From: a virus
Strand: one strand, 5' to 3'
Length of the DNA stretch: 64,000 nucleotides
IMG/VR virus record: IMGVR_UViG_3300042523_000723
Coordinates: 1 to 64,000 of that record
Shown here piece after piece: positions 1 to 64,000 of this stretch; position 1 is the stretch's first letter; each line of letters starts with the position of its first letter. Both the position numbers and the translations under genes were made by a program. The notes beneath the pieces were generated by a model, which was not told the DNA's origin, did no database searches, and saw nothing but the letters and a program-made list of their open reading frames with translations.

Positions 1-1
1 A

Positions 2-574
2 TTTATTAAGTTTAGTGAAAAAATATTAGTAGGTACACTTAATAAGAAAAACTATGTCACAATACATTTAGGATACAATAGAGATACTGATACAACATCT
101 AAAACAAAAAAATTTAGTATCTTAGTACATAGGGAAGTTGCCAAATCATTTATTGACAATCCACACGATTTACCACAGATTAATCATATAAATGGGAACA
201 CTTACGATAATAATGTTTCTAATTTAGAATGGTCTGATAATACATATAACCAACATCACAGGTATGAGGTTTTAAAAAAGGAAAAAACTATTATAAATGT
301 CAATAAAGATAGAATAGTAAAAGTACATAAGTATGATAAGTTTGGTAAACTATTAAAGACATATGATTCTATTAGTGAGGCGGCGAAAGAAAATAATACC
401 ACAACAGGTAACATCTGTAAAGTAGATAGAGGATATCGTATGACTGCGAGTGGATTTGTATGGAAAGTAGACAAAAAAAGTAGATATCAAAGATACAGAC
501 ACGATGGTAAAGAAAGAGGAATTAAAAGAAACTACCAACAAGAAATAGATGTGAATGAAAATCATGAAGGATAA
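2..574 (+). CDS. HNH homing endonuclease, 5'-truncated by window edge
   Basis: Frame 2 is open from the window edge to a TAA at 572-574, giving at least 190 residues with no start inside the window. The core HNH motif is visible around 176-235 (INHINGNTYDNN...NLEWSD), the classic spacing of H-N-H homing nucleases of phage introns and intergenic sites. A C-terminal NUMOD/helix-turn-helix-like segment follows (SISEAAKENNTTTGNICKV), typical of DNA-recognition tails. The basic C-terminus ends in HEG. Whether it is free-standing or intron-borne cannot be decided because the upstream sequence is missing. Other homing nucleases occur at 11.2 and 27.9 kb. Confidence 0.85.
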   Translation, partial: FIKFSEKILVGTLNKKNYVTIHLGYNRDTDTTSKTKKFSILVHREVAKSFIDNPHDLPQINHINGNTYDNNVSNLEWSDNTYNQHHRYEVLKKEKTIINVNKDRIVKVHKYDKFGKLLKTYDSISEAAKENNTTTGNICKVDRGYRMTASGFVWKVDKKSRYQRYRHDGKERGIKRNYQQEIDVNENHEG

Positions 575-675
575 TAAGGACAAGATATTATTCAAAACAG
601 AGTTAAAATAATATATGAGAAGATATTGTAACAAAATACTGTATTTACGATATAATTACCAAAAAATAAATAGAT

Positions 676-882
676 ATGACAATAGAAGAAAAAGAAGAAT
701 GGGAATATGTGTATTATAAAATGATGGAAGAAGGATTCCACTACTGTTTTAAACATTATTCCGATTTTATTGATATTAAAGATGAAGAGTTCCATAGACT
801 AAGAACTAACTATCTAAAGTCCGCCAATGAACTAGAGACATATATTAAAAACAAATATAAGGGGGAAATAGACGAAGAATAA
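676..882 (+). CDS. Small acidic hypothetical protein
   Basis: This 68-aa protein is charged and helical (many E/K, plus aromatic YY and HY pairs) with no signal peptide or membrane segment. It lies alone between the HNH gene and the glycosyltransferase. I do not recognise a family. The AT-rich stretch before the ATG is compatible with Bacteroidota-type initiation, which rarely shows a strong Shine-Dalgarno. Confidence 0.55.
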   Translation: MTIEEKEEWEYVYYKMMEEGFHYCFKHYSDFIDIKDEEFHRLRTNYLKSANELETYIKNKYKGEIDEE

Positions 883-979
883 ACAAAAAAAGAGTCATAA
901 AATATTTGACATTATAGAAATATAAGGGTTTTTTATTGTTATTAAATCATTAAATAATTCTTTAACGAAAAAAGTTAAC

Positions 980-987
980 ATATTTAT
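980..987 (+). promoter_or_regulatory. Late-promoter-like ATATTTAT element
   Basis: ATATTTAT ends 4 nt before the ATG at 992, implying a nearly leaderless transcript if it acts as a -10 element. Confidence 0.45.
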
Positions 988-991
988 TAGT

Positions 992-1690
992 ATGTTAAAG
1001 AGTTTTATAACTATAATAATACCTTGTAAAAATGAAGAAAATTACATAGGTGATACACTTTTATCATTAAACAAACAAAGAGACATTGAAGGGGTTAAAG
1101 TCATTATATTGGATTCAAACTCAACGGACAACACTTTATTTATAATTAATGAATTTAAAAAAATCGTAAGTTATGATATAGTTGTTGAGTTAGGTGGTAA
1201 AGTTTCATATGCTCGTAATAAAGGTGCAAAAATGGTTAATACAAAATACGTTTTGTTTTTGGACGCTGATGTAACATTTATGGAAAGAGATACAATATTA
1301 AAGTCTTTTTTTGAATTAGAATATGGATATGATTTAGTAACTTGTAAATTAAAAAGTAGATCGGGATTTCCACTCAGTTTAGGTTTTTATTTATTTAACT
1401 TAGTCCATTCTTTTTTAAGGACTTCTTTTTCTATGGGGGCATATTTTATGACATCCTTAGAATCATTCAATATATACGGTGGGTTTGATGAAACAATAAA
1501 ACAAAGTGAGGATTTTATATTGAGTAAAAAATATCCCATACATAAACTTAAAATCATAAAAAGGTATATCACACAAGATGATAGAAGGTTTAAAAAGATG
1601 GGTTATTGGTTTTTTATAAAATTATTAATTAAGAATTATATAAAAAGAAATGATGAAGATCATTTTAGAAAAGAAATAAATTATTTTTAA
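992..1690 (+). CDS. Family 2 glycosyltransferase
   Basis: This 232-aa protein is a GT-A fold transferase expected to move a sugar from a nucleotide-sugar donor. The N-terminus has the GT2 signature (IIIPCKNEENYIGDTLLSL, residues about 8-26), then ILDSNSTDNT and a DAD metal-binding motif (FLDADVTF, about residues 88-95), with SYARNKGA before it. It ends just before the next ATG (TAA then ATG), so it is translationally coupled to the phosphoesterase. It could modify the phage DNA, the virion or the host envelope; the substrate cannot be read from the sequence. It is short for a GT2 but has all core motifs. Confidence 0.85.
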   Translation: MLKSFITIIIPCKNEENYIGDTLLSLNKQRDIEGVKVIILDSNSTDNTLFIINEFKKIVSYDIVVELGGKVSYARNKGAKMVNTKYVLFLDADVTFMERDTILKSFFELEYGYDLVTCKLKSRSGFPLSLGFYLFNLVHSFLRTSFSMGAYFMTSLESFNIYGGFDETIKQSEDFILSKKYPIHKLKIIKRYITQDDRRFKKMGYWFFIKLLIKNYIKRNDEDHFRKEINYF

Positions 1691-2392
1691 ATGAAAGTAG
1701 ATGCATTATTTATATCAGATATACATTTAGGTAGTAAAGGATCCAATTCTAAATTACTGTTGGAAATGTTAAAAGAATATGACCCCAAAGAATTATTTAT
1801 TGTGGGAGATTTTATTGATGGTTGGTTGTTAAAGAAGAGACATTATTGGACACAGGATTTTTCCAATGTAATACGTAAAATATTGTCATATTCTAAAAAG
1901 GGTACTAAAGTTACGTATATTACAGGTAATCATGATGATTTTTTAAGAAGTTACACCCCTTTATACTTTGGTGAAAATATAGAGGTAATTAATGAAACCA
2001 TATGGAATGATTATTTTATAACACATGGGGATTTATACGATGGTATAGTACAAATGAAATGGTTGGGTAAATTGGGGTCATTTGGTTATGAACTGGCGAT
2101 TAGTTTAGATATGTTAATGAAGAAGTTTGGATATAAGAAATCATTAAGTAAATTCTTAAAAAAGAAAGTAAAAGATGCGGTTAAATTCATAACTAACTTT
2201 GAAGATCAATTGGTGTATCAATCGAAAAAAAGAAATTGTAAGGGTGTTATTTGTGGACACATACATACACCAGAAAATAAATTCGTAGATGAAATACATT
2301 ATCTAAACTGTGGGGATTGGATTGAGAACAATAGTTATATTGTCTACGATAAGGGTATATGGGAATTAAAAGAAATGATTAAACCAATGTAA
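1691..2392 (+). CDS. Calcineurin-like metallophosphoesterase, LpxH-related
   Basis: This 233-aa protein has the full metallophosphatase motif series: DIHLG (residues about 10-14), GDFIDGW (about 39-45), GNHDD (about 79-83), THGD (about 115-118) and GHIH (about 193-196). The layout and length match UDP-2,3-diacylglucosamine diphosphatase-like enzymes, dinuclear-metal hydrolases of lipid A synthesis, but many family members act on other phosphodiesters. The ATG follows the glycosyltransferase stop with no gap. The pairing suggests a role in altering a surface glycolipid or nucleotide-sugar intermediate; that is inference. Confidence 0.8.
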   Translation: MKVDALFISDIHLGSKGSNSKLLLEMLKEYDPKELFIVGDFIDGWLLKKRHYWTQDFSNVIRKILSYSKKGTKVTYITGNHDDFLRSYTPLYFGENIEVINETIWNDYFITHGDLYDGIVQMKWLGKLGSFGYELAISLDMLMKKFGYKKSLSKFLKKKVKDAVKFITNFEDQLVYQSKKRNCKGVICGHIHTPENKFVDEIHYLNCGDWIENNSYIVYDKGIWELKEMIKPM

Positions 2393-2454
2393 CCATAACA
2401 ATTTCATATTATATAAAGGTTACGCAATATAGATTATCATACTATATATACGAT

Positions 2455-2541
2455 ATGATTATATTAACTATAGTAGGTATATCGTTTCTGATGGTACTTA
2501 AAGACAGAAAAGACTATTTCGATTATTATGGAAAAAAATAA
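2455..2541 (+). CDS. Short putative membrane peptide
   Basis: A 28-codon ORF opens with a hydrophobic stretch (MIILTIVGISFLMVL) followed by a charged tail (KDRKDYFDYYGKK). It ends right at a terminator hairpin, which supports it being the last gene of the transcript. Its length makes the call tentative. Confidence 0.4.
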   Translation: MIILTIVGISFLMVLKDRKDYFDYYGKK

Positions 2542-2571
2542 ATCCTCACCTCATCAGTGGGGATTTTTATT
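2540..2571 (+). terminator. Rho-independent terminator
   Basis: AATCCTCAC and GTGGGGATT pair (one G-U) around a TCATCA loop, followed by a T-run. It closes the 0.9-2.5 kb transcript. Confidence 0.75.
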
Positions 2572-2580
2572 ATATACGAT

Positions 2581-2588
2581 ATATTTAT
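2581..2588 (+). promoter_or_regulatory. Late-promoter-like ATATTTAT element
   Basis: ATATTTAT lies 4 nt before the ATG at 2593. It is the only such element before the tag-gene operon 2593-5795. Confidence 0.5.
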
Positions 2589-2592
2589 ATGT

Positions 2593-3528
2593 ATGAATTT
2601 ACAAAACAATATAAGAAGAATATTACTCGAAGAAACGGAACCAAGAGTATTAAATGAATGTGTAATTGCAGGAGTTAAATTAGAAGATACCATTGTTTTG
2701 GCAAAAAATAGGGATAGAGGTTATAAGGCGAAAATTGAATTGGTTCACGAAATAGTTGACGGTGTTGAGATTGCCTATTGGAGAGATACTGATACTGATT
2801 GGAGTGAGGGAATGAATGAGTATGGAATCAGTATTGTAAATTCTGCTTTATCAACCGCTTCCGATGAAAAAGAAGGTGAAAAAGTACTTAAACAACGAAA
2901 AATTAAAAACGATAAAACTGAAAAGAGGGTATACTCAAAAGATGGACAAAAAATAAGAGAAGCTCTTACAAAAAAAGATATGCAATCTGCAGTAAAGTCA
3001 TTAATTGAATTTACTGGAACAAAAAGTAAATGGGGTTTAAGAGGTGAGACATTTGTATCAGATGGTAAAGATATTTATGTTATTGAAATGACATCAAAAC
3101 ATGTACCAATAATTAAAAAATTAGAAGAGGATTCTAAAATAGTTGTTAGATCAAATCATGGAGTATATCAAAAAGATGCGGGATACACTACGGGTGAAAA
3201 AAGAAAATCATCTGTATCTAGAATGGAATTGGCGAAAAAACATTTAAAAGATGCCAAAACAGATATGGATGTAATTAATACATTAAAACAAAAATATGAT
3301 GACGATCCATTCTTAAATCCATATAGGACTAAAAATATGTATAATATGCATACTGTTGGACAAATTATGATGAACATAAAAGAAAAACAAATTGTTATAA
3401 GAATGGACAATGAGATGGGGGAATTTGAGGGTATCAATAATAAATTACCTAAAGGTTATTCACCAAAAATAAAGATAAGAATAGAGAATGAGAAAACTCA
3501 TCACAAAGGGAAAAAATTGCCAACATAA
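2593..3528 (+). CDS. Tagged Ntn-hydrolase (C45/choloylglycine hydrolase-like)
   Basis: This 311-aa protein is probably an N-terminal-nucleophile amidohydrolase. Residues 1-22 are a packaging-type tag (MNLQNNIRRILLEE...VLNE). Cys23 opens the catalytic domain (CVIAGVKLEDTIVLAKNRDRG), as the nucleophile does in bile-salt hydrolase, penicillin V acylase and C45 acyltransferases, with the downstream NRD matching the family's N/R-D. WSEGMNEYGISIVNSAL (about residues 72-88) is the typical second motif. Substrate is unknown (an amide bond). The ATG at 2593 is chosen over an upstream in-frame start because that start lies inside the terminator and promoter element. Cleavage after LNE22 would expose Cys23. 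Confidence 0.75.
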   Translation: MNLQNNIRRILLEETEPRVLNECVIAGVKLEDTIVLAKNRDRGYKAKIELVHEIVDGVEIAYWRDTDTDWSEGMNEYGISIVNSALSTASDEKEGEKVLKQRKIKNDKTEKRVYSKDGQKIREALTKKDMQSAVKSLIEFTGTKSKWGLRGETFVSDGKDIYVIEMTSKHVPIIKKLEEDSKIVVRSNHGVYQKDAGYTTGEKRKSSVSRMELAKKHLKDAKTDMDVINTLKQKYDDDPFLNPYRTKNMYNMHTVGQIMMNIKEKQIVIRMDNEMGEFEGINNKLPKGYSPKIKIRIENEKTHHKGKKLPT

Positions 3529-3529
3529 T

Positions 3530-4156
3530 ATGAACCTACAAGAAGAAATAAAAAGAATAAAGTCAATGATGGGACTTATTAATGAAGAAGTTAAATCTGA
3601 AGAAATGAAAGATGAGAGTAGTTTATATAGTAAACTGTTATCATCTATAAGTAGATTTATTCAAGGTAAAGAATTACATGATTTCTTATTAAAAATTAAA
3701 ACAGTAACATCATTTGATGATTTTACGTTGGAGTATTCAAAAGGTTTTGAAGGTGCGAATCAATTTATAATTAATATTATAGATATTAATAACAATGAAA
3801 AAGTTGGAAAATTTGTAGCATTTGTCTATAAAGATAGTGAAACTAAAAAACACTCATTACAAATACAAAAAGTTGAAATATATCCAAAATATAAGGGTGA
3901 AGGAATAATGAGAAGATTTTATCGGGATTTTAATGAATGGTTAAAAAGTAATTTCAACAACTTTGACATGTTCACTTCCGACTTTATATTCTTATATAAC
4001 GATGAAACAGGAAAGTATGATGGTTATAATATGTGGGAAGATTTAGTTAATAAAGGATTAGCGGTTAGATTAGGTCCAGATGAAAGTTATATTCCACCAG
4101 TTGATCCACCTGCAGATAAAATGTGGAAATTAGATTATGGATACAAACTTATTTAA
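3530..4156 (+). CDS. Tagged GNAT-like acetyltransferase
   Basis: This 208-aa protein starts with the tag MNLQEEIKRIKSMMG followed by LINEE, a prohead-protease-like site. The C-terminal half has a GNAT acyl-CoA motif (VEIYPKYKGEGIMRRFY, about residues 118-134) after a beta-rich stretch (KVGKFVAFVYKD). It begins 1 nt after the preceding stop (TAATATG), so the tag start is preferred over a longer in-frame reading that would overlap the upstream gene. The acceptor substrate is unknown. It is weaker than a textbook GNAT, so the fold call is moderate. Confidence 0.6.
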   Translation: MNLQEEIKRIKSMMGLINEEVKSEEMKDESSLYSKLLSSISRFIQGKELHDFLLKIKTVTSFDDFTLEYSKGFEGANQFIINIIDINNNEKVGKFVAFVYKDSETKKHSLQIQKVEIYPKYKGEGIMRRFYRDFNEWLKSNFNNFDMFTSDFIFLYNDETGKYDGYNMWEDLVNKGLAVRLGPDESYIPPVDPPADKMWKLDYGYKLI

Positions 4157-4157
4157 T

Positions 4158-4547
4158 ATGAACCTACAAGAACAAATATCAAGAATGAAGTCAATGATGG
4201 GAATGGATAATTCTCGTTTAACTTTTGACATGAAAAAGTTACTCGATGATGGTGTTATTTTTATAACACAGGCTCACAATTTAACCACTGGTAAAATGTA
4301 TCCACCTGAGAAAGACCCTGAAACAGGTGAAATGTATTACGACTCAACAAATTTAATTACATTTCATAATCTTATGGAGCCTGAAAAAGGAACACAAGAT
4401 GGTATACCTGAAGCTATGAAACACCTAAGACCTGATAGGATTGACCATTGGCAACAAACACAAAATGAATTAGTTGATGACAAATATAATCAAATAATAA
4501 AATCAATCGAAATGAAAGGTAAAGATATAGATAATTATACAATATGA
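4158..4547 (+). CDS. Tagged hypothetical protein
   Basis: This 129-aa protein starts with MNLQEQISRMKSMMG, almost identical at the DNA level to its neighbours' starts, spaced 1 nt from the upstream stop. The body (ITQAHNLTTGKMYPPEKDPETG...) is unrecognised. It lacks a clear (I/L)xE directly after the tag, where GMDNSR follows MM. Its stop overlaps the next ATG (ATGA), giving tight coupling. Confidence 0.6.
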   Translation: MNLQEQISRMKSMMGMDNSRLTFDMKKLLDDGVIFITQAHNLTTGKMYPPEKDPETGEMYYDSTNLITFHNLMEPEKGTQDGIPEAMKHLRPDRIDHWQQTQNELVDDKYNQIIKSIEMKGKDIDNYTI

Positions 4548-5071
4548 ACCTGCAAGAAGAAATAAAAAGAATAAAGTCAATGATGGGGATTGTTACAGAA
4601 ACAAGACAAGGAATGTTTAATTGGTTAAAAGAAAAACTACCAAACACTCCTGAATATGTAATAAGAGATTGGGTTTATAAAATGATTACACAATCAGACG
4701 ATGTAAACACATATGAAGGTATTACAGAATGGATTGATGAGTGGGTTAAAGATATGGAATGGGAGTTTCAAAAAGATTTTCCAATATCAATGGATATATT
4801 TACCGATAAAACAAAAAAAGAGTTAGAAAGTAGAATTGGGGGTGAAGTAAGACAAGATGTTGATAAAGATACTGAAAGACATGAAACACAAAAAGATTTA
4901 CTTCAAAGTAAGGGAGTATCTGAAGAACCAATTATTTTATTTAAAACCAAAGATGGTAAGTATGAATTAGGTGAAGGGTGGCATAGAACCACACAGACAT
5001 TTATACAATTCCCCGATGGGTTTATACAACCTAATGTATATATCGGATTAAACGCTAAATGGTTAGATTAA
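4544..5071 (+). CDS. Tagged ParB-like domain protein
   Basis: This 175-aa protein has the tag MNLQEEIKRIKSMMG ending in IVTE, a predicted cleavage site. The C-terminal part reads like a ParB/sulfiredoxin-fold N-domain: EEPIILFKTKDGKYELGEGWHR (about 128-149), where DG-x-Y-x-L-x-(D/E)-G-x-H-R is the phosphotransferase/CTP-binding type signature. It overlaps the upstream stop by 4 nt. It pairs with the next gene, which has a similar domain. Activity (nuclease, NTPase or DNA binding) is not evident. Confidence 0.55.
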   Translation: MNLQEEIKRIKSMMGIVTETRQGMFNWLKEKLPNTPEYVIRDWVYKMITQSDDVNTYEGITEWIDEWVKDMEWEFQKDFPISMDIFTDKTKKELESRIGGEVRQDVDKDTERHETQKDLLQSKGVSEEPIILFKTKDGKYELGEGWHRTTQTFIQFPDGFIQPNVYIGLNAKWLD

Positions 5072-5072
5072 T

Positions 5073-5795
5073 ATGAACTTACAGGAACAAATACATAGGA
5101 TGAAACAAATGATGGGGATTAATGAAGTAACCAATCCCTATAATGTTAATTGGATTCCACCCACAGAAGAATATTTCACACAAGAGTTAGATGAACTATT
5201 GGGTAATAATATGAGGTTCAGTAAAGACGAATTCTTCCACCCACAAAACTATGATACAGTATATTCATTATTTCCTCACACATTTAAGATGATCGCGGAA
5301 CATTCCAAAGGGGATAACATAGAATCTGAAGAAGAGATAAAAGAAATATTGGTGGGTAAAGAGATTTCTGAATTAATGGATGATTGGAATGAATTTAGAA
5401 GGTCATTGATGATAGATAAAGAATCACAGATGGAGGCTTTCAATTTATTCAGAATGGGAACTATGGAACATTGGGATGATGAAAAAATTAATACCACATT
5501 CTATATGGGTAATTTTAGTAAGAACTTTCCTGATATGTTTAAAGATACCACATCATCAGGTTTATTAAAACAAATGGGTGACGATGTAAATTTACAAGGG
5601 TATAGTAAAAACATAGAGAACTTTAGAAACGATAGGAATTTACAATTACCACCACCTTTTGTAATGTCTTTACCAAATGGAGGGAGAGAAGGTAATATGT
5701 ATACATTAATAGGTGGACATAAGAGATCCACAGTTGCCAGACAGTTAAATGTTCCAGTGGACGTATGGTTTATAAATCTATCCAAAACTAATTAA
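5073..5795 (+). CDS. Tagged ParB-like domain protein
   Basis: This 240-aa protein starts with MNLQEQIHRMKQMMG followed by INEV, a predicted prohead-protease site. The C-terminus carries a ParB-like motif (VMSLPNGGREGNMYTLIGGHKRSTVARQLNVPVDVW, about residues 202-236), with GGHKR in place of the usual GHRR. The middle is acidic and unrecognised. It is the last gene before a strong terminator. The tandem arrangement with the previous gene suggests duplication or partner function. Confidence 0.6.
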   Translation: MNLQEQIHRMKQMMGINEVTNPYNVNWIPPTEEYFTQELDELLGNNMRFSKDEFFHPQNYDTVYSLFPHTFKMIAEHSKGDNIESEEEIKEILVGKEISELMDDWNEFRRSLMIDKESQMEAFNLFRMGTMEHWDDEKINTTFYMGNFSKNFPDMFKDTTSSGLLKQMGDDVNLQGYSKNIENFRNDRNLQLPPPFVMSLPNGGREGNMYTLIGGHKRSTVARQLNVPVDVWFINLSKTN

Positions 5796-5801
5796 TAACT
5801 G

Positions 5802-5830
5802 AACCTCTATAGAAATATAGGGGTTTTTTG
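5802..5830 (+). terminator. Rho-independent terminator with GAAA loop
   Basis: ACCTCTATA and TATAGGGGT pair around GAAA, followed by TTTTTT. It ends the 2593-5795 operon. Confidence 0.85.
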
Positions 5831-5856
5831 TTTTATAAAAAAATAATGAAAATAAT

Positions 5857-5887
5857 TTTGGTGGTTAAAAAAAAATGATTATATTTG
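5857..5887 (+). promoter_or_regulatory. Bacteroidota-type promoter
   Basis: TTTG (5857-5860) and TATATTTG (5880-5887) are separated by 19 nt, matching the -33/-7 consensus of Bacteroidota. The gene at 5907 starts 19 nt downstream. Confidence 0.7.
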
Positions 5888-5906
5888 TATAACAATATTT
5901 AGGAAT

Positions 5907-6323
5907 ATGAAATCAAATAAAAACATAGCGGTAGTAGGGTCACGTAACTTCACAGACAAAGATACCTTTAAAAAGGCATTAAATGAAGTTATATCTATCG
6001 AAGGCACACCTAAGAAAATCGTATCGGGAGGTGCCATTGGTGCCGACACTTTAGCCTATGAATGGGCAATAGACAACGATATTGAGGTTTTAGTTTTCAA
6101 ACCTAAATATAAGGACTTCCCTAAGAAAGAAAGTAGGTGGATGGCACCTAAAGAGAGAAATACCACAATCGTAGATAACTCAGACATAGTGTTAGCGTTT
6201 TGGGATATGGAATCTAATGGTACTAAAGACACTATCGACAAATCAGTAAAAAAAGGAAAAAAGGTATATTTATATAATATAAAAGAAAATAAAATATCCT
6301 TATACTGTGATGAAATTATATAA
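5907..6323 (+). CDS. SLOG/DprA-like nucleotide-binding protein (YspA-like)
   Basis: This 138-aa single-domain Rossmann protein belongs to the SLOG superfamily, near YspA/DUF2493. IAVVGSRNFTD (residues about 7-17) is the opening motif, VSGGAIGADTLAYEWA (about 39-54) is the GGAxGAD ligand loop, and SDIVLAFWD with SNGTKDTID (about 92-111) closes the pocket. Relatives bind nucleotides or nucleotide-derived signals. It has a host-type promoter, unlike its late-type neighbours, and no packaging tag, so it may act early in the infected cell. Its 3' end overlaps the next gene by about 14 nt. Confidence 0.8.
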   Translation: MKSNKNIAVVGSRNFTDKDTFKKALNEVISIEGTPKKIVSGGAIGADTLAYEWAIDNDIEVLVFKPKYKDFPKKESRWMAPKERNTTIVDNSDIVLAFWDMESNGTKDTIDKSVKKGKKVYLYNIKENKISLYCDEII

Positions 6324-7056
6324 TATTTTTAAAGAATACATTACTGAAGGTATTCGATACGACAATGAAGAATACATCATAGACTACGAAAAAGATTTGG
6401 TTGATGATATTATTAGGTTTAGTGATAATTTATCTTTTAAGAAAGATGTATATGGGAATGTAGTGATGATAGGTATTCCAGTTAAAAAATCTGAAAATAA
6501 AAATAAATTACTAAATGATATTAAGAAAGGGGTTAATATCGATACTAAGGACATTTCAATTATTATTGATAAGATAATAAGTAATTTAAGTGACAATGTA
6601 AACTTAAGTGATTTTGATTATGTTGTTTCCCCTAAAAGTTCCTCACTTTTAACAAAAAGTTTAATAGATAAACTAAGTTTGTTGAGTAATAATACTACCT
6701 TCATTAGTGATATGTTCTTAAAAAATGATGTTGATAATATTTGGTTGGATATTGAGACTGCGAAAAAAGAACTTGAACCTAAATATATAAAGATGTTAGT
6801 TAAATCCTTTGATAGATCCAAACAAGATGAAGGTCAATCAATGAAATTACAGAGATTAGGAAAATATCATAGGAAATACGTTAGGGATATGTTAATAATA
6901 AATTCAGATTACGATAATATTGTTGTGGATATGTTAGATAAAAACGTATTAGTTATTGACGACATATTAACTACGGGAAAAACTTTGAATGATATTCGGA
7001 ATATATTAACTAACCTAAGTACTGGTCGAATAACATTTTTTACTATGTTTGGGTAA
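6310..7056 (+). CDS. Tagged phosphoribosyltransferase-like protein
   Basis: This 248-aa protein's N-terminus MKLYNIFKEYITEG closely resembles the capsid-targeting sequence of T4 internal protein III (MKTYQEFIAEA), including the (I)-T-E/G cleavage junction. The C-terminal part has a PRPP-binding loop (VLVIDDILTTGKTL, about residues 217-230), the hallmark of type I phosphoribosyltransferases, with VVSPKSSSLLTK (about 102-113) as a likely additional loop. It may act on a base or nucleotide in the host after injection. An alternative GTG start 3 nt upstream adds one residue. Confidence 0.65.
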   Translation: MKLYNIFKEYITEGIRYDNEEYIIDYEKDLVDDIIRFSDNLSFKKDVYGNVVMIGIPVKKSENKNKLLNDIKKGVNIDTKDISIIIDKIISNLSDNVNLSDFDYVVSPKSSSLLTKSLIDKLSLLSNNTTFISDMFLKNDVDNIWLDIETAKKELEPKYIKMLVKSFDRSKQDEGQSMKLQRLGKYHRKYVRDMLIINSDYDNIVVDMLDKNVLVIDDILTTGKTLNDIRNILTNLSTGRITFFTMFG

Positions 7057-7057
7057 T

Positions 7058-7105
7058 ATGAACCTACAAAAATCCATAAGAAGAATAATAAACGGATTAA
7101 AATGA
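7058..7105 (+). CDS. Stand-alone tag peptide (15 aa)
   Basis: ATG AAC CTA CAA begins a tag-only reading frame (MNLQKSIRRIINGLK, then TGA) placed 1 nt after the upstream stop and overlapping the next ATG by 4 nt. It looks like a packaging tag that has lost its cargo, or a leader peptide coupling translation to the next gene. Confidence 0.4.
   Translation: MNLQKSIRRIINGLK
7066..7088 (+). repeat. Direct repeat, copy 1
   Basis: A 23-nt stretch identical to 7767-7789, encoding the QKSIRRI part of the tag. Confidence 0.8.
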
Positions 7106-7722
7106 AATTAAATTCAAACATACCGAGTTTTAAAGCCCTAATTCGTAAATCTTATTTTACTAAAAACAAAGAAGACAACAACGAGTTTTATAATGTCTAT
7201 GTTTTCGGCATCCAATCTGTTTCTGGAGTTATATTAACATTTCATGTTATGGTAGATAATGGGATGGTTCGTTCAAGAGTTCCTATATCAGAAATTTACA
7301 CTAAAATACCAACAAATGATATTCCATTTAATTTCAAACAATTATGGGATTGTTTTAGTGAAAATGTAAGTGTTATTGAATTTGATTTTTTAGTGCACCA
7401 TAGAGCACAAATAGTTCTAAGAGATGGAAAAAAAGTTTGGGGGACTTATATGTTTACTATAGACTGGTTTAACAATCCATATAGTGATGAACCTTCAGAC
7501 TATAAGTGTGGACATATATTTGAATCAGACGAAGGATATTTAATGTGTATGCCTAATAATAGAATATTTTGGAAAGATTCAAACTGGGTAACTAAAAAAC
7601 TACCTGAAAATTTAAAACAATATAAGGTGGATACTGAATTACCTTCTGTAGAAAACCAATCAGATAAATGGATAACAGAAGATGGGGATTCATTTTATTA
7701 TGATATGAATGAAGATAAATAA
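7102..7722 (+). CDS. Hypothetical protein flanked by direct repeats
   Basis: This 206-aa mostly beta/aromatic-rich protein is unrecognised (FDFLVHHRAQIVLRDGKKVW, TIDWFNNPY). It has no tag of its own. A 23-nt perfect direct repeat lies just before it (7066-7088) and just after it (7767-7789), so it may be a unit inserted between two copies of a tag start. The ATG overlaps the TGA of the tag peptide. Confidence 0.55.
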   Translation: MKLNSNIPSFKALIRKSYFTKNKEDNNEFYNVYVFGIQSVSGVILTFHVMVDNGMVRSRVPISEIYTKIPTNDIPFNFKQLWDCFSENVSVIEFDFLVHHRAQIVLRDGKKVWGTYMFTIDWFNNPYSDEPSDYKCGHIFESDEGYLMCMPNNRIFWKDSNWVTKKLPENLKQYKVDTELPSVENQSDKWITEDGDSFYYDMNEDK

Positions 7723-7766
7723 AGTTTGTTAATACAACCCAATTAATAAATTATTTTTATGTGTCG

Positions 7767-7789
7767 ACAAAAATCCATAAGAAGAATAA
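7767..7789 (+). repeat. Direct repeat, copy 2
   Basis: Identical to 7066-7088. It sits in a 25-codon frame (7759-7836) that again starts with a tag-like QKSIRRIKK. Confidence 0.8.
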
Positions 7790-7909
7790 AAAAGTTTTGG
7801 TGGTTAAAAAAAATGATATCTATGGGTTTGGAGTAATCTGATACACTTTTACACTCTATCTATAGTTCCGAAATCCATAGGTTTAATTAGGTTTTCGTTA
7901 ACGGTTGAC

Positions 7910-7941
7910 AAACCCTTACAGAAATGTAGGGGTTTTTTATA
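7910..7941 (+). terminator. Rho-independent terminator with GAAA loop
   Basis: ACCCTTACA and TGTAGGGGT pair around GAAA, followed by TTTTTT. It is nearly identical to the terminator at 9983. Confidence 0.85.
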
Positions 7942-7975
7942 TTATGTAAAATGATTAAACTTTTACCATAAAAAA

Positions 7976-8006
7976 TTTGGTAGTTAGAAAAATTTGTTTA
8001 TCTTTG
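7976..8006 (+). promoter_or_regulatory. Bacteroidota-type promoter
   Basis: TTTG (7976-7979), 19-nt spacer, TATCTTTG (7999-8006), 17 nt before the ATG at 8024. Confidence 0.7.
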
Positions 8007-8023
8007 TAAAAAAATAATATTTT

Positions 8024-8944
8024 ATGGGTGAGAAAATGTTAACTATCGGAACAATGTCTAAGACAGACATTAAAGATTATTTAGAGAATTTAAATTTAAA
8101 GGTTGAACTAAAAAATTTAAATGTTAAGGTATCAGACGTAATTTACGAAACAACTGACTTAACGATCTTTAAGTTTATGGAAGAAGGTAATCGACCAATT
8201 GATTGGGATCACGTTAAACAACTTAAGGAACGAATGGGGGAAAAGTTTTTACGAACCATTATAATTGTAAATAAATTTATGGAGATTATCGAAGGTCAAC
8301 ATAGGTATAGTGCAATTAAAAAAATTAATGAAGAAAATAGAGTAAAAGGATTACCACTCATATCAATTGAATTTGTGGTATGTGAAGATTATGGTGTGGA
8401 AGAGTGTTGTGAGTACAACGGTAAAGGTAAAAATTGGACTAACAAAAACATTACAGAGGGTGGTAAAATATTAAAGATTGAAGAGTATAAGATTTACGAT
8501 GAATTCGTTAAAAAATATAATCTACCACACAATGTAACTATTGGTTTATTAACGGGTGAAACCACCAATGCGAAAAATAGTTATGAGTTTAAAAATCTAA
8601 AATTAAAAATTGTAGACATTAACTCATCATTGGATAAGGCCAATAAAATTGTAGAGATAGTGAATACTGGTGTAATTCCTATTGGTAAATCTGATCAACC
8701 TATAAGTGTATTTGGGTTAGCGTTATTAGATGTCTTTAATGTTGAGGGTTACGATCACAATAGAATGGTTAGTAAGTGTAAGGAATATGTTCAAAGAGAA
8801 AATAAATCTCTTAGAAGGTTGACGAATATCACTGAACCATTGATTGAGTTTGAGGACATTTATAATCACAAAGAAAAATCCAAAACGTTGTTTATATCTG
8901 AGAAGAAGAAAAATGCGTACCTATTTAAACAAATGCGTAAGTAA
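8024..8944 (+). CDS. ParB-like nuclease/NTPase-domain protein
   Basis: This 306-aa protein has a ParB-like core in the N-terminal third: RPIDWDHVKQLKERMG then IIVNKFMEIIEGQHRYSAIKKI (about residues 86-107), the pattern value-x-(D/E)-G-x-HR-xxA. The C-terminal two thirds are helical and unrecognised. It is driven by its own host-type promoter, has no packaging tag, and its TAA overlaps the ATG of the next gene (TAATG). The pair probably acts together on DNA inside the cell. Confidence 0.7.
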   Translation: MGEKMLTIGTMSKTDIKDYLENLNLKVELKNLNVKVSDVIYETTDLTIFKFMEEGNRPIDWDHVKQLKERMGEKFLRTIIIVNKFMEIIEGQHRYSAIKKINEENRVKGLPLISIEFVVCEDYGVEECCEYNGKGKNWTNKNITEGGKILKIEEYKIYDEFVKKYNLPHNVTIGLLTGETTNAKNSYEFKNLKLKIVDINSSLDKANKIVEIVNTGVIPIGKSDQPISVFGLALLDVFNVEGYDHNRMVSKCKEYVQRENKSLRRLTNITEPLIEFEDIYNHKEKSKTLFISEKKKNAYLFKQMRK

Positions 8945-9714
8945 TGGAAAGTAATAAAATCAATCTACCATTTAATCATATGGGTACTTTTAAAAACAAC
9001 GATACAGAAGGATATGATAAAGAGATAATGGATGAATCGTGGAATTATATACTTAACCATATAGATGTTGATATGTTATGGAAGTTAGGGGTATATACGA
9101 CAAAGGTATATTCTATGGAGAATAATGAGAGAGGTATGTTTATTGAAAGATTCTTCTGTGAGGAATTAAAAGGAGAAAACTTAGATGAAACCACCGCCAA
9201 TAAGTTAAGACTAAATGGTACACATGTTAAACATGACTTCACTCTACCTAATGGTTTAAAAATTAATATTAAAACCAATTGTGTTGATAAACTATATAAT
9301 AGGATAGGTGATATATCTGTTAATAGTAAGATAAAGATATTCGATACAAGTAGGAATAAGTATTTAGAAGATCAATCAATATCTTTGTGGAGACAATTAA
9401 ATAACATTGGTTGGGATGTAGTGTTATTATGTTATGGTTATGAAAAATCAACCAATAGATGTTCTCTTTATTTAACTTCATTAAAAGAAATGTCAGAAAC
9501 TTTACTTAATGATAGTTCCAAAGATAGTATGATGAAGTTATTTTCTTATGATAAAGGAGGATCACATTATTTTATTGATAGGACTAACGTTTATTATTCC
9601 TCCAGACAAAACAATAGAGTATATTATTCAGATAAAATTGATGAGGTAATGGTAAAAGAATATATGGAAAGAAAACAAGAACATAAGTATAATTACATAA
9701 ATGTTTTAAGTTAA
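8944..9714 (+). CDS. Putative PD-(D/E)xK-like nuclease, partner of ParB-like protein
   Basis: In this 256-aa protein, residues about 58-120 (GMFIERFFCEEL...KHDFTLPNGLKINIKTN) resemble a restriction-nuclease core: an early Glu, then D-x-hairpin-x-IK, with N where an acidic residue of (D/E)xK would usually sit. DVVLLCYGYE could be the following core strand. The family is not recognised with certainty and the missing acidic residue may mean an inactive or divergent enzyme. Translation is coupled to the upstream ParB-like gene through a one-base overlap. Confidence 0.5.
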   Translation: MESNKINLPFNHMGTFKNNDTEGYDKEIMDESWNYILNHIDVDMLWKLGVYTTKVYSMENNERGMFIERFFCEELKGENLDETTANKLRLNGTHVKHDFTLPNGLKINIKTNCVDKLYNRIGDISVNSKIKIFDTSRNKYLEDQSISLWRQLNNIGWDVVLLCYGYEKSTNRCSLYLTSLKEMSETLLNDSSKDSMMKLFSYDKGGSHYFIDRTNVYYSSRQNNRVYYSDKIDEVMVKEYMERKQEHKYNYINVLS

Positions 9715-9763
9715 CCAGTAATAAAAGTCAGGATGATAAAAAACCATTTTAATAAAAAATAAG

Positions 9764-9771
9764 ATATTTAT
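9764..9771 (+). promoter_or_regulatory. Late-promoter-like ATATTTAT element
   Basis: ATATTTAT, 31 nt before the holin-like ATG at 9803. Confidence 0.45.
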
Positions 9772-9802
9772 TAATATATAACAAAAATAAAAATATATTA
9801 TT

Positions 9803-9964
9803 ATGAGTAAAGAAAAAATATTAGGTATCATTCGACACACATTAACGTTTGTCGGTGGTATATTAGTGATGAAGGGGTTAGTTGATGAAACCATTGTTTC
9901 TGAAATAGTCGGAGGTGTTATGACACTTACCGGTACCATTTGGTCCATATTGGACAAAAAATAA
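9803..9964 (+). CDS. Small holin-like membrane protein
   Basis: This 53-aa protein has two hydrophobic stretches around a polar turn (LTFVGGILVMKGLVDETIV and IVGGVMTLTGTIWSIL) and a charged C-terminus (DKK). The pattern RHxLTFVGGIL-x-KGLVDE...GxxWSxxDKK matches small Pam3_gp28-type putative holins common in Bacteroidota phages. Such proteins permeabilise the inner membrane for lysis. It stands alone between a late-type element and a terminator; the lysozyme gene is 18 kb away and carries a packaging tag. Confidence 0.7.
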   Translation: MSKEKILGIIRHTLTFVGGILVMKGLVDETIVSEIVGGVMTLTGTIWSILDKK

Positions 9965-9982
9965 AATCACTTAAACGTATTT

Positions 9983-10012
9983 AAACCCTTACAGAAATGT
10001 AGGGGTTTTTTG
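9983..10012 (+). terminator. Rho-independent terminator with GAAA loop
   Basis: ACCCTTACA-GAAA-TGTAGGGGT followed by TTTTTT, just after the holin-like gene. Confidence 0.85.
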
Positions 10013-10061
10013 TTTATACATACCCACAAAAATAATCAAACAAAAGGGATATCATTCGTAT

Positions 10062-10090
10062 TTGACATTGTAGAATAAAATCATTATAAT
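10062..10090 (+). promoter_or_regulatory. Consensus sigma70-type promoter
   Basis: TTGACA (10062-10067), 17-nt spacer and TATAAT (10085-10090) are an exact canonical pair. It precedes the small ORFs at 10118 and 10211. Confidence 0.65.
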
Positions 10091-10117
10091 AGTAAAAATA
10101 AAATAAATCAGAATAAG

Positions 10118-10186
10118 ATGATAACAGTTATAATAATAATAATAGGAATACTGATATTATTTGGTGGACTTAGTAGTAACCTTTAA
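10118..10186 (+). CDS. 22-aa hydrophobic peptide
   Basis: A short frame of almost only hydrophobic residues (MITVIIIIIGILILFGGLSSNL), a likely single membrane helix. It shares its leader AATCAGAATAAG with the next ORF, suggesting both are really translated. Confidence 0.4.
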   Translation: MITVIIIIIGILILFGGLSSNL

Positions 10187-10210
10187 AAACACGAATATAA
10201 TCAGAATAAG

Positions 10211-10390
10211 ATGGTGATACACATTAATGAAATTAAATTAGAAGGTAATGATAAGTTCACAGAACAATTTAATCTTTGTTCAGATTATTACAAAAAATCA
10301 AATGATGAATCTTTAACACTAAAAGAAAGAAAAAAATACTTTGACTTATGGTTTGAAGAAAAACAAAGACTAGAACTTGGTATTTATTAA
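10211..10390 (+). CDS. Small hypothetical protein (59 aa)
   Basis: A charged, helical protein (NDESLTLKERKKYFDLWFEEKQRLELG) without recognised family. It uses the same leader AATCAGAATAAG as the preceding peptide and is followed by a terminator, so the two form a bicistronic early unit from the promoter at 10062. Confidence 0.5.
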   Translation: MVIHINEIKLEGNDKFTEQFNLCSDYYKKSNDESLTLKERKKYFDLWFEEKQRLELGIY

Positions 10391-10417
10391 TCTTTAAATC
10401 GGTAGTATAAAATAGTA

Positions 10418-10447
10418 AAACCTTCATAGTAATATGAGGGTTTTTTT
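10418..10447 (+). terminator. Rho-independent terminator
   Basis: AACCTTCATA and TATGAGGGTT pair, followed by a T-run. It ends the 10118-10390 unit. Confidence 0.8.
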
Positions 10448-10628
10448 ATACCTTAAATAAGACCACCTGAGACACTATCATATCACTATGGTATACTATA
10501 ATATATTTAAAAAGATCTTTTAATAGAGTGTACCATAAACACCCACAATTAAATTATTAAACTAGTACTATAAAAGAAAATTTATTTGCCCCATTGAAAA
10601 TGGACTAATTGGAGAATAATGTTTAAAA

Positions 10629-10646
10629 GTGGTAAAAAGTGGGAAT
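10629..10646 (+). repeat. Inverted repeat, left arm
   Basis: GTGGTAAAAAGTGGGAAT, the exact reverse complement of 10828-10845. The arms enclose 181 nt. Confidence 0.85.
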
Positions 10647-10827
10647 CTGATTAAGACTAAAAAGGAAAGGGTTAAATAATATTGCGTTGTCCCTAAATTT
10701 CCTCTATATTTTTTTCAAATTTTTTTAAAAATCTATATACAAATATACGAAAAAAATATGAAAAAGTCAACATTTTAGTAAAATATTTTAAAAAATAATT
10801 GTACTTATTACATTCGGTGTTTTACAC

Positions 10828-10845
10828 ATTCCCACTTTTTACCAC
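10828..10845 (+). repeat. Inverted repeat, right arm
   Basis: ATTCCCACTTTTTACCAC, pairs with 10629-10646 over 18 bp without mismatch. Confidence 0.85.
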
Positions 10846-10851
10846 CGGTTA

Positions 10852-10859
10852 ATATTTAT
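10852..10859 (+). promoter_or_regulatory. Late-promoter-like ATATTTAT element
   Basis: ATATTTAT with the short 4-nt spacing to the ATG at 10864. Confidence 0.45.
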
Positions 10860-10863
10860 ATGT

Positions 10864-11106
10864 ATGGAAAATTATATTTATTTAGATAAGGTTTTGGAAT
10901 TTATTATTAGAGGTACTAAAGTAGATTATGATATTGGTGAGATATATACATCCTATGAAGAAAGACATTATTACATTGGTCATTTACCTTTTGGTCCTCC
11001 TGTTAGTTTTGAAGAATACTGTAAGGATGTATATGGTTTAACTTATGGAGAGACGGATTATGTATGGGAACAATATAGAAGGGAACTAAATAAGATAACT
11101 TATTAA
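10864..11106 (+). CDS. Small acidic/aromatic hypothetical protein
   Basis: This 80-aa protein is rich in Tyr and acidic residues (SYEERHYYIGHLPFGPPVSFEEYCKDVYGLTYGETDYVWEQY). No family is recognised. It is a single-gene unit between an inverted repeat and the GIY-YIG gene on the opposite strand. Confidence 0.55.
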   Translation: MENYIYLDKVLEFIIRGTKVDYDIGEIYTSYEERHYYIGHLPFGPPVSFEEYCKDVYGLTYGETDYVWEQYRRELNKITY

Positions 11107-11187
11107 TAGTTAATGTTTAGTTTTTTTTTAAATACCGTATATTTATATTTTATTGTTTAGGAGTAAAAGACAATTCTTAATGATTAA

Positions 11188-11940
11188 CTAAATTATTTTT
11201 TTTAGTTCTTTGATTAATGTGGTAATACTTTCTTTGGTGTTGTTTGGGTTGTAGTAGATTTTATGATAAAAATCTGATCCCTTTTTTAGGTGTTTTTTAA
11301 CTTCTTTAACTTTATTTAAGACCTCTTTATTTTTAATTTTATTTTTAGGGGTGTTCATCGACATTATAGTATACCAAATACACATATCTAAATCACTAAT
11401 ATCACCACTAATAAAATCCTTAAAAAGGGTATATAGATTACCGAACTTTTTTTTATTAAACCGTTCTATTCTATTATTTTCTCTTTTTAGTGTTTTATAT
11501 TGATTCCATTCTTTTTTATTAAACATGTTTATTATGTTTACTGAAGGTATGGTAGTTTTTGTTTTTAAAGTATGTATTTCTTCATATAGTACATTCCTTT
11601 TATTTCTTGTGGTAACGTTAATTGAAAGGTTAGGATCTCTATCCTCTTTACCACTAATATAAGTTAAATTACATAACTTACTATATTTTTTATTTAAACA
11701 ATTGGCCCACCTACGTTCCGTCTCAACCCAATTAGACTCATCACATTTGTCTATTATTTCCATCGATGGTTTTAGTCCATCGTTTAATAAATCATTAATC
11801 CATATATTCACATATGTCTTTCTTTTTTTAGAGGTATAAATATGTTGTTTATACCTTTTTTCCGGTTCGATTGATTTACCCACATACCTAACTTCATTAG
11901 TTATTGGGTCAATTAAACTATATATGTAAACTACTTTCAT
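11188..11940 (-). CDS. GIY-YIG homing endonuclease
   Basis: This 250-aa protein has an N-terminal GIY-YIG nuclease domain: VVYIYSLID (about 3-11), VRYVGKSIEPEKRYKQH (about 17-33), with the catalytic Tyr/Arg pattern and a later Glu (VETERRW). The C-terminal half is basic and probably contacts DNA. Orientation against neighbouring genes and isolation in an intergenic region are typical of free-standing Seg-type mobile nucleases. A variant element GTAAATAT (11948-11955) sits 7 nt before the start, one mismatch from the late motif. Confidence 0.85.
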   Translation of the reverse strand: MKVVYIYSLIDPITNEVRYVGKSIEPEKRYKQHIYTSKKRKTYVNIWINDLLNDGLKPSMEIIDKCDESNWVETERRWANCLNKKYSKLCNLTYISGKEDRDPNLSINVTTRNKRNVLYEEIHTLKTKTTIPSVNIINMFNKKEWNQYKTLKRENNRIERFNKKKFGNLYTLFKDFISGDISDLDMCIWYTIMSMNTPKNKIKNKEVLNKVKEVKKHLKKGSDFYHKIYYNPNNTKESITTLIKELKKII

Positions 11941-12059
11941 ATATTATGTAAATATCTTAATATCGATTTTTTGTCTACTTTAAGTGTATTTTTTAATTTA
12001 AAATACACCTACTATGTGGGTCATTTGTCATGTTTAATAATTAAATAAATCGTTATTTA

Positions 12060-12091
12060 TTTGTTTATGTCAATTATTATTTGTATCTTTG
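12060..12091 (+). promoter_or_regulatory. Bacteroidota-type promoter for an RNA gene
   Basis: TTTG (12060-12063), 20-nt spacer, TATCTTTG (12084-12091). The expected start coincides with the first paired base of the RNA candidate at 12096. Confidence 0.65.
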
Positions 12092-12095
12092 TTAT

Positions 12096-12264
12096 GTTGG
12101 TGATTAAGTTCGAAACAGGCGTACATCGGGTATATGATAGTATGAAGGGATCAGAGGTCGGTTGATCTTTTTTTTATAAATAGGAAAATATAAAACAAGT
12201 CGGAGTCCACCCTCTTAGAGAAGAACTTGTTTCTCTGACCCGTTTCGAGAATAATCTCACCAAC
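12096..12264 (+). ncRNA. Candidate structured RNA, about 170 nt
   Basis: Nested complementary segments define a closed structure. P1 is GTTGGTGA (12096-12103) with TCACCAAC (12257-12264). P2 is TCGAAAC (12110-12116) with GTTTCGA (12242-12248). Inside are a GATCA/TGATC hairpin (12149-12167) followed by eight T, and GTCGGAG (12199-12205) pairing with CTCTGAC (12233-12239). No ORF covers it, it has its own promoter, and it is more GC-rich than its surroundings. It does not resemble a tRNA. The T-run could terminate a shorter 75-80-nt product. Confidence 0.5.
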
Positions 12265-12299
12265 AATATAAAGATAAACATTTTTTTTGACATATACAA

Positions 12300-12307
12300 A
12301 TATTTAT
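12300..12307 (+). promoter_or_regulatory. Late-promoter-like ATATTTAT element
   Basis: ATATTTAT, 19 nt before the ATG at 12327. Confidence 0.5.
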
Positions 12308-12326
12308 TAATATAATTTAAAGAAAA

Positions 12327-15323
12327 ATGAAGATAACCATAAAGAATATTATCAACGAAAATATAGATATTACACCAGAAGAAAAATTTATTAATGGTAT
12401 TAGTAATTTTATTAAATTACCTTATTTTTATAATTTAAGGGTTAATGAAGTACCTGAAGAATTATGGGATAGAATATTATCAAAAGTGTTTAAACAAAAA
12501 GTAAGTGTAAGTGTAAGTGTAAGTGAAAATTATATATATGATGAAAACAATAATGAAATTTATCTTGAAGATTCAAATGGTTTTTGGTGGAAACGAGAAT
12601 ATGATAAAAACAATAACGAAATTTATTATGAAAATTCAGATGGTTATAGGATAAATCGAGAATTTGATAAAAACAATAATCCAATTTATTATGAAAATTC
12701 AGATGGTGATTGGGAAAAAAGAGAATATGATTCAAATAATAATGAAGTTTATTTTGAAACTTCAAATGGTTATATTATTGATAATCGACCAAATAGTTCC
12801 ATTAATGAAAATATAGATATTACCCCAGAAGAGAAATTTATTAATGGTATTGTAAAATTTATTAATATCCCTTACTTCTATAATTTAAAAGTTACAGATA
12901 CTCCAGAACATTTATGGAATAGAATATTGTCAAAGAAATTTAATCAAGAAGTAAGTGTAAGGGATAATTATATATATAATTCAAACAATAACCAAATTTA
13001 TTATGAAACAAAAAAGGGTGGTTGGGAGAAACGAGAATTTGATAAAAACAACAACAGAATTTATTACGAAAATTCAAATGGTTATTGGGAGAAACGAGAA
13101 CTTGATAAAAACAATAACATAATTTATTATGAAGATTCAGATGGTACAATTAGAGATGACAGACCAAGTAGTTCCATTAATGAAAATATAGATATTACCC
13201 CAGAAGAGAAATTTATTAATGGAATTGTAAATTTTATTAGATTACCTTATATCTATAATTTAAGTGTTAATGAAGTACCGAAAGAACTATGGAATAGAAT
13301 ATTATCAAAAATATTTAATCAAAAAGTAAGTGTAAGGGTAAGTGGACGTTATAAGTATATATTTGATTCAAACAATAACTCAATTTATTATGAAGATTCA
13401 GATGGTTATTGGTCAAAACAAGAATATGATTCAAACAATAACATAATTTATTATGAAAATTCAGATGGTGAAATTAAAGATAACAGACCAAGTAATTCCA
13501 TTAATGAAAATGTAGATATTAACCCAGAACAAAGATTTATTAATGGAATTGTAAATTTTATTAGATTACCTTATATCTATAATTTAAGTGTTAATGAAGT
13601 ACCGAAAGAACTATGGAATAGAATATTATCAAAAGTGTTTAAACAAAAAGTAAGAGAATATAATAATTATCTATTTGATTCAAACAATAATGAAATTTAT
13701 CGTGAATATTTAAATGGTTATTGGATAAAAAAAGAATATGATAAAAACAATAACTTACTTTATTTTGAAGATTCAGATGGTGATTGGGAGAAACAAGAAT
13801 TTGACAAAAACAATAACAGAATTTATTCTGAAAATTCAAATGGTTTTTGGGAGAAACAAGAATATGACTCAAACAATAACTCAATTTATTATGAAAAGTC
13901 GAATGGTTATTGGGAGAAAAAAGAATATGATTCAAACAATAATGAAATTTATTTTGAAGATTCATATGGTTATATTTTAGATAACAGACCAAGTAACCCA
14001 TTAAATGAAAATATAGATAACACCCCAGAAGAGAAATTTATTAATGGATTAAGTAAATTAATTAAACCACCTTATTTTTATAATTTAAGAGTTAATGAAG
14101 TACCAAAAGAATTATGGGGTAGAGTATTATCAAAAGTATATAATCAAGAAGTAAGTGTAAGTGAAAATTATATATATGATTCAAACAATAATGAAATTTA
14201 TTATGAAAGATTAAATGGTCATTGGTCTAAACGAGAATTTGATAAAAACAATAACAAAATTTATTTTGAAGATTCAGATGGTTATTGGGGAAAACAAGAA
14301 TTTGATAAAAATAATAACTTAATTTATTTTGAAAATTCAAATGGTTATATTATTGATAAAAGAAATATTAACGAAAATATTGACCCAGAAGAAAAATACG
14401 TTAATGGTATTGTAAAATTTATTAATATCCCTTACTTCTATAATTTAAAAGTTACAGATACTCCTGAAGAATTATGGGATAGAATATTATCAAAAGTATA
14501 TAATCAAGAAGTAAGGGTACAAGGTAATGGAATAAATAATTCAAACAATAACCAAATTTATTGGGAAGATTCAGATGGTTTTTGGGAGAAACGAGAATTT
14601 GATAAAAAAAATAACGAAATTTATTTTGAAAATTCAAGTGGTTATTGGGAAAAAAGAGAATATGATTCAAATAATAATGAAGTTTATTATGAAAATTCAT
14701 ATGGTTTTTGGATAAAACGAGAATATGATTCAAACAATAACAGAATTTATTATGAAAATTCAAATGGTGAGTGGTATAAACAAGAATATGATTCAAACAA
14801 TAACAGAATTTATTTTGAAGATTCAGATGGTAAAATTATAGACAACAGACCAAGTAACCCATTAAATGAAAATATAGATATTACCCCAGAAGAGAAATAC
14901 ATTAATGGATTAAGTAATATGATTAGAACACCTTATATCTATAATTTAAGGGTTAATGAAGTACCTGAAGAATTATGGGATAGGATATTATCAAAAGTAT
15001 ATAATCAAGAAGTAAGGTTAAGTAATAACTATATATTTGATTCAAACAATAACCAAATTTATTATGAAGATTCAGATGGTGATTGGGAGAAACGAGAATT
15101 TGATAAAAAAAATAATTTAATTTATTATGAAGATTCAGATGGTTATTGGTCAAAACAAGAATATGATTCAAACAATAACAAAATTTATTATGAAAATTCA
15201 GATGGTTATTGGATAAAACGAGAATTTGACAAAAACAATAACAAAATTTATTATGAAGATTCAGATGGTAATATTGTGAACAACAGACCAAGTAGTTCCA
15301 TTAATGAAAACAATACCATATGA
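12327..15323 (+). CDS. Seven-module repeat protein, putative processed polyprotein
   Basis: This 998-aa protein is built from seven similar modules of 108-167 residues. Each opens with NENID-x-(T)PEEK-(F/Y)-(I/V)NG, has a helical segment (YNL-x-VNEVPEELWDRILSK) and then 2-5 tandem repeats of about 22 residues of the form YDSNNN-x-IYYE-(N/D)-S-(D/N)-GYW-x-K. Each boundary has (I/L)NE, at residues 9-11, 159-161, 284-286, 392-394, 559-561, 681-683, 846-848 and finally 992-994 before a four-residue tail. The N-terminus is itself tag-like (MKITIKNIINE). The short repeats recall YD/MORN-like beta hairpins; no family is certain. It may be packaged and cut into units by the prohead protease. Confidence 0.75.
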   Translation: MKITIKNIINENIDITPEEKFINGISNFIKLPYFYNLRVNEVPEELWDRILSKVFKQKVSVSVSVSENYIYDENNNEIYLEDSNGFWWKREYDKNNNEIYYENSDGYRINREFDKNNNPIYYENSDGDWEKREYDSNNNEVYFETSNGYIIDNRPNSSINENIDITPEEKFINGIVKFINIPYFYNLKVTDTPEHLWNRILSKKFNQEVSVRDNYIYNSNNNQIYYETKKGGWEKREFDKNNNRIYYENSNGYWEKRELDKNNNIIYYEDSDGTIRDDRPSSSINENIDITPEEKFINGIVNFIRLPYIYNLSVNEVPKELWNRILSKIFNQKVSVRVSGRYKYIFDSNNNSIYYEDSDGYWSKQEYDSNNNIIYYENSDGEIKDNRPSNSINENVDINPEQRFINGIVNFIRLPYIYNLSVNEVPKELWNRILSKVFKQKVREYNNYLFDSNNNEIYREYLNGYWIKKEYDKNNNLLYFEDSDGDWEKQEFDKNNNRIYSENSNGFWEKQEYDSNNNSIYYEKSNGYWEKKEYDSNNNEIYFEDSYGYILDNRPSNPLNENIDNTPEEKFINGLSKLIKPPYFYNLRVNEVPKELWGRVLSKVYNQEVSVSENYIYDSNNNEIYYERLNGHWSKREFDKNNNKIYFEDSDGYWGKQEFDKNNNLIYFENSNGYIIDKRNINENIDPEEKYVNGIVKFINIPYFYNLKVTDTPEELWDRILSKVYNQEVRVQGNGINNSNNNQIYWEDSDGFWEKREFDKKNNEIYFENSSGYWEKREYDSNNNEVYYENSYGFWIKREYDSNNNRIYYENSNGEWYKQEYDSNNNRIYFEDSDGKIIDNRPSNPLNENIDITPEEKYINGLSNMIRTPYIYNLRVNEVPEELWDRILSKVYNQEVRLSNNYIFDSNNNQIYYEDSDGDWEKREFDKKNNLIYYEDSDGYWSKQEYDSNNNKIYYENSDGYWIKREFDKNNNKIYYEDSDGNIVNNRPSSSINENNTI

Positions 15324-15349
15324 AATGATAAATTTTATAATCTAAACTA

Positions 15350-15378
15350 TTGACATTATGATATATTATACGTATTAT
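15350..15378 (+). promoter_or_regulatory. Sigma70-type promoter
   Basis: TTGACA (15350-15355), 17-nt spacer, TATTAT (15373-15378), upstream of a gene-free structured stretch. Confidence 0.5.
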
Positions 15379-15384
15379 TATATT

Positions 15385-15610
15385 ATAGTTATTTGATATA
15401 GAAGGTTACATATCCCACTGTCTCCATCCCCACACCACAGGAGATAGAAAGGTGAAAGAAAAGTCAGAGTCTTTACACTGGGTGTGTAAACCTTATCCGT
15501 GAGAAGATAAAGTGTCTAATCTGAAAGATACATACTACTCACAAAAATCAGAGAGGGATAAAAATTAGGGTTTTATTTTTTAAGTCCGAACTTTATCCCT
15601 TTTTTTATTC
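15385..15610 (+). ncRNA. Candidate structured RNA, about 220 nt
   Basis: It lies between a promoter (15350) and a strong terminator, with no ORF. Visible helices are TCTCC/GGAGA around 15431-15456, TTTACAC/GTGTAAA around 15471-15491, and TTATC/GATAA just after. TCAGA and TCTGA enclose the last two as a small junction. The exact ends are guesses from promoter and terminator positions. Confidence 0.4.
15551..15608 (+). terminator. Rho-independent terminator with long loop
   Basis: AGGGATAAA and TTTATCCCT pair over 9 bp, followed by TTTTTT. The loop is about 30 nt. Confidence 0.65.
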
Positions 15611-15618
15611 ACTAAAAA

Positions 15619-15650
15619 TTTGACATTGTAAAATATAATTCGTATATTTG
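15619..15650 (+). promoter_or_regulatory. Bacteroidota/sigma70 composite promoter
   Basis: TTTG at 15619 with a 20-nt spacer to TATATTTG (15643-15650). The same bases also read TTGACA-N17-TATATT. It drives transcription into the G/C-run region. Confidence 0.65.
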
Positions 15651-15670
15651 TATTAATGAAAGATACATAG

Positions 15671-15698
15671 ATAGACATATTGATAGACATATTGATAG
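15671..15698 (+). repeat. Short tandem repeat, iteron-like
   Basis: ATAGACATATTG occurs twice in direct succession and a third partial copy (ATAG) follows. Confidence 0.6.
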
Positions 15699-15710
15699 TT
15701 GAGGTAACAT

Positions 15711-15820
15711 AGGGGGGTACCATATAGAAATATATAAGTACCCCCTATAAAGGGGGGATCCCCCTATACCCCCCCGTATAACCCCCCTTCCCTATGGGGA
15801 TATAACGAAGTTTAAAGGGG
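15711..15820. repeat. Cluster of G/C-run palindromes
   Basis: AGGGGGGTAC (15711-15720) can pair with GTACCCCCT (15738-15746). GGGGGATCCCCC (15753-15764) is a perfect palindrome. C7 and C6 runs (about 15769 and 15782) face later GGGG and GGGGG runs. In a genome this AT-rich such runs are exceptional and imply a selected structure in DNA or RNA. Confidence 0.65.
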
Positions 15821-15912
15821 GTGTGATATCGTCCATAAATTTTCCAGGAAATTTTTAGGTTTAGGTTCGAAGTCTTTTTCGTCCCATTCAATAAGTTTTT
15901 ATAAACGATGAT

Positions 15913-15932
15913 AAACAACACCCATTTCTGGT
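15913..15932 (+). repeat. 20-nt direct repeat, copy 1
   Basis: AAACAACACCCATTTCTGGT, identical to 16346-16365. Confidence 0.8.
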
Positions 15933-15998
15933 GAATAAGGGATACCCTTCAAAATTTTTCCCTGGAATTTTTAAGTTTAGAATTAAAGTGTTTTTAAT

Positions 15999-16154
15999 AT
16001 GAAGTGTATGTATCGGGTTCGTATTTATGAGAAATTCCTATATGGTTTGGGTGAAGAGAATACGATATTAAAGGGAGAGTTATTCTATAGTGATTATCAG
16101 AAGTTATTTAATTATTTACGTTTAAATTTATATGAACGTAAGGATGGTAAGTAA
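15999..16154 (+). CDS. Small ORF possibly interrupted by an in-frame stop
   Basis: A 51-codon frame (MKCMYRVRIYEKFLYGLGEE...YERKDGK) ends in TAA at 16152-16154, yet the same frame stays open for 27 more codons (LIDVGDSELWEKDYSYQVRV...) to a TAG near 16236. Both parts have similar composition, suggesting one ancestral gene of about 80 codons with a nonsense change, or readthrough. No family is recognised. Confidence 0.4.
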   Translation: MKCMYRVRIYEKFLYGLGEENTILKGELFYSDYQKLFNYLRLNLYERKDGK

Positions 16155-16345
16155 TTAATAGATGTGGGTGACAGTGAATTGTGGGAGAAGGATTATAGTT
16201 ATCAGGTGAGAGTAAATAAGAGGATTGTTGAGGGTTAGAGATGTCTTCTTCAAATAAGGTTTTTTCAGAATAACATATGGTATGTTATTTTAGAATATTC
16301 TATGTTATACTATGAGGATGGTTTTCTTCAAATGGGTTTCATCAG

Positions 16346-16365
16346 AAACAACACCCATTTCTGGT
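16346..16365 (+). repeat. 20-nt direct repeat, copy 2
   Basis: Identical to 15913-15932. Here the preceding AAATGGGTTTC (from 16330) can fold onto GAAAC...ACCCATTT, so this copy forms the 3' arm of a hairpin. Confidence 0.8.
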
Positions 16366-16424
16366 AAAAGGGGTTAGATGTCAAAAAAATTTTTGAAAAA
16401 TTTTTCTATTTCAAATATTTTGTT

Positions 16425-16432
16425 TATATTTG
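16425..16432 (+). promoter_or_regulatory. Bacteroidota -7 element
   Basis: TATATTTG, 18 nt before the ATG at 16451. No TTTG lies at the correct -33 distance. Confidence 0.4.
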
Positions 16433-16450
16433 TATTATAAATTAAATACT

Positions 16451-16711
16451 ATGAATGTATATCATGTTACACCCTCTACAGATGGGGTTGAGATTGTTAG
16501 ATTGGTTTCATTATATGTTGATGAGAAAAATCGTTTAAGTGTTATTGAAAAGGATGGTATTGAATGTATGACTGGTGGTATTATGATTCCCATAACCCCC
16601 AGAATTAAGGTTGTGTTGGATTCCATTCCTAAAGAGGAACATTATGAGTTTCTTAAGGATCTAAGGAATACCCATTGGGATTCTTCCGTTGGCGTTTATC
16701 ACAGTATTTAA
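16451..16711 (+). CDS. Small hypothetical protein
   Basis: This 86-aa protein (MNVYHVTPSTDGVEIVRLVSLYVDEKNRL...) is mixed alpha/beta in appearance with no recognised motif. The internal ATG after the -7 box is chosen because the longer reading frame begins inside the promoter. The next gene follows after a 10-nt gap. Confidence 0.55.
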   Translation: MNVYHVTPSTDGVEIVRLVSLYVDEKNRLSVIEKDGIECMTGGIMIPITPRIKVVLDSIPKEEHYEFLKDLRNTHWDSSVGVYHSI

Positions 16712-16721
16712 TATATTCTAT

Positions 16722-17258
16722 ATGGTAAATGAAAATTTTATTAGGAAAGTTGCGCCTTTAAACAAATTTGTTATTGATGTATTTGTCGTGTATGGTGATA
16801 GTTTTCGTATTGAGTTTTATGATGGTGATTGCATCGATACGAGTGGTAAAACACAAAGGGTGGTATATGAATTATCGTTTGGTGGTAAGAGGTATGGTAA
16901 ATATTATTTTATATATATATATATGAATTTTATTAATGATGTATATGCAATAATATATAACCACTATGTTAACTATATGGTTACAGATAAAGAGGAGGTT
17001 GGTTATATATGGGATATTATTGTGTCGGAATATAATCTAATAATTGAAAATAAGGTTAAAGATTATTTGGGGAAGATTGATCACCATTTGTTATATTTTC
17101 CCACGTATAGGAGTTATGTGAATAGATTGTTAACTGTTAATTTACGTAATGGTTCATTTAGTGGTTATAATACAATAAAAACGTGTCATTCCGTTCCCTC
17201 TAAGTATTCTGACAAACCGAGACATGAACTTATTTTTATTGATCATGTAATTTATTAA
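16722..17258 (+). CDS. Hypothetical protein
   Basis: This 178-aa aromatic-rich protein (YYFIYIYMNFINDVYAIIYNHYVNYM) has alternating hydrophobic strands but no clear membrane helix. It is unrecognised. It forms a two-gene unit with 16451 and ends before a hairpin-T-run at about 17297. The ATG at 16722 avoids overlapping the upstream gene. Confidence 0.55.
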   Translation: MVNENFIRKVAPLNKFVIDVFVVYGDSFRIEFYDGDCIDTSGKTQRVVYELSFGGKRYGKYYFIYIYMNFINDVYAIIYNHYVNYMVTDKEEVGYIWDIIVSEYNLIIENKVKDYLGKIDHHLLYFPTYRSYVNRLLTVNLRNGSFSGYNTIKTCHSVPSKYSDKPRHELIFIDHVIY

Positions 17259-17295
17259 TCTTTTGTATGACCGAATTGTCCGAATCACCCCGACC

Positions 17296-17320
17296 CCTCT
17301 TGAAGAGAGTTTTTTATATT
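17296..17320 (+). terminator. Rho-independent terminator
   Basis: CTCTT and AGAGAG pair tightly, followed by TTTTTTAT. Confidence 0.6.
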
Positions 17321-17326
17321 ATTGAT

Positions 17327-17334
17327 ATATTTAT
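17327..17334 (+). promoter_or_regulatory. Late-promoter-like ATATTTAT element
   Basis: ATATTTAT, 15 nt before the ATG at 17350. Confidence 0.5.
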
Positions 17335-17349
17335 ATAATAAAAGAAATT

Positions 17350-17613
17350 ATGAAAAGAAGGTTAGACGAAAGAAGGGGATATACAATAGGTGAACTTAGA
17401 AGAATGTCTATATCCGTATTAAAATCATTGGGGATCGAAATGACAGAAACCAATATTCTATTAATGATGGATAAATTTGTTGATGTTATTGGTTTAACTA
17501 AGTCTGGTGTTGTTATGAGAGATATGGGTAGTATTGATAAGGATACTAAGTATTATAAGTTAACTGAATCTGATTTACGTAGAATAGTTAAAAGAGTGAT
17601 TGGTGGAAAATAA
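17350..17613 (+). CDS. Small protein with the tag motif at its C-terminus
   Basis: This 87-aa protein is basic at the N-terminus (MKRRLDERRGYTIGELRRM). Its last 19 residues (YKLTESDLRRIVKRVIGGK) match the N-terminal tag of the 51272 product (IRLSESDLQRIVKRVIKEN), so the packaging-like motif is at the opposite end of the chain. The body is unrecognised. Confidence 0.6.
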   Translation: MKRRLDERRGYTIGELRRMSISVLKSLGIEMTETNILLMMDKFVDVIGLTKSGVVMRDMGSIDKDTKYYKLTESDLRRIVKRVIGGK

Positions 17614-17648
17614 AACGAGTGATGAGGTAATATCTCATTATTTTCGTA

Positions 17649-18002
17649 TTATCTACTACCACCAAAGTATTCCACACCATGACCCTCATTAATCAATGTC
17701 TTTTGTAGTGAAGTTTCACCTAATGTAGTAACAAAAATTTCACCTAGACATCTACCATATTTATCTACACCAAATGATTTTAAAATAATTTCATTATTGT
17801 TTTCGTTTAGAATGTCAATGACCCTTTGTTTGGCGAGTAAACCTTTTTTCTTTTCTTCTAAATCTTTGGTTCTACTTTCGTGTGTATCAATACCATAAAA
17901 ACGGATTCTTACTTTTTTCCATATGTCAAATCCTAAATCTACCAAGTCGTCAATGGTATCCCCATCAACAACACGTTCTACTTTTGCGTTATAAGTGTAC
18001 AT
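17649..18002 (-). CDS. Thermonuclease (staphylococcal nuclease-like)
   Basis: This 117-aa SNase/TNase-fold enzyme hydrolyses DNA or RNA phosphodiesters with Ca2+. VVDGDTIDD (about 11-19), VRIRFYGIDTHESR (about 31-44, catalytic Arg and the acidic pair) and KYGRCLGEIF (about 80-89, second catalytic Arg) are present in the family order. There is no signal peptide and no packaging tag. It is short but complete for the core. It is divergent from the 18051 gene, with a shared palindromic late element 35 nt upstream. Confidence 0.85.
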   Translation of the reverse strand: MYTYNAKVERVVDGDTIDDLVDLGFDIWKKVRIRFYGIDTHESRTKDLEEKKKGLLAKQRVIDILNENNNEIILKSFGVDKYGRCLGEIFVTTLGETSLQKTLINEGHGVEYFGGSR

Positions 18003-18027
18003 AATTTGAATTTTTATTGATTTTCAT

Positions 18028-18045
18028 ATATTTATTAATAAATAT
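18028..18045. promoter_or_regulatory. Palindromic bidirectional late element
   Basis: ATATTTATTAATAAATAT is a perfect 18-bp palindrome containing the late motif on both strands, between the thermonuclease gene (minus) and the 18051 gene (plus). Confidence 0.6.
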
Positions 18046-18050
18046 CCACA

Positions 18051-18335
18051 ATGGGAAGAATTGAAAAACAAAAAAGATTAATTATTGAACTATCAAATAA
18101 ACGTTTGTTGGGTGAGTCTATAGTTAATATGGAAAAAGTAATAAAAGATATGAAATATAAATTTGGTTATGATGATTTATCTTCCGACATTGTAAATGAG
18201 TTTGAGAGACATATGGGTGGTGATTTAATTAATCAACTAACGACAAATGAATATACTGATTTATTTTCGGATTGGGTGTCGTCCAAAGGACAAACTCCAA
18301 ATTACGGAAACTACAACTCAATGGTGAGTGAGTAG
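18051..18335 (+). CDS. Tagged hypothetical protein, MGRIEKQ family
   Basis: This 94-aa protein begins with MGRIEKQKRLIIELSNKR followed by LLGES, a predicted protease site. The same 5' module recurs at 18611. The remainder is helical and unrecognised. Confidence 0.55.
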   Translation: MGRIEKQKRLIIELSNKRLLGESIVNMEKVIKDMKYKFGYDDLSSDIVNEFERHMGGDLINQLTTNEYTDLFSDWVSSKGQTPNYGNYNSMVSE

Positions 18336-18361
18336 AATAATAGAATGAAATAAAAATAAAT

Positions 18362-18598
18362 ATGAAAATAAGAATTACAGAATCACAATATAATAAAATT
18401 TTAACTGAGTCATATTATGATTCGAATAAATTATACACTAAACAATATATAGAGAATGTAACTATGAAGGCGCCTATGAATATTAAAAATATTGTTAGAA
18501 GTTTAGAGGTTATTGATTGTATAGATAAAAATGGTAATATGTCACAATGTGTTATGATACCTGAAGTATTATATATGTATGTTAGTGGTAGATATTAA
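18362..18598 (+). CDS. Tagged hypothetical protein, ITESQ family
   Basis: This 78-aa protein starts with MKIRITESQYNKILTES, with (I)-L-T-E/S as predicted cleavage site. The rest contains two Cys (VIDCIDKNGNMSQCVM) and is unrecognised. The tag is of the same type as those on the lysozyme and the LRR protein. Confidence 0.55.
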   Translation: MKIRITESQYNKILTESYYDSNKLYTKQYIENVTMKAPMNIKNIVRSLEVIDCIDKNGNMSQCVMIPEVLYMYVSGRY

Positions 18599-18610
18599 AC
18601 ATAAAAAAAA

Positions 18611-18931
18611 ATGGGAAGAATTGAAAAACAAAAGAGATTGATGATTGAACAATCGAACAGACGGTTGTTGAATGAACAGAATGAAAAATTAACTCAAGGT
18701 TATATTAACAAAATGACTAAATCTATACAAGGTTTAATACCGTATATGGTAAAATCTGGTGATGATATTGATGGTATAATAAAAAAATCTAAAGAAAAAG
18801 ATGGTTTACATTTTTTACCTTTTAATAAAGAATTAAATACACACATTATTGATCCGGATAAGATTTATTCCGGAGATGTTTTATTTTTTATGACCGACCA
18901 CACAAGTAGTATGGGTAAAATGGGGTCTTAA
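18611..18931 (+). CDS. Tagged hypothetical protein, MGRIEKQ family
   Basis: This 106-aa protein begins with MGRIEKQKRLMIEQSNRR followed by LLNEQ, the same cleavage-like LLNE found in the major capsid protein. The C-terminal part (DPDKIYSGDVLFFMTDHTSSMG) is unrecognised. It is the last gene of the 18051-18931 run. Confidence 0.55.
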   Translation: MGRIEKQKRLMIEQSNRRLLNEQNEKLTQGYINKMTKSIQGLIPYMVKSGDDIDGIIKKSKEKDGLHFLPFNKELNTHIIDPDKIYSGDVLFFMTDHTSSMGKMGS

Positions 18932-19110
18932 ATATTTTTTTTATTGCCCACACATTGAAACTCTGGATTATCTGTCCAGAGTTTTTTGTTTGTACCGGTA
19001 ATTAACATGTGACAATTATGTTTCTTTCCCCATTTTTTAGAATGGTTAACTATTGAGTCATTGTTTTTGTTTCTAACAATCCAAGGACATTCTTTACAAC
19101 ATTTCTCCAT
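18928..19110 (-). CDS. Small Cys/His-rich protein, DUF6283-like
   Basis: This 60-aa protein has CCKECPWIVR near the N-terminus, then HNCHM and a final QC, a likely single metal site. The CxxCPW...CH arrangement recalls short phage proteins of the DUF6283 type, of unknown function. Its 3' end carries the terminator of the opposite-strand operon. Confidence 0.5.
   Translation of the reverse strand: MEKCCKECPWIVRNKNNDSIVNHSKKWGKKHNCHMLITGTNKKLWTDNPEFQCVGNKKNI
18958..18988 (+). terminator. Rho-independent terminator inside an opposing gene
   Basis: AACTCTGGA and TCCAGAGTT pair over 9 bp, followed by TTTTTT. It terminates the plus-strand operon while lying in the coding 3' end of the minus gene 18928-19110. 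Confidence 0.8.
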
Positions 19111-19120
19111 CAGATTTTTT

Positions 19121-19411
19121 TTAATCTACAACACCATTACTATAGAACATATTAAACTTAGTACTTTCATCTAAAGATTTGTACCAATTTATATATTCAG
19201 TGTGTAATGTTTCATCTTCAAATTCACAATGACTTCCGTTACAATATCTTAGACTATTATTCTCCTTATCAAACCTTTTGAATATCTCTTCTTTATCCCC
19301 TTCCCAAGTTTCTATATTAGTAATAACAGACTTTGTATCTAAATATCTAAAACCCGTCTCTGTTACAACGGTTTCATTTTTTGGTGACCAACGTTCAATT
19401 TTTACTACCAT
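19121..19411 (-). CDS. Small hypothetical protein
   Basis: This 96-aa acidic protein (ETWEGDKEEIFKRFDKENNSLRYCNGSHCEFEDE) is unrecognised. It precedes the Cys-rich gene by 10 nt on the same strand, so the two are probably cotranscribed. Confidence 0.5.
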   Translation of the reverse strand: MVVKIERWSPKNETVVTETGFRYLDTKSVITNIETWEGDKEEIFKRFDKENNSLRYCNGSHCEFEDETLHTEYINWYKSLDESTKFNMFYSNGVVD

Positions 19412-19493
19412 ATATTTTAACTATTTTGATATTACAAATTTACAAAAAATATATTAATTATACAAATGATAATTACTTTTTTGTGGGTTACGT

Positions 19494-19501
19494 ATATTTA
19501 T
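19494..19501 (+). promoter_or_regulatory. Late-promoter-like ATATTTAT element
   Basis: ATATTTAT, 20 nt before the ATG at 19522; it excludes the longer upstream reading frame as start. Confidence 0.5.
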
Positions 19502-19521
19502 ATTATAAAAAGGGTATTATT

Positions 19522-20805
19522 ATGAAACGGAATTTAACTGAAGAAATATATAGAATGAGAAAACTAATGGGTTATGACTCTAAATCGGATAGAGAAAACA
19601 TTACATCATTAGATAGATTAACAGAAGAAAAGATAGTCAAAAAATATTTTCTTAATGAACAAACGGAGGAATATGAAAAAGTAACACAGTTCAACGCAGG
19701 AATTAGAAACGCAAAAGATATTCAACGACAATTCGGAAATAATATTTTTTATAAGTCTTTAGGCGAACCACAACCATTAAAGGTTGACCCACCTAAAGTT
19801 GAGGCATTATATAAGGATAATATGGTTACTATTGACGGCGCCACAAATTCCGAACAATTAAAGGAACAGTTAGACATAGTTATTCAGAATTTACTCGATA
19901 CCTCAGGGTTTGACGCTAAAAATGTGGTAATGTCTATTCAAGGCGCTGCAAATGATAAAGCACCTACTGAGACTGGTCCTGGTGGGATAAAATTGGATCA
20001 CCCAGACTCACGACCATTTGGTGGTATAGATATCACTAAAAGTGAGAATTATGATGCAGGAAACCAATACTTAGCGGAGAAGAGAGCTGAGTCAGTTGCC
20101 AAATATATTCAAGAAAAGATTCCGGGTATTACAATCAAAACAAGTGGTAAAGTAATGCCAGGAAAAACTGAGGAAGAGAAATTCATCCTCTTAAACGCAA
20201 AATATAAAGATGAAGCTCAATATCCTATAGAACAGGGTAAACCAAAAATAGAGTTTATTAATAATTTAGAAGTTAAATTGGCTAAAGACTTTGGTGTAGA
20301 GGGTGGTAGTATAACGCAAGACCCTACTCAAACATATTATCAAGGGAATAGAACAATTAAATTAACACCCGCCGGTGGTACAGAACCAATAGTACTTAGT
20401 TACTTTTGGGATGGCAGTACGGGTCAGAATCCTATTTCTGCCGGAGGTGTTCAAGGTGGTGTTGGTGGTGCTGAATTTAGACAAGGAGCATGGACAGACA
20501 ACCCAACTGGGGCTTTTGAGACACAGGCTTTTAAAAACGTTAGTAGTAATGCCCACAGTAAAATTGTGACAGCTTTAACCACAAGTGGATATTTAAATAA
20601 CCGTCAGGAAGGTGAAGATATTTTAACAATAATTATGGATGGTACAAAATTATCAGACGTTAGTGAAATTAACGATTTTGAGACATTCATTAGTAAGTTG
20701 GGTGTTGGCAATTCAAACTTCGATAGAGACTTAGCGGTTGATAATGGTGCATTTATGATCAATTATATAACCAAAATAGTAAGTGGTGGTAAGAAAAAGT
20801 CATAA
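19522..20805 (+). CDS. Tagged OmpA-like domain protein
   Basis: This 427-aa protein's N-terminus MKRNLTEEIYRMRKLMGY resembles the MNLQE...MMG tags, and a later KYFLNEQ (about residue 50) offers an (L)NE cleavage site. Residues about 118-230 look like an OmpA/MotB peptidoglycan-binding fold: VVMSIQGAAND, then YLAEKRAESVAKYIQEKIPGI, the AxxRAxxVxxYL helix pattern. The Gly-rich C-terminal half (GGVQGGVGGAEFRQG) is unrecognised. It may anchor to or act on host cell wall after delivery. Confidence 0.6.
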   Translation: MKRNLTEEIYRMRKLMGYDSKSDRENITSLDRLTEEKIVKKYFLNEQTEEYEKVTQFNAGIRNAKDIQRQFGNNIFYKSLGEPQPLKVDPPKVEALYKDNMVTIDGATNSEQLKEQLDIVIQNLLDTSGFDAKNVVMSIQGAANDKAPTETGPGGIKLDHPDSRPFGGIDITKSENYDAGNQYLAEKRAESVAKYIQEKIPGITIKTSGKVMPGKTEEEKFILLNAKYKDEAQYPIEQGKPKIEFINNLEVKLAKDFGVEGGSITQDPTQTYYQGNRTIKLTPAGGTEPIVLSYFWDGSTGQNPISAGGVQGGVGGAEFRQGAWTDNPTGAFETQAFKNVSSNAHSKIVTALTTSGYLNNRQEGEDILTIIMDGTKLSDVSEINDFETFISKLGVGNSNFDRDLAVDNGAFMINYITKIVSGGKKKS

Positions 20806-20812
20806 AAAAAAG

Positions 20813-20836
20813 GGGTTATTTAACCCCTTTTTCTAT
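20813..20836. terminator. Bidirectional terminator
   Basis: AAAAGGGGTTA and TAACCCCTTTT pair, with A-run and T-run on either side. It serves the convergent genes ending at 20805 and 20816. Confidence 0.85.
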
Positions 20837-21424
20837 TTTATATTCATCAGTATATTTACCCACGATAACTGTTATGTACATTCCAGATGATATCGGATTT
20901 TCTCTATAGTCGTGTAAGAAATCAATCACAACATAAATACAATCCCAATTAGAGTTCGTTAAATCATTCCAATGATCTGTTGAATTACTAAAAAGTTTAA
21001 TAAAATGATCACTACATGAATTGAATGTTGCTGGATTATATGCCTGTGATATACTAATAACCCCAGTACCAATGTCTTCACTCAAATCTTCAATTTTAGT
21101 TCTATCAAGTAATCTTAATCTAGATATATGTGAAGGGTATTCTACCATACCTTCTACATCATCATCTTCCCAATGAGTTAATTTACCCAATTTTCTCATA
21201 TAAAGGGCGTGGTGATCACCCGCCGGTGCCAATAAAGTATCAAACGCCAATGGTTTTTTACCCAACTTAACTCTTTCTTTATTCAATTTTTCAATGAATA
21301 ATTGTTCACAATAAGAAGAAGACTTCTCACTTAAGTCTGGGATATAGTCAGTTGGTTTCTGAGAAATTCCATTGATAGACAAAAGAAGTGTAAGTGTTGC
21401 GATAATTAAATTTAAAGATTTCAT
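20816..21424 (-). CDS. Secreted CAP/SCP-domain protein
   Basis: This 202-aa protein has a signal peptide (MKSLNLIIATLTLLLSINGIS, cleavage before Q). It is followed by a CAP-superfamily domain: LFIEKLNKERVKLGKKPLAFD (about 42-62), then GDHHALYMRKLGKLTHWE (about 69-86), giving the His/Glu pair of the CAP cavity, and later SCSDHFIKLFSNSTDHW. CAP proteins of bacteria are extracytoplasmic and of varied function. It is the only clearly exported product in this part of the window and may act in the periplasm during late infection. Confidence 0.75.
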   Translation of the reverse strand: MKSLNLIIATLTLLLSINGISQKPTDYIPDLSEKSSSYCEQLFIEKLNKERVKLGKKPLAFDTLLAPAGDHHALYMRKLGKLTHWEDDDVEGMVEYPSHISRLRLLDRTKIEDLSEDIGTGVISISQAYNPATFNSCSDHFIKLFSNSTDHWNDLTNSNWDCIYVVIDFLHDYRENPISSGMYITVIVGKYTDEYKIEKGVK

Positions 21425-21518
21425 AATTTATTTAGTTTTATTAATACGAATATAAGACAAAAAAATTAAACTGCCAAATTTTTTTACAAAAAAATAATTT
21501 TTTTTCTATCATATAATC

Positions 21519-21526
21519 ATATTTAT
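21519..21526 (+). promoter_or_regulatory. Late-promoter-like ATATTTAT element
   Basis: ATATTTAT, 18 nt before the ATG at 21545. Confidence 0.5.
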
Positions 21527-21544
21527 ATAAATAAAGTGTTAAAC

Positions 21545-22825
21545 ATGAAGAATAAAATACAATCATTAAACGAACAGAGAGAAAGGATGAAGACACTCTA
21601 TGAGTTTAATTTTAATTACGATAAAAAGTTATTGAATGAGGATGAAAATGAGAGAGAAACTTTTAAGTTTAAAGAAACCTTTCCCGATAATTTAGCGTAC
21701 CCTATAAAACCAGGGGTTACATTCAATACGATAAACGATATAAAATTAAATGAGTTAACGCCTGAGTTTTATGACTTCATAACTAAACTTAATCTATCAA
21801 TTAGTAAAGGGGCTAAAATAGACAACGTTCAAATACAAAGTGGTGCATCATCTGAGGGTGCCACCAATCAAATACCGACAGGATATTCACAAGAGTTAGT
21901 CAATAAATCTTATTATGATAATGGTAAGGTTACTTATGATAATAAAGTTATTGCCTTAAATAGAGGAAAGGCAATTAAAGGATTAATCGAAAAATTCGTA
22001 ACACCACTTAAAGGTAAAATAAGTGACCCTAACCCTAATCTAAACGAAAAAGAAGTTAGAGTTACCATACCATCTGGTGTTTTATTTAACTTTAAAGAAA
22101 ACCCTAAATTCAGTAGAGAATATAGAACACCTACTAAACAGTTTAGTGACGCTTCCGTAATAAAAGTTAATAAATGTGAGACACCGATTAAGGCGTCTGG
22201 TAGTGCAGGTATTCTACCTAATTATTTGGCAGATAGAATTGTCATTGATTTTGATGTGAATTACGCAGGTGAAATAATATTCAAGGGAGACTCATATGTT
22301 ATACCTGACAGATTTGTCATTAAAAGAAATAAGTTAGGTGGTAAAGAAGATTTAATCAAAGATAGTGGTTACATTACTTCTTTATCTTCAGGTGATCCAG
22401 ACTTTACATCTTTATCTAAACAAGTAAAAACAATTACCGGAATGGATTTACAAGGTGGAGTAAACGGTTTTACTCACACAATAAACAAAGAATCTGGTTA
22501 CAATTATTTTATTGATATCTACGCACCGTTTGGTGGGACTTATTGGACGGCAAATTTGGAATGTTCTACGCAACCAGAACTAAAGACCCCCACACCTAAA
22601 AGTGAATTCAAAGATGGTGAGGGTCAAATATACTATGTTGATTTAAAGACTGGTAAACATTCAGATAAAAAAGAAGGTAATTTTCAAGAACTATCTCATG
22701 AAGGAGATTTCAAAAACGGTAAATTTTTTAGTGGTAGAAAATACGTTTATGATAATGATGGTATCTTAGAAAAGATAGAAGTATGGGAAAATGGTAAATT
22801 CGCTAGATTAGGGACAATAGAATAA
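21545..22825 (+). CDS. Tagged OmpA-like domain protein (second copy type)
   Basis: This 426-aa protein's N-terminus MKNKIQSLNEQRERMKTLYEF contains LNE at residues 7-9. Around residues 95-160 an OmpA-like segment occurs (VQIQSGASSEGATN...ALNRGKAIKGLIEKFV). The C-terminus (YYVDLKTGKHSDKKEGNFQELSHEGDFKNGKFFSGRKYVYDNDGILEKIEVWENGKF) has MORN-like G-x-F/Y-x-NG-x-F repeats. An in-frame GTG 9 nt upstream is an alternative start. It is related in plan to the 19522 gene. Confidence 0.6.
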   Translation: MKNKIQSLNEQRERMKTLYEFNFNYDKKLLNEDENERETFKFKETFPDNLAYPIKPGVTFNTINDIKLNELTPEFYDFITKLNLSISKGAKIDNVQIQSGASSEGATNQIPTGYSQELVNKSYYDNGKVTYDNKVIALNRGKAIKGLIEKFVTPLKGKISDPNPNLNEKEVRVTIPSGVLFNFKENPKFSREYRTPTKQFSDASVIKVNKCETPIKASGSAGILPNYLADRIVIDFDVNYAGEIIFKGDSYVIPDRFVIKRNKLGGKEDLIKDSGYITSLSSGDPDFTSLSKQVKTITGMDLQGGVNGFTHTINKESGYNYFIDIYAPFGGTYWTANLECSTQPELKTPTPKSEFKDGEGQIYYVDLKTGKHSDKKEGNFQELSHEGDFKNGKFFSGRKYVYDNDGILEKIEVWENGKFARLGTIE

Positions 22826-22972
22826 ATATAGGGAAACCTGATCCTCACCAATAAGACTAAAATGATTATTAAATTTTTCATAGTTATTTAATTTTTTATA
22901 ACAAATATAAAAAAATATTTCATATGGCAAAAAAAAATCCCACAAAAATGAGATTTTTTTTAAATAGTCAAT

Positions 22973-22980
22973 ATATTTAT
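22973..22980 (+). promoter_or_regulatory. Late-promoter-like ATATTTAT element
   Basis: ATATTTAT, 18 nt before the short frame at 22999 that leads into the 23058 gene. Confidence 0.45.
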
Positions 22981-22998
22981 ATATAATAAAATAAAGTT

Positions 22999-23046
22999 AT
23001 GGAGTACGAAGATGATTATGAATGGTATCCTGATCAAGGAATTTAA
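22999..23046 (+). CDS. 15-codon leader peptide candidate
   Basis: MEYEDDYEWYPDQGI follows the late element directly and stops 12 nt before the next ATG. It may be a translated leader or simply the untranslated region. Confidence 0.25.
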   Translation: MEYEDDYEWYPDQGI

Positions 23047-23057
23047 AAAAATATATT

Positions 23058-23498
23058 ATGAAAATTAAAAAGAACGGAGAAATAATAAATCTAAGTGAAT
23101 CAGATTTAAATAGAATTATAGAACATACTAAAAGATTAGACGAAGGACTAGGTAGAAGAATTATGTCTGGCTTTAAGGGTATTGGGGGTATGTTTAAAGG
23201 CACAGGATACGACTACACCAAATACGCTTACCAATTAAGTGGTGCAATAAACGAATTAAATGAGGAATTAGTAGAGACTAAGAAAGAGTTACAGAAGATA
23301 GTTGACAAATCTAATAGGTCTAAGATGACAAATGTTTCCTTCGATAGACTGAGTACACATATTGCAGATGCAATGGACGCTTATCAAATGGTTATCGATA
23401 CAAATGAAATTATTATAGAAGATTTAGATGCTTCAGTTTCAAGTGAAAGGGGGGGTGATAGACCCTCTAATAACCCCGGAAACCAATTTACACAATAA
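23058..23498 (+). CDS. Tagged coiled-coil protein
   Basis: This 146-aa protein's N-terminus (IINLSESDLNRIIEHTKRLDEG) is a SESDL-type tag ending in LDE/G. A Gly-rich stretch (GFKGIGGMFKGTGYDY) follows, then a helical coil (INELNEELVETKKELQKIVDK) and an acidic tail. It is unrecognised and plausibly a head-internal protein. Its end overlaps the convergent gene by 11 nt. Confidence 0.55.
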   Translation: MKIKKNGEIINLSESDLNRIIEHTKRLDEGLGRRIMSGFKGIGGMFKGTGYDYTKYAYQLSGAINELNEELVETKKELQKIVDKSNRSKMTNVSFDRLSTHIADAMDAYQMVIDTNEIIIEDLDASVSSERGGDRPSNNPGNQFTQ

Positions 23499-23760
23499 TC
23501 TCATAATAAAAGTATAAATCATTACCGTCGATACCTACGTATAGTTGCGTGTGTTTTTTTTTGTCTAACCTCTCTTTTGTTATTTCACTATCCTCCATTT
23601 TAAATCTAACTATTTCACCATTAATTCCTTTTATCTTATCCCATCTAATTTTACTATCATTAGGAACATAAGTAATCGGACTTTTTTTTTCTTTAACTTC
23701 TACCCTTTTCTTAGGTGTGGTTTTTTCTAATGACTCAGATTTAACTTTTTTTCTACTCAT
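23488..23760 (-). CDS. Small basic hypothetical protein
   Basis: This 90-aa protein is highly basic in its first 30 residues (MSRKKVKSESLEKTTPKKRVEVKEKK), followed by a small beta-rich region (GINGEIVRFKMEDSEI...LYVGIDGNDLYFYYEIIV). It could bind nucleic acid; no family is recognised. It is convergent with the tagged coiled-coil gene. Confidence 0.5.
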   Translation of the reverse strand: MSRKKVKSESLEKTTPKKRVEVKEKKSPITYVPNDSKIRWDKIKGINGEIVRFKMEDSEITKERLDKKKHTQLYVGIDGNDLYFYYEIIV

Positions 23761-23794
23761 AATACAAATATATATACTTATTTAAAAAAAAACA

Positions 23795-23802
23795 ATATTT
23801 AT
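23795..23802 (+). promoter_or_regulatory. Late-promoter-like ATATTTAT element
   Basis: ATATTTAT, 24 nt before the ATG at 23827. Confidence 0.45.
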
Positions 23803-23826
23803 ATAAATAAATGTGACTATTAAACA

Positions 23827-25302
23827 ATGGAACAACAAGAATTTTTAGAAAAACTATTTAATACTTTAATCAAAAATCGTTTAAATTATAACCCCGTTAC
23901 TAATATAGAAATTAATATATGTGACATTAACTCTCATATCGGAAAATGGAATGTAAATAAGGTACAACTTAAAAAGGACAGTTATCTGGGTACGGAGGTT
24001 AGAAAATGTTTAAGAAATTTATACGGTGTTACTGAAGATGAATCCGATACTTTGTGGGATATGATTAGAATCCATTTAAAGAAATTAATATTTGTGGAAA
24101 ATGCGTATGAGGTTTTATATGATGATTATGTACAATATGAATCTGATCCTTATCGTATAAACGGTTACAAATTGAAAGATCTTAATGATTTTATTGATTT
24201 TATGGGTGAGATTTGGTACGGAGATTTTAAAAGTGATGTATACGGTGATGAAAAAATTAATTTCTTAGATATGTTGGATAAGAGTGAGTACGAATACATC
24301 CAAAGTGAGTTATTCGACTTAATAGAGTCTTCTTGGGAACCAAATGATGAATATAGAAGTATTAATGAAGATATTGAAAGGTATGATGAGGAGGAGAAAG
24401 AGTTTAACCCCCTTAATGATGATTTAGCAACAAAAGTACAATACGAAAAAGTTTTTAAGGCATTCGATAGTAATCCCGATAAAATATTTGACTTATTAAA
24501 AGTTTTTGATTTTCAAAATAATGAACAAGGTGAAAAATATGAAAAAGAATATAATTTTATCTATAAGTATTTAACAGAATATAATAATAGAACACCAAAA
24601 TACATAAGAATAGTTTTCGATGCAGATGATTTATCAGGTATGTTTGTAGATGATAGGGATTATGACATACAAGATATGGTTAAAAACTATCTAAGTGGTG
24701 ATTGGGATTATGATACTACTTGGGAATGTATGGATTTTGATTCTTGGTTGTTTGATAAAATAGATGAATCTAATATTAAAACACTTAAAGAACATTATTT
24801 AAAAGATTTAGAAGGTGAAGAATCAGAAGAAGACTTTAAGGAGTTTGTTGAAAATGAGTTTGGTAGTGATATTGGTTGCGCCGCCAGTGACGCACAATAC
24901 AGCGCAGATATAGATTACTTACATTCTGATTTTGAAAATGGTATTGAGGATTATTTAAGTGGTTTTGGTGGTAAATTACAAAATAAAGTGAATAGTGATG
25001 GTAATCTTAATATGGGATTAGAATATGTCGCAGATTTAGAAATTGGAGAACTCACACAATCTCCTTTCTTTCAAGAGTCTCTTTTAGGTATTTTAGAAGA
25101 TGATTATCCTGATAGTTTTTACGATATTTATAATAATATCATTGAATCAGAAAAGGAGGGTTACAGTTCAGAGTATAATTATTTTTTACCTGAAGATAAA
25201 ATTAGTATTAATACAGATAAACATTTTAGATATGGTGGTGCGGGAAATATAGAATGGAATTATTTTAATGAAATATTATCAGACAAACTATCTTATTATT
25301 AA
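23827..25302 (+). CDS. Acidic hypothetical protein
   Basis: This 491-aa protein is strongly acidic and rich in Asp/Tyr/Trp (YLSGDWDYDTTWECMDFDSWLFDK, EEFVENEFGSDIGCAASDAQYS). It has no signal peptide or membrane helix and starts MEQQEFLEKLFNTLIKNRLNY without a clear tag. The low charge and negative surface recall DNA-mimic or head-interior proteins, but nothing diagnostic is seen. It is the first of three consecutive genes to 26825. Confidence 0.6.
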   Translation: MEQQEFLEKLFNTLIKNRLNYNPVTNIEINICDINSHIGKWNVNKVQLKKDSYLGTEVRKCLRNLYGVTEDESDTLWDMIRIHLKKLIFVENAYEVLYDDYVQYESDPYRINGYKLKDLNDFIDFMGEIWYGDFKSDVYGDEKINFLDMLDKSEYEYIQSELFDLIESSWEPNDEYRSINEDIERYDEEEKEFNPLNDDLATKVQYEKVFKAFDSNPDKIFDLLKVFDFQNNEQGEKYEKEYNFIYKYLTEYNNRTPKYIRIVFDADDLSGMFVDDRDYDIQDMVKNYLSGDWDYDTTWECMDFDSWLFDKIDESNIKTLKEHYLKDLEGEESEEDFKEFVENEFGSDIGCAASDAQYSADIDYLHSDFENGIEDYLSGFGGKLQNKVNSDGNLNMGLEYVADLEIGELTQSPFFQESLLGILEDDYPDSFYDIYNNIIESEKEGYSSEYNYFLPEDKISINTDKHFRYGGAGNIEWNYFNEILSDKLSYY

Positions 25303-25313
25303 TAAAATTTTAT

Positions 25314-25321
25314 TATATTTG
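25314..25321 (+). promoter_or_regulatory. Bacteroidota -7 element
   Basis: TATATTTG 32 nt before the ATG at 25354; no matching -33 box. Confidence 0.35.
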
Positions 25322-25353
25322 TATCATACGAGAACTAAAGTTAAAAAAATAAT

Positions 25354-25806
25354 ATGAATTCAAGACAAAAATTTATATCCACATTAATAGACTTCCTGAA
25401 TAAAAGGTATGGTAAAATGTCCAACCCAAATAAAGACTTTAATCTTTTTAGTAATGTATTGGGGTACGCAACGGAAAAGGTTAGACCAGAATTAGTTAAT
25501 ATATACGATATAGAGTATCGTTCTGACTTATATTATGAGATTATTAATAAATTTGTTAGGGATAACTATGGTGACGGTAATAATGCATTACCTGGAGACA
25601 GAATACGTTTAATTAACATGCCTGATGATCCTAACCCAATAGAACCTAACACTACAGGTACTGTTACATCAATAGATACAATTAATATGTTCGATGAAGA
25701 TCTTTTAAACGTTGATTGGGATAACGGTAGAATTTTAAATTTGATTGTGGGTATTGATGAATTTGAGGTTATTGATAAAGATGAACAAAATAATTTTAAA
25801 CAATGA
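25354..25806 (+). CDS. DUF4314-like domain protein
   Basis: In this 150-aa protein, residues about 78-135 (GDRIRLINMPDDPNPIEPNTTGTVTSID...VDWDNGRILNLIVGIDEF) match the small beta-barrel DUF4314 pattern: G-x-R-x-x-L-x-x-M-x-DPxPIxPxTxGTV then WDNGxxLxLIxGxD. Function is unknown. Its stop overlaps the next ATG (ATGA), so it is coupled to the metallopeptidase gene. Confidence 0.65.
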   Translation: MNSRQKFISTLIDFLNKRYGKMSNPNKDFNLFSNVLGYATEKVRPELVNIYDIEYRSDLYYEIINKFVRDNYGDGNNALPGDRIRLINMPDDPNPIEPNTTGTVTSIDTINMFDEDLLNVDWDNGRILNLIVGIDEFEVIDKDEQNNFKQ

Positions 25807-26825
25807 AAGATTTAATTAGGAAAATATTAAAAGAGGAGTTTACACACCCGAACCATCAAAAGTTTTTAGATGGTGTGGTTAATTCTTTATTAGAAACTAT
25901 ATATATTTCACCGTCAAATAACATGACTTCGTTTGGATCTGTTAGTGAGATGGAAGATATTGGTGTTTTTGATATCGATCTCGAAAGAATAAGACATGAA
26001 GATAAATATATAAAACAATTAGGGTGGGACTATCATTATGATCCTGAAGACGTATATGATGAAGGATATTATTTCAGAATAAATAACCCAAAACAACAAT
26101 ATAATTCAGATGAATTTTATTATGAAATTGTTTATGATTGGTTAGATACTTTGGTGGAAAAGGGGGTATTGGATTATAATGAAGATTTCGGAGATGCGGG
26201 TGAATGGGTTTTATTGGAAGATGATATTTTACTAAAAAGTAAATTGTTTATTTTTAATTGTACTGTATGGAGAACGTTATTAAAAGATGGATATGAATTA
26301 TTTGGGTGTGAGAGTTCCGCTAACCGAATCTCAATTATGGGAAAACTTAATAGTGTTTACGACATTGATGACTCTTTTTCTATGGATTATGTAGTAAACG
26401 AATTTTTCAGAAAATTACCATATAAGTTAAAAGATATGGGTATTAAAATGATTATACCTTCAGATAATGAAACACTGAATGAAAGTATAGTTGGTGATTT
26501 TATTGAATTCGGAAAAAGGGAATTATCATTAGGTGATGGATTTAGAGTTAATTTAACTGATAATGGTGATGACATTGAGACATTGGCGAATTATGATATG
26601 ATAGATGGTGAGATTAATGTCCTAACAAGAGATAGGGCAACTCCAGATATAATTAGATCCATTGCACATGAAATGGTACATCATAAACAAAATGAAAGAG
26701 GTGATTTAAGAGGTAATCCTGATGAGGGTGAAGATGGGTCACCTTGGGAAGATGAGGCGAACGCAAAGGCGGGTGAGTTACTTAGGGTTTTTGGGAAACA
26801 ATATCCTGAGATTTATGATATATAA
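25803..26825 (+). CDS. Tagged zinc metallopeptidase-like protein
   Basis: This 340-aa protein's N-terminus MKDLIRKILKEEF is a tag with LKE/E. Near the C-terminus SIAHEMVHHKQ (about residues 283-293) is a perfect HExxH zinc site, followed by EDEANAKAGELL (about 317-328), a good third ligand Glu, as in gluzincin-like phage metallopeptidases. The N-terminal 200 residues are acidic and unrecognised. A packaged protease could act on host proteins on entry. It ends 13 nt inside the convergent DUF192 gene. Confidence 0.65.
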   Translation: MKDLIRKILKEEFTHPNHQKFLDGVVNSLLETIYISPSNNMTSFGSVSEMEDIGVFDIDLERIRHEDKYIKQLGWDYHYDPEDVYDEGYYFRINNPKQQYNSDEFYYEIVYDWLDTLVEKGVLDYNEDFGDAGEWVLLEDDILLKSKLFIFNCTVWRTLLKDGYELFGCESSANRISIMGKLNSVYDIDDSFSMDYVVNEFFRKLPYKLKDMGIKMIIPSDNETLNESIVGDFIEFGKRELSLGDGFRVNLTDNGDDIETLANYDMIDGEINVLTRDRATPDIIRSIAHEMVHHKQNERGDLRGNPDEGEDGSPWEDEANAKAGELLRVFGKQYPEIYDI

Positions 26826-27214
26826 ACTTTATCCCCAATAGAGATATTATTTGATTTACTGAAACCATCATTTACTTCTAAATTACCATTTGATTCTACG
26901 GAAGAGTATATTGTTGTTTCATCTTGCGCTTTCGCCCTTTTAATGTCAACAATCTGATTATTATTTATGAAAATCATCTCAATTGGGAAATTAACATTTT
27001 TCATCCAAAACCCACCATCAACATAATCGTAAAACATTCCACAATTATCACAAAGATTATCTCTATACATTAAACCTGTCATTTTCTCTTCGTCTGTAGT
27101 TGGAACTTCACAATTTACTACGATTTCTTCACCATCAGAGTTTGTTATTGTCAAAACACAACTTTCTTTAAATGGTACCGATACAGTTTCTAATAATAAA
27201 TCCAATAGTTTCAT
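26813..27214 (-). CDS. DUF192-family protein with tag-like N-terminus
   Basis: This 133-aa protein shows the DUF192 signature: EEKMTGLMYRDNLCDNCGMFYDY (about 40-62) and GGFWMKNVNFPIEMIFIN (about 67-84). Many relatives are small secreted proteins of unknown role. Instead of a signal peptide this one begins MKLLDLLLETVSVP, resembling the packaging tags with (L)-L-E/T. A late element (27219-27226) lies 4 nt upstream. Confidence 0.75.
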   Translation of the reverse strand: MKLLDLLLETVSVPFKESCVLTITNSDGEEIVVNCEVPTTDEEKMTGLMYRDNLCDNCGMFYDYVDGGFWMKNVNFPIEMIFINNNQIVDIKRAKAQDETTIYSSVESNGNLEVNDGFSKSNNISIGDKVYIS

Positions 27215-27218
27215 AATA

Positions 27219-27226
27219 ATAAATAT
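27219..27226 (-). promoter_or_regulatory. Late-promoter-like element, minus strand
   Basis: ATAAATAT on the plus strand, i.e. ATATTTAT on the minus strand, 4 nt before the DUF192 start. Confidence 0.45.
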
Positions 27227-27275
27227 TGACTTTTTAATAAAAGATAGTTATACTTATAATATAAAAATTTTAATT

Positions 27276-27461
27276 ATGCCAAAAAGTAGACATAGAAAAA
27301 ATCAAAAACAAAAATCTAAGGCTAGGACAGAAAGAATTGAATCTGATCAAAGAAGAGTACAAAAAATATTTCAAAAAGAGTTTATGAAAGAGATAGAAAA
27401 ACTCAAAGATAGACAACTTGATATCGAAGAAGTAGAAGTAATAGAAGAAACTGATAACTAA
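27276..27461 (+). CDS. Small basic/coiled-coil protein
   Basis: This 61-aa protein is basic at its N-terminus (MPKSRHRKNQKQKSKARTER) and acidic helical at its C-terminus (DIEEVEVIEETDN). It is unrecognised and the bipolar charge could suit nucleic-acid binding. Confidence 0.45.
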   Translation: MPKSRHRKNQKQKSKARTERIESDQRRVQKIFQKEFMKEIEKLKDRQLDIEEVEVIEETDN

Positions 27462-27606
27462 TATCAGTTTTTTTATAATATACACCCGAAAAACCCATCC
27501 ATTTTTAGTATTTGGGTAGATTGAGTAGAATGATTTGAACGGTAGATAATAGATATGTAATCGTTTGGGTCTAAATTAAATAACATTTTAAAAAAATTAA
27601 AGAAAA

Positions 27607-27801
27607 ATGAATAACGAACAAAAAGGACAACTTTATCATTCATTATTGTTACAACATGATAAATTAGATGGACAAATTGCAGATATTAAATCTGAATCTG
27701 CTGGTATGGAACTTAACGAAACTCAAAAAGCGAAGTTAGATTTGTTAGAACAACAAAAAAATGATTTAGTTAGGAAGGCAATTAGTTTAATGAACAGTTA
27801 A
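27607..27801 (+). CDS. Small coiled-coil protein
   Basis: This 64-aa protein has heptad-like helices (LLLQHDKLDGQIADIKSE, QKAKLDLLEQQKNDLVRKAI). Its family is unrecognised. A strong terminator follows. Confidence 0.5.
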   Translation: MNNEQKGQLYHSLLLQHDKLDGQIADIKSESAGMELNETQKAKLDLLEQQKNDLVRKAISLMNS

Positions 27802-27845
27802 TTTATTTACTTTTTTAACCTTATTAGTACGAGTATAGATGACAT

Positions 27846-27878
27846 TCCCCCAACCCCTAAAGAGGGTTGGGGGTTTTC
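27846..27878 (+). terminator. Rho-independent terminator
   Basis: CCCCCAACCC and GGGTTGGGGG pair, followed by TTTT. It is the most GC-rich terminator of the window. Confidence 0.85.
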
Positions 27879-27895
27879 GATTTATAGTAAAAACG

Positions 27896-28309
27896 TTAAT
27901 ATTTTTTTGATTTTTTTAACATTTCTTTTAAAATATGAGGTTTTACCTTATAACCTTTATCGATATTCTCTTTGTAATGAAGGAATTGTAAATTTTTAAT
28001 ATTACCAATCAATTCTGGTGAAATATTATTATGATACCCAACTGAAATGCTACAAATATGATCTAAATGATAGTTTTTCCACCCTCTTTTGTCAGAATTC
28101 TCTAAATTATAGTATGGTTGTAGTTCCGTAACCTCCCAAACCATCGCATAATACAATTTTTTTTCTAAATCCTTAATATTTTTGATTTTTTGTTTGATTT
28201 TTGGGTATTTTTTTGTAATTTTACGTATTTGATACCTAATTTTATCTTTAATTTTTTCAGATGAAGACTTTCTTCGGTATTTTTTATTATATTTTAATGG
28301 TTTTTTCAT
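27896..28309 (-). CDS. HNH endonuclease
   Basis: This 137-aa protein has a very basic N-terminal half (many K/R). Its HNH core YHLDHICSISVGYHNN...LIGNIKNLQFLHYKENIDKG (about residues 80-119) has the DH, central N and final N-x-x-K. It is probably a free-standing mobile nuclease. It is divergent from the lysozyme gene across a shared palindromic late element. Confidence 0.8.
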   Translation of the reverse strand: MKKPLKYNKKYRRKSSSEKIKDKIRYQIRKITKKYPKIKQKIKNIKDLEKKLYYAMVWEVTELQPYYNLENSDKRGWKNYHLDHICSISVGYHNNISPELIGNIKNLQFLHYKENIDKGYKVKPHILKEMLKKSKKY

Positions 28310-28328
28310 ATATTTATTATAAAATAAT

Positions 28329-28342
28329 ATATTTATAAATAT
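28329..28342. promoter_or_regulatory. Palindromic bidirectional late element
   Basis: ATATTTATAAATAT is a 14-bp palindrome with the late motif on both strands. The lysozyme ATG (28341) follows 4 nt after the plus-strand motif; the HNH gene lies on the other side. Confidence 0.55.
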
Positions 28343-28892
28343 GAAAATTATAATTACTGAAAATCAATTAAAAAGATTAATAATTGAAAGTGACAATAGA
28401 AGTGATGGCACTAAATTAATCGCCAGTCAAAATTTTTGGGATTGGTTAAGGTGGCATGAGGGTAGTCCAACCAAAAAAGGAGATCCGTTATTAAAGGCAT
28501 ACAAAGATACCGTAGGCGTTTGGACTATTGGTTATGGACATACAGGTGAAGAAGCGTATGAGGGTAACGTAATATCTAAAAGTAAGGCAAATGATCTATT
28601 TATTAAGGACGTGAATGAGGCCGCAAAATGTGTAAAAACATTTTTAAATTCTTGGAAGGAAACAAATCATGAGGGATATAAACTTAAACTGAATGAATAT
28701 GAGGCACTCATTTCATTAGTTATTAATAGTGGGTGTGAGGGAGTGAGAACATCTGATTTCATTCAAAAACTTAAAAAAGGTAACTATGATGATGCAGCAG
28801 AACTAATTAAAACCTATAGATCAAAAGGATTAAAAAATAGGCGTAATGTAGAATATGAATTATTCAAAAACTCACAATACATTAAGGATTGA
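28341..28892 (+). CDS. T4-type lysozyme (GH24) with packaging tag
   Basis: This 183-aa enzyme hydrolyses the MurNAc-GlcNAc bond of peptidoglycan. After a tag (MKIIITENQLKRLIIES, with I-E/S site), the GH24 domain starts near residue 30. WHEG carries the catalytic Glu, and YKDTVGVWTIGYGHT the Asp and Thr in the usual E-8-D-5-T style spacing, with LNEYEALISLVINSGCEGV as the later helix. There is no signal peptide or transmembrane anchor. The tag implies it may travel in the virion rather than, or besides, acting as endolysin. Confidence 0.85.
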   Translation: MKIIITENQLKRLIIESDNRSDGTKLIASQNFWDWLRWHEGSPTKKGDPLLKAYKDTVGVWTIGYGHTGEEAYEGNVISKSKANDLFIKDVNEAAKCVKTFLNSWKETNHEGYKLKLNEYEALISLVINSGCEGVRTSDFIQKLKKGNYDDAAELIKTYRSKGLKNRRNVEYELFKNSQYIKD

Positions 28893-28911
28893 ATTTTTTA
28901 TTAAAAACAAT

Positions 28912-28919
28912 ATATTTAT
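28912..28919 (+). promoter_or_regulatory. Late-promoter-like ATATTTAT element
   Basis: ATATTTAT, 17 nt before the ATG at 28937. Confidence 0.5.
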
Positions 28920-28936
28920 ATAATAAAAACTAAATT

Positions 28937-30574
28937 ATGAAATACATTATATCTGAAAATCAATATAAGATATTACTTAAAGAAGATAGGGTAGAATTCT
29001 TAAGAAATCAAAATGTAATTGATCCAGAAACATTAGACCAAGCGGTAGAGGGTGAAAATGAAAGAGAAGATGAAAGAGAACCGGGAGGTGGTAGAAATAG
29101 AAGAATTAACGTTAAACCTATCGAAAATCATGAGGGTATCGATATCGCATATATTGTTACTAGTAGAAATGGTAAACAATCAATAAAATTATCGCCAGAA
29201 ATATTTCAAGACATTGTAGATGCCGACCCATCGAACAATAAACAATATGTTCAGTGGATGATTAAAGTGTTTATGAATCATATTAACGAAAATGATTTCG
29301 AACAAGCGGTTAGATTTTTAGCGGAAGATTTACCTGAAGCGAATGAATTTTTAGGTGTTTTCGATAAAGTTAAAAGTAAAAAAGTATTTAAAAGAAGTGC
29401 ACCTAATAGACCTAACGCACCTCAAAATGTGACAGACATCAACCAATACAGCGATCTAGCACACCTATATAGTGTAGTGAGTCCCTTTGTTGGTGCCGAA
29501 GATGAAGACGAAGATGGGGAAAGTAAGATTTGGAAAAGTTTGAAAAAATTCGTTGACTTAGGTGAGGCAAGACTAGCATATCGAGATAATGACGTATTAG
29601 TATATACACCATTAACAAGGGATTCGAGTTGTGAACCTTTAGGTGGTTTAGCCTCTTGGTGTACTAGAAGAGAAGGTAACAGTTATTTTGATAGTTATAG
29701 AAGAAATAACCCAAAACCTGATGGGTCACTTTCCGATTATTATGTAATTATGCCTAAAAAACTTTTCGATGGTGATGATGAAGGTGGTTTATATCCACTA
29801 CAATTCCATTTTGAATCTAATCAAATACACGATAAAAATAACTCATCTATAGAAAACAGCAGTAAGTTAGATAGTGTTTTAAATAGATTTTCAGGACTTA
29901 GGGATTTCTTTAAGAAAGAATTGGGTGCGTTAGTAGAGATGGACGTAAGAAAAGGATCGGGACTTATGGAGAGTTCATATATTAAATATTTAAATAAGTT
30001 TGGTGGATCCGCGAAAGAACACATAAGCGGTGAAGCGTATGAAGAAGGTGTTAAGAATATTAAGAAATTAGCGTCAGAACAAACTGTACCATTAAAACAA
30101 AACAAATACTTAAATTGGTTATTAGATAATGTTGATGATGTCGATGTTACAGAGTATTTAGATAAGGATACTGTTGAGATGGTAGACTTTTCTGATATGA
30201 AGATTAAAACTCTACCAGACTTATCAGGATTCAAAAAACTAAGTCATTTAGCAGCCATAAATTGTGGCCTTGATAAATTCCCACCTGCGGATTACTTACC
30301 ATTGGACACATTGGTAATGCTTTCATTAAGTAATAATAATATTGTGGAAATACCTGGTGAGGGATATGAAAAATTAAAAACTGTATTTGGAATATCTGCA
30401 GGTGGTAACCCGATTAAAAAAGTTAACAACGAAACATTAAAGAAAATGTGTACTAAAGAAGGTGCTACCATCGTTAGACTTTCTTTCGACACTAATGGTT
30501 TAGAAGGTGAAAATAAAGAAGAATTCTACAAGATGAAAGATGAGTTCTGTCAGGGGATAATGTGGTCAATATAA
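28937..30574 (+). CDS. Tagged leucine-rich-repeat protein
   Basis: This 545-aa protein starts MKYIISENQYKILLKED (tag, LKE/D). The middle contains ASWCTRREGNSYFDSYRR (about residues 233-251) and YYVIMPKKLFDG with QFHFESNQIHD, a pattern shared by some large-phage proteins of unknown function. Residues about 410-510 form several leucine-rich repeats (LPDLSGFKKLSHLAAINCGLDKFP, LVMLSLSNNNIVEIP). LRRs usually bind proteins. A packaged LRR protein could be a host-directed effector; that is inference. Confidence 0.6.
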   Translation: MKYIISENQYKILLKEDRVEFLRNQNVIDPETLDQAVEGENEREDEREPGGGRNRRINVKPIENHEGIDIAYIVTSRNGKQSIKLSPEIFQDIVDADPSNNKQYVQWMIKVFMNHINENDFEQAVRFLAEDLPEANEFLGVFDKVKSKKVFKRSAPNRPNAPQNVTDINQYSDLAHLYSVVSPFVGAEDEDEDGESKIWKSLKKFVDLGEARLAYRDNDVLVYTPLTRDSSCEPLGGLASWCTRREGNSYFDSYRRNNPKPDGSLSDYYVIMPKKLFDGDDEGGLYPLQFHFESNQIHDKNNSSIENSSKLDSVLNRFSGLRDFFKKELGALVEMDVRKGSGLMESSYIKYLNKFGGSAKEHISGEAYEEGVKNIKKLASEQTVPLKQNKYLNWLLDNVDDVDVTEYLDKDTVEMVDFSDMKIKTLPDLSGFKKLSHLAAINCGLDKFPPADYLPLDTLVMLSLSNNNIVEIPGEGYEKLKTVFGISAGGNPIKKVNNETLKKMCTKEGATIVRLSFDTNGLEGENKEEFYKMKDEFCQGIMWSI

Positions 30575-30612
30575 CAATAGATTAAAATAACAATAGAGTA
30601 AAAATAAATAAA

Positions 30613-30747
30613 ATGAATAAAGGTAAAAAAACAATCAGACTTACGGAATCAGAAATGGTTGAGATGATCGAAAGAATCGTTAATGAAGTAAAAAGAGAAA
30701 AAAGAAATCAAATTTCTGAGTCACGTAGAAGATATAATAGAAAATAG
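30613..30747 (+). CDS. Small tagged basic protein (44 aa)
   Basis: This protein consists of a tag (KTIRLTESEMVEMIERIVNE, with (V)NE/V) plus a basic tail (KREKRNQISESRRRYNRK). It is among the smallest of the tagged set, reminiscent of tiny T4 internal peptides. The exact first base is uncertain by one position. Confidence 0.5.
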   Translation: MNKGKKTIRLTESEMVEMIERIVNEVKREKRNQISESRRRYNRK

Positions 30748-30832
30748 ATATTATTATGGTAAAAGGTAATATTGGAAATCTTAATGAATAATCAACTACT
30801 GTCGCAGATGTTACCGATTTAGGGCTTATATT

Positions 30833-30868
30833 AAACACCATCTCTACGATTGAGTAGAGGTGGTGTTT
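30833..30868 (+). terminator. Strong hairpin, probable terminator
   Basis: AAACACCATCTCTAC and GTAGAGGTGGTGTTT pair over 15 bp (one G-U) with a GATTGA loop. The T-run is short. Confidence 0.6.
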
Positions 30869-30948
30869 ATGAACTAAATACTAAATTTTTCATATTTATT
30901 TGTTTTATAATACGAATAAAAAACAAATAATTTAAACTGCCAAATTTT

Positions 30949-33180
30949 TTAAGAGATTTTTATCACAATTTCTTCTTTTGCCTTAGAATAACTCACTTTA
31001 ATAGTTTGACCTTCTTCTACTCTACCACTTAAAATTTCTTCAGAGACAGGATCCTCAATATGTTTTTGTATTGCCCTATTCAATGGTCTTGCCCCATATT
31101 CTTCATCGTATCCGACATCCACTAAATGATCTTTCGCAGTTTTATTTATTTGTAGTGTATAACCTATTTCAGATACCCTTTTCACTAATTTAACAATTTC
31201 TAAGTCAACAATCTTACCGATTTGTTCCTTAGTTAATGATTTAAATATAATAACATCATCTAATCTATTTAGGAACTCAGGTGGAAATTGTTTTTTAAGT
31301 TCATCAGTTAACATACTCTCTTTAATGTCATCTCGTTTCTCCAATTTAGATTTAGTACCAAAACCAACGCCCGTACCAAAGTCTCGTAGTTTCTTAACAC
31401 CAACATTAGATGTCATTATAACCATACAGTTTTTAAAGTTAACTTTTCTTCCTGACGAATCCGTTAAATGTCCATCATCTAATAATTGTAATAGGATATT
31501 GTATATTTCTTTATGTGCCTTTTCAATCTCATCAAATAGTACAATAGAATACGGTTTTCTCCTAACTTTCTCAGTGAGTTGCCCACCATCTTCATGTCCA
31601 ACGTAACCCGGAGGAGAACCTATTAATCTAGAGATAGAATGTTTTTCCTGAAATTCAGACATATCTAATCTAATTAATGAATCTTCATCACCGAACATAT
31701 GCTCCGCCAATTTTTTCGCAATATGAGTTTTACCCACCCCACTATTTCCAATAAACATGAAAGTTCCTACTGGTTTTTTAGGGTTCCTGATCCCAACTCG
31801 ATTTCTTCTTAATGATTTGGCAATCTTTTCTAACGCTACTTCTTGACCGATAACTTGTTTACCCATCTCTTTTTCCATCTCTAACATCCTCTTACCTTGA
31901 TCACCACTAATTCTTTTTAATGGTATTCCCGTCATAGATGCAACCACTTCATTAACGTCTTCAGGGGTTATTATTTTTTTATCTTTACTTAAACTATCTA
32001 CCCACTTTACCTTTTCACCATCCAACCTTTCGTTGATTATTCTCTCTTCGTCTCTTAATCTCGCCGCCTCTTCGTATTTTTGTTTCTTAACAACTTCACT
32101 CTTTTTATTTTTTAACTCTAAAATTTTATCTTCTAAATCATTAATTGCCTTTGGGACTTTAACGTTAATCTGACTTCTAGATCCAACCTCATCCATAATG
32201 TCAATCGCTTTATCGGGAAATTCTCTGTCTGTGATATATCTATCCGACATCTTAACACATTGTTCGATTGTCTCTGTTGGGTAAAATACTTTATGGTAAG
32301 TTTCATACGAATCTTTAATTTTCATTAAGATTTTTATCGTATCTTCTACTGAAGGTGGGTCAATAATTACTTGTTGGAATCTTCTCGCTAAGGCACCATC
32401 CTTCTCTATATTTTCTCTAAATTCATCTAATGTGGTTGCACCAATCAATTGTAAGTCACCTCTCGCCAACGCTGGTTTTAATACATTCGCAGCGTCCATA
32501 GATCCACTTGTGTTACCTGCACCTACTATAGTGTGAACTTCATCTATAAATAATATCACATTATCTACACCCATAAGTTCATCAACAACACCTTTAATCC
32601 TTTCTTCGAACTGTCCTCTATATTTTGTACCCGCAACTAATGAAGTTAAGTCTAATGAAACAATTCTTTTATCTAACAACGTTCTAGGTGCGTCACCTTG
32701 TACAATTTTTAACGCCAACCCCTCTACTATTGTGGTTTTACCAGTATTATGACTAATTATCCCGTTCGAGACGTATCTATGGTTATTATCTTTAACCTCA
32801 AAATCATACGTATCATGAACCCCTATGTCCGTTTTAGATACAACCTCAACCATACCATCAATAGTGTTAACAAAATCACCAATTTCTACTAAACCTAATG
32901 GTAACCATGTAGCACCATCTAATTTCTTAACCCTACCATCCTCAATATCAACCATTAAATAGTGATCCTCAGATGCTTCCAAAAACATACCGTTAGATAA
33001 TTCAACCCTAAAACATTTTTTATCTTTTTTAGTTATTAAAGAACCCAGACTACTAAAACCTTCATCAGTTTCTATTTGGTAGGTACCACCTTCGTCTTTT
33101 ACCATGTTAAAGAAATCCGTAACTGACATCTCAACAACATCATCGATTTCCATACTTTTTTTATTTTCCTTTGTTTCCAT
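30949..33180 (-). CDS. ClpC-type ATPase, C-terminal part, fused to C-intein
   Basis: This 743-aa protein has residues 1-145 as the C-terminal piece of a split intein and residue 146 onward as the ClpC extein. The extein starts inside the P-loop (TGKTTIVEGLALKI), followed by Walker B VILFIDEVHTIVGAG, a UVR-like middle segment (KQKYEEAARLRDEE), the second AAA+ domain with GNSGVGKTHIAKKLAEHMFG and VLFDEIEKAH, and the C-terminal domain to VSEEILSGRVEEG. With the N-terminal gene it would rebuild an 820-aa ClpC, an unfoldase working with ClpP or alone. The +1 residue is Thr where ClpC normally has Val, as intein chemistry requires. It is the second of two collinear genes. Confidence 0.9.
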   Translation of the reverse strand: METKENKKSMEIDDVVEMSVTDFFNMVKDEGGTYQIETDEGFSSLGSLITKKDKKCFRVELSNGMFLEASEDHYLMVDIEDGRVKKLDGATWLPLGLVEIGDFVNTIDGMVEVVSKTDIGVHDTYDFEVKDNNHRYVSNGIISHNTGKTTIVEGLALKIVQGDAPRTLLDKRIVSLDLTSLVAGTKYRGQFEERIKGVVDELMGVDNVILFIDEVHTIVGAGNTSGSMDAANVLKPALARGDLQLIGATTLDEFRENIEKDGALARRFQQVIIDPPSVEDTIKILMKIKDSYETYHKVFYPTETIEQCVKMSDRYITDREFPDKAIDIMDEVGSRSQINVKVPKAINDLEDKILELKNKKSEVVKKQKYEEAARLRDEERIINERLDGEKVKWVDSLSKDKKIITPEDVNEVVASMTGIPLKRISGDQGKRMLEMEKEMGKQVIGQEVALEKIAKSLRRNRVGIRNPKKPVGTFMFIGNSGVGKTHIAKKLAEHMFGDEDSLIRLDMSEFQEKHSISRLIGSPPGYVGHEDGGQLTEKVRRKPYSIVLFDEIEKAHKEIYNILLQLLDDGHLTDSSGRKVNFKNCMVIMTSNVGVKKLRDFGTGVGFGTKSKLEKRDDIKESMLTDELKKQFPPEFLNRLDDVIIFKSLTKEQIGKIVDLEIVKLVKRVSEIGYTLQINKTAKDHLVDVGYDEEYGARPLNRAIQKHIEDPVSEEILSGRVEEGQTIKVSYSKAKEEIVIKIS
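32746..33180 (-). other. Split intein, C-terminal fragment (145 aa)
   Basis: It contains splicing block B (VELSNGMFLEASEDHYLMV, about residues 58-76), block F (YDFEVKDNNHRYVSNG) and block G ending SHN/T. A native block B in the C-fragment shows that the intein is broken very near its N-terminus, an atypical split site. No LAGLIDADG or other nuclease domain is inside. Confidence 0.85.
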
Positions 33181-33436
33181 ACTCTTTATTTAATTTTTTA
33201 ATAATTTCACTAACTGAGGTATCATAAATAACATTATAACCATTGTCTTTAAAAAAGACAATCTTATCACCCATTTTACGTGAATATTCGTCTAACATTT
33301 TATTATCAACATAACCAACATTTTTAATTAATCCAAAATATTCGATATATGTGTCGTATTTAGTAAGGTAGAAATCGTACCTATATTTTTTACCATCTGG
33401 GTACCACTCATCATGTTTGAAGTCTATATTGATATG
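33161..33436 (-). pseudogene. Truncated Vsr/PD-(D/E)xK-like homing endonuclease remnant
   Basis: A 91-codon open frame lies between the two Clp halves, one base out of phase with the N-fragment. It encodes DEWYPDGKKYRYDFYLTKYD then TYIEYFGLIKN and a helical tail. The Y-x-DFYL...IEYFG core is that of Vsr-like nucleases. It lacks an ATG before the core and any N-terminal domain, so it is probably decayed, or uses a non-ATG start. The nuclease-between-halves layout is known from fractured phage genes with split inteins. Confidence 0.6.
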
Positions 33437-34146
33437 TCAGATATTTTCTTAACCTTGATTTTAGTATCACCTAATACACAACCCGGATCACCAATAATAA
33501 TAGGATTATTCTTTTTCTTTCTCGCCAATATTTGGGCAACTCTTTGAATTGACTCGTCCCTACCAATTACCGGATCAATCTTACCTTCGGACGCTCTTTT
33601 AGTAACATCGATAGAAAAATTATCTAATATAGGTGTTTCATTAGACTTACTACTTTTTAATTTATTTTTACTTTCTCTACTTTTATTTTCATCTTCATTT
33701 TCCATAGGTTCTATCGCACTTACAATGTTATCTTTATAATTTTTATAAGAAATCTTCGCACTTTTTAACATTGAGGACATATTAGTTTTTACTTTAAGTG
33801 TTGCCAAAAGAATGTGTTGGGTGTCCAAGTATTCATCGTTTAATTTATCACACTCTATTTCCGCACCCTTTAAAATGTTTTCTGTCATTTCTTCCAATGG
33901 GAAATCTTTATTATTAATTTTCACATTATCATAATCCTCTTCTCTTAACAAAGACTTCTCTATAGTTTTATGTAAATTATCCACATCAACACCCATATTA
34001 ATTAATGTCTTTATCGCATTATTATTATAGTCGTTTATTAATGATATTATTATATGTTCAATTCTAACCTCATAATCACCATAAAATTTCGCCTGTTTTA
34101 TGGACATATTTATAATCCTCTTAACTTTAGGTAATACTTTTTTCAT
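33424..34146 (-). CDS. ClpC-type ATPase, N-terminal part, with N-intein tail
   Basis: This 240-aa protein has residues 1-145 as the two-repeat Clp-N domain ([42 protein letters not shown]). An acidic/Lys linker follows, then the start of AAA+ domain 1 ([33 protein letters not shown], about 191-222). After GDPG the frame becomes intein ([18 protein letters not shown]) and stops. It is thus the N-extein plus an 18-residue N-intein. Alone it lacks the P-loop Lys and cannot bind ATP; function requires trans-splicing. Confidence 0.9.
33427..33480 (-). other. Split intein, N-terminal fragment (18 aa)
   Basis: It starts with nucleophile Cys ([15 protein letters not shown]...), the block A pattern C-x-x-G-D-T, and ends in TAG at 33424 after only 18 residues. 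Confidence 0.85.
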
Positions 34147-34152
34147 TTTAAA

Positions 34153-34184
34153 TTTGTTTTTTTAATTAAATATCATTATCTTTG
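34153..34184 (+). promoter_or_regulatory. Bacteroidota-type promoter
   Basis: TTTG (34153-34156), 20-nt spacer, TATCTTTG (34177-34184), 22 nt before the methyltransferase ATG. A minus-strand -7-like TAACTTTG lies at 34187-34194 for the Clp genes. Confidence 0.7.
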
Positions 34185-34206
34185 TTTCAAAGTTAACTAT
34201 AAAATC

Positions 34207-35130
34207 ATGAAAAGTCAATACAAATTACAATTAGGTGATACAAAAATCGTTCTAAAAGAAATGATCGATAACGGTGAAAAGGTTGATATGATATTCACTT
34301 CTCCCCCTTATTTTTCAATGAGAAAGAATTATAGTGGAAATGATGATGGGGAAATCGGATCCATTCACGTTGACGATTACGCAGATTGGTTGTTAGAATT
34401 CACTGAATTGTTTTTACAGGTTCTTAAACCTGATGGTAGTTTTTTCTTAAATATTAACGATAAAATTGATAAGGGTGTTGTTCATCCTGTTTTAGATGAG
34501 TTAAGATATAAGATGAGGAAACAAGGTTGGTATATGGTTGCGAAACCATATATTTGGTTTAAAAAGAACGCAATACCCACAAACTGTAAATATAGGGCAA
34601 TCGATAGATACGAATATGTTTTCCATTTTAGCAATTCAAACAAACCCAAATTTAGGGCTGACAATTGTAGGACAGAACATTCTGATGTCACTAAAAAAAG
34701 GTTTGAGAAACCTGTTACCACAATTAACTCTAGAGATGGTGTTTATGATTCACAAATGAAGGAGTTAAATGAAAAGGGATCGTTACCACATAATGTTGTT
34801 ATCGCTGCGGCGGAATCTAATCCGGGTATTTTACACCCTGCACCGTTTACGGTTGAATTGGCAGAGTGGTTTGTTAAGATTGGTAGTGATGAGAATGATG
34901 TCGTTTTAGATCCATTCGCAGGTTCATCTACAACGGGAGTGGCATCACTAAAGAATAACAGAAAGTTCATTGGTATTGATTTGGTTGAGTTCAATATTAA
35001 CTTCGGTAGAAAGAGAATGGATCATTACTTAGAAACTGGTGAGACATATATACCTAAAAAAGAATTAGAAGAAAAGGATATAGATGTCAATTATTACAAA
35101 ATTAAAGGTAAACATATAAACAATCCATGA
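34207..35130 (+). CDS. DNA methyltransferase (N4/N6 amino-methylating)
   Basis: This 307-aa enzyme transfers methyl from S-adenosylmethionine to an exocyclic amine of adenine or cytosine. Catalytic motif IV TSPPYF is at about residues 31-36 and the AdoMet motif DPFAGSSTTGVA near 238-249, an order of IV before I as in beta-class enzymes. LKPDGSFFLNIND lies between. TSPPY is more usual for N4-cytosine methylases, but target base and site cannot be told. No cognate restriction enzyme is adjacent, so a role in protecting phage DNA or in regulation is likely. Confidence 0.85.
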   Translation: MKSQYKLQLGDTKIVLKEMIDNGEKVDMIFTSPPYFSMRKNYSGNDDGEIGSIHVDDYADWLLEFTELFLQVLKPDGSFFLNINDKIDKGVVHPVLDELRYKMRKQGWYMVAKPYIWFKKNAIPTNCKYRAIDRYEYVFHFSNSNKPKFRADNCRTEHSDVTKKRFEKPVTTINSRDGVYDSQMKELNEKGSLPHNVVIAAAESNPGILHPAPFTVELAEWFVKIGSDENDVVLDPFAGSSTTGVASLKNNRKFIGIDLVEFNINFGRKRMDHYLETGETYIPKKELEEKDIDVNYYKIKGKHINNP

Positions 35131-35212
35131 CAAATTGTCACATTTTAGTCGTTGGTATAACGTTTGTCTTGAACGTTTGTAAACATAATAACAATGAAAA
35201 ATAAAATTAATA

Positions 35213-35665
35213 ATGAGTACAAATTTTTTTAAGTTAATCGAAGAGTTCGAAACGATGTTAGTTAAAAATTCTTCCCCCAATTATAATCTTAAAGGTAGAT
35301 TAAATAGTGGTGGTAAAATATTAGGCTTTAGTACTAATATTCCCTCAACTAATATTTTTGAGGACGAATGGGGATATAGGTACGAAATCATTACACCTGG
35401 ATTATCTAAAGGGAATCTTTCTATTGAAATTAATGGTGAAACATTATCATTTAAAGGTGAACATAAATTAGAAAAAACAGAAAACGGTGATTATATATCT
35501 AAAGAGTATCGCTATAATAATTTTCATAGAACTTTTGATATCCCTACAAATGTTGTCAGTGAAGAAATTTACGCAAAAACAGAAAACGGTATAACGACAA
35601 TTTACTTACCAAAAGAAAAACTAAGTAAAACAAAGTCCTATAATAGAAAGGTAACTATAGATTAA
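35213..35665 (+). CDS. Hsp20/alpha-crystallin small heat-shock protein
   Basis: This 150-aa holdase chaperone keeps unfolded proteins soluble. The alpha-crystallin domain spans about residues 55-140: YRYEIITPGLSKGNLSIEINGETLSFKGEH, then YRYNNFHRTFDIPTNV, and AKTENGITTIYLPKEKL, with the G-x-L pattern replaced by GITTIYLP. Small Hsp20 genes are common in T4-like phages of marine hosts. It follows the methylase on the same strand after 82 nt and lies next to a phage ClpC. Confidence 0.85.
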   Translation: MSTNFFKLIEEFETMLVKNSSPNYNLKGRLNSGGKILGFSTNIPSTNIFEDEWGYRYEIITPGLSKGNLSIEINGETLSFKGEHKLEKTENGDYISKEYRYNNFHRTFDIPTNVVSEEIYAKTENGITTIYLPKEKLSKTKSYNRKVTID

Positions 35666-35730
35666 GTACATATCTACTACATTTAAATGATTCATGACTT
35701 TACAAGTTGTGGATTTTTTTTATATTTATA

Positions 35731-35762
35731 TTTGTTTAAATAATAAATTTTTTATATCTTTG
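35731..35762 (+). promoter_or_regulatory. Bacteroidota-type promoter
   Basis: TTTG (35731-35734), 20-nt spacer, TATCTTTG (35755-35762), 4 nt before the ATG at 35767. Confidence 0.65.
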
Positions 35763-35766
35763 TATT

Positions 35767-35991
35767 ATGATACCAAGTGCACCAACATTTAGAAAAATAG
35801 TTTTATTACTTAAAGACGAAGAAGGTAAACCTACAGACAGAATAGTATATGAAGATTCTGCAATGGTAATAACAGGTAATTATGTTTTAATTACTGAAGA
35901 GACAAGAGTTTCCATAAGTGAACCTTCTGAAATTAAGGGAGATGTTTATGAACTTAAAAATATACATTCATATAAACTTTTAAAAGATTAA
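35767..35991 (+). CDS. Small hypothetical protein
   Basis: This 74-aa beta-rich protein (FRKIVLLLKDEEGKPTDRIVYEDSAMVITGNYVLITEETRVSI) has no recognised family. It is the first of three tightly packed small genes under one host-type promoter. Confidence 0.55.
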   Translation: MIPSAPTFRKIVLLLKDEEGKPTDRIVYEDSAMVITGNYVLITEETRVSISEPSEIKGDVYELKNIHSYKLLKD

Positions 35992-35993
35992 TT

Positions 35994-36290
35994 ATGGTTT
36001 TATTAAAACATGAAGAAAACGGTTCGATAGAGTGTCTTTATGACTCTTCTAATATTTTAGGGTCTAAGTATGTCGTTAATGAAAAAAAATTGGCACTTAT
36101 TTTTAACTCTGGTAGACAGTATATCTATGAGGGAGTTACCTTTACTGATTATAGTAAGTTTGAGGGGGGTAAAAGTCAGGGTAAGGTATTACACACAGTT
36201 ATTAAAAAATATTCGTATTCACAATCAAGTGATATAGTAGACGTACAACCAATAGTGGAACAAATAAATGAAATAAAAAAGACGTTATGA
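35994..36290 (+). CDS. KTSC-domain-like protein
   Basis: This 98-aa protein contains YDSSNILGSKYVVNEKKLALIFNSGRQYIYEGVTFTDYSKF then GKSQGKVLHTVIKKYSY. It follows the KTSC pattern: SS-N-x-x-x-x-Y, a beta segment F-x-(S/G)G-x-x-Y-x-Y-x-x-V and a final K-x-Y. KTSC domains are short folds often fused to RNA-related proteins; the function here is unknown. It overlaps the next start by 4 nt. Confidence 0.65.
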   Translation: MVLLKHEENGSIECLYDSSNILGSKYVVNEKKLALIFNSGRQYIYEGVTFTDYSKFEGGKSQGKVLHTVIKKYSYSQSSDIVDVQPIVEQINEIKKTL

Positions 36291-36478
36291 TTAAGAGTTA
36301 TCAGATAAAAAAGATTATGAATAAAGGTGGTAAACCACAACACGTTATTTTACTGGATTCGAATGGTGAGGTTTATGAGACATCGTGTTTTGGTGTGGTA
36401 ACGAAATTATGTGAACTATTAAATACCAACACAGATAGGGGTTGGAGATATGAAATTATTACTATAGGTAGTAAATAG
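36287..36478 (+). CDS. Small hypothetical protein
   Basis: This 63-aa protein (KKIMNKGGKPQHVILLDSNGEVYETSCFGVVTKLCELLN) has a beta hairpin then helix. It is unrecognised and coupled to the KTSC-like gene by ATGA. Confidence 0.5.
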   Translation: MIKSYQIKKIMNKGGKPQHVILLDSNGEVYETSCFGVVTKLCELLNTNTDRGWRYEIITIGSK

Positions 36479-36532
36479 AAACGGGCGTTTCATAAATAAC
36501 AAATAACAAATAAAAATTAAAAACAAATAGTT

Positions 36533-36922
36533 ATGGAAAAATTATCATTCGCTTTGGGTGTTGCTTCTGTATTGGTTGTGCTTATGGGTATAGTCATTAC
36601 TTGGGTTACACTTAAGGTTATAAAGTTAATTAAAATTAACAAAAACTTAGAAAGTTACATATCTGAAACAGATAGAAGTATACATAATAGAATAGACAGA
36701 ACAGAACACAATTATTCTGGTGAAATAAAAGAAATATATGACACATTCCACAGACGGATTGATGACTCATATAGAAATATTGACCAAACGGTTGAACGAT
36801 CCCATTCACATACGGTTGAGTTACATAATGAGGCTATAAGATATATAGACTCTAGAATAGACAAGTTACTCAATAATCCTAAATTTTGTTTAAACAAAGA
36901 AAAGGAATTATTGACGGATTAA
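36533..36922 (+). CDS. Membrane-anchored coiled-coil protein
   Basis: This 129-aa protein has an N-terminal transmembrane helix (LGVASVLVVLMGIVITWVTL, about residues 8-27), a basic stop (KVIKLIKINK), then a long polar coiled coil (ETDRSIHNRIDRTEHNYSGEIKEIYDTFHRRIDD). An inner-membrane spanin or superinfection-type role is conceivable, but no partner gene is obvious. It is flanked by inverted copies of GAAACGGGCGT (36478-36488 and 36930-36940). Confidence 0.6.
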   Translation: MEKLSFALGVASVLVVLMGIVITWVTLKVIKLIKINKNLESYISETDRSIHNRIDRTEHNYSGEIKEIYDTFHRRIDDSYRNIDQTVERSHSHTVELHNEAIRYIDSRIDKLLNNPKFCLNKEKELLTD

Positions 36923-36951
36923 AATAAGAATACGCCCGTTTCTTATTTTTA
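36921..36951 (+). terminator. Rho-independent terminator
   Basis: AATAAGAA and TTCTTATT pair around a TACGCCCG loop, followed by TTTTT. Confidence 0.7.
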
Positions 36952-36973
36952 AGATATTTATCCATATATTAAT

Positions 36974-36981
36974 ATATTTAT
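36974..36981 (+). promoter_or_regulatory. Late-promoter-like ATATTTAT element
   Basis: ATATTTAT, 13 nt before the ATG at 36995. Confidence 0.5.
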
Positions 36982-36994
36982 TAAAAAAAGATTT

Positions 36995-37789
36995 ATGGAT
37001 ATTATAAAAATTACTGAACAAGATATCAATGATATCATCCAAAAAGAAAACATTGACTTCTCTTCATTTGAAGTGAGATCCACACTTAACCCAAAAATAT
37101 TCGATAAAGAACAACATATGTATGAGGATATTAGAAGGAGACTTCTTATGATTGCAGATGATTTCTTTGAAACATTAAATGTAAGTTGGGTAGACATAAA
37201 TGACATTATTTTAACTGGTAGTTTGGCGAACTTTAATTGGTCAAAATTTTCAGATGTAGACTTACATATATTAGTAGATTTTGGTGAAGTTGACGAAAAC
37301 GAAGAGTTAGTTAAAGAATATTTCAACTCCAAAAAGAATTTATGGAATGAAAAACACGACATAACTATTAAAGGTTATGATGTGGAATTATATATGCAAG
37401 ATACTGAAGAACCACACGTTTCTAGTGGTGTATATTCTATTCTATGGGATGGATGGGTAGTACAACCTGACTCAACTAAAAAAGAAATAGACGCAAAAAA
37501 AGTAGAACAAAAAGTTAATAATATTATAGACACAATACATGATGTCTATTATATGTATAAAAATGAGGAATACGATAAAACTATCAGAATGATTAAAAAC
37601 CTAAAAGAAAAAATCAAAAAAATGAGACAAACTGGTTTAGATCGTGAAGGTGAGTATTCGTTTGAGAATATCGCATTTAAAGTATTAAGGAGAACCATGT
37701 ATTTAGATAAATTAAGTGAAATTGAGAATAGTTCATATGATAAATCTTTAACATTAGATGAGTCTATGTTAAGAATTAAAACATTATAA
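36995..37789 (+). CDS. Tagged nucleotidyltransferase-like protein
   Basis: This 264-aa protein's tag-like start MDIIKITEQDINDIIQKEN is followed by a pol-beta superfamily nucleotidyltransferase domain: ILTGSLANFNWSKFSDVDLHILVDF (about residues 70-94), the GS-x9-12-SD-x-D motif, and VELYMQD with a possible third acidic residue near 130. The C-terminal part is a long helical bundle (KNEEYDKTIRMIKNLKEKIKKM). Such enzymes add NMP or AMP to nucleic acid or protein; the substrate is unknown. It is a candidate injected effector. Confidence 0.7.
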   Translation: MDIIKITEQDINDIIQKENIDFSSFEVRSTLNPKIFDKEQHMYEDIRRRLLMIADDFFETLNVSWVDINDIILTGSLANFNWSKFSDVDLHILVDFGEVDENEELVKEYFNSKKNLWNEKHDITIKGYDVELYMQDTEEPHVSSGVYSILWDGWVVQPDSTKKEIDAKKVEQKVNNIIDTIHDVYYMYKNEEYDKTIRMIKNLKEKIKKMRQTGLDREGEYSFENIAFKVLRRTMYLDKLSEIENSSYDKSLTLDESMLRIKTL

Positions 37790-37821
37790 AAATTAATTTG
37801 CGTTTTTTTATGAAAAATGCA

Positions 37822-37829
37822 ATATTTAT
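37822..37829 (+). promoter_or_regulatory. Late-promoter-like ATATTTAT element
   Basis: ATATTTAT, 16 nt before the ATG at 37846. Confidence 0.5.
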
Positions 37830-37845
37830 TTAATAAAAGATAATT

Positions 37846-38166
37846 ATGGGAACATATTTAACGGGAACTTATTCCGTATTACATACATCAGGTACTACAG
37901 ACTTCACTAATTTTGTATATAGTGCAGTTTATTTCAACTCTGGATCAACATACACTATTAATGGTACTAATGTTATTGGGGTCGCAGGTAAAACATTAGA
38001 CATTATAGTACAAGTGGATGGCACAACACTAAGTACAGGATACCTATTATTAGGTAATTCAATTCCACCACAAACAAAAATTAATACAGGTTTAATTACT
38101 GCAACTGGTGGTACAGAACAATATCAATTTGTAAACATTAAAACCGGTTTACCAACTAACGGATAA
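37846..38166 (+). CDS. Small Thr/Gly-rich virion-type protein
   Basis: This 106-aa protein is rich in T, S, G and N with few charges (GTYLTGTYSVLHTSGTTDFTNFVYSAVYFNSGSTYTINGTN), giving a beta-structured look typical of head decoration or fibre-tip proteins. It has no tag. It is the first gene of a late run that continues with the large acidic protein. Confidence 0.5.
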   Translation: MGTYLTGTYSVLHTSGTTDFTNFVYSAVYFNSGSTYTINGTNVIGVAGKTLDIIVQVDGTTLSTGYLLLGNSIPPQTKINTGLITATGGTEQYQFVNIKTGLPTNG

Positions 38167-38186
38167 AATGAAATAAAAACATAAAA

Positions 38187-40226
38187 ATGAGAAAAAACGT
38201 AAATCCAAAAACATTAAAAGGTCAAGACAAACTTAATAGGATGTTAGATCTTATGGGGAAAATGAATACTTTAAATGAAAGTAAATCATATTCTGAATTA
38301 GAATTAATCAAAAAAGGACCTAATGACGTTGTTTATGGTATCATTAGAGAAAATCACGATTACTTTATTAAAACTTCAAATAAAACTTCAGGACGATTCT
38401 TATCAGAAGACTTTAGTTATGTCGGAGGACTACAAAACAAATATGATGAAAGATATAAGTCATATGCGGAAGCAATCAAACACTTAAATATGAAGTTTGA
38501 TATGTTGAATGAGTCTTATGGTATCGAAAACAATACTAATATTTTTGAGTCTGACGGTGTTGCCTTTGGTGGTGGGGTAGGTTTTGGATTTGTTATGGAA
38601 GAAGATGAAGAAGATCAAACTGAAGGAGAAAAAGAAATTATATCTGACGCAGATTTAGAAGAACAAAAGAAAGTTCTTAAGGTTAATACCCCTAAAGTAG
38701 AAGCACCTGTGGAAGATGAGGTAGAAGATGAGACTGAAGTTAATGTTGATATGGGAGGAGACATCGCAGATGTTGATTTCGGTGAAGAAGAAACTGAAGA
38801 GGATATGGGTGATGAAGAAGGTGATGATAACACTAAAAAGATACAAAAATATACCGGTAAAATCGGACAGTTGTTAAGAGATATGGATGTAGCGGATTCT
38901 GACTTAGAAAAATATGTAATTAATTCAATTATCTCAGCGATGCATTTAGATGAAATGGATGAAGGAGATAAAGAAGATATTATTGCAAAATTAGAAGGTG
39001 GAGAAGACGAAGAAGTTTCAGACGAGTTCGATAAGGGAGGTGATGAAGAAGTAGATGAGTTCGATATGGGTTCCACTGAAAAAACACCGGAAGAAAGTGG
39101 TGATGAACTATCTGAAGGTGAGGACAAAGAAGATGGTGATGATAAAAAAGAAGTTCTTAACATCACAGAAAAACAAATGGATATGTTACACAAAAAAGGT
39201 ATCTGTGAATGTGATGATAAGTGTTTAGTATATAGAGAATCAGGTGTTGAAGATTCAATATTGTTAGATAAAATTGCCGAAACTGATAAAGAATGTATAT
39301 TCATTTCTAAAAAACAAATGGATATGTTACACGAAAAAGGTATCTGCAAATGTGGTGATGTTACACTAAAATATAAAGAAGGTAAAAAAGAAAAAAACGA
39401 AGGTAGAGTTTTTTCTAAAAAACAATTAATGGAATCTTTCTTAAGAAGAGAAACTAAAAAAACACTTAGAAACGTTATTAAAGAAAGAAGAGAACTTTGT
39501 GAACAATGTGGTAGTAGAATGAACGAAGGTATGTGTATGAAATGTGAACTTAGCGAAAGTGAAATGGTATACGAAAAACTTGCCGGTAAACAAAGAAATT
39601 TAGATAAAAACAATAATGGTAGAATCGATGCGGAAGACTTCAAAATGTTACGTAAAGGAAGAAAAGATAGTAGACGTAATATAGATGAAGAAGATATGTC
39701 TGTAATGGACGCAATTGCAACTGGTCAAGGTTACTTATCCACCACAGGTGATTTAGACAGAGACTTCGATGGTATCCCTAATCGTTTAGATATGGATAAC
39801 AACGATGATGGTAAATTAGATTTTGAGATGGGTAAAGGTGATGACTTCATTGACTTAGATATCAATTTCTTAAGAAATAATAATCCAGGAACTAAAGAAA
39901 GGGAAAGAACTATAACTAGACCAACAACTACCCCAGGAAAAGGTGATAAGTGGAGAACTACTAAGCGACCTAAAGTTGATCCTAGACCTAAAGCACAAAT
40001 GGATAACGATGAAGACTTCATTGACTTAGATATCGATTTCTTAAGAAATGATAGTCCGGGAACTAAAGAAAAGGAAAGAACTATAACTACACCAACAACT
40101 AGACCAGGAAAAGGTGATAAGTGGAGAACTATTAAACGTCCTAAAGTTGATCCTAGACCTAAGGCAGAAAACCCAAATATGGATAAACCAAAACCTTCTT
40201 ACAGAAGAAGAGGTATGTTTAGATAA
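38187..40226 (+). CDS. Large acidic modular protein with EF-hand and zinc-knuckle motifs
   Basis: This 679-aa protein's N-terminus (LNRMLDLMGKMNTLNES) is tag-like with LNE/S. A very acidic region spans about 150-320. Two copies of KKQMDMLH(K/E)KGIC-x-C follow (about 330 and 373), then a zinc-ribbon-like CEQCGSRMNEGMCMKC (about 436-451). EF-hand-like loops come next (DKNNNGRIDAEDF; DRDFDGIPNRLDMDNNDDGK), and the C-terminus has two 70-residue tandem repeats around (F)IDLDI(N/D)FLRN...PGKGDKW. It is likely a virion or core protein binding Ca2+ and Zn2+. It overlaps the next ATG by one base. Confidence 0.65.
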   Translation: MRKNVNPKTLKGQDKLNRMLDLMGKMNTLNESKSYSELELIKKGPNDVVYGIIRENHDYFIKTSNKTSGRFLSEDFSYVGGLQNKYDERYKSYAEAIKHLNMKFDMLNESYGIENNTNIFESDGVAFGGGVGFGFVMEEDEEDQTEGEKEIISDADLEEQKKVLKVNTPKVEAPVEDEVEDETEVNVDMGGDIADVDFGEEETEEDMGDEEGDDNTKKIQKYTGKIGQLLRDMDVADSDLEKYVINSIISAMHLDEMDEGDKEDIIAKLEGGEDEEVSDEFDKGGDEEVDEFDMGSTEKTPEESGDELSEGEDKEDGDDKKEVLNITEKQMDMLHKKGICECDDKCLVYRESGVEDSILLDKIAETDKECIFISKKQMDMLHEKGICKCGDVTLKYKEGKKEKNEGRVFSKKQLMESFLRRETKKTLRNVIKERRELCEQCGSRMNEGMCMKCELSESEMVYEKLAGKQRNLDKNNNGRIDAEDFKMLRKGRKDSRRNIDEEDMSVMDAIATGQGYLSTTGDLDRDFDGIPNRLDMDNNDDGKLDFEMGKGDDFIDLDINFLRNNNPGTKERERTITRPTTTPGKGDKWRTTKRPKVDPRPKAQMDNDEDFIDLDIDFLRNDSPGTKEKERTITTPTTRPGKGDKWRTIKRPKVDPRPKAENPNMDKPKPSYRRRGMFR

Positions 40227-40624
40227 TGAAACTAGTATATATAAATAAAATAGGTCAAAACTGGAAGGGGAATTACATTTATGAATTCCTCTTTTCAGAT
40301 ATTTTAGATGATATAGATGGTGAAGGATGGGACTCGTACCCATCATCTGGTAATCCAGAACCACCAGAAGGGAAATTAATAAAAAAGTCAGGTGTATTAA
40401 ATACTGATTTAAAATTAGATTTAGTACAAGAGTCTGACTCATTTGCAATGTGGGACGCAGTTGATGGAATTGTTGCAATGGCTTGGGAAAATATGGAAGG
40501 ATATGATGATTATCCCGAAAAAAGACTATATTTCTCTTTTGGTGAAGAAATTTCTTCGGTAGAAGATAAACTATATGAAAAAGATATGGTAATAATATAT
40601 GAAAAGGAAACTATAAATACGTAA
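40226..40624 (+). CDS. Hypothetical protein
   Basis: This 132-aa acidic protein is rich in aromatic residues (NYIYEFLFSDILDDIDGEGWDSYPSSG...). It is unrecognised. Its ATG shares a base with the upstream stop (TAATG), so it is translationally coupled to the large acidic protein. Confidence 0.55.
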   Translation: MKLVYINKIGQNWKGNYIYEFLFSDILDDIDGEGWDSYPSSGNPEPPEGKLIKKSGVLNTDLKLDLVQESDSFAMWDAVDGIVAMAWENMEGYDDYPEKRLYFSFGEEISSVEDKLYEKDMVIIYEKETINT

Positions 40625-40627
40625 GTT

Positions 40628-41125
40628 ATGGGAAAAAAAATTAGAATATATGAATCAGAGATTAGGAGAGCAACTAGACGTAAATTAATGGAACGTTATG
40701 TTGACGAGGACTATGAGATGAGAGATACTTATAGTAAAAAAGATTTTAAGCCAACACCAAAAGAAAGAGGTGTTGAGGATGTGTTTGGTAAGTATGGTGA
40801 CGATATGGATCCTGCGGTTGTTAGATATATGAGAAAAAATCCCGATCACATTCTAAGAAGAATGGCGAAATTATACCCAGACATCTATATGAGACACATT
40901 CCATTACAATCTAACACAGAACTAGAAATGGGGGATGAAATGATAGGTGAGGAAACTCAAATGACTGTCTATGATGACCCAACAAAATTGGCATCTGATT
41001 TATCAAATGATAAAATTAAAAGGGATGATACTGTAGGTCTAAAAGACGCACAAGGTAACATAAGAACCGCAACATTTGGTGAATCAAAAAAAGACTTAAT
41101 TAAAAAATTCATAAAAAGAAAGTAA
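40628..41125 (+). CDS. Tagged hypothetical head protein
   Basis: This 165-aa protein's N-terminus MGKKIRIYESEIRRATRRKLMER is a basic amphipathic tag variant (YESEI like SESDL). The rest (KDFKPTPKERGVEDVFGKYGDDMDPAVVRYMRKNPDHILRRM) is helical and unrecognised. It lies 3 nt from its neighbours in a compact late operon, 40.2-43.3 kb. Confidence 0.55.
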   Translation: MGKKIRIYESEIRRATRRKLMERYVDEDYEMRDTYSKKDFKPTPKERGVEDVFGKYGDDMDPAVVRYMRKNPDHILRRMAKLYPDIYMRHIPLQSNTELEMGDEMIGEETQMTVYDDPTKLASDLSNDKIKRDDTVGLKDAQGNIRTATFGESKKDLIKKFIKRK

Positions 41126-41128
41126 GTT

Positions 41129-41860
41129 ATGACAAAAGGGGAAATCATAAAAAAACTAATTTCAGAAAAATTTGCGTCAAAAGCACAACAAAGGTTCTTT
41201 TATGCTATGGCGGACAAAGATACTAAAAAAGGTAGAAAGTTTAAGAAGTGGGCAAAAGAATTTTCTGATGATACTGATTTTGAGGATATACCTGAAAAAG
41301 TTTCTGAGGATAAAAAAGAAACTAAAAACCCAAAAATGAAAAAAAGGGATTTAGTAGAATACATTAATTCTAAAGTTAAGATTAATGAATCTCCATATAA
41401 TGAAAGTGGTGATCGTTTTTTCGTAATTAGGGAAATACCTTCATCTGATAGAACTAAAGTATTTAAATTTTTAGAGCACCTTAGAGAAAGTGGACTTATT
41501 AATATGTATGGTGCATCCCCATTATTAAATTGGGATAAAGATGATTTACATAGATGGTTATATGGAATGGGTAAGGATCCTGAAAGTTTAGAAGAAGAGA
41601 TAGAAAATTTAGATTATTATGATGAAGATGAAGATGAGTATGATTCTACTGGTGATAAAAACATGTTAGAAAAACAATTAACACACATAAATTATCTTTT
41701 AGATAATAAACAAGAAATAAGAGATATTTTAATTAGGGCAGCTTTGGCTAGAATAGAAAATAGTGGAGGTAGTACCGACTTAATAAATGTACAGAGAGTA
41801 TTTGGGAGAATGGCATCAGATTCTTTTAAAATGTGGACTAGTATTATGTATCCGATTTAA
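41129..41860 (+). CDS. Tagged protein with DUF3008-like segment
   Basis: This 243-aa protein starts MTKGEIIKKLISEKF (tag, I-S-E/K). SKAQQRFFYAMADKDTKKGRKFKKWAKEFSDDTDFEDIPEKV (about 17-58) resembles the short DUF3008 family (SKAQQ...G...A...D...LPEKV) found in phages. A second tag-like element occurs near residue 72 (RDLVEYINSKVKINES). The C-terminal part has acidic helices. Confidence 0.55.
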   Translation: MTKGEIIKKLISEKFASKAQQRFFYAMADKDTKKGRKFKKWAKEFSDDTDFEDIPEKVSEDKKETKNPKMKKRDLVEYINSKVKINESPYNESGDRFFVIREIPSSDRTKVFKFLEHLRESGLINMYGASPLLNWDKDDLHRWLYGMGKDPESLEEEIENLDYYDEDEDEYDSTGDKNMLEKQLTHINYLLDNKQEIRDILIRAALARIENSGGSTDLINVQRVFGRMASDSFKMWTSIMYPI

Positions 41861-41872
41861 AAATAAAAAAAT

Positions 41873-43306
41873 ATGAAAAGAAAAAATATCATTAACGAAG
41901 TAACTAATAGAGTTATAAAAGAAAAATATAGACTTAACAAAATCGTTGAGGCAATTGAATATGATCCAGAACAACCAGAAAGGATGAATCCCGGATTAGA
42001 AAAAAGACTTAGAAGTGGTGAACATATCTTTGGTAAGAGTAAATCAATACCTGTTGGTTCGGAAGCACAAAATTATTCTGAAAAACTGGCAAGTAAAAGA
42101 TTTAAAGAAATTATTAATAAAGTAAAGAGATATCATGGAGTCCAAAACATCAACCCTATGATGATGCAACAGATGTTTCAGATTATGGGCGAAGTTAGTC
42201 AAATTGAGTCCAGACATAAAGAAGCTTTAGAACAATTGGCGATTGATATAGTTTCCGAAGAATTTGACATTCCGGATCAAATGTTAGAGGCAACATTATC
42301 ACCTCCCGGTACTGATTTAGGGTTTAATGATCAAGATGAAGAGGAAGAAGATGAACAAGACTATGGTTCAGAGTTTGAGACACCAAAAGCCCCAAAAAGT
42401 GCGGAGAGAATGGAAGAGTTAGAAATGGAGGTAGATAAAAGAAGAGTCATAAACGCTTTGATGCAAGGGGCATCTAAAAAAGGACACTATATTTTCCATA
42501 TGGTTGCTGACGAATTAGATACTATTGACCCTAGACTTATGGGGTTATATGGTAAGCTAATGTCTTTAGCAGATTTCCAATATTGGGTGATTCCCGATAC
42601 TACTATGACAGGACAAGCTGGAGGTGTAGAGAAGATTGAATGGAGAAAGGCTAAATCGCCTGAAGATTCTGACGAGGAAGAAGAAATGGATAAAGTTAAT
42701 GTTGAGGAAGGAGACGAGATACCTGTAGTAGTAGCAAAGGCTTGGATATTCCCGCTTTTAGTACATGAACTTATTAAAGGTACATTAGAATTATCCGCAA
42801 TCAATTGGGCGGACGGTCACTTAGATTTTGAAGAACAATCAGAAGTAATTAAAAAGGCAGATACACCAGAAGGTGAAATATGGGGGATGAGATTAGGTCC
42901 TGGTATGTGGGAGAAGTTCTTAGATTGTGTAGGATCTGAAAATTACGATATGAAACAATGGTTATTTCAAGAATTAACTAAATTGCCGGCAAAACAATTT
43001 CATGAATTTATGAAAGAAATTTTAAGTGGTAGCCAAAAGTGTAAAGAAGTAATCCAAACATTAAAAGACTTACACGCAGAAGATCCTTCAGATAGTTTAG
43101 AAGACATATTCGATGAAACAGGTTATGATGATATGGACGATATTATAGATAACTTAGATAATGAAACCGAAGAAGAACCAACTACTGATGAACCAAAAGA
43201 ATTAGATTATTCCGAAATGTCACCTAATGAAATACAAGGGTTGATAGATGATGCATTAGATAACGGTGACTTCGATACGGTTGCGAAACTACATAAATAT
43301 TTATAA
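41873..43306 (+). CDS. Putative structural protein
   Basis: This 477-aa protein's start MKRKNIINEVTNRVIKEKY contains INE/V. The centre (MQGASKKGHYIFHMVADELDTIDPRLMGLYGKLMSLADFQYWVIPD) and a Trp/Gly-rich segment (GEIWGMRLGPGMWEKFLDCVG) are probably globular. Both ends are acidic, with a Glu/Asp tail. No family is recognised. Position just upstream of the terminase-portal block suggests a virion or assembly role. Confidence 0.55.
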   Translation: MKRKNIINEVTNRVIKEKYRLNKIVEAIEYDPEQPERMNPGLEKRLRSGEHIFGKSKSIPVGSEAQNYSEKLASKRFKEIINKVKRYHGVQNINPMMMQQMFQIMGEVSQIESRHKEALEQLAIDIVSEEFDIPDQMLEATLSPPGTDLGFNDQDEEEEDEQDYGSEFETPKAPKSAERMEELEMEVDKRRVINALMQGASKKGHYIFHMVADELDTIDPRLMGLYGKLMSLADFQYWVIPDTTMTGQAGGVEKIEWRKAKSPEDSDEEEEMDKVNVEEGDEIPVVVAKAWIFPLLVHELIKGTLELSAINWADGHLDFEEQSEVIKKADTPEGEIWGMRLGPGMWEKFLDCVGSENYDMKQWLFQELTKLPAKQFHEFMKEILSGSQKCKEVIQTLKDLHAEDPSDSLEDIFDETGYDDMDDIIDNLDNETEEEPTTDEPKELDYSEMSPNEIQGLIDDALDNGDFDTVAKLHKYL

Positions 43307-43322
43307 TAATTATTAAAACATT

Positions 43323-43330
43323 ATATTTAT
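43323..43330 (+). promoter_or_regulatory. Late-promoter-like ATATTTAT element
   Basis: ATATTTAT, 13 nt before the ATG at 43344. Confidence 0.5.
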
Positions 43331-43343
43331 TAATAAAAAGACA

Positions 43344-44414
43344 ATGGTAGGTACTTTAAACCCCAATTTTAAAAAATTAATACTAAAATATATTAGTTAC
43401 CAGAAGCATAACTATGGTGACGATTACACGTTGTATATTGACGATATGATAAAATACTTTGACGATATAGATAAAGTAGATATATTTTCAGGTGTTTTTA
43501 ATTATATTATTGAGGAAGAAGATGAGGACCCATTAGACTATATAGACTTAAATGAATTAAATGATCGGTTTTATTCTGATACTATAATAAAAATATTGAG
43601 GGATTCAGGTTGGTTTGAAAAATATTTTAATTTAGATAGGTACAAAGATTACGTAACTAAAGAAGGTAGAGCAATACCAATATTCAATGATATTAAATGG
43701 GGTGGAGATACCCCCTATTTAATTATCGATGGGTGGCATGAATTATCAACATTATACCACTCTAATGATAGAAGTGTTGCCGAACTTGTATTAGGTGAAG
43801 ATTCGTCAGAACTTTTTAGTGTTGATAGTGTTGACTTTATGGGTGAAGTGTGGAATGAATTAAATGAAAAATCATTAAAACACATAATAGATTATATTAA
43901 GGATAATGGTTTTATTGGCGGAGAATTAGAGTATGATGAAGATCCAGATGGTGGCGGATTGAGTGAGGATATGTTGGCCGACAGTGATTTATTAGGTGAA
44001 TTAATAAATGATGAAGATATGTTTGATGACTTAAAGAGGGAATTGGAAAATTTTTATAGGTGGTCATACAACTCCGCAGCGGAATCCGAAGTGTTTAAGT
44101 CTATAAGTAGTGATATAGTAGATCTTTTGGGTTCTGAAGGTGAGTGGGATGTAATCAAATCAAAAAAAGAAGGTGGTTCAAATAAACATATTTTAAAGTT
44201 CGACATTAGTAAAATATTTATGGATATATTAGAAAGATTCGTGGAGTGTGAAGGTAAATTACCTGAAGATGAATATTCGGATTTTTTACAGGTCTTAAGT
44301 GCAACATTAGAATGTGAAGGAGAAATGTTAGAAACACCCGATATGGGATATTTTTATCCTGATAGTAGTACGATATCTGAACATTTAAATGAAAATTTAT
44401 TAGGAAACTTATAA
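43344..44414 (+). CDS. Acidic hypothetical protein
   Basis: This 356-aa protein is rich in Asp/Glu/Tyr (DYTLYIDDMIKYFDDIDKVDIF, ELEYDEDPDGGGLSEDMLADSDLLGEL) and resembles the 23827 product in composition. It starts without a clear tag (MVGTLNPNFKKLILKYI). Its stop shares a base with the next ATG. Confidence 0.55.
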   Translation: MVGTLNPNFKKLILKYISYQKHNYGDDYTLYIDDMIKYFDDIDKVDIFSGVFNYIIEEEDEDPLDYIDLNELNDRFYSDTIIKILRDSGWFEKYFNLDRYKDYVTKEGRAIPIFNDIKWGGDTPYLIIDGWHELSTLYHSNDRSVAELVLGEDSSELFSVDSVDFMGEVWNELNEKSLKHIIDYIKDNGFIGGELEYDEDPDGGGLSEDMLADSDLLGELINDEDMFDDLKRELENFYRWSYNSAAESEVFKSISSDIVDLLGSEGEWDVIKSKKEGGSNKHILKFDISKIFMDILERFVECEGKLPEDEYSDFLQVLSATLECEGEMLETPDMGYFYPDSSTISEHLNENLLGNL

Positions 44415-45268
44415 TGAAGATTAAACTAACGGAAAGACAATATTTAAAAGTTATTACTGAAAATCAAAACCCTAACATTGATAGGTTATTACAAAAGTTT
44501 TTTGACGATACTAGATCCTTAGATGAAGACGAAAAACTATATTATTTTTTCGATATATATGAATTTAATGAAAAAATGATGGGAGTTAGTGATAGATTGT
44601 ATGATTGGTTTAAATATAGTCTTTTAAGTGACATTAAAATGATTAATCGTAGAACTCTTAGTAAATACCAAAATAAAATTAATAATCTTTTAGAATTGTT
44701 AACTACAAAAGAAACTAAAAAAATAATAGATTCTAATAAAAACGTTTTAGAAAAAATTAAAGAATTAATTAAATTAGAAAGTGTTATACCAAAATATTTT
44801 AAAAGTGAAATCTTAAAAGAGTTAATTGATGGATTATTGTTTGATTCCATACAATATCTGTTTAACAATTATGAACCTAAAGAAGCGATTAGACAATCAT
44901 CCATTCTATCTGATCATTTAGGTATAAATAGAATGGAAAATATAGAACCATTAGTTAAAGATTTCGCAGAAAAAAATGGGTTAACTATCATACCTAAACA
45001 TAAAGGGTTCACTCTCCAAAAAGATGAAGGTAGTATGGTTAGGGATTTAATTAATTATATGAAAGATATACCAGAAATACCTAAGAAAACAAAAAGAGGG
45101 TTTTTAGACTTTATTGGTAGTCATTATACGGGTGGGCAATATTCTACCTTTTGGAGTGCGGTTAATAAGGCGGGTATTATACAAAAAGTAGGTGGTGGTA
45201 ATAACGTCACATACGAATTAGGTCCTAACTACAAAGCGTATGAAGAAGGTAATGTAGTTGCATTTTAA
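44414..45268 (+). CDS. Tagged hypothetical protein
   Basis: This 284-aa protein starts MKIKLTERQYLKVITENQNP (ITE/N site), the same class as MKIRITESQ and MKIIITENQ. A long helical middle is followed by a C-terminal region (FIGSHYTGGQYSTFWSAVNKAGIIQKVGGGNNVTYELG) that reads like a winged-helix. Its target is unknown. It is the gene immediately before the terminase. Confidence 0.55.
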   Translation: MKIKLTERQYLKVITENQNPNIDRLLQKFFDDTRSLDEDEKLYYFFDIYEFNEKMMGVSDRLYDWFKYSLLSDIKMINRRTLSKYQNKINNLLELLTTKETKKIIDSNKNVLEKIKELIKLESVIPKYFKSEILKELIDGLLFDSIQYLFNNYEPKEAIRQSSILSDHLGINRMENIEPLVKDFAEKNGLTIIPKHKGFTLQKDEGSMVRDLINYMKDIPEIPKKTKRGFLDFIGSHYTGGQYSTFWSAVNKAGIIQKVGGGNNVTYELGPNYKAYEEGNVVAF

Positions 45269-45278
45269 TCATTTATAG

Positions 45279-45286
45279 ATATTTAT
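45279..45286 (+). promoter_or_regulatory. Late-promoter-like ATATTTAT element
   Basis: ATATTTAT, 13 nt before the terminase ATG. Confidence 0.5.
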
Positions 45287-45299
45287 ATAGAAAAAAATA

Positions 45300-48200
45300 A
45301 TGGATAGAGCAGAACAACTTAAAATATTTGCTCGATGTTTAGGTGATCCAACATACGCAATAGAAACGTTTTTAAAGACATTTGATTTAACTCAGAAAGG
45401 TATGGTACCTTTTAAGTTGTATTACAAACAAAAAGAAATCATTAAGTCATACGAAAAAAACAATCGTAATCTGGTAACTAAACCTCGGCAGGCAGGTGTG
45501 TCTACAACTACTGCCGCATATATTGCAGTTAAAACTGCCTTTGGTGATCCAGATAACCCACATAAAGTACTTATACTCGCCAATAAACAAACATTGGCGC
45601 AAGAATTTTTAAAAAAAGTAAAAGACTTTTTAGAACAAATACCTTATTGGGTTTGGGGGTTAGATGAGTCAACAGATTATTTAGAGATAAATTCAAAAGG
45701 ACATCTTAAATTAAAATCAAACGGTTGTGAAATTAGAGCCCTCGCAACGTCTAAAGATGCATTAAGGGGTTTTACTCCAACATTCTTAGTAATGGACGAG
45801 GCGGCATTCATCGACAATGGGGCAGATGTATTTGGTGCCGCATTGGCGTCATTAGGTACTGGTGGTAAAATCGCACTTATATCTTGTGTAACGGATGATA
45901 CATTTATTTTCACTGATAAAGGATTAAGACAAGTTTCTGATTTTATAGATTATGGACAACCTGATAACCCTAATGAGGGTTATTATGTGGATGAATACTC
46001 AATTTTAGGGAAAGATAAAACTAGGCAATCGAATATTTTAGTAAATAATGGTTTACAAGATACTATTAAAATTACCACAACAAATAGTTTTTTAGAAGGT
46101 ACATTAACACATAAACTTTGGGTTTATCAGAGTGAAACTAAAATTTATAGTTGGTTACCTATGGGTGAAATAAAAGAAGGTGATTATGTTAATATTCAGT
46201 ATGGTTATAATTTATTTGGGGATGATGATAAAATAGAACATAATTACATCTTTAATAATAAAGAAAAAAAACCAAAAAAGATTTATAAAGAGATTGATAA
46301 TGATTTAAGTTATTTAATAGGGTTATACCTTTCAGAAGGTTCTAGTTATAAAAAATATAATAAAAAAGGTGAATTAGTTGGTGTAAGTATAACATTAACT
46401 TGTGGTGATTTTATTGGGGACTCCATTAATAACGCAGGTTTTAATTATAGTTGTCATGATGGATTACACTATACAATTTCATCTAAATATTTAGGTTCTT
46501 TACTGGAAAATTTAGGCATCGATTTAAGTCTTACCGCAACTAAAAAATTTATACCTAAAAAATTATTATCATTGTCTAAAGAAAAGACTATTCATCTTTT
46601 AAAAGGTTTTATGGATGGAGATGGTTATTCAGATAGTGTTAGGGGTAGAATAGGTATTAATATTTCTTCTAAGAAGATGTGTTTACAAATAAGATATATG
46701 TTATCTAATTTAGGTATTTTAACAGATTATCAAGAAGGTATTAATAAAGGTTCTAAATTGATACCTACAAAAAGTAACTATTATAGATTATCTGCAACAT
46801 CTATTGACGCCTTAAAATACTTTGAACTAATAGGGTTTAATTTTGAAAGAAAAGAAAAGAAAAAAGATTCGATTAAAAAAGTTAATTTAAATAATAGATA
46901 TAGAATCATACCAAACGGTAAAATCATATTGAGACGAATTATTGACGATAATAATTTAGTAAGACGTTTTAGGGGTAGTAATTTAAAATTAACTAGTATT
47001 AGATTAAGTGATAAAAATAAAACCTCAAATCTATCAGTTAACATTTTTAAAAGTTTTATAGATTATATTGAAAACAATTTAGGTATTGATATCACAAAAT
47101 ATAATATTGATAAAATCTTAATGGAAAAAAGTAAATGGGTTAGAGTAAGTAAAATAGAAAAAAGTAAAAATAAAACTTATGATTTTTCATTACCTGAAAC
47201 AGATGATTTTTGGTGTCATTCAGTTTTATATAACAATATATTAGGACACCAAACCCCTAATGGGATGGACGAATTATATTATAAAACATATGATAAATCC
47301 AAAACAGGCGATAATAACTTCAATATTGTGGAAATGAAATGGTATCAGGACATTAGATATAATAGAGGGTTGTATTGGGTTAGAGGTGATGAAAAAGAAG
47401 AAGAGATTAAATGTGAATCATTAGGTAGAACCAAACTTAGGTGGGAATATAAGGGTGTTATATATGAGACAGATGAATCTACAATAGACTATTATGAAGT
47501 AATGGTTAAAGACGGGTGGAAACCATTGTCGCCATGGTATGATGAAATGTCGGCAGATATGGGTGACCCTAAGAAAATCGCACAGGAACTTGACGTTTCA
47601 TTTATTGGGTCAGGTGGTAATGTTATTGAAGATGAATATATAGTCTACCACGAAGAGAATTTCGTCTTCGATCCAAATTTTTCTGCGGAGGCAGAAAAGA
47701 GTATGTGGATATGGAAAAAACCTGAAGTCGGGCACAAATACATAATGGGTGTGGACGTTAGTAGAGGGGACGGTAAAGATAGTTCTACTATTGTTATATT
47801 AGACTTCGAAAACTTAGAACAAGTTGCAGAATTTAAACATAAGTTACCACCCGATATGTTGGCGGAAATTGTTTATAAGTATGGTAATATGTATAACGCG
47901 TATACTATTGTGGATATTACTGGAGGTATGGGTGTGGCAACAGTATTAAAACTTCTGGAGATGGAATATGAATATCTACATTATGATGACCCTAAAAGTA
48001 GAAAATTATCTGAAAAGTATTCGAAGACTGTATACAAACAAGGTGATAAAGTACCGGGATTTAATGTTGGTAATACTCGTCTACAAATGGTTTCTGAATT
48101 AGAAGAACATATTAGAGAAAATAAAACTATAATACGTTCACGGAGATTAATATCAGAACTTAGAACATTTGTTTATAAAAATGGTAGACCGGATCATATG

Positions 48201-48470
48201 GAAGGTTTTAATGATGATATTATTATGGCATATGCAATGGCAATATTCATTGTACAAACATCTTTTAAAAAATTAGAACAAGTGGAAAAACAAACTAAGG
48301 CAATGTTAGAGAGTTGGGTAAATGTGTCAAACATCCAAAGTAAACCAATGATTAATGGACAACAACACATTAATCCCTTCTATACTAACACACCAACGTA
48401 TAATCCAGTCCACCCCAATAATGGTAATAATGATAATGGTGAATACAACTGGTTATTCGGAATTAAATAG
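45300..48470 (+). CDS. Terminase large subunit (T4 gp17-like) with intein
   Basis: This 1056-aa protein becomes about 600 aa after splicing. It is the packaging motor: the ATPase drives DNA into the prohead and the nuclease cuts headful ends. The P-loop-like segment is TKPRQAGVSTTTA (about 59-71), Walker B LVMDEAAFID (about 162-171) and the coupling motif ALIS/TPNG, split by the intein. The RNase H-like nuclease begins YIMGVDVSRGDGKDSSTIV (about 815), continues AYTIVDITGG and ends GFNDDIIMAYAMA (about 970), with three acidic residues. The Pro/Asn-rich tail is unstructured. Confidence 0.95.
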   Translation: MDRAEQLKIFARCLGDPTYAIETFLKTFDLTQKGMVPFKLYYKQKEIIKSYEKNNRNLVTKPRQAGVSTTTAAYIAVKTAFGDPDNPHKVLILANKQTLAQEFLKKVKDFLEQIPYWVWGLDESTDYLEINSKGHLKLKSNGCEIRALATSKDALRGFTPTFLVMDEAAFIDNGADVFGAALASLGTGGKIALISCVTDDTFIFTDKGLRQVSDFIDYGQPDNPNEGYYVDEYSILGKDKTRQSNILVNNGLQDTIKITTTNSFLEGTLTHKLWVYQSETKIYSWLPMGEIKEGDYVNIQYGYNLFGDDDKIEHNYIFNNKEKKPKKIYKEIDNDLSYLIGLYLSEGSSYKKYNKKGELVGVSITLTCGDFIGDSINNAGFNYSCHDGLHYTISSKYLGSLLENLGIDLSLTATKKFIPKKLLSLSKEKTIHLLKGFMDGDGYSDSVRGRIGINISSKKMCLQIRYMLSNLGILTDYQEGINKGSKLIPTKSNYYRLSATSIDALKYFELIGFNFERKEKKKDSIKKVNLNNRYRIIPNGKIILRRIIDDNNLVRRFRGSNLKLTSIRLSDKNKTSNLSVNIFKSFIDYIENNLGIDITKYNIDKILMEKSKWVRVSKIEKSKNKTYDFSLPETDDFWCHSVLYNNILGHQTPNGMDELYYKTYDKSKTGDNNFNIVEMKWYQDIRYNRGLYWVRGDEKEEEIKCESLGRTKLRWEYKGVIYETDESTIDYYEVMVKDGWKPLSPWYDEMSADMGDPKKIAQELDVSFIGSGGNVIEDEYIVYHEENFVFDPNFSAEAEKSMWIWKKPEVGHKYIMGVDVSRGDGKDSSTIVILDFENLEQVAEFKHKLPPDMLAEIVYKYGNMYNAYTIVDITGGMGVATVLKLLEMEYEYLHYDDPKSRKLSEKYSKTVYKQGDKVPGFNVGNTRLQMVSELEEHIRENKTIIRSRRLISELRTFVYKNGRPDHMEGFNDDIIMAYAMAIFIVQTSFKKLEQVEKQTKAMLESWVNVSNIQSKPMINGQQHINPFYTNTPTYNPVHPNNGNNDNGEYNWLFGIK
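45885..47252 (+). other. Contiguous intein with LAGLIDADG nuclease in terminase
   Basis: Residues 196-651 (456 aa). Block A is CVTDDTFIFTDKGLRQV. Two LAGLIDADG helices follow: LIGLYLSEG (about residue 338) and LLKGFMDGDG (about 432). Block F is KTYDFSLPETDDFWCHS. The end is ILGHQ followed by extein Thr. The terminal Gln instead of Asn is a known but uncommon variant. It sits between Ser and Thr of the ISTPNG coupling motif, a slow-evolving site. Confidence 0.9.
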
Positions 48471-48494
48471 AATGTAAACATTTAGAATTTTGAT

Positions 48495-48502
48495 ATATTT
48501 AT
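48495..48502 (+). promoter_or_regulatory. Late-promoter-like ATATTTAT element
   Basis: ATATTTAT, 31 nt before the portal ATG. Confidence 0.5.
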
Positions 48503-48533
48503 TATAATAGTAATAAAGTATATTTAAGTAAAA

Positions 48534-50444
48534 ATGGCAAAAAAAACAATATTCCAACAATTAAACGATTTATTTGGCCCAGAGGTTGTGAAACCGCAAA
48601 ATAAATCAAGGTATTCAATTAACGATAAAGAACTTCTTAAAACTAAATCTAAAGAAGAATATGATTTTGAAAAGTTAAAAAGACAACAAGATTCGTATCT
48701 TTCTAATATGTGGCAAAAAGTGGATAATGAAATCTACCAACATTCCATATATTATGAAACAACTAGGTTAGCATCTTATGCGGATTTTGAGGGTATGGAG
48801 TTTTTTCCCGAAATCGCCGCCGCATTAGATATAATGATGGAAGAATCTACCACATTAAATTCGGATAACAAAGTTATTAACATATTTTCTGAAAGTAGGA
48901 GAGTTAGAAGAATATTAGAAGACTTATTTTTTAATAGATTAGATATACATACATCATTACCTATGTGGACGAGAAATGTTTGTAAATATGGTGATGATTT
49001 TTTATTCCTCAATATAGATAGTGAAGAAGGGATTACAGGTGTTAAACAATTACCAAATATTGAGATTAGTAGAAAGGAAAATGAAGGTTTCGGTGAAAAT
49101 CCTGCGAATGCCGAAACTGATAAAATTAACCCAATTAAATTTATATGGGGTCAAAGAAATATTGAGTTTAATGCGTGGCAAATCGCACACTTTAGGTTGT
49201 TGGGCGATGATAGGAGACTACCTTACGGAACTTCAATGTTGGAAAAAGCGAGAAGGATATGGAAACAATTGTTACTTTCTGAAGATGCGATGTTGATATA
49301 CAGAGTAACTAGGGCACCTGAAAGAAGAATCTTTAAAATATTTGTCGGTAACATTGATGAGAAAGATGTACCCGCATATGTTAACAATATTGCGAATAAT
49401 TTTAAAAGAAGTCCTGTTATTGATCAAAACACGGGGCAGGTAGACACTAGATATAATCAAATGGCTCAGGACCAAGACTATTTTATCCCAGTAAGAGACA
49501 CAAACGCACCTTCACCAATAGAGACTCTACCAGGAGCATCTAACCTATCTGAGATTGCAGACATTCAATACCTTCAGAAAAAATTGTTTACTGCACTTAG
49601 AGTACCTAAACCATTCTTAGGATTTGAGGAGGTTAATGGTGAAGGTAAAAACTTAGCGTTACAAGATATTAGATTTGCTAGAACAATCAATAGAATTCAA
49701 CAAGCAATGATACAAGAATTAAATAAGATTGCTATCATTCATTTATATATTTTAGGGTTAGAAGATGAGTTAGAAAACTTTACACTAACATTGAATAACC
49801 CGTCTACTCAGGCAGAGATGTTAAAGGTAGAACAAACTCAATTAAAGGTAACCCTATATAAAGATGTAGTATCAGATGCGGGTAATGGATTCGGAACAAT
49901 GTCAATGACTAGGGCGAAAAAAGAAATTTTAGGAATGTCTGAAGAAGAAATAAGAAATGATTTAGAACAACAAAGATTAGAAAAAGCTGCCGCAGCAGAA
50001 ATGGAACAAACCGCAACTATCATTAAGAAGACAGGTATCTTTGATAGGGTAGATAAACTTTATGGTGATTTTTCTACATTAACCGGTGGTGTACCCGCAG
50101 AGGGTGGTGGTGAAGAAGGTGAAGGCACAGGTGGTGATGACTTAGGTGGGTTCGGAACAGACACTGGAGGTGACTTAGGTGGAATCGGAACAGACACTGG
50201 TGGTGCAGAACCCGCACCAACCGAAGAGTCAATAAAGAAAAAAGACAATCTTTTATTAGAGCAAGGAAGAAGAAGATACGAAGAGAAAGTTAATAAATAT
50301 CAAAGAATTTATTTAAATAGACTTATGGAAAGTTTAGATAAGGATGAAAGGGTTTTTAACTTAGATGAGGTAGAAAAGGATACTGAAATACTAAACTCTA
50401 AAATTAGTGATATGGCAAAAGAAATCGATAATTTAATTAAATAG
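48534..50444 (+). CDS. Portal protein (T4 gp20-like)
   Basis: This 636-aa protein forms the dodecameric ring at the special vertex where DNA enters and the tail attaches. T4-type portal landmarks are MWTRNVCKYGDDFLFLNID (about 144-162), RRLPYGTSMLEKARRIWKQLLLSEDAMLIYRVTRAPERR (about 232-270) and LQKKLFTALRVPKPFLGFEEV (about 345-365). A Gly/Asp-rich linker with two repeats of GGFGTDTGG / GGIGTDTGG (about 525-560) precedes a helical C-terminus. It lies directly after the terminase, as expected. Confidence 0.95.
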   Translation: MAKKTIFQQLNDLFGPEVVKPQNKSRYSINDKELLKTKSKEEYDFEKLKRQQDSYLSNMWQKVDNEIYQHSIYYETTRLASYADFEGMEFFPEIAAALDIMMEESTTLNSDNKVINIFSESRRVRRILEDLFFNRLDIHTSLPMWTRNVCKYGDDFLFLNIDSEEGITGVKQLPNIEISRKENEGFGENPANAETDKINPIKFIWGQRNIEFNAWQIAHFRLLGDDRRLPYGTSMLEKARRIWKQLLLSEDAMLIYRVTRAPERRIFKIFVGNIDEKDVPAYVNNIANNFKRSPVIDQNTGQVDTRYNQMAQDQDYFIPVRDTNAPSPIETLPGASNLSEIADIQYLQKKLFTALRVPKPFLGFEEVNGEGKNLALQDIRFARTINRIQQAMIQELNKIAIIHLYILGLEDELENFTLTLNNPSTQAEMLKVEQTQLKVTLYKDVVSDAGNGFGTMSMTRAKKEILGMSEEEIRNDLEQQRLEKAAAAEMEQTATIIKKTGIFDRVDKLYGDFSTLTGGVPAEGGGEEGEGTGGDDLGGFGTDTGGDLGGIGTDTGGAEPAPTEESIKKKDNLLLEQGRRRYEEKVNKYQRIYLNRLMESLDKDERVFNLDEVEKDTEILNSKISDMAKEIDNLIK

Positions 50445-50464
50445 AACTTTTTTATAAATTCAGA

Positions 50465-50472
50465 ATATTTAT
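50465..50472 (+). promoter_or_regulatory. Late-promoter-like ATATTTAT element
   Basis: ATATTTAT, 14 nt before the ATG at 50487. Confidence 0.5.
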
Positions 50473-50486
50473 TTATAAAAAAGAAC

Positions 50487-51251
50487 ATGGAGAATTTTGG
50501 TAATATTAAAGATACCTTTAAAAATTTAGTAGTAGAGTCTATAATTAAAAAAAACGAAAAGAGTAAAAAACTATTTTCTAAATTTTTAAAAACAATTAAA
50601 GAAAATAAAACATTAAAGAATCAATATCTAATTTATAGTAATTTACAAAATAGTAGGTTCGATGATGGTGTTGAGGCGAAAGAATTCGTTAAGGAGAATA
50701 TTGAACTACTTAAAGGTTTAAACGAAGGACATATCGTAAAAGGTAATGAGTTTTTCGTTAAATTACTTAAAGGTAATAAAATCATAAAAGAAAATCAAGA
50801 ATTCTATAATAAAATATCTTATTTAGTTAACACCGAAAAAACACCTTCGAATATTAAAAAAATTAATGAGACAATTAATTATATAGTTAAAAATATGTTA
50901 GAAAAAGAGGAAGTAAAAGAGGTTGTTACGGAAAGTGTATATTTACCACCTAGTGTGTTAACAAAATTGGCAGTAAATAAGTTTAATTCTAGATATTCTA
51001 ACATTAGTGAGTCAGAAAAAGAAATCATTAAAACAGTACTTAATGGTACAAGTGAAGATAAAGAAAATATTTTCAATAAATTAAAAAGAGAGTGTATTGA
51101 TGGTATCGATACTAAATTAAATGAGTCTTCTGATTTAGATCTTAAAGATAAACTATTAAAAGTTAAGGATAAACTACTGAACAATAGTTTCAACATAGAT
51201 TCTTTTACTACTGATATTACAAGATTACACGATTTAAAAGAATCAATATAA
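50487..51251 (+). CDS. Helical prohead-core candidate
   Basis: This 254-aa protein is all-helical and Lys/Glu/Asn-rich, starting MENFGNIKDTFKNLVVES (tag-like, VE/S). Several (I/L)NE or VTE sites follow (GLNEG near 77, VVTES near 150, LNESS near 215), as expected of a core protein degraded by the prohead protease. Its position between portal and prohead protease equals that of T4 genes 67/68. No sequence family is recognised. Confidence 0.55.
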   Translation: MENFGNIKDTFKNLVVESIIKKNEKSKKLFSKFLKTIKENKTLKNQYLIYSNLQNSRFDDGVEAKEFVKENIELLKGLNEGHIVKGNEFFVKLLKGNKIIKENQEFYNKISYLVNTEKTPSNIKKINETINYIVKNMLEKEEVKEVVTESVYLPPSVLTKLAVNKFNSRYSNISESEKEIIKTVLNGTSEDKENIFNKLKRECIDGIDTKLNESSDLDLKDKLLKVKDKLLNNSFNIDSFTTDITRLHDLKESI

Positions 51252-51271
51252 CTAATAAAAAAATAAGAAAA

Positions 51272-51622
51272 ATGAAAAAAAGAGTAATAAGACTTAGTGA
51301 ATCTGATTTACAAAGAATTGTAAAAAGAGTGATTAAAGAAAATATGATTAATGAATTAGGTGGGATGGACGATGGACACCCTAGATTCGGTGATGTTAAA
51401 TTTTCTGATTTATCGAGAGACGAAATATTAAGAATGGGTGGTAGTGAATACTCAGAAGATTCTGACGATGATTTAACTGATGACAATGAATATTATGACT
51501 TTGATGGTGATATTGATGACTTAAAGGGTGGTCGTAGAGGGAAATTGCCAATTATGAGGTCAATGCCTTCACGACATAATACCGGAGATAGACCGTTCAG
51601 AAGAGGAAATAGAAAAATGTAA
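51272..51622 (+). CDS. Tagged small acidic protein, possible prohead core
   Basis: This 116-aa protein starts MKKRVIRLSESDLQRIVKRVIKEN then MINEL, the fullest version of the SESDL tag. The middle is acidic (YSEDSDDDLTDDNEYYDFDGDIDDL) and the C-terminus Arg-rich (RGKLPIMRSMPSRHNTGDRPFRRGNRK). Location in the 67/68 position suggests a core component; the match of its tag with those of cargo genes hints that the tag binds the core or scaffold. Confidence 0.55.
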   Translation: MKKRVIRLSESDLQRIVKRVIKENMINELGGMDDGHPRFGDVKFSDLSRDEILRMGGSEYSEDSDDDLTDDNEYYDFDGDIDDLKGGRRGKLPIMRSMPSRHNTGDRPFRRGNRKM

Positions 51623-51660
51623 AAAAACGGATTAGGGCCGTTATTGTCTACGGACAAATA

Positions 51661-51697
51661 TTACCCACTAGAGTTCGCTACTATAGTGGGTTTTATT
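51661..51697 (+). terminator. Rho-independent terminator
   Basis: ACCCACTA and TAGTGGGT pair with an 11-13-nt loop, followed by TTTTA. Confidence 0.7.
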
Positions 51698-51708
51698 TGC
51701 GATTAAAT

Positions 51709-51737
51709 TTGACATTTCACGAATATTTTTGTATTAT
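51709..51737 (+). promoter_or_regulatory. Sigma70-type promoter
   Basis: TTGACA (51709-51714), 17-nt spacer, TATTAT (51732-51737), for the 51781 gene. Confidence 0.55.
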
Positions 51738-51780
51738 TATTAACAAACTTTTAAATAACAATACATGAAAAAAATTATGA

Positions 51781-52218
51781 ATGAAATTAGGAAAAGAAAT
51801 CAAATTAGATTTATTAGAAAACTATAAAACTAAGATTGGTACTGTTAACAACAAAGAATCAAAAAGTATCTATATTAATCTATCTGCGTGGGGCGAATTA
51901 GATGAATTAGACGAAAATCTAAATTACGAATATTTTTTAAGTAATTTAAGAAAAAAAATAAAACAAAAATTAAACAACTATCTAGATCAAGATTTATACT
52001 ACAATAACAAATACATTGTAGATTTAGATATGAGAACTTCAGGACTATCAGTAGAAAAAAAAAGTTTTATGTCTTGTGAAATAACACTCTTCCAAAAAAG
52101 ACATTATCCGTTAAACAACCCAAAAATTATAGATAGTACTAAAAGTATTATTTATAATGTCGTAAAAAATTGTATAGAAACCAATAACGTTTTTACTTTC
52201 CATAAGAGAAAAAAATAA
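51781..52218 (+). CDS. Hypothetical protein
   Basis: This 145-aa protein (MKLGKEIKLDLLENYKTKIGTVNNKESKSIYINLSAWGELDE...) is mixed alpha/beta and unrecognised. It is notable for having a host-type promoter and terminator-bounded unit in the middle of the late head-gene block, so it may be a later insertion. Confidence 0.55.
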   Translation: MKLGKEIKLDLLENYKTKIGTVNNKESKSIYINLSAWGELDELDENLNYEYFLSNLRKKIKQKLNNYLDQDLYYNNKYIVDLDMRTSGLSVEKKSFMSCEITLFQKRHYPLNNPKIIDSTKSIIYNVVKNCIETNNVFTFHKRKK

Positions 52219-52236
52219 TTTTTTTAACATAGTGAT

Positions 52237-52244
52237 ATATTTAT
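52237..52244 (+). promoter_or_regulatory. Late-promoter-like ATATTTAT element
   Basis: ATATTTAT, 20 nt before the prohead-protease ATG. It rules out an upstream in-frame start at 52232. Confidence 0.5.
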
Positions 52245-52264
52245 TATTAAAGTATATCACTATT

Positions 52265-54076
52265 ATGGAAATATTAAAAAATAACGATAGCAATAAGAGG
52301 GGTGTCCTTATTGAGTATGATTCGGGATACATTTCACCAAAAGATAACCAGAACTTTATTAGTGAAATGACTAAACTATCAAAAGGGGAACCTATCATAG
52401 AGGAACCTTTGATAGTTTATGCGGTTATGCAAAAATATGGGGTAGAAAACAGAAATGGAAGAGTATACCCTGAAGCTATACTTAGACGAGAAGCGGAAAA
52501 CTACCTTAAACTTATTAAAGAAAAAAGAGCGTTAGGGGAATGCGTACCTGAAGGTACTGAGATTTACACCACTGATGGGTGGTTTAAAATTGAGGATGTT
52601 AAAGTTGGTGATAAAATTTTAACAATGAATATTGATACCAACTTCATTGAGGAACAAAATGTTACGGATACTATCAAAAAACAATATGACGATGACTTAA
52701 TCCATATCTATAACAATAGTAGTTTAGACATGAAAATCACTAAAAAACATAAAGTAGTATTATGGGATAGAAATGATAAATCTTATATCTTAACTGGTGA
52801 AGAATTATATGATAAAATAAAAAATAAAGATTCTAAAGTATCTCATTCTTATATTAAACATTCCGCAGAATGGGTAGGTGATTCACCTAAAACTTATACA
52901 TTAAAAAATAGTGATATTACTATAGATATAGAAGATTGGGTTTCTTTTTTAGGTATTTTTATTGCCGATGGACATTGTAGTGGAACTAAAGGTGGCAATA
53001 AGAAAAATTTAGTATGTATTACACAAGTGAAGGAAGAGTCCTCAAAAATGATTGAGTCTTTACTTGAACGGTTACCTTTTAAATATAGTGTATCAGATAA
53101 CAGACAATATAACATATATAGTAAAGAATTATATGATGAATTGTTCAGTTTAGGGAATTCATATCAAAAACATATACCTAATTATATTAAACAATACTCA
53201 CCGGAATTGTTAAATATTTTATTAGATTGGTTATTACTTGGTGATGGAAGAAACAGACACAATAGTAAAAATGAATTAATTAAAGAATATGTCACTACAT
53301 CAAAATCTTTGGCAGATGACGTATTCGAAATTATAGTAAAACTAGGGTACGGTGCAACAATTAACACAATCACACCAAAAGATAGAATTATTGTTGATGA
53401 AAACGTAGTCTTTAGTGAGGTTGAAAATGAAGATGGAACAATTTCTTTAATTAAAGAAAAAATTAAAACTAAACGATTAATAAAATCTTCTGATTCTAAA
53501 GTATTATATAATGTACACCTTAGAACTAATAAGGGAATTTATTTAGATCATAGATTTATAAAGATTGATAAGATTAAACATAATGATTATGTATACTGTG
53601 TAACTGTCCCTAATAGTACGTGGTTAATGAGATCAAATAATAAGATCTCTTGGACACATAATTGTGACCACCCAGAATCATCTATTGTTGCGGTAAGTAG
53701 AATTTCTCATAATGTGGTAGACCTTTGGTGGGAAGGTAATGTACTTATGGGTAAGTTAGAAATCATTATGTCACCGGGATTCGTAAACCAAGGAATTATA
53801 TCTTGTGAAGGTGACAGAGTAGCGAATTATTTGAGAAAAGGTTTAAAGATTGGTGTGTCATCAAGAGGTGTAGGTTCTTTGGAAAAAGAAGGTGGTAAGA
53901 ATATAGTGCAAGACGATTTTGAATTAATTTGTTGGGATATTGTTACCTCACCGTCTACTCCAGGTTCTTGGATTTATAGTGATGTTCCATCTAGAGAACA
54001 ACAGATGTCTGAGTCGAATATTAAAAAAGAAGATGCTATCCTTAAAGATAATTTAAATAATTTTTTACTCGATTAG
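52265..54076 (+). CDS. Prohead maturation protease (T4 gp21-like) with intein
   Basis: This 603-aa protein becomes about 229 aa after splicing. It is a serine protease (HK97/herpes assemblin-type fold) that cleaves capsid, scaffold and internal proteins after (I/L)xE. GVENRNGRVYPEAIL (about 58-72) opens the fold. The intein interrupts ALGE/CDHPESSIV, which holds the catalytic His. LKIGVSSRGVGSL follows with the nucleophilic Ser. It sits directly before the scaffold gene, the usual order. As it must act on the tagged proteins, splicing of its intein gates head maturation. Confidence 0.92.
   Translation: MEILKNNDSNKRGVLIEYDSGYISPKDNQNFISEMTKLSKGEPIIEEPLIVYAVMQKYGVENRNGRVYPEAILRREAENYLKLIKEKRALGECVPEGTEIYTTDGWFKIEDVKVGDKILTMNIDTNFIEEQNVTDTIKKQYDDDLIHIYNNSSLDMKITKKHKVVLWDRNDKSYILTGEELYDKIKNKDSKVSHSYIKHSAEWVGDSPKTYTLKNSDITIDIEDWVSFLGIFIADGHCSGTKGGNKKNLVCITQVKEESSKMIESLLERLPFKYSVSDNRQYNIYSKELYDELFSLGNSYQKHIPNYIKQYSPELLNILLDWLLLGDGRNRHNSKNELIKEYVTTSKSLADDVFEIIVKLGYGATINTITPKDRIIVDENVVFSEVENEDGTISLIKEKIKTKRLIKSSDSKVLYNVHLRTNKGIYLDHRFIKIDKIKHNDYVYCVTVPNSTWLMRSNNKISWTHNCDHPESSIVAVSRISHNVVDLWWEGNVLMGKLEIIMSPGFVNQGIISCEGDRVANYLRKGLKIGVSSRGVGSLEKEGGKNIVQDDFELICWDIVTSPSTPGSWIYSDVPSREQQMSESNIKKEDAILKDNLNNFLLD
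52541..53662 (+). other. Contiguous intein with LAGLIDADG nuclease in prohead protease
   Basis: 374 aa. Block A is CVPEGTEIYTTDGWFKIEDV. Block B region is NSSLDMKITKKHKVVLW. LAGLIDADG helices are FLGIFIADGH and LLDWLLLGDG. Block G is ISWTHN followed by extein Cys. Inserted one residue before the Asp-His of the active site. Confidence 0.9.
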
Positions 54077-54107
54077 TAAAATAATTAACACTTTTCTAAA
54101 ATATCGC

Positions 54108-54115
54108 ATATTTAT
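54108..54115 (+). promoter_or_regulatory. Late-promoter-like ATATTTAT element
   Basis: ATATTTAT, 60 nt before the scaffold ATG, the longest leader among these elements. Confidence 0.4.
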
Positions 54116-54175
54116 TTAGTGAACGTATAACATTGCGTTAAATAATAATTAATAACAATTAAAAAAAAAAGTAAA

Positions 54176-55531
54176 ATGGCTGAAAAAAAGAAATCAATCA
54201 TCGAAGAGGCTTTACTAGAAGCAAAGTCTTTAGAGGATGCCTTAAAAGCCAATACGAAAGAAATGCTTGCGGCACTTATGTCCAAGGAATTTGAAAGTAT
54301 CGTCGAGTCATCTTTGAAAAAGGGAGATGAAGAAAAAGAAAAAAAAGTCTCAGAACAAGAAGATGAGATAGATTTAGAAATGATCGATACAGAAGTTAAA
54401 GGATCCGATGATGAAGAAGAAGAAGAAGACCTTTTAGATCTTGAAGATGAAGAATCTGATGAGGTGGAAGACATCGAATTAGATTTAGATGATGAAGTAT
54501 CTGATGAAGAGTCTGATGACATTGAACTTGACTTAGACACCGACCTAGACTTAGACGCTAGTGAAGGTGAAGAAGGAGAGGAAATGAAATTAGATTTAGA
54601 ATTACCTTTTATGGGTATGGGAGGAGAAGAAGTAATGGACTTAACAGGTGCGTCTGATGACGAAGTTGTTAAAGTTTTCAAAAAACTCTCTGACGATGAT
54701 GAAGTAGAAGTTGTAAAAGATGCTGGTGGTATCCATCTAACAGATAATAAAACAGGTGCAGAGTATTACATTAAGGAATCTATGGATGAAATGAGACATT
54801 CTATGAACGAAAAAGAGTATTGCGCTGAAGGGAATTGCGGTTCTATGTACGAAGAAGTAATGTACGAGATAGAATTAGACGAAGATTCCGACATGATGGA
54901 AATGTTTAAAGAAATGGGTGGTATGAAAAAAAGTCACTATGGTGAAGACTACCACATGGAAGAAGGCGCTTACATTGATGAGGAAGAAGAAAAATTAGAA
55001 GAGGACAAACTACAAAGACACAGAAAGTTCGCTGGTAAACAAAGATACAGTGGCACTAAAGTGGGTAGAAGAGACGAATCTATAAAACTTCGTAAACCTT
55101 TAGTAAATAGAACCCCAAAATCATCTACAGTTTCTGAATCTAAGATAATGAAAGAATACACAGAGTTAAAATCTAAAAACGAAGAGTATAAGAAAGCACT
55201 TAATGTATTCAAAGACAAACTTAATGAGGTGGCTTTGTTTAACACTAACTTAGCGTATGTGAATAGAATCTTCACTGAGCATTCGACAACGAAAAAAGAA
55301 AAAATGGATATCCTTAAGAGGTTTGACAATGCTGAGTCGATAAAAGAGTCTAAGAACATATACAAAACAATTAAGACTGAGTTAGATAATAAGAAACCAA
55401 TTAACGAGTCAGTACAAAAAAAAGTTAATAAGACTATTGAGTCGTCAAAGTCGCAAAATCTAAATGAGTCTACAGCATATGTAGATCCACAGATATCTGC
55501 GATTAAAGATTTAATGAGAAGAATCTCATAA
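54176..55531 (+). CDS. Prohead core scaffold protein (T4 gp22-like)
   Basis: This 451-aa, extremely acidic protein has D/E runs at about residues 60-145. The N-terminal helix is MAEKKKSIIEEALLEAKSLEDAL and the C-terminal helices are rich in Lys/Glu. (I/L)xE sites occur throughout (PINES, NLNES near the end), matching degradation by the prohead protease. It has a Cys pair (YCAEGNCGS). The segment FAGKQRYSG...RRDESI resembles LAGKQRNLD of the 38187 protein. Its place between protease and capsid gene identifies it; sequence likeness to T4 gp22 is only compositional. Confidence 0.8.
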   Translation: MAEKKKSIIEEALLEAKSLEDALKANTKEMLAALMSKEFESIVESSLKKGDEEKEKKVSEQEDEIDLEMIDTEVKGSDDEEEEEDLLDLEDEESDEVEDIELDLDDEVSDEESDDIELDLDTDLDLDASEGEEGEEMKLDLELPFMGMGGEEVMDLTGASDDEVVKVFKKLSDDDEVEVVKDAGGIHLTDNKTGAEYYIKESMDEMRHSMNEKEYCAEGNCGSMYEEVMYEIELDEDSDMMEMFKEMGGMKKSHYGEDYHMEEGAYIDEEEEKLEEDKLQRHRKFAGKQRYSGTKVGRRDESIKLRKPLVNRTPKSSTVSESKIMKEYTELKSKNEEYKKALNVFKDKLNEVALFNTNLAYVNRIFTEHSTTKKEKMDILKRFDNAESIKESKNIYKTIKTELDNKKPINESVQKKVNKTIESSKSQNLNESTAYVDPQISAIKDLMRRIS

Positions 55532-55570
55532 AAATAATAAAATAACAAAAATTAAAAAATAATAAAAAAA

Positions 55571-57325
55571 ATGGGACATTTGTTAAATTCAGGTCAAGTC
55601 GGAAACATCGGACTAGAGCACCTAAAGCAAATCAGATCTAAAACTATTTCTAAGTGGACCTCATTAGGTTTCCTTGAAGGTTTGAAAGGTCACGTAAAAG
55701 AGAACATCGCACAATTGTACGAAAACCAAGCATCTTCTTTACTTAATGAGTCGACTTCGTCTGATTCATCAGGTTCATTCGAGACAGTGGTATTTCCAAT
55801 TGTACGAAGAGTATTCTCTAAATTATTGGCTAACGATATCGTATCGGTACAAGCGATGAACATGCCAATTGGAAAATTATTCTTCTTTGTACCTAAAACA
55901 TCATCTACACAAGTTCCTTTGAACGGTAAAGATGGTTCCGCTAACGGATCATTACCAGCATGTGTTATTTCTGGATGTAATGAAGATACACTTATCACTC
56001 CATTCTTAGAGAAGTCACTATATGACTTATACTATAATGATGGATTGTTTGACGCATCTAAAGGTAAAAAAATCGTTTTTGCTGGGGCAGGTTTCTATGG
56101 TGCAACACTTAACGCTAATGGTGTGAAAGTACCTACTAATTTATCATCACAACCTAAAGCTTCGGATGGTTCATTCAGAAGTGTTAAAATGTGTGTAACA
56201 GGTTTCTCTACTACTAACGCAGGTAGATTAACTGGACCAGACGGAAACGAAATGGATACTGAATCTTTCTTATCTTCTTTATCAGTAGTTTCTACACCAG
56301 CAATTGTTGATGGTGATGGTAAACAAATTATTGCTGCAGGTGGTAGTGTACCATTTAGAGTAGTAACTCAGAAATACGGAAGAGGTATCGTTGATTATGG
56401 TGATATCTGTACTCCTGATGGATGTTTACTAATCGAATTGGACCTTACACATCCAGCTTGTATTGATTGTTCTTCTGCTAACTTTGACGGATATGTTGGT
56501 GCGGCAACTGGAACTTCATTTACAGGTTTGACTGTAGCTTGGTCCAGATACGAATCATTAGAATTCTCAACTGAAATGGGTGAGGTATCATTCGAACTTG
56601 ATGAAGTTGTGGTTTCTGTAACAGAAAGAAAACTAAGAGCTACTTGGTCACCAGAATTGGCACAAGACGTTAGTGCATTCCATAACATTGATGCAGAAGC
56701 AGAACTTACGGCGTTATTGTCTGAGCAAGTTGCGGCGGAAATCGATAGAGAGATCCTAAGAGACTTAAGAAAAGGTTCGGCTTGGCAATTGAGATGGGAT
56801 TACAACGGATGGAAACGAGCTAACAATGGTGGTGGTTTCAACGCTTACACTCAAAAAGAGTGGAATCAAACGTTGATTACTAAAATCAATCAAATCTCAG
56901 CTCAAATTCATAAGGCTACTTTAAGAGGTGGTGCTAACTTCATCGTTGTTTCGTCTGAAGTTTCTGCTATCTTTGATGACTTAGAATACTTCCACGTATC
57001 TAACGCATCTCCAGAGCAAGATCAGTACAATATGGGTATTGAGAAGATTGGTTCATTAGGAGGAAGATATACTGTATATCGTGATCCATATGCACCGGCT
57101 AACTCAATCATCATTGGACACAAAGGAAAATCATTGTTGGATACTGGGTACGTTTACGCACCTTACGTACCTCTACAATTGACTCCTACGTTACAAAACC
57201 CGTTCAACTTCGCACCAACGAAGGGTATCATGACTAGATACGCTAAGAAAATGGTTAATAACCGTTTCTATGGTGTAGTTACAGTTGATGGAGTTCAAAC
57301 ATTCGATGTAAACGAATTGAGATAA
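55571..57325 (+). CDS. Major capsid protein (T4 gp23-like)
   Basis: This 584-aa protein forms the head shell. The N-terminal propeptide of 60 residues ends ASSLLNE/STSS, analogous to the T4 gp23 cleavage FLTE/A. The mature part begins before FETVVFPIVRRVFSKLLANDIVSVQAMNMPIGKLFFF, the gp23 family opening (VRR...A.D...VQPM..P.G). A later EMGEVSFELDEVVVSVTERKLRATWSPELAQDVSAFHNIDAEAELTALLSEQVAAEIDREIL is the conserved HK97-fold core. Codon use is richer in GC-ending triplets than neighbours, as in a highly expressed gene. A terminator follows. Confidence 0.95.
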   Translation: MGHLLNSGQVGNIGLEHLKQIRSKTISKWTSLGFLEGLKGHVKENIAQLYENQASSLLNESTSSDSSGSFETVVFPIVRRVFSKLLANDIVSVQAMNMPIGKLFFFVPKTSSTQVPLNGKDGSANGSLPACVISGCNEDTLITPFLEKSLYDLYYNDGLFDASKGKKIVFAGAGFYGATLNANGVKVPTNLSSQPKASDGSFRSVKMCVTGFSTTNAGRLTGPDGNEMDTESFLSSLSVVSTPAIVDGDGKQIIAAGGSVPFRVVTQKYGRGIVDYGDICTPDGCLLIELDLTHPACIDCSSANFDGYVGAATGTSFTGLTVAWSRYESLEFSTEMGEVSFELDEVVVSVTERKLRATWSPELAQDVSAFHNIDAEAELTALLSEQVAAEIDREILRDLRKGSAWQLRWDYNGWKRANNGGGFNAYTQKEWNQTLITKINQISAQIHKATLRGGANFIVVSSEVSAIFDDLEYFHVSNASPEQDQYNMGIEKIGSLGGRYTVYRDPYAPANSIIIGHKGKSLLDTGYVYAPYVPLQLTPTLQNPFNFAPTKGIMTRYAKKMVNNRFYGVVTVDGVQTFDVNELR

Positions 57326-57346
57326 TCGATTTAAAGAGTGAATATA

Positions 57347-57376
57347 AAAGGGTAGATTTTGTCTACCCTTTTTTGT
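57347..57376 (+). terminator. Rho-independent terminator
   Basis: AAAGGGTAGA and TCTACCCTTT pair around TTTTG, followed by TTTTTT, directly after the major capsid gene. Confidence 0.85.
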
Positions 57377-57384
57377 TTTATAAG

Positions 57385-57392
57385 ATATTTAT
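57385..57392 (+). promoter_or_regulatory. Late-promoter-like ATATTTAT element
   Basis: ATATTTAT, 19 nt before the ATG at 57412. Confidence 0.5.
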
Positions 57393-57411
57393 TATTATAT
57401 TTACATTATAT

Positions 57412-58275
57412 ATGATAATCAAAAAGAAATACGTACTATTAGAGTCTTTATTAATAGATGATACAAATGAATTTGACGCAACTGAAAAAAGAATTTTTAA
57501 GACGTTAAATATCCAATACGGTGACCCAATGAAAGGTGGTGAGGAGGGTAAGAAACCATTCACTCAATGGGAAGTCGCAGCATGGTTAATTGAGAATATT
57601 GAAATTCCATATGATATGGCTTATGGGTTGACAAAAACGTATTATTGGAACTACGATAAACTTTTTAGTGAAACGACTTCTCTTAGAAAAACAATCCCTT
57701 CCGCACAATTATTCAAGGATCATCATCAAACATTAAGTAAATTATTTAGAGATAAATTAACGAATGATTTATATGGGCAAATAAAAATTAATATTGATAG
57801 GGATACGGGTGTAGAAGACATGAGAGATATTAATTTTTGGGGGGGATATTCGGGAGTTGTCCTATACTTACCTTTTATGACTATGGATAATAATGGCAAT
57901 TATATCTATGGTGATGATAGAAATGGTAGAAATTTAATAGTAGACGTATTTTACCGTATATTAGATAAGGAAGGTAATATTGTTGACGGTTATTTCACAG
58001 ATGATAAGTATCAAGAAAAAATTGATAATGAAAAATTTAAGGTTGTCGTAAAATATACGTTAGGTGAGACAACTGATAGAGAAGGAAGTGGTAGACAGTT
58101 TAATTTAATGGAATTTGATGTTCCATACCCTAAACCATTGTCTTTAAAAACATATTCAGAGATGTTAAATCTAATTTTGGGTGATGTCATTAAAAAGATA
58201 GAATCGATGACATTTACTTTACCTCCCCACTTAGACGGTTTTGAGGAATCTAGTGGAGATTCTCAACCTGATTAA
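57412..58275 (+). CDS. Hypothetical virion protein
   Basis: This 288-aa protein's N-terminus MIIKKKYVLLESLLIDD is tag-like (LLE/S). The body has WEVAAWLIENIEIPYDMAYGLTKTYYWNY and FWGGYSGVVLYLPFMTMDNNGNYIYGDD, globular and unrecognised. The internal ATG after the late element is preferred to an upstream start lying within the promoter. Its end overlaps the convergent tail gene by 26 nt. Confidence 0.55.
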   Translation: MIIKKKYVLLESLLIDDTNEFDATEKRIFKTLNIQYGDPMKGGEEGKKPFTQWEVAAWLIENIEIPYDMAYGLTKTYYWNYDKLFSETTSLRKTIPSAQLFKDHHQTLSKLFRDKLTNDLYGQIKINIDRDTGVEDMRDINFWGGYSGVVLYLPFMTMDNNGNYIYGDDRNGRNLIVDVFYRILDKEGNIVDGYFTDDKYQEKIDNEKFKVVVKYTLGETTDREGSGRQFNLMEFDVPYPKPLSLKTYSEMLNLILGDVIKKIESMTFTLPPHLDGFEESSGDSQPD

Positions 58276-59656
58276 CAATATTAAACTTTAGGGTATTGGT
58301 ATATGTCTTAACTAATTGGTTAGACGTTAATTTAATATCGATATAATATTCATTAGGTATCATCCAAGAAGTATCTAAAATAAAATAATTTTTAAGGTAA
58401 GATTTATTTACATCAGTCCAATTAATAACGTTAACTTCAGTATTACCTTCTCTAATCCACAATCTATACTGTAATCCATCTATCACAGATGTTTCGTTTA
58501 CCGTATAAGGTATTCTAGCATTAACAAATACTTTTCTTTGATCACCTCTCTTTATTTTTTCATCTCTTCTAATACCACTTAAATTAAATGTATATTCTAT
58601 TGGTAAAGATTCTGAATCACCAAAGTTATAATATTCTGTATCATCCTTAATCTCAAATTGTAGGGTAACATTAGGACGATTAATTCCATTTATAACAATA
58701 TTTGACCAAGTATCGGTAAATATTGTACAATCTGAAGATGTGATAGGTACAAATAATTCTATATAATAAACACCTTTAGTTTGTTGTACTACATTATTAC
58801 TTGTGAATGAGGAGAATAATGTACCATTACCATTTTTAACTACTACAGATGGTTTAGAACCCAAATTAGTCGGTTCTCCACCTAGATTAGTGTATAAGTA
58901 TAGTCTATTAGTCTTTCCTCGATAAAAGTTCTTCCTGTCGTCTCTAATGGGGTTATTATAAGATGTCTCCACAAAAGGTTCATAATATGTTTGTGTGTGT
59001 CTGGTAAAGAATCCTACATATTGTGATGGTACAACTTCTTTGGTTTCCAAATCCCTTTCAAATGCAATACCATATCCATAGTTTGTTGTCCCACCAGTAA
59101 TTAAACTATTTACTTCATTGGTAATATCCATTTCAATATTTTCATTACCTTTATCGAAATGTTGTGTTGTTACAGTAATACCTGAAGGTGATCCCGAATA
59201 AACACCAGGTTCGTCCCACGCATTTGTTGTAGTCGCATTAACCCAATTACTCGCAGATTCTACGAATGTAATATCGTCACTAGGATGTAATCCCATAAAT
59301 TGTTGGTAGTCGTATCCACAACCTTCATCCCATAATTTATTAACTCTAAATAAAACTAAATCAAAAGAAGATGTTCTTTGTTTACCATCTAATAATTTTT
59401 GTGCTTGCAAATCTCTATCAAAGAATGAACTATTAGTCATTCTTAAAGTATGTGTAACATTAGATAAGTCACCTAATTCACCATTATTATATTTTTGTTG
59501 TAAATCTGAAATATCAAAATATAATAAGTGTCTGGTGTAATCAGTTTGAGTTTCTTTTCCCCCATAATATAATTCGGCGATAGGATTTCTACCTGTATTT
59601 ATTAGGGTTCCGAATATGATTGTATTGTTTTTATCTATATAAGTTCTAGTTACCAT
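58250..59656 (-). CDS. Putative tail/baseplate adhesin-type protein
   Basis: This 468-aa all-beta protein is rich in aromatic, Asn and Thr residues. Residues about 1-215 resemble a DNRLRE/TGF-like carbohydrate-binding beta sandwich seen in virion proteins (AELYYGGKETQTDYTRHLLYFDISDLQ, WDEPGVYSG, DITNEVNSLITGG). The rest are Ig-like strands. It is last in a minus-strand operon of tail genes. There is no signal peptide. The call rests on composition and context. Confidence 0.6.
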   Translation of the reverse strand: MVTRTYIDKNNTIIFGTLINTGRNPIAELYYGGKETQTDYTRHLLYFDISDLQQKYNNGELGDLSNVTHTLRMTNSSFFDRDLQAQKLLDGKQRTSSFDLVLFRVNKLWDEGCGYDYQQFMGLHPSDDITFVESASNWVNATTTNAWDEPGVYSGSPSGITVTTQHFDKGNENIEMDITNEVNSLITGGTTNYGYGIAFERDLETKEVVPSQYVGFFTRHTQTYYEPFVETSYNNPIRDDRKNFYRGKTNRLYLYTNLGGEPTNLGSKPSVVVKNGNGTLFSSFTSNNVVQQTKGVYYIELFVPITSSDCTIFTDTWSNIVINGINRPNVTLQFEIKDDTEYYNFGDSESLPIEYTFNLSGIRRDEKIKRGDQRKVFVNARIPYTVNETSVIDGLQYRLWIREGNTEVNVINWTDVNKSYLKNYFILDTSWMIPNEYYIDIKLTSNQLVKTYTNTLKFNIVNQVENLH

Positions 59657-59668
59657 ACCTTTTTATAA

Positions 59669-59676
59669 ATAAATAT
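59669..59676 (-). promoter_or_regulatory. Late-promoter-like element, minus strand
   Basis: Reads ATATTTAT on the minus strand, 12 nt before the start at 59656. Confidence 0.5.
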
Positions 59677-59677
59677 C

Positions 59678-60985
59678 TTAATTACTATTAATGTTCTTAT
59701 TTAATATCCTATTTAAGTCAAATCTTATGACATCAGTTGTTGTGGTACTAGGATCCGCAGGTAATCCATGATATGGATGAACATGTGAGATAACATATTG
59801 TTTAACTAATTCTAAAAATTCCACTAATGTGTCACCATAGACTAATGGGTGTGCACCTTTATTGATTTTCTCTTGTTCTTCATCAGTTATCAAACCTTTA
59901 GGGTCAGTTAAATTAAATGTGTGTTCACCATCATGACTAATTAAGTTTATTTTATTGGCAACAACATTAACTACACTACTTTTTTTACCGGTATTTTTTT
60001 CTAATCTAACTGTTTTAATTGTCTTTTTTGGTCCTGGTATTGGTGTGTTAGTAAAAACAGATATGTTACCACTTACATTAGGTAAGGTATTTAGATAATC
60101 TTTTACGGTAGATTTAATTTTCCACTGTGTACCTTTATTTGCGTCAACGTATGTTTTTACCGCAGTCAAGGCTAAATCTCTAGATTGTGAACCCACAAAA
60201 GAACTCACATTCTCAAATGAACTTTTAAGTGTGTTTAATTTAATATCATAAACCTTAACAAATACTTCGGTCCTATCAATATCACTTTCTCTATATCTAC
60301 TCTCCTCTAAATCGCCAGATAAGATAACACCACTATTAGTTATGCTATTTATTTCGACAGTCACAAGAGTATCAGGTATTGGTATGATACTAGTTTGTAT
60401 CACTCTATCTTCAACGACTCTTTTCAATTTTTCGTTACCGTATTTCAGTTGGATGTAACCTAAATTTTTATTATTAAATTTTCTAGGATCACTTTCTAAA
60501 GTCTTACCGACTCTCAACCACATTTCTCTATCTTTTTGTATGATATCCGTATTATATCTACCTTGTAATACAATATCTTCATCATTACCATATGCACCAG
60601 GCTCTACTTTGGGGTCATTTAATTTCACATAACCGTTAGGTAATATAGATAAGGCAGAATTATATTGTTCCTCATTTAAATTTGTTGGTTGAGTAATCAA
60701 CGGTCCGATCCAAAATCTAGTATTTTTAAATGATGAGGTTGGGGAGGAATTATTATATTCATATTGAAACACAAATACACATTCACCTACTTTTGGTAGA
60801 GTTACTAAATATTTTGGTAGTAGTGGTACACAATCTATAAGTTCTAAATCACCTTCAGTGTCAATACCAGTAATTTTCACTTTAATTCTACCTGATTTAG
60901 TATTATCTACAATTGATCTAACCTCACCGACTTTGATTATTGGTATGGTGTTAATATTGGTACTGTCACTATAATAATTACCCAT
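59678..60985 (-). CDS. Baseplate hub OB-fold protein (gp5 N-domain-like)
   Basis: This 435-aa protein's N-terminal domain (KVGEVRSIVDNTKSGRIKVKITGIDTE...CVPLLPKYLVTLPKVGECVFVFQYEY) is the OB-fold of gp5/VgrG-type hub proteins. A C-terminal region NKINLISHDGEHTFNLTD and HVHPYHGLPAD is typical of baseplate hub/spike subunits in T4-like phages lacking the lysozyme domain. No lysozyme motif is present. It overlaps the next minus-strand gene by one base. Confidence 0.7.
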   Translation of the reverse strand: MGNYYSDSTNINTIPIIKVGEVRSIVDNTKSGRIKVKITGIDTEGDLELIDCVPLLPKYLVTLPKVGECVFVFQYEYNNSSPTSSFKNTRFWIGPLITQPTNLNEEQYNSALSILPNGYVKLNDPKVEPGAYGNDEDIVLQGRYNTDIIQKDREMWLRVGKTLESDPRKFNNKNLGYIQLKYGNEKLKRVVEDRVIQTSIIPIPDTLVTVEINSITNSGVILSGDLEESRYRESDIDRTEVFVKVYDIKLNTLKSSFENVSSFVGSQSRDLALTAVKTYVDANKGTQWKIKSTVKDYLNTLPNVSGNISVFTNTPIPGPKKTIKTVRLEKNTGKKSSVVNVVANKINLISHDGEHTFNLTDPKGLITDEEQEKINKGAHPLVYGDTLVEFLELVKQYVISHVHPYHGLPADPSTTTTDVIRFDLNRILNKNINSN

Positions 60986-61167
60986 TATTCTTCTCCTTTA
61001 TATCTTTTAGTTAAAATAGTATTACCTAATAAATATTCCTTTTCAGTTAATTCTAATTTTTCAGATAATGATATTATTTTTTCTTTTATACTTTTTTGTT
61101 GGTGTGCGAGTTCCTCTAGTTGCATTTTTATGGACGCGTTACTCATATTTTTCCAATCTATTTTCAT
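60985..61167 (-). CDS. Small coiled-coil protein
   Basis: This 60-aa protein is a continuous amphipathic helix (MQLEELAHQQKSIKEKIISLSEKLELTEKEYLLG). It is unrecognised. It is in the tail operon, 3 nt after the upstream gene and overlapping the hub gene, so probably an assembly factor or small virion part. Confidence 0.55.
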   Translation of the reverse strand: MKIDWKNMSNASIKMQLEELAHQQKSIKEKIISLSEKLELTEKEYLLGNTILTKRYKGEE

Positions 61168-61170
61168 ATA

Positions 61171-61575
61171 CTATCTTATAATACCTTCACCCTTACTTAT
61201 ACCTATAGTTGTCCCAACAACTACTATTGGCCCACCCGCATTACCACCAGTTGCTTGTATAGGTGTACCTGGAGGTATCGCCACTTCAATCTTCGCCTTA
61301 GTTAAAAGTGCGTTTAAAATTTCTTCGACTCTTATTACTTCCATTTTCAATTCAATATTTTCTGAACCACTAGGTAATGGACCAATACCTACCCCTATCT
61401 CCTTTTTTCTCTCTATTATTTTAGACGCAATATCTATCGCACTTAAACCTTCTCTAAATTTAGCCCCAATCAAAATCTCTTGTTTACTTATAGGTTGTAA
61501 AGGTGTAGATGGTTTAAATAAATTTTTAAACAAATTCCTAATAGTGCTAATTGTAGTATTAAAATTGGTTGCCAT
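61171..61575 (-). CDS. Small baseplate/tail-type protein
   Basis: This 134-aa protein has a basic helical start (TTISTIRNLFKNLFKPSTPLQPISKQ), a helical middle and a Gly-rich end (AIPPGTPIQATGGNAGGPIVVVGTTIGIS). No family is recognised. Its position in the tail operon supports a structural role. Confidence 0.5.
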   Translation of the reverse strand: MATNFNTTISTIRNLFKNLFKPSTPLQPISKQEILIGAKFREGLSAIDIASKIIERKKEIGVGIGPLPSGSENIELKMEVIRVEEILNALLTKAKIEVAIPPGTPIQATGGNAGGPIVVVGTTIGISKGEGIIR

Positions 61576-61586
61576 AATATTTTATT

Positions 61587-63260
61587 TTAAAAATCACAAA
61601 ATCTATTTTTTCTATTAAATTGTGAATTAACATTATTTAATGAATCTAAATTCACTTTATCTGTAAACCCTCTAGCGGTATCTACAACACCCTCTACCTT
61701 ACCAAATAAATTATTTACATTTTCAATCTGTTCATTTACAAACCCAGGTAATAAACTTAGTCTAGATTTTAATAGGTTAATGTTTTTTTCTTTTATTTTT
61801 TTAGTTAATACACACAATATTAATTGTTTTAATCTATTTATCACTAAAGGTAATAAATAATCGTAAATTAACCTTCGTATAATTTCACCTATAACATCTC
61901 TAATTATACACTCATATTCTTTAAGTATTTTTTTAACAGATATTTCAGTGACAGGTTTACTATTAACTAAATAATAGAATAAATTTAACATTAGTAAATT
62001 CTTAGGTGATAATACTAATTTAGTTAACACAATTTGTAGTGAGGTAATAAAATTAGATAAGAACTCACCAGATGCCCCATCTTTATCTAAGTTTTTCACA
62101 TTTTCAGTTGATTCTTTAATTAAATCATCAATCGATTTAGTATATGTGTTAATTTTTTCTTGTAAATTAGAAGAATTTTTTAAACTATCATTAATATTTT
62201 TTAATGTGTCAAATGATATAGTACTAATTTCTTTACCACAACATTTTTTAAATTTTTTCACACCCGATTTCTTCTCTTTAACTTTTTCTTTGATATTACT
62301 TAATTGTTTACTATCAAAAGTATAAAAACTCTCATCGAATTCAATTTCAACATTATCAATGCCTGCATCTATATAGTCGTCAATTGAATTCTCCAATTCT
62401 ACTACCTTATTTAAACACGCCTCAGGTAATTTTATTTTATTTGTTAAAGTACCATATAAGAGATCAATTACATTAGGTATAGTTTTATCTACATCGAACA
62501 AAGGTTGTTGACTATTAAAATAATCTACTAATAGTGTAATTAATGTTTTATTTTGATAATTACTATTCAAAACTCTAATATTAAATACCCTTGGTCTAGG
62601 TTCTATATTTTGATATTCCACAGTACCATCATTTTGGGTGTATGCGATGGGACTGTTTTCATAATAACGAACCTCTAAAATCTCTTTCCCATTTGTAGGG
62701 TTAGCCCATATTAAAGGATTCCCATTTTCCTGTATAACTTCCCATAAAAATGCGTTGACATCATTAGACGAATCACCATCATAAAATAACTTCCCTATTT
62801 CGGTGTTTGGGTTTGCGGCGAATAAACAAGTTAAGTCTAATTTATTAATTTCAATATTTATCCCAACACCCTCTACTCCGCTAGATGGTTGTACTTGATA
62901 TAACCATTCAGGTATTTTGGGTTCTATTTTACAAGCGTAACAACTTTTTATCGATTCAATAAAATTAACTGATAAATCTTCAGAGAGAGGTTGTAATTGT
63001 TCTACTAACCAGTTTATTAACTGCATCCTCATTTCATCAAAGTTTATTCCTGACACTAAAGCTAGCACATCTGCAAGTAAATCAATTACTTTTTGACTTG
63101 GATTTAAATTAGGGACTTCAGGTATTAAATTAGGAATACTTAAATCAGGTAGATTATTACAAATAGTTTTATTTAAATTTATCAACTCAAATATCTCCCT
63201 TTTTGCATCCGTAAAAACGTCTTTAGGTTTACATACAACATTTCTAAATTTATTGCTCAT
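61587..63260 (-). CDS. Large putative baseplate protein
   Basis: This 557-aa protein is mostly helical with a beta-rich centre (ILEVRYYENSPIAYTQNDGTVEYQNIEPRPRVFNIRVLNSNYQNK) and Leu-rich C-terminal helices (EIIRRLIYDYLLPLVINRLKQLILCVL). There are two Cys pairs (SCYACKIEP and KKCCGKE). Such long proteins beside hub genes are usual in T4-like baseplates. It lies in an operon with the genes on either side. Confidence 0.55.
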   Translation of the reverse strand: MSNKFRNVVCKPKDVFTDAKREIFELINLNKTICNNLPDLSIPNLIPEVPNLNPSQKVIDLLADVLALVSGINFDEMRMQLINWLVEQLQPLSEDLSVNFIESIKSCYACKIEPKIPEWLYQVQPSSGVEGVGINIEINKLDLTCLFAANPNTEIGKLFYDGDSSNDVNAFLWEVIQENGNPLIWANPTNGKEILEVRYYENSPIAYTQNDGTVEYQNIEPRPRVFNIRVLNSNYQNKTLITLLVDYFNSQQPLFDVDKTIPNVIDLLYGTLTNKIKLPEACLNKVVELENSIDDYIDAGIDNVEIEFDESFYTFDSKQLSNIKEKVKEKKSGVKKFKKCCGKEISTISFDTLKNINDSLKNSSNLQEKINTYTKSIDDLIKESTENVKNLDKDGASGEFLSNFITSLQIVLTKLVLSPKNLLMLNLFYYLVNSKPVTEISVKKILKEYECIIRDVIGEIIRRLIYDYLLPLVINRLKQLILCVLTKKIKEKNINLLKSRLSLLPGFVNEQIENVNNLFGKVEGVVDTARGFTDKVNLDSLNNVNSQFNRKNRFCDF

Positions 63261-63266
63261 AACTTT

Positions 63267-63647
63267 CTAATCTATGTCGTACTCAGTATTCTTATTGTTC
63301 GATTTTTCTTTAAATAATTCTCTAAGTATGTTTTTATCTTCTTCTGTTATACTACTATCAATATTATTTTGACCATCATCTGATTTAGTACCAATTATTT
63401 GAGTCTGTAGTTTAGCTAACGCGATTTTTTTATCGACAGTACTTTCTAAAATTTTGATGGTTTCATTATTAACTTTACCTATTTGGTATTCGTCATTAGT
63501 ATCTTCTATCTCCGCTCTTTGTTTTCTTTCGTTAAGCTCTCTTCTAGCATTATTCATAATGGTATTACAATCATTATAAATTTCTTGCATTAATTCCTGA
63601 AGACTATTCTTATCTAAATTTATTTTAGTTTTTTTAGGTCTAGCCAT
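63267..63647 (-). CDS. Small helical tail-operon protein
   Basis: This 126-aa protein starts basic (MARPKKTKINLDKNSLQ), then long charged helices (YNDCNTIMNNARRELNERKQRAEIEDTNDEYQIGKV). It is unrecognised. Its late element lies 15 nt upstream, so it is the first gene of a transcript running to the hub genes. Confidence 0.55.
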   Translation of the reverse strand: MARPKKTKINLDKNSLQELMQEIYNDCNTIMNNARRELNERKQRAEIEDTNDEYQIGKVNNETIKILESTVDKKIALAKLQTQIIGTKSDDGQNNIDSSITEEDKNILRELFKEKSNNKNTEYDID

Positions 63648-63662
63648 AAATTGTGTTTTATT

Positions 63663-63670
63663 ATAAATAT
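63663..63670 (-). promoter_or_regulatory. Late-promoter-like element, minus strand
   Basis: Reads ATATTTAT on the minus strand, 15 nt before the start at 63647. Confidence 0.5.
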
Positions 63671-63685
63671 CTTTTGTTTATTTTT

Positions 63686-63982
63686 TTATAATAAATCGTT
63701 TTCTATTTTATCATTTTTGAAAAGTGAGTACATTTTTTTATATCTTCTCATACCAACCCTAATATCTTTAGTAGTTAAATCAGTAATTTCTCTGATGTAT
63801 GATAAGATAAGATTTTTATTATATTTATTACCACTTTCAATTTGTTCAAATATGGTTTCCCAATCATCTAAAATTTTACATAGGGCATCTCCAACCTTAA
63901 TTTCTGTTTCAGATAACTTACTATAAAGTAATTCAGATTTAATATTAGCCGATACCTCTTTAATAAAACTATCTAATTGCAT
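63686..63982 (-). CDS. Small helical protein
   Basis: This 98-aa protein (MQLDSFIKEVSANIKSELLYSKLSETEIKVGDALCKILDDWETIFEQIE...) looks helical and is unrecognised. It begins 18 nt inside the window edge, so a longer upstream reading cannot be excluded. Confidence 0.5.
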   Translation of the reverse strand: MQLDSFIKEVSANIKSELLYSKLSETEIKVGDALCKILDDWETIFEQIESGNKYNKNLILSYIREITDLTTKDIRVGMRRYKKMYSLFKNDKIENDLL

Positions 63983-64000
63983 TTTTTGATCGTCTATGCA

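Follow-up and report, generated by a model that had tools for sequence, protein, structure and literature searches.

The window analysed here is the whole stretch of 64,000 nucleotides at positions 1 to 64,000 of the record IMGVR_UViG_3300042523_000723, an 85.8-kb viral contig with genes for the portal, the terminase, gp23 and a prohead protease of the S77 family. The matches of its gp23 among phage records are T4-like phages, the best of those with a named host being Microcystis phage Mel-JY01, at 40 % identity, and Flavobacterium phage immuto, at 43 % within the part that was matched, and a relative of its portal protein is encoded by 552 viral stretches. The gene considered below, P0001, is situated in an accessory gene region, outside the head gene cluster of the window, and has the following features (in the motifs a bar marks the predicted cut):

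12327..15323, + strand: P0001, candidate seven-module polyprotein gene, 998 aa (ORF translation; second copy in contig L003)
12327..12359, + strand: N-terminal tag MKITIKNIINE, similar to a capsid-targeting sequence and ending in INE (tag pattern match)
12351..12359, + strand: predicted cleavage site INE|N, residue 11 (motif)
12360..12809, + strand: module 1, residues 12-161, 18.2 kDa
12801..12809, + strand: joint INE|N, residue 161 (motif)
12810..13184, + strand: module 2, residues 162-286, 15.2 kDa
13176..13184, + strand: joint INE|N, residue 286 (motif)
13185..13508, + strand: module 3, residues 287-394, 12.8 kDa
13500..13508, + strand: joint INE|N, residue 394 (motif)
13509..14009, + strand: module 4, residues 395-561, 20.5 kDa
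14001..14009, + strand: joint LNE|N, residue 561 (kept in L003, with a 2-residue deletion just after it)
14010..14375, + strand: module 5, residues 562-683, 14.8 kDa
14367..14375, + strand: joint INE|N, residue 683 (upstream context DKRN, not DNRPSSS)
14376..14870, + strand: module 6, residues 684-848, 20.2 kDa
14862..14870, + strand: joint LNE|N, residue 848 (motif)
14871..15308, + strand: module 7, residues 849-994, 17.8 kDa
15300..15320, + strand: C-terminal INE|NNTI, residues 992-998, the last site

The ORF translation agrees exactly with the layout described in the earlier note: eight (I/L)NE triplets, ending at residues 11, 161, 286, 394, 561, 683, 848 and 994, bound seven modules of 108-167 aa (150, 125, 108, 167, 122, 165 and 146 aa), and four residues (NNTI) are left after residue 994. 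A peptide spanning a joint is, for example, DNRPSSSINENIDITPEEK. No [IL]xE is present in P0001 other than these eight triplets, of which one closes the tag, one lies at the C-terminus and the others mark the joints; about 2.5 [IL]NE would be expected from the composition of the protein, and inside the module bodies the number of [IL]xE is zero, against a mean of 12.6 in shuffled bodies (20,000 shuffles, minimum 2). With a looser pattern, VNE|V is also matched within five caps, and VSE|N in modules 1 and 5, where it stands in the linker between cap and repeats (residues 67 and 613, respectively). The full chain is acidic (pI 4.6). Internal translation starts for the modules were considered as well; since the chain contains only two Met among its 998 residues, an internal ATG start is impossible for most modules.

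A second assembled contig, L003, carries a near-identical array (996 aa, 99.7 % identity to P0001), in which NIV replaces NIDNT just past the fifth joint motif while the LNE there is unchanged, so the array is unlikely to be an assembly artefact. The DNA of the caps is 73-95 % identical among modules, and the modules are fairly recent duplicates. Immediately 3' of the gene, about 1.1 kb of the window (15324-16429) contains no ORF of 60 aa or longer.

The modules share one plan, namely a cap (consensus PEEKFINGIVxFIxxPYFYNLxVxEVPEELWxRILSKVF), followed by the 21-aa beta repeat (YDSNNNEIYYENSDGYWEKRE) in multiple copies and, in most cases, a tail similar to NRPSSS. The AlphaFold2 model of module 2 by itself (residues 162-283, alignment of 18 sequences; pLDDT 94.9, pTM 0.83) consists of three helices, corresponding to the cap, followed by a beta meander and a C-terminal tail at pLDDT 58; as modelled, the module is a self-contained, independent domain with a flexible tail at the joint. 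Its nearest solved folds, a weak likeness (best E 2.4e-3, TM ~0.43), are parts of YD/Rhs shells. Like the YD/Rhs-type beta-repeat proteins, the module has a meander of beta-strands, but a short one and without a closed shell, and Pfam RHS repeat families gave no match to P0001 up to E=1. Scans of P0001 against Pfam, NCBIfam and PHROG yielded no convincing family. The PHROG 'endolysin' phrog_7854 covers the beta repeats only, Pfam DUF6602 covers only part of the protein, and both were dropped as indications of function. The PDB sequence search returned chance-level matches only (N-rich glycoproteins and one Rhs protein), and the scan of bacterial genomes returned one locus, on a Candidatus Izimaplasma MAG contig, in which the repeats were matched.

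Residues 1-11 of P0001 fit the pattern M[KNER]xx[IL]xx[IL][IL]xE, found in 21 entries of nine contigs (near-identical copies from sister contigs included) with lengths from 87 to 998; the orthologous tags are MKVTIKGIIKE and MKVTIKGILKE. Another protein of the window has a tag of the same class:

25803..26825, + strand: 340-aa protein with the tag MKDLIRKILKEE (tag pattern)

Among 646 proteins of at least 100 aa from nine contigs of the clade, the frequency of [IL]xE is 0.048 at residues 6-10 and 0.037 at residues 11-15 as compared to 0.015 in the protein body, i.e., an approximately threefold N-terminal rise, and no such rise was found for [IL]xD and VxE in the same contigs. Annotated proteins of Flavobacterium phage immuto have N-termini similar to these tags. 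In phage T4, L/I-X-E is the motif after which gp21 cleaves, and the N-terminal 10 residues of IPIII are sufficient as a CTS to bring a protein into the head (PMC9026906). Other N-terminal tag families recur in the window as well (MNLQEQIHRMKQMMG, MKIRITESQYNKILTE, MKKRVIRLSESDLQRIVKRVI and MGRIEKQKRLMIEQ; positions 2593-5795, 18051-18931, 28341-30574 and elsewhere), being perhaps different classes of head-targeting sequence.

The protease and the capsid protein are encoded as follows:

52232..54076, + strand: prohead protease of the gp21/S77 family, interrupted by a LAGLIDADG intein (PF03420 5.5e-18; Intein_splicing 1e-9; phrog_207 9.5e-33)
55571..57325, + strand: major capsid protein (MCP) gp23, predicted site SLLNE|STSSD (PF07068 2e-71)
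55742..55750, + strand: MCP maturation-type site LNE|S, residue 60 (motif)

The S77 Pfam profile matches the window protease with 65.6 bits (cut-off 27), the match being split by the intein, and the homologues in relatives are uninterrupted and 229 aa long; the capsid protease of the window phage must splice before working. An intein-like insertion is also present in the terminase large subunit (45300-48470) and missing in its L005 homologue. On the minus strand, at 30949-34146, a ClpA/B-like ATPase is distributed over two ORFs, the second of which opens with an intein-like segment ending ...VSNGIISHN|TGKTTIVEG; the arrangement resembles that of a naturally split intein whose N-part is very short. 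The part of the record at 64,431-85,318 (L121/L122) is a long, mostly minus-strand run of genes, whose products have N-termini resembling, by eye, those of sugar-nucleotide and glycosyltransferase enzymes.

As to the capsid protein, (L)NE precedes its predicted mature N-terminus in the window (LNE|S), as in the earlier note; in the relatives, (L/M)(N/S)E|ST occurs in 13/13 of the distinct gp23 N-termini that were read, just ahead of the conserved mature region; further upstream, the same 13 N-termini have VKE|N, IKE|N or VRE|N, and LYE|N.

The search of 50 related records with P0001, many of these records being fragments in which a missing match says little, gave matches in 6, and the degenerate-pattern scan with the cap alignment retrieved the near-identical contig only. 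In related T4-like phages single-module homologues carry the N-terminal tag (MKVTIKGIIKE|S, MKRLIRKILREE). One of them, in G033, is a complete gene of 138 aa (MKVTIKGIIKE|SNDNKQRYYDKVSKVIHLPYLRDL...FDLRY, followed by the stop). In L005 (IMGVR 3300028045_000136), which by its portal and terminase genes belongs to the same phage group as the window's phage, the cap, usually with beta repeats as in P0001, occurs in several tandem genes, most of which start with MKRLIRKILREE; unlike the P0001 chain, these units are separate genes with stop codons. In L156 and L163 a homologue of the G033 gene lacks the stop and runs on into a second module, the read-through joints being ...NDINE|SVYSDKLIDK... or ...YDLNE|SVYSDKLIDK.... 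The joint triplet of P0001 aligns with the tag end of the single-gene forms. The repeat-only relatives (L002, L004, L006-L011) do not bear on the joints, because they lack the cap and are encoded as small individual genes, often in tandem, whose ends are different. In L010, L008 and L005 the same 21-aa beta repeat makes up separate genes that stand in tandem arrays, with differing ends.

The relatives also contain modules of a second family, family B (consensus KxYLDKVVDWLVxDT...YCxxTYGLTxDExxYVW; the P0001-type modules are referred to as family A), which is predicted to be all-alpha; the fold search with its model found nothing. The window has one such module on its own:

10864..11106, + strand: stand-alone family B module, 80 aa (homology to the six-module B chains of relatives)

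Six family B modules form a chain of 615 aa in G033, with the joints LNE|S, IYE|S, INE|S, INE|S and INE|S, and the chain of L163 (627 aa) has INE|S, FNE|S, IYE|S, LNE|S and INE|S. These six-module proteins have the architecture and the joint motif of P0001 but, in contrast to it, are all-alpha and have no N-terminal tag, the first module standing directly at the start. In the stand-alone B genes the start Met directly adjoins the module, where the cutting of a chain would leave the mature end. Mixed chains exist as well, in which family A is joined to B via ITE|S, VTE|S, ISE|S or LNE|S. There is some resemblance between the first helices of the two families, which leaves room for a distant common origin of the A and B module start. 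The C-terminal LKE|SYDWGF of the family B chain, whose counterpart in single genes is LYEIQDWGFLK, is probably just the native C-terminal end. Other multi-domain chains with hydrophobic-x-E|S/N at the joints were seen in L098, L102, L127, L156, L158, L159 and L163; in one of them (L127:5402-7786, minus strand, 794 aa) the sites flank a polynucleotide-kinase-like domain.

For the statistics of the joints, module starts were located by A and B profiles that exclude the motif. In the first joint set, 36 of the 37 joints have [ILVM][NTSKYR]E[SND] at most 14 residues upstream of the module start, whereas random positions within the same proteins gave a mean of 0.97 and a maximum of 5 in 5,000 trials (p<=2e-4); the control motifs at these 37 joints are at background ([IL]xD, 7 vs 8.2 expected; [IL]xQ, 2 vs 1.2). 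Repeats without the motif at their joints in related phages would, according to the earlier note, speak against processing. In the relatives, hydrophobic-x-E|S/N is kept at 43 of 44 unique internal joints, a set which includes near-orthologues, so that its members are not independent, and for which the family B seeds were drawn from joints already seen; the sole joint without a site is L005 1277-1903. The residues are I (28), L (9), V (4), F (1) and M (1) at P3, N (32) at P2, E (43) at P1, and S (34) and N (9) at P1'. The joints and the MCP have their P3-P1' preferences in common, which points to one enzyme acting on both. The distance from the joint site to the profile start varies from -1 to 6. 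Among these joints with their differing flanks, no feature is better conserved than the motif, which recurs in the all-alpha family B and at the joints between families, not only in family A. Since related phages encode the units as separate genes or in other chains with this site, the joint site looks like a real processing signal and not an accident of the repeats. A purely structural role of the motif is less likely, given the varying spacing between INE and the domain and the flexibility of the joint.

We consider it likely that P0001 is a polyprotein of internal head proteins, which is targeted by its tag, cut by the gp21-like protease into seven, and the products of which are probably injected. 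The polyprotein reading of the earlier note is thus supported in part, by the joints, the relatives, the single tagged genes and the MCP site; two details need correction, the full chain being of 121 kDa by computation instead of 110 kDa and the last site (INE|NNTI) perhaps being a duplication relic. Two features of a viral polyprotein are seen here, namely several separately folding units that are carried by a single ORF, each joint having a protease-type site, and the existence of these units as separate proteins in relatives. We infer the packaging, cleavage, protease identity, injection and function of P0001 as follows. Residues 1-11 would act as a capsid-targeting sequence (CTS) and dock the chain in the prohead core. 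During capsid maturation, the gp21-like (S77) protease would cleave each (I/L)NE, that of the tag as well as those of the joints, on the C-terminal side of its Glu, removing the tag and freeing seven self-contained acidic domains of 13-21 kDa within the head. By analogy with the T4 IPs and Alt, the released domains would then probably be injected with the DNA and act in the host cell. As for its origin, the array probably arose by in-frame tandem duplication of one tagged gene; selection would have preserved the cleavage triplet at each joint, the rest of the tag being lost.

Several observations on the sequences stand against the polyprotein reading. The tag is not universal, as the family B chains and some stand-alone genes have none; the joint L005 1277-1903 is without a site, two of the modules (1 and 5) contain an internal VSE|N, and the motif is just three residues long. 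Moreover, the last site, INE|NNTI, releases only four residues; it may be trimmed, or may be a relic of an eighth unit or of the duplication.

The best surviving alternative, which we nevertheless regard as rather improbable, is that P0001 stays whole, (I/L)NE being either a structural linker or the conserved beginning of the duplicated unit; at most the tag would be removed. Some of the conservation is indeed inherited, the modules being fairly recent duplicates, and INE|NNTI does resemble the start of an eighth unit. However, the other suggestion of the earlier note, namely that each repeat simply starts with this conserved motif, is less convincing, because the motif holds, with varying spacing, in the all-alpha family and at the between-family joints, and is the best conserved part of joints with differing flanks; besides, it adjoins a predicted flexible tail, and the single-module homologues carry it exactly at the tag end. 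Still less probable is the cutting of the joints by another protease of the host or the phage in the cytosol, with products acting in the infected cell and not in the head. The family B chains and many stand-alone modules, which start at the module without a tag, would fit such a scheme, as would the ClpA/B-like ATPase encoded by the phage. Yet the tag class found across the clade is present on P0001 and on several of the family A relatives, the joint motif is the same as that of the MCP maturation site, and no alternative Glu-specific protease came up in the analysis, which was unsystematic on this point. Finally, it is very improbable that P0001 is a repeat-protein scaffold or filler, cut incidentally like T4 gp22 and gp67 into fragments that are prohead-core waste: T4 scaffold and core proteins are cut by gp21 into several fragments (PMC9026906), and P0001 is acidic as noted, but its fragments are, as modelled, well-folded domains that exist as individual genes in related phages, and the gene lies away from the head gene cluster.

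Beyond P0001 itself, we give about even chances to the broader proposal that in a clade of T4-like phages the protease of capsid maturation also processes polyproteins. Small injected effectors, with two or more folds among them, would be carried in one chain, packed together and cut only inside the head, and thereby released with delay and in a fixed ratio. If such chains are cut into folded cargo, one tag would load many proteins in a fixed ratio, and the chained effectors would be spared one tag each. The rules for entry into the phage head would, if this is true, be readable from sequence, and the tag together with the hydrophobic-x-E|S/N joints would make a simple predictor of injected proteins, serving the large group of uncultured phages represented by the 552 stretches with a portal relative.

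The processing of polyproteins characterises many RNA viruses and retroviruses, and the head protease of tailed phages is known for propeptide removal and scaffold break-up. Internal proteins with a CTS tag and the cutting of scaffolds at several sites are thus already known. A prohead-protease polyprotein in phages was not found in the literature searched, which covered few subscription journals, and relative to this literature a chain of folded cargo units with a predicted head-protease site at each joint appears to be novel. Among the closest known systems are T4 IPI-IPIII and Alt. They are accessory genes, as P0001 is, their products have a short N-terminal tag (about 10-20 aa) ending in L/I-x-E, as on P0001, and the gp21-type protease and the gp23 MCP are encoded in the same genome, as here. 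In Pfam, NCBIfam and PHROG, P0001 was not assigned to the IPI-III or Alt families, and no sequence relation was found. The main difference is that each T4 IP gene gives one mature protein, whereas P0001 strings seven together with a site at each joint. Cleaved head proteins such as T4 gp22 and gp67 and those of phiKZ and SPN3US resemble P0001 in that one chain receives one or several prohead-protease cuts, as proposed here; in their case the cuts strip propeptides or break up the core, whereas the predicted sites of P0001 separate folded domains, which elsewhere are single genes.
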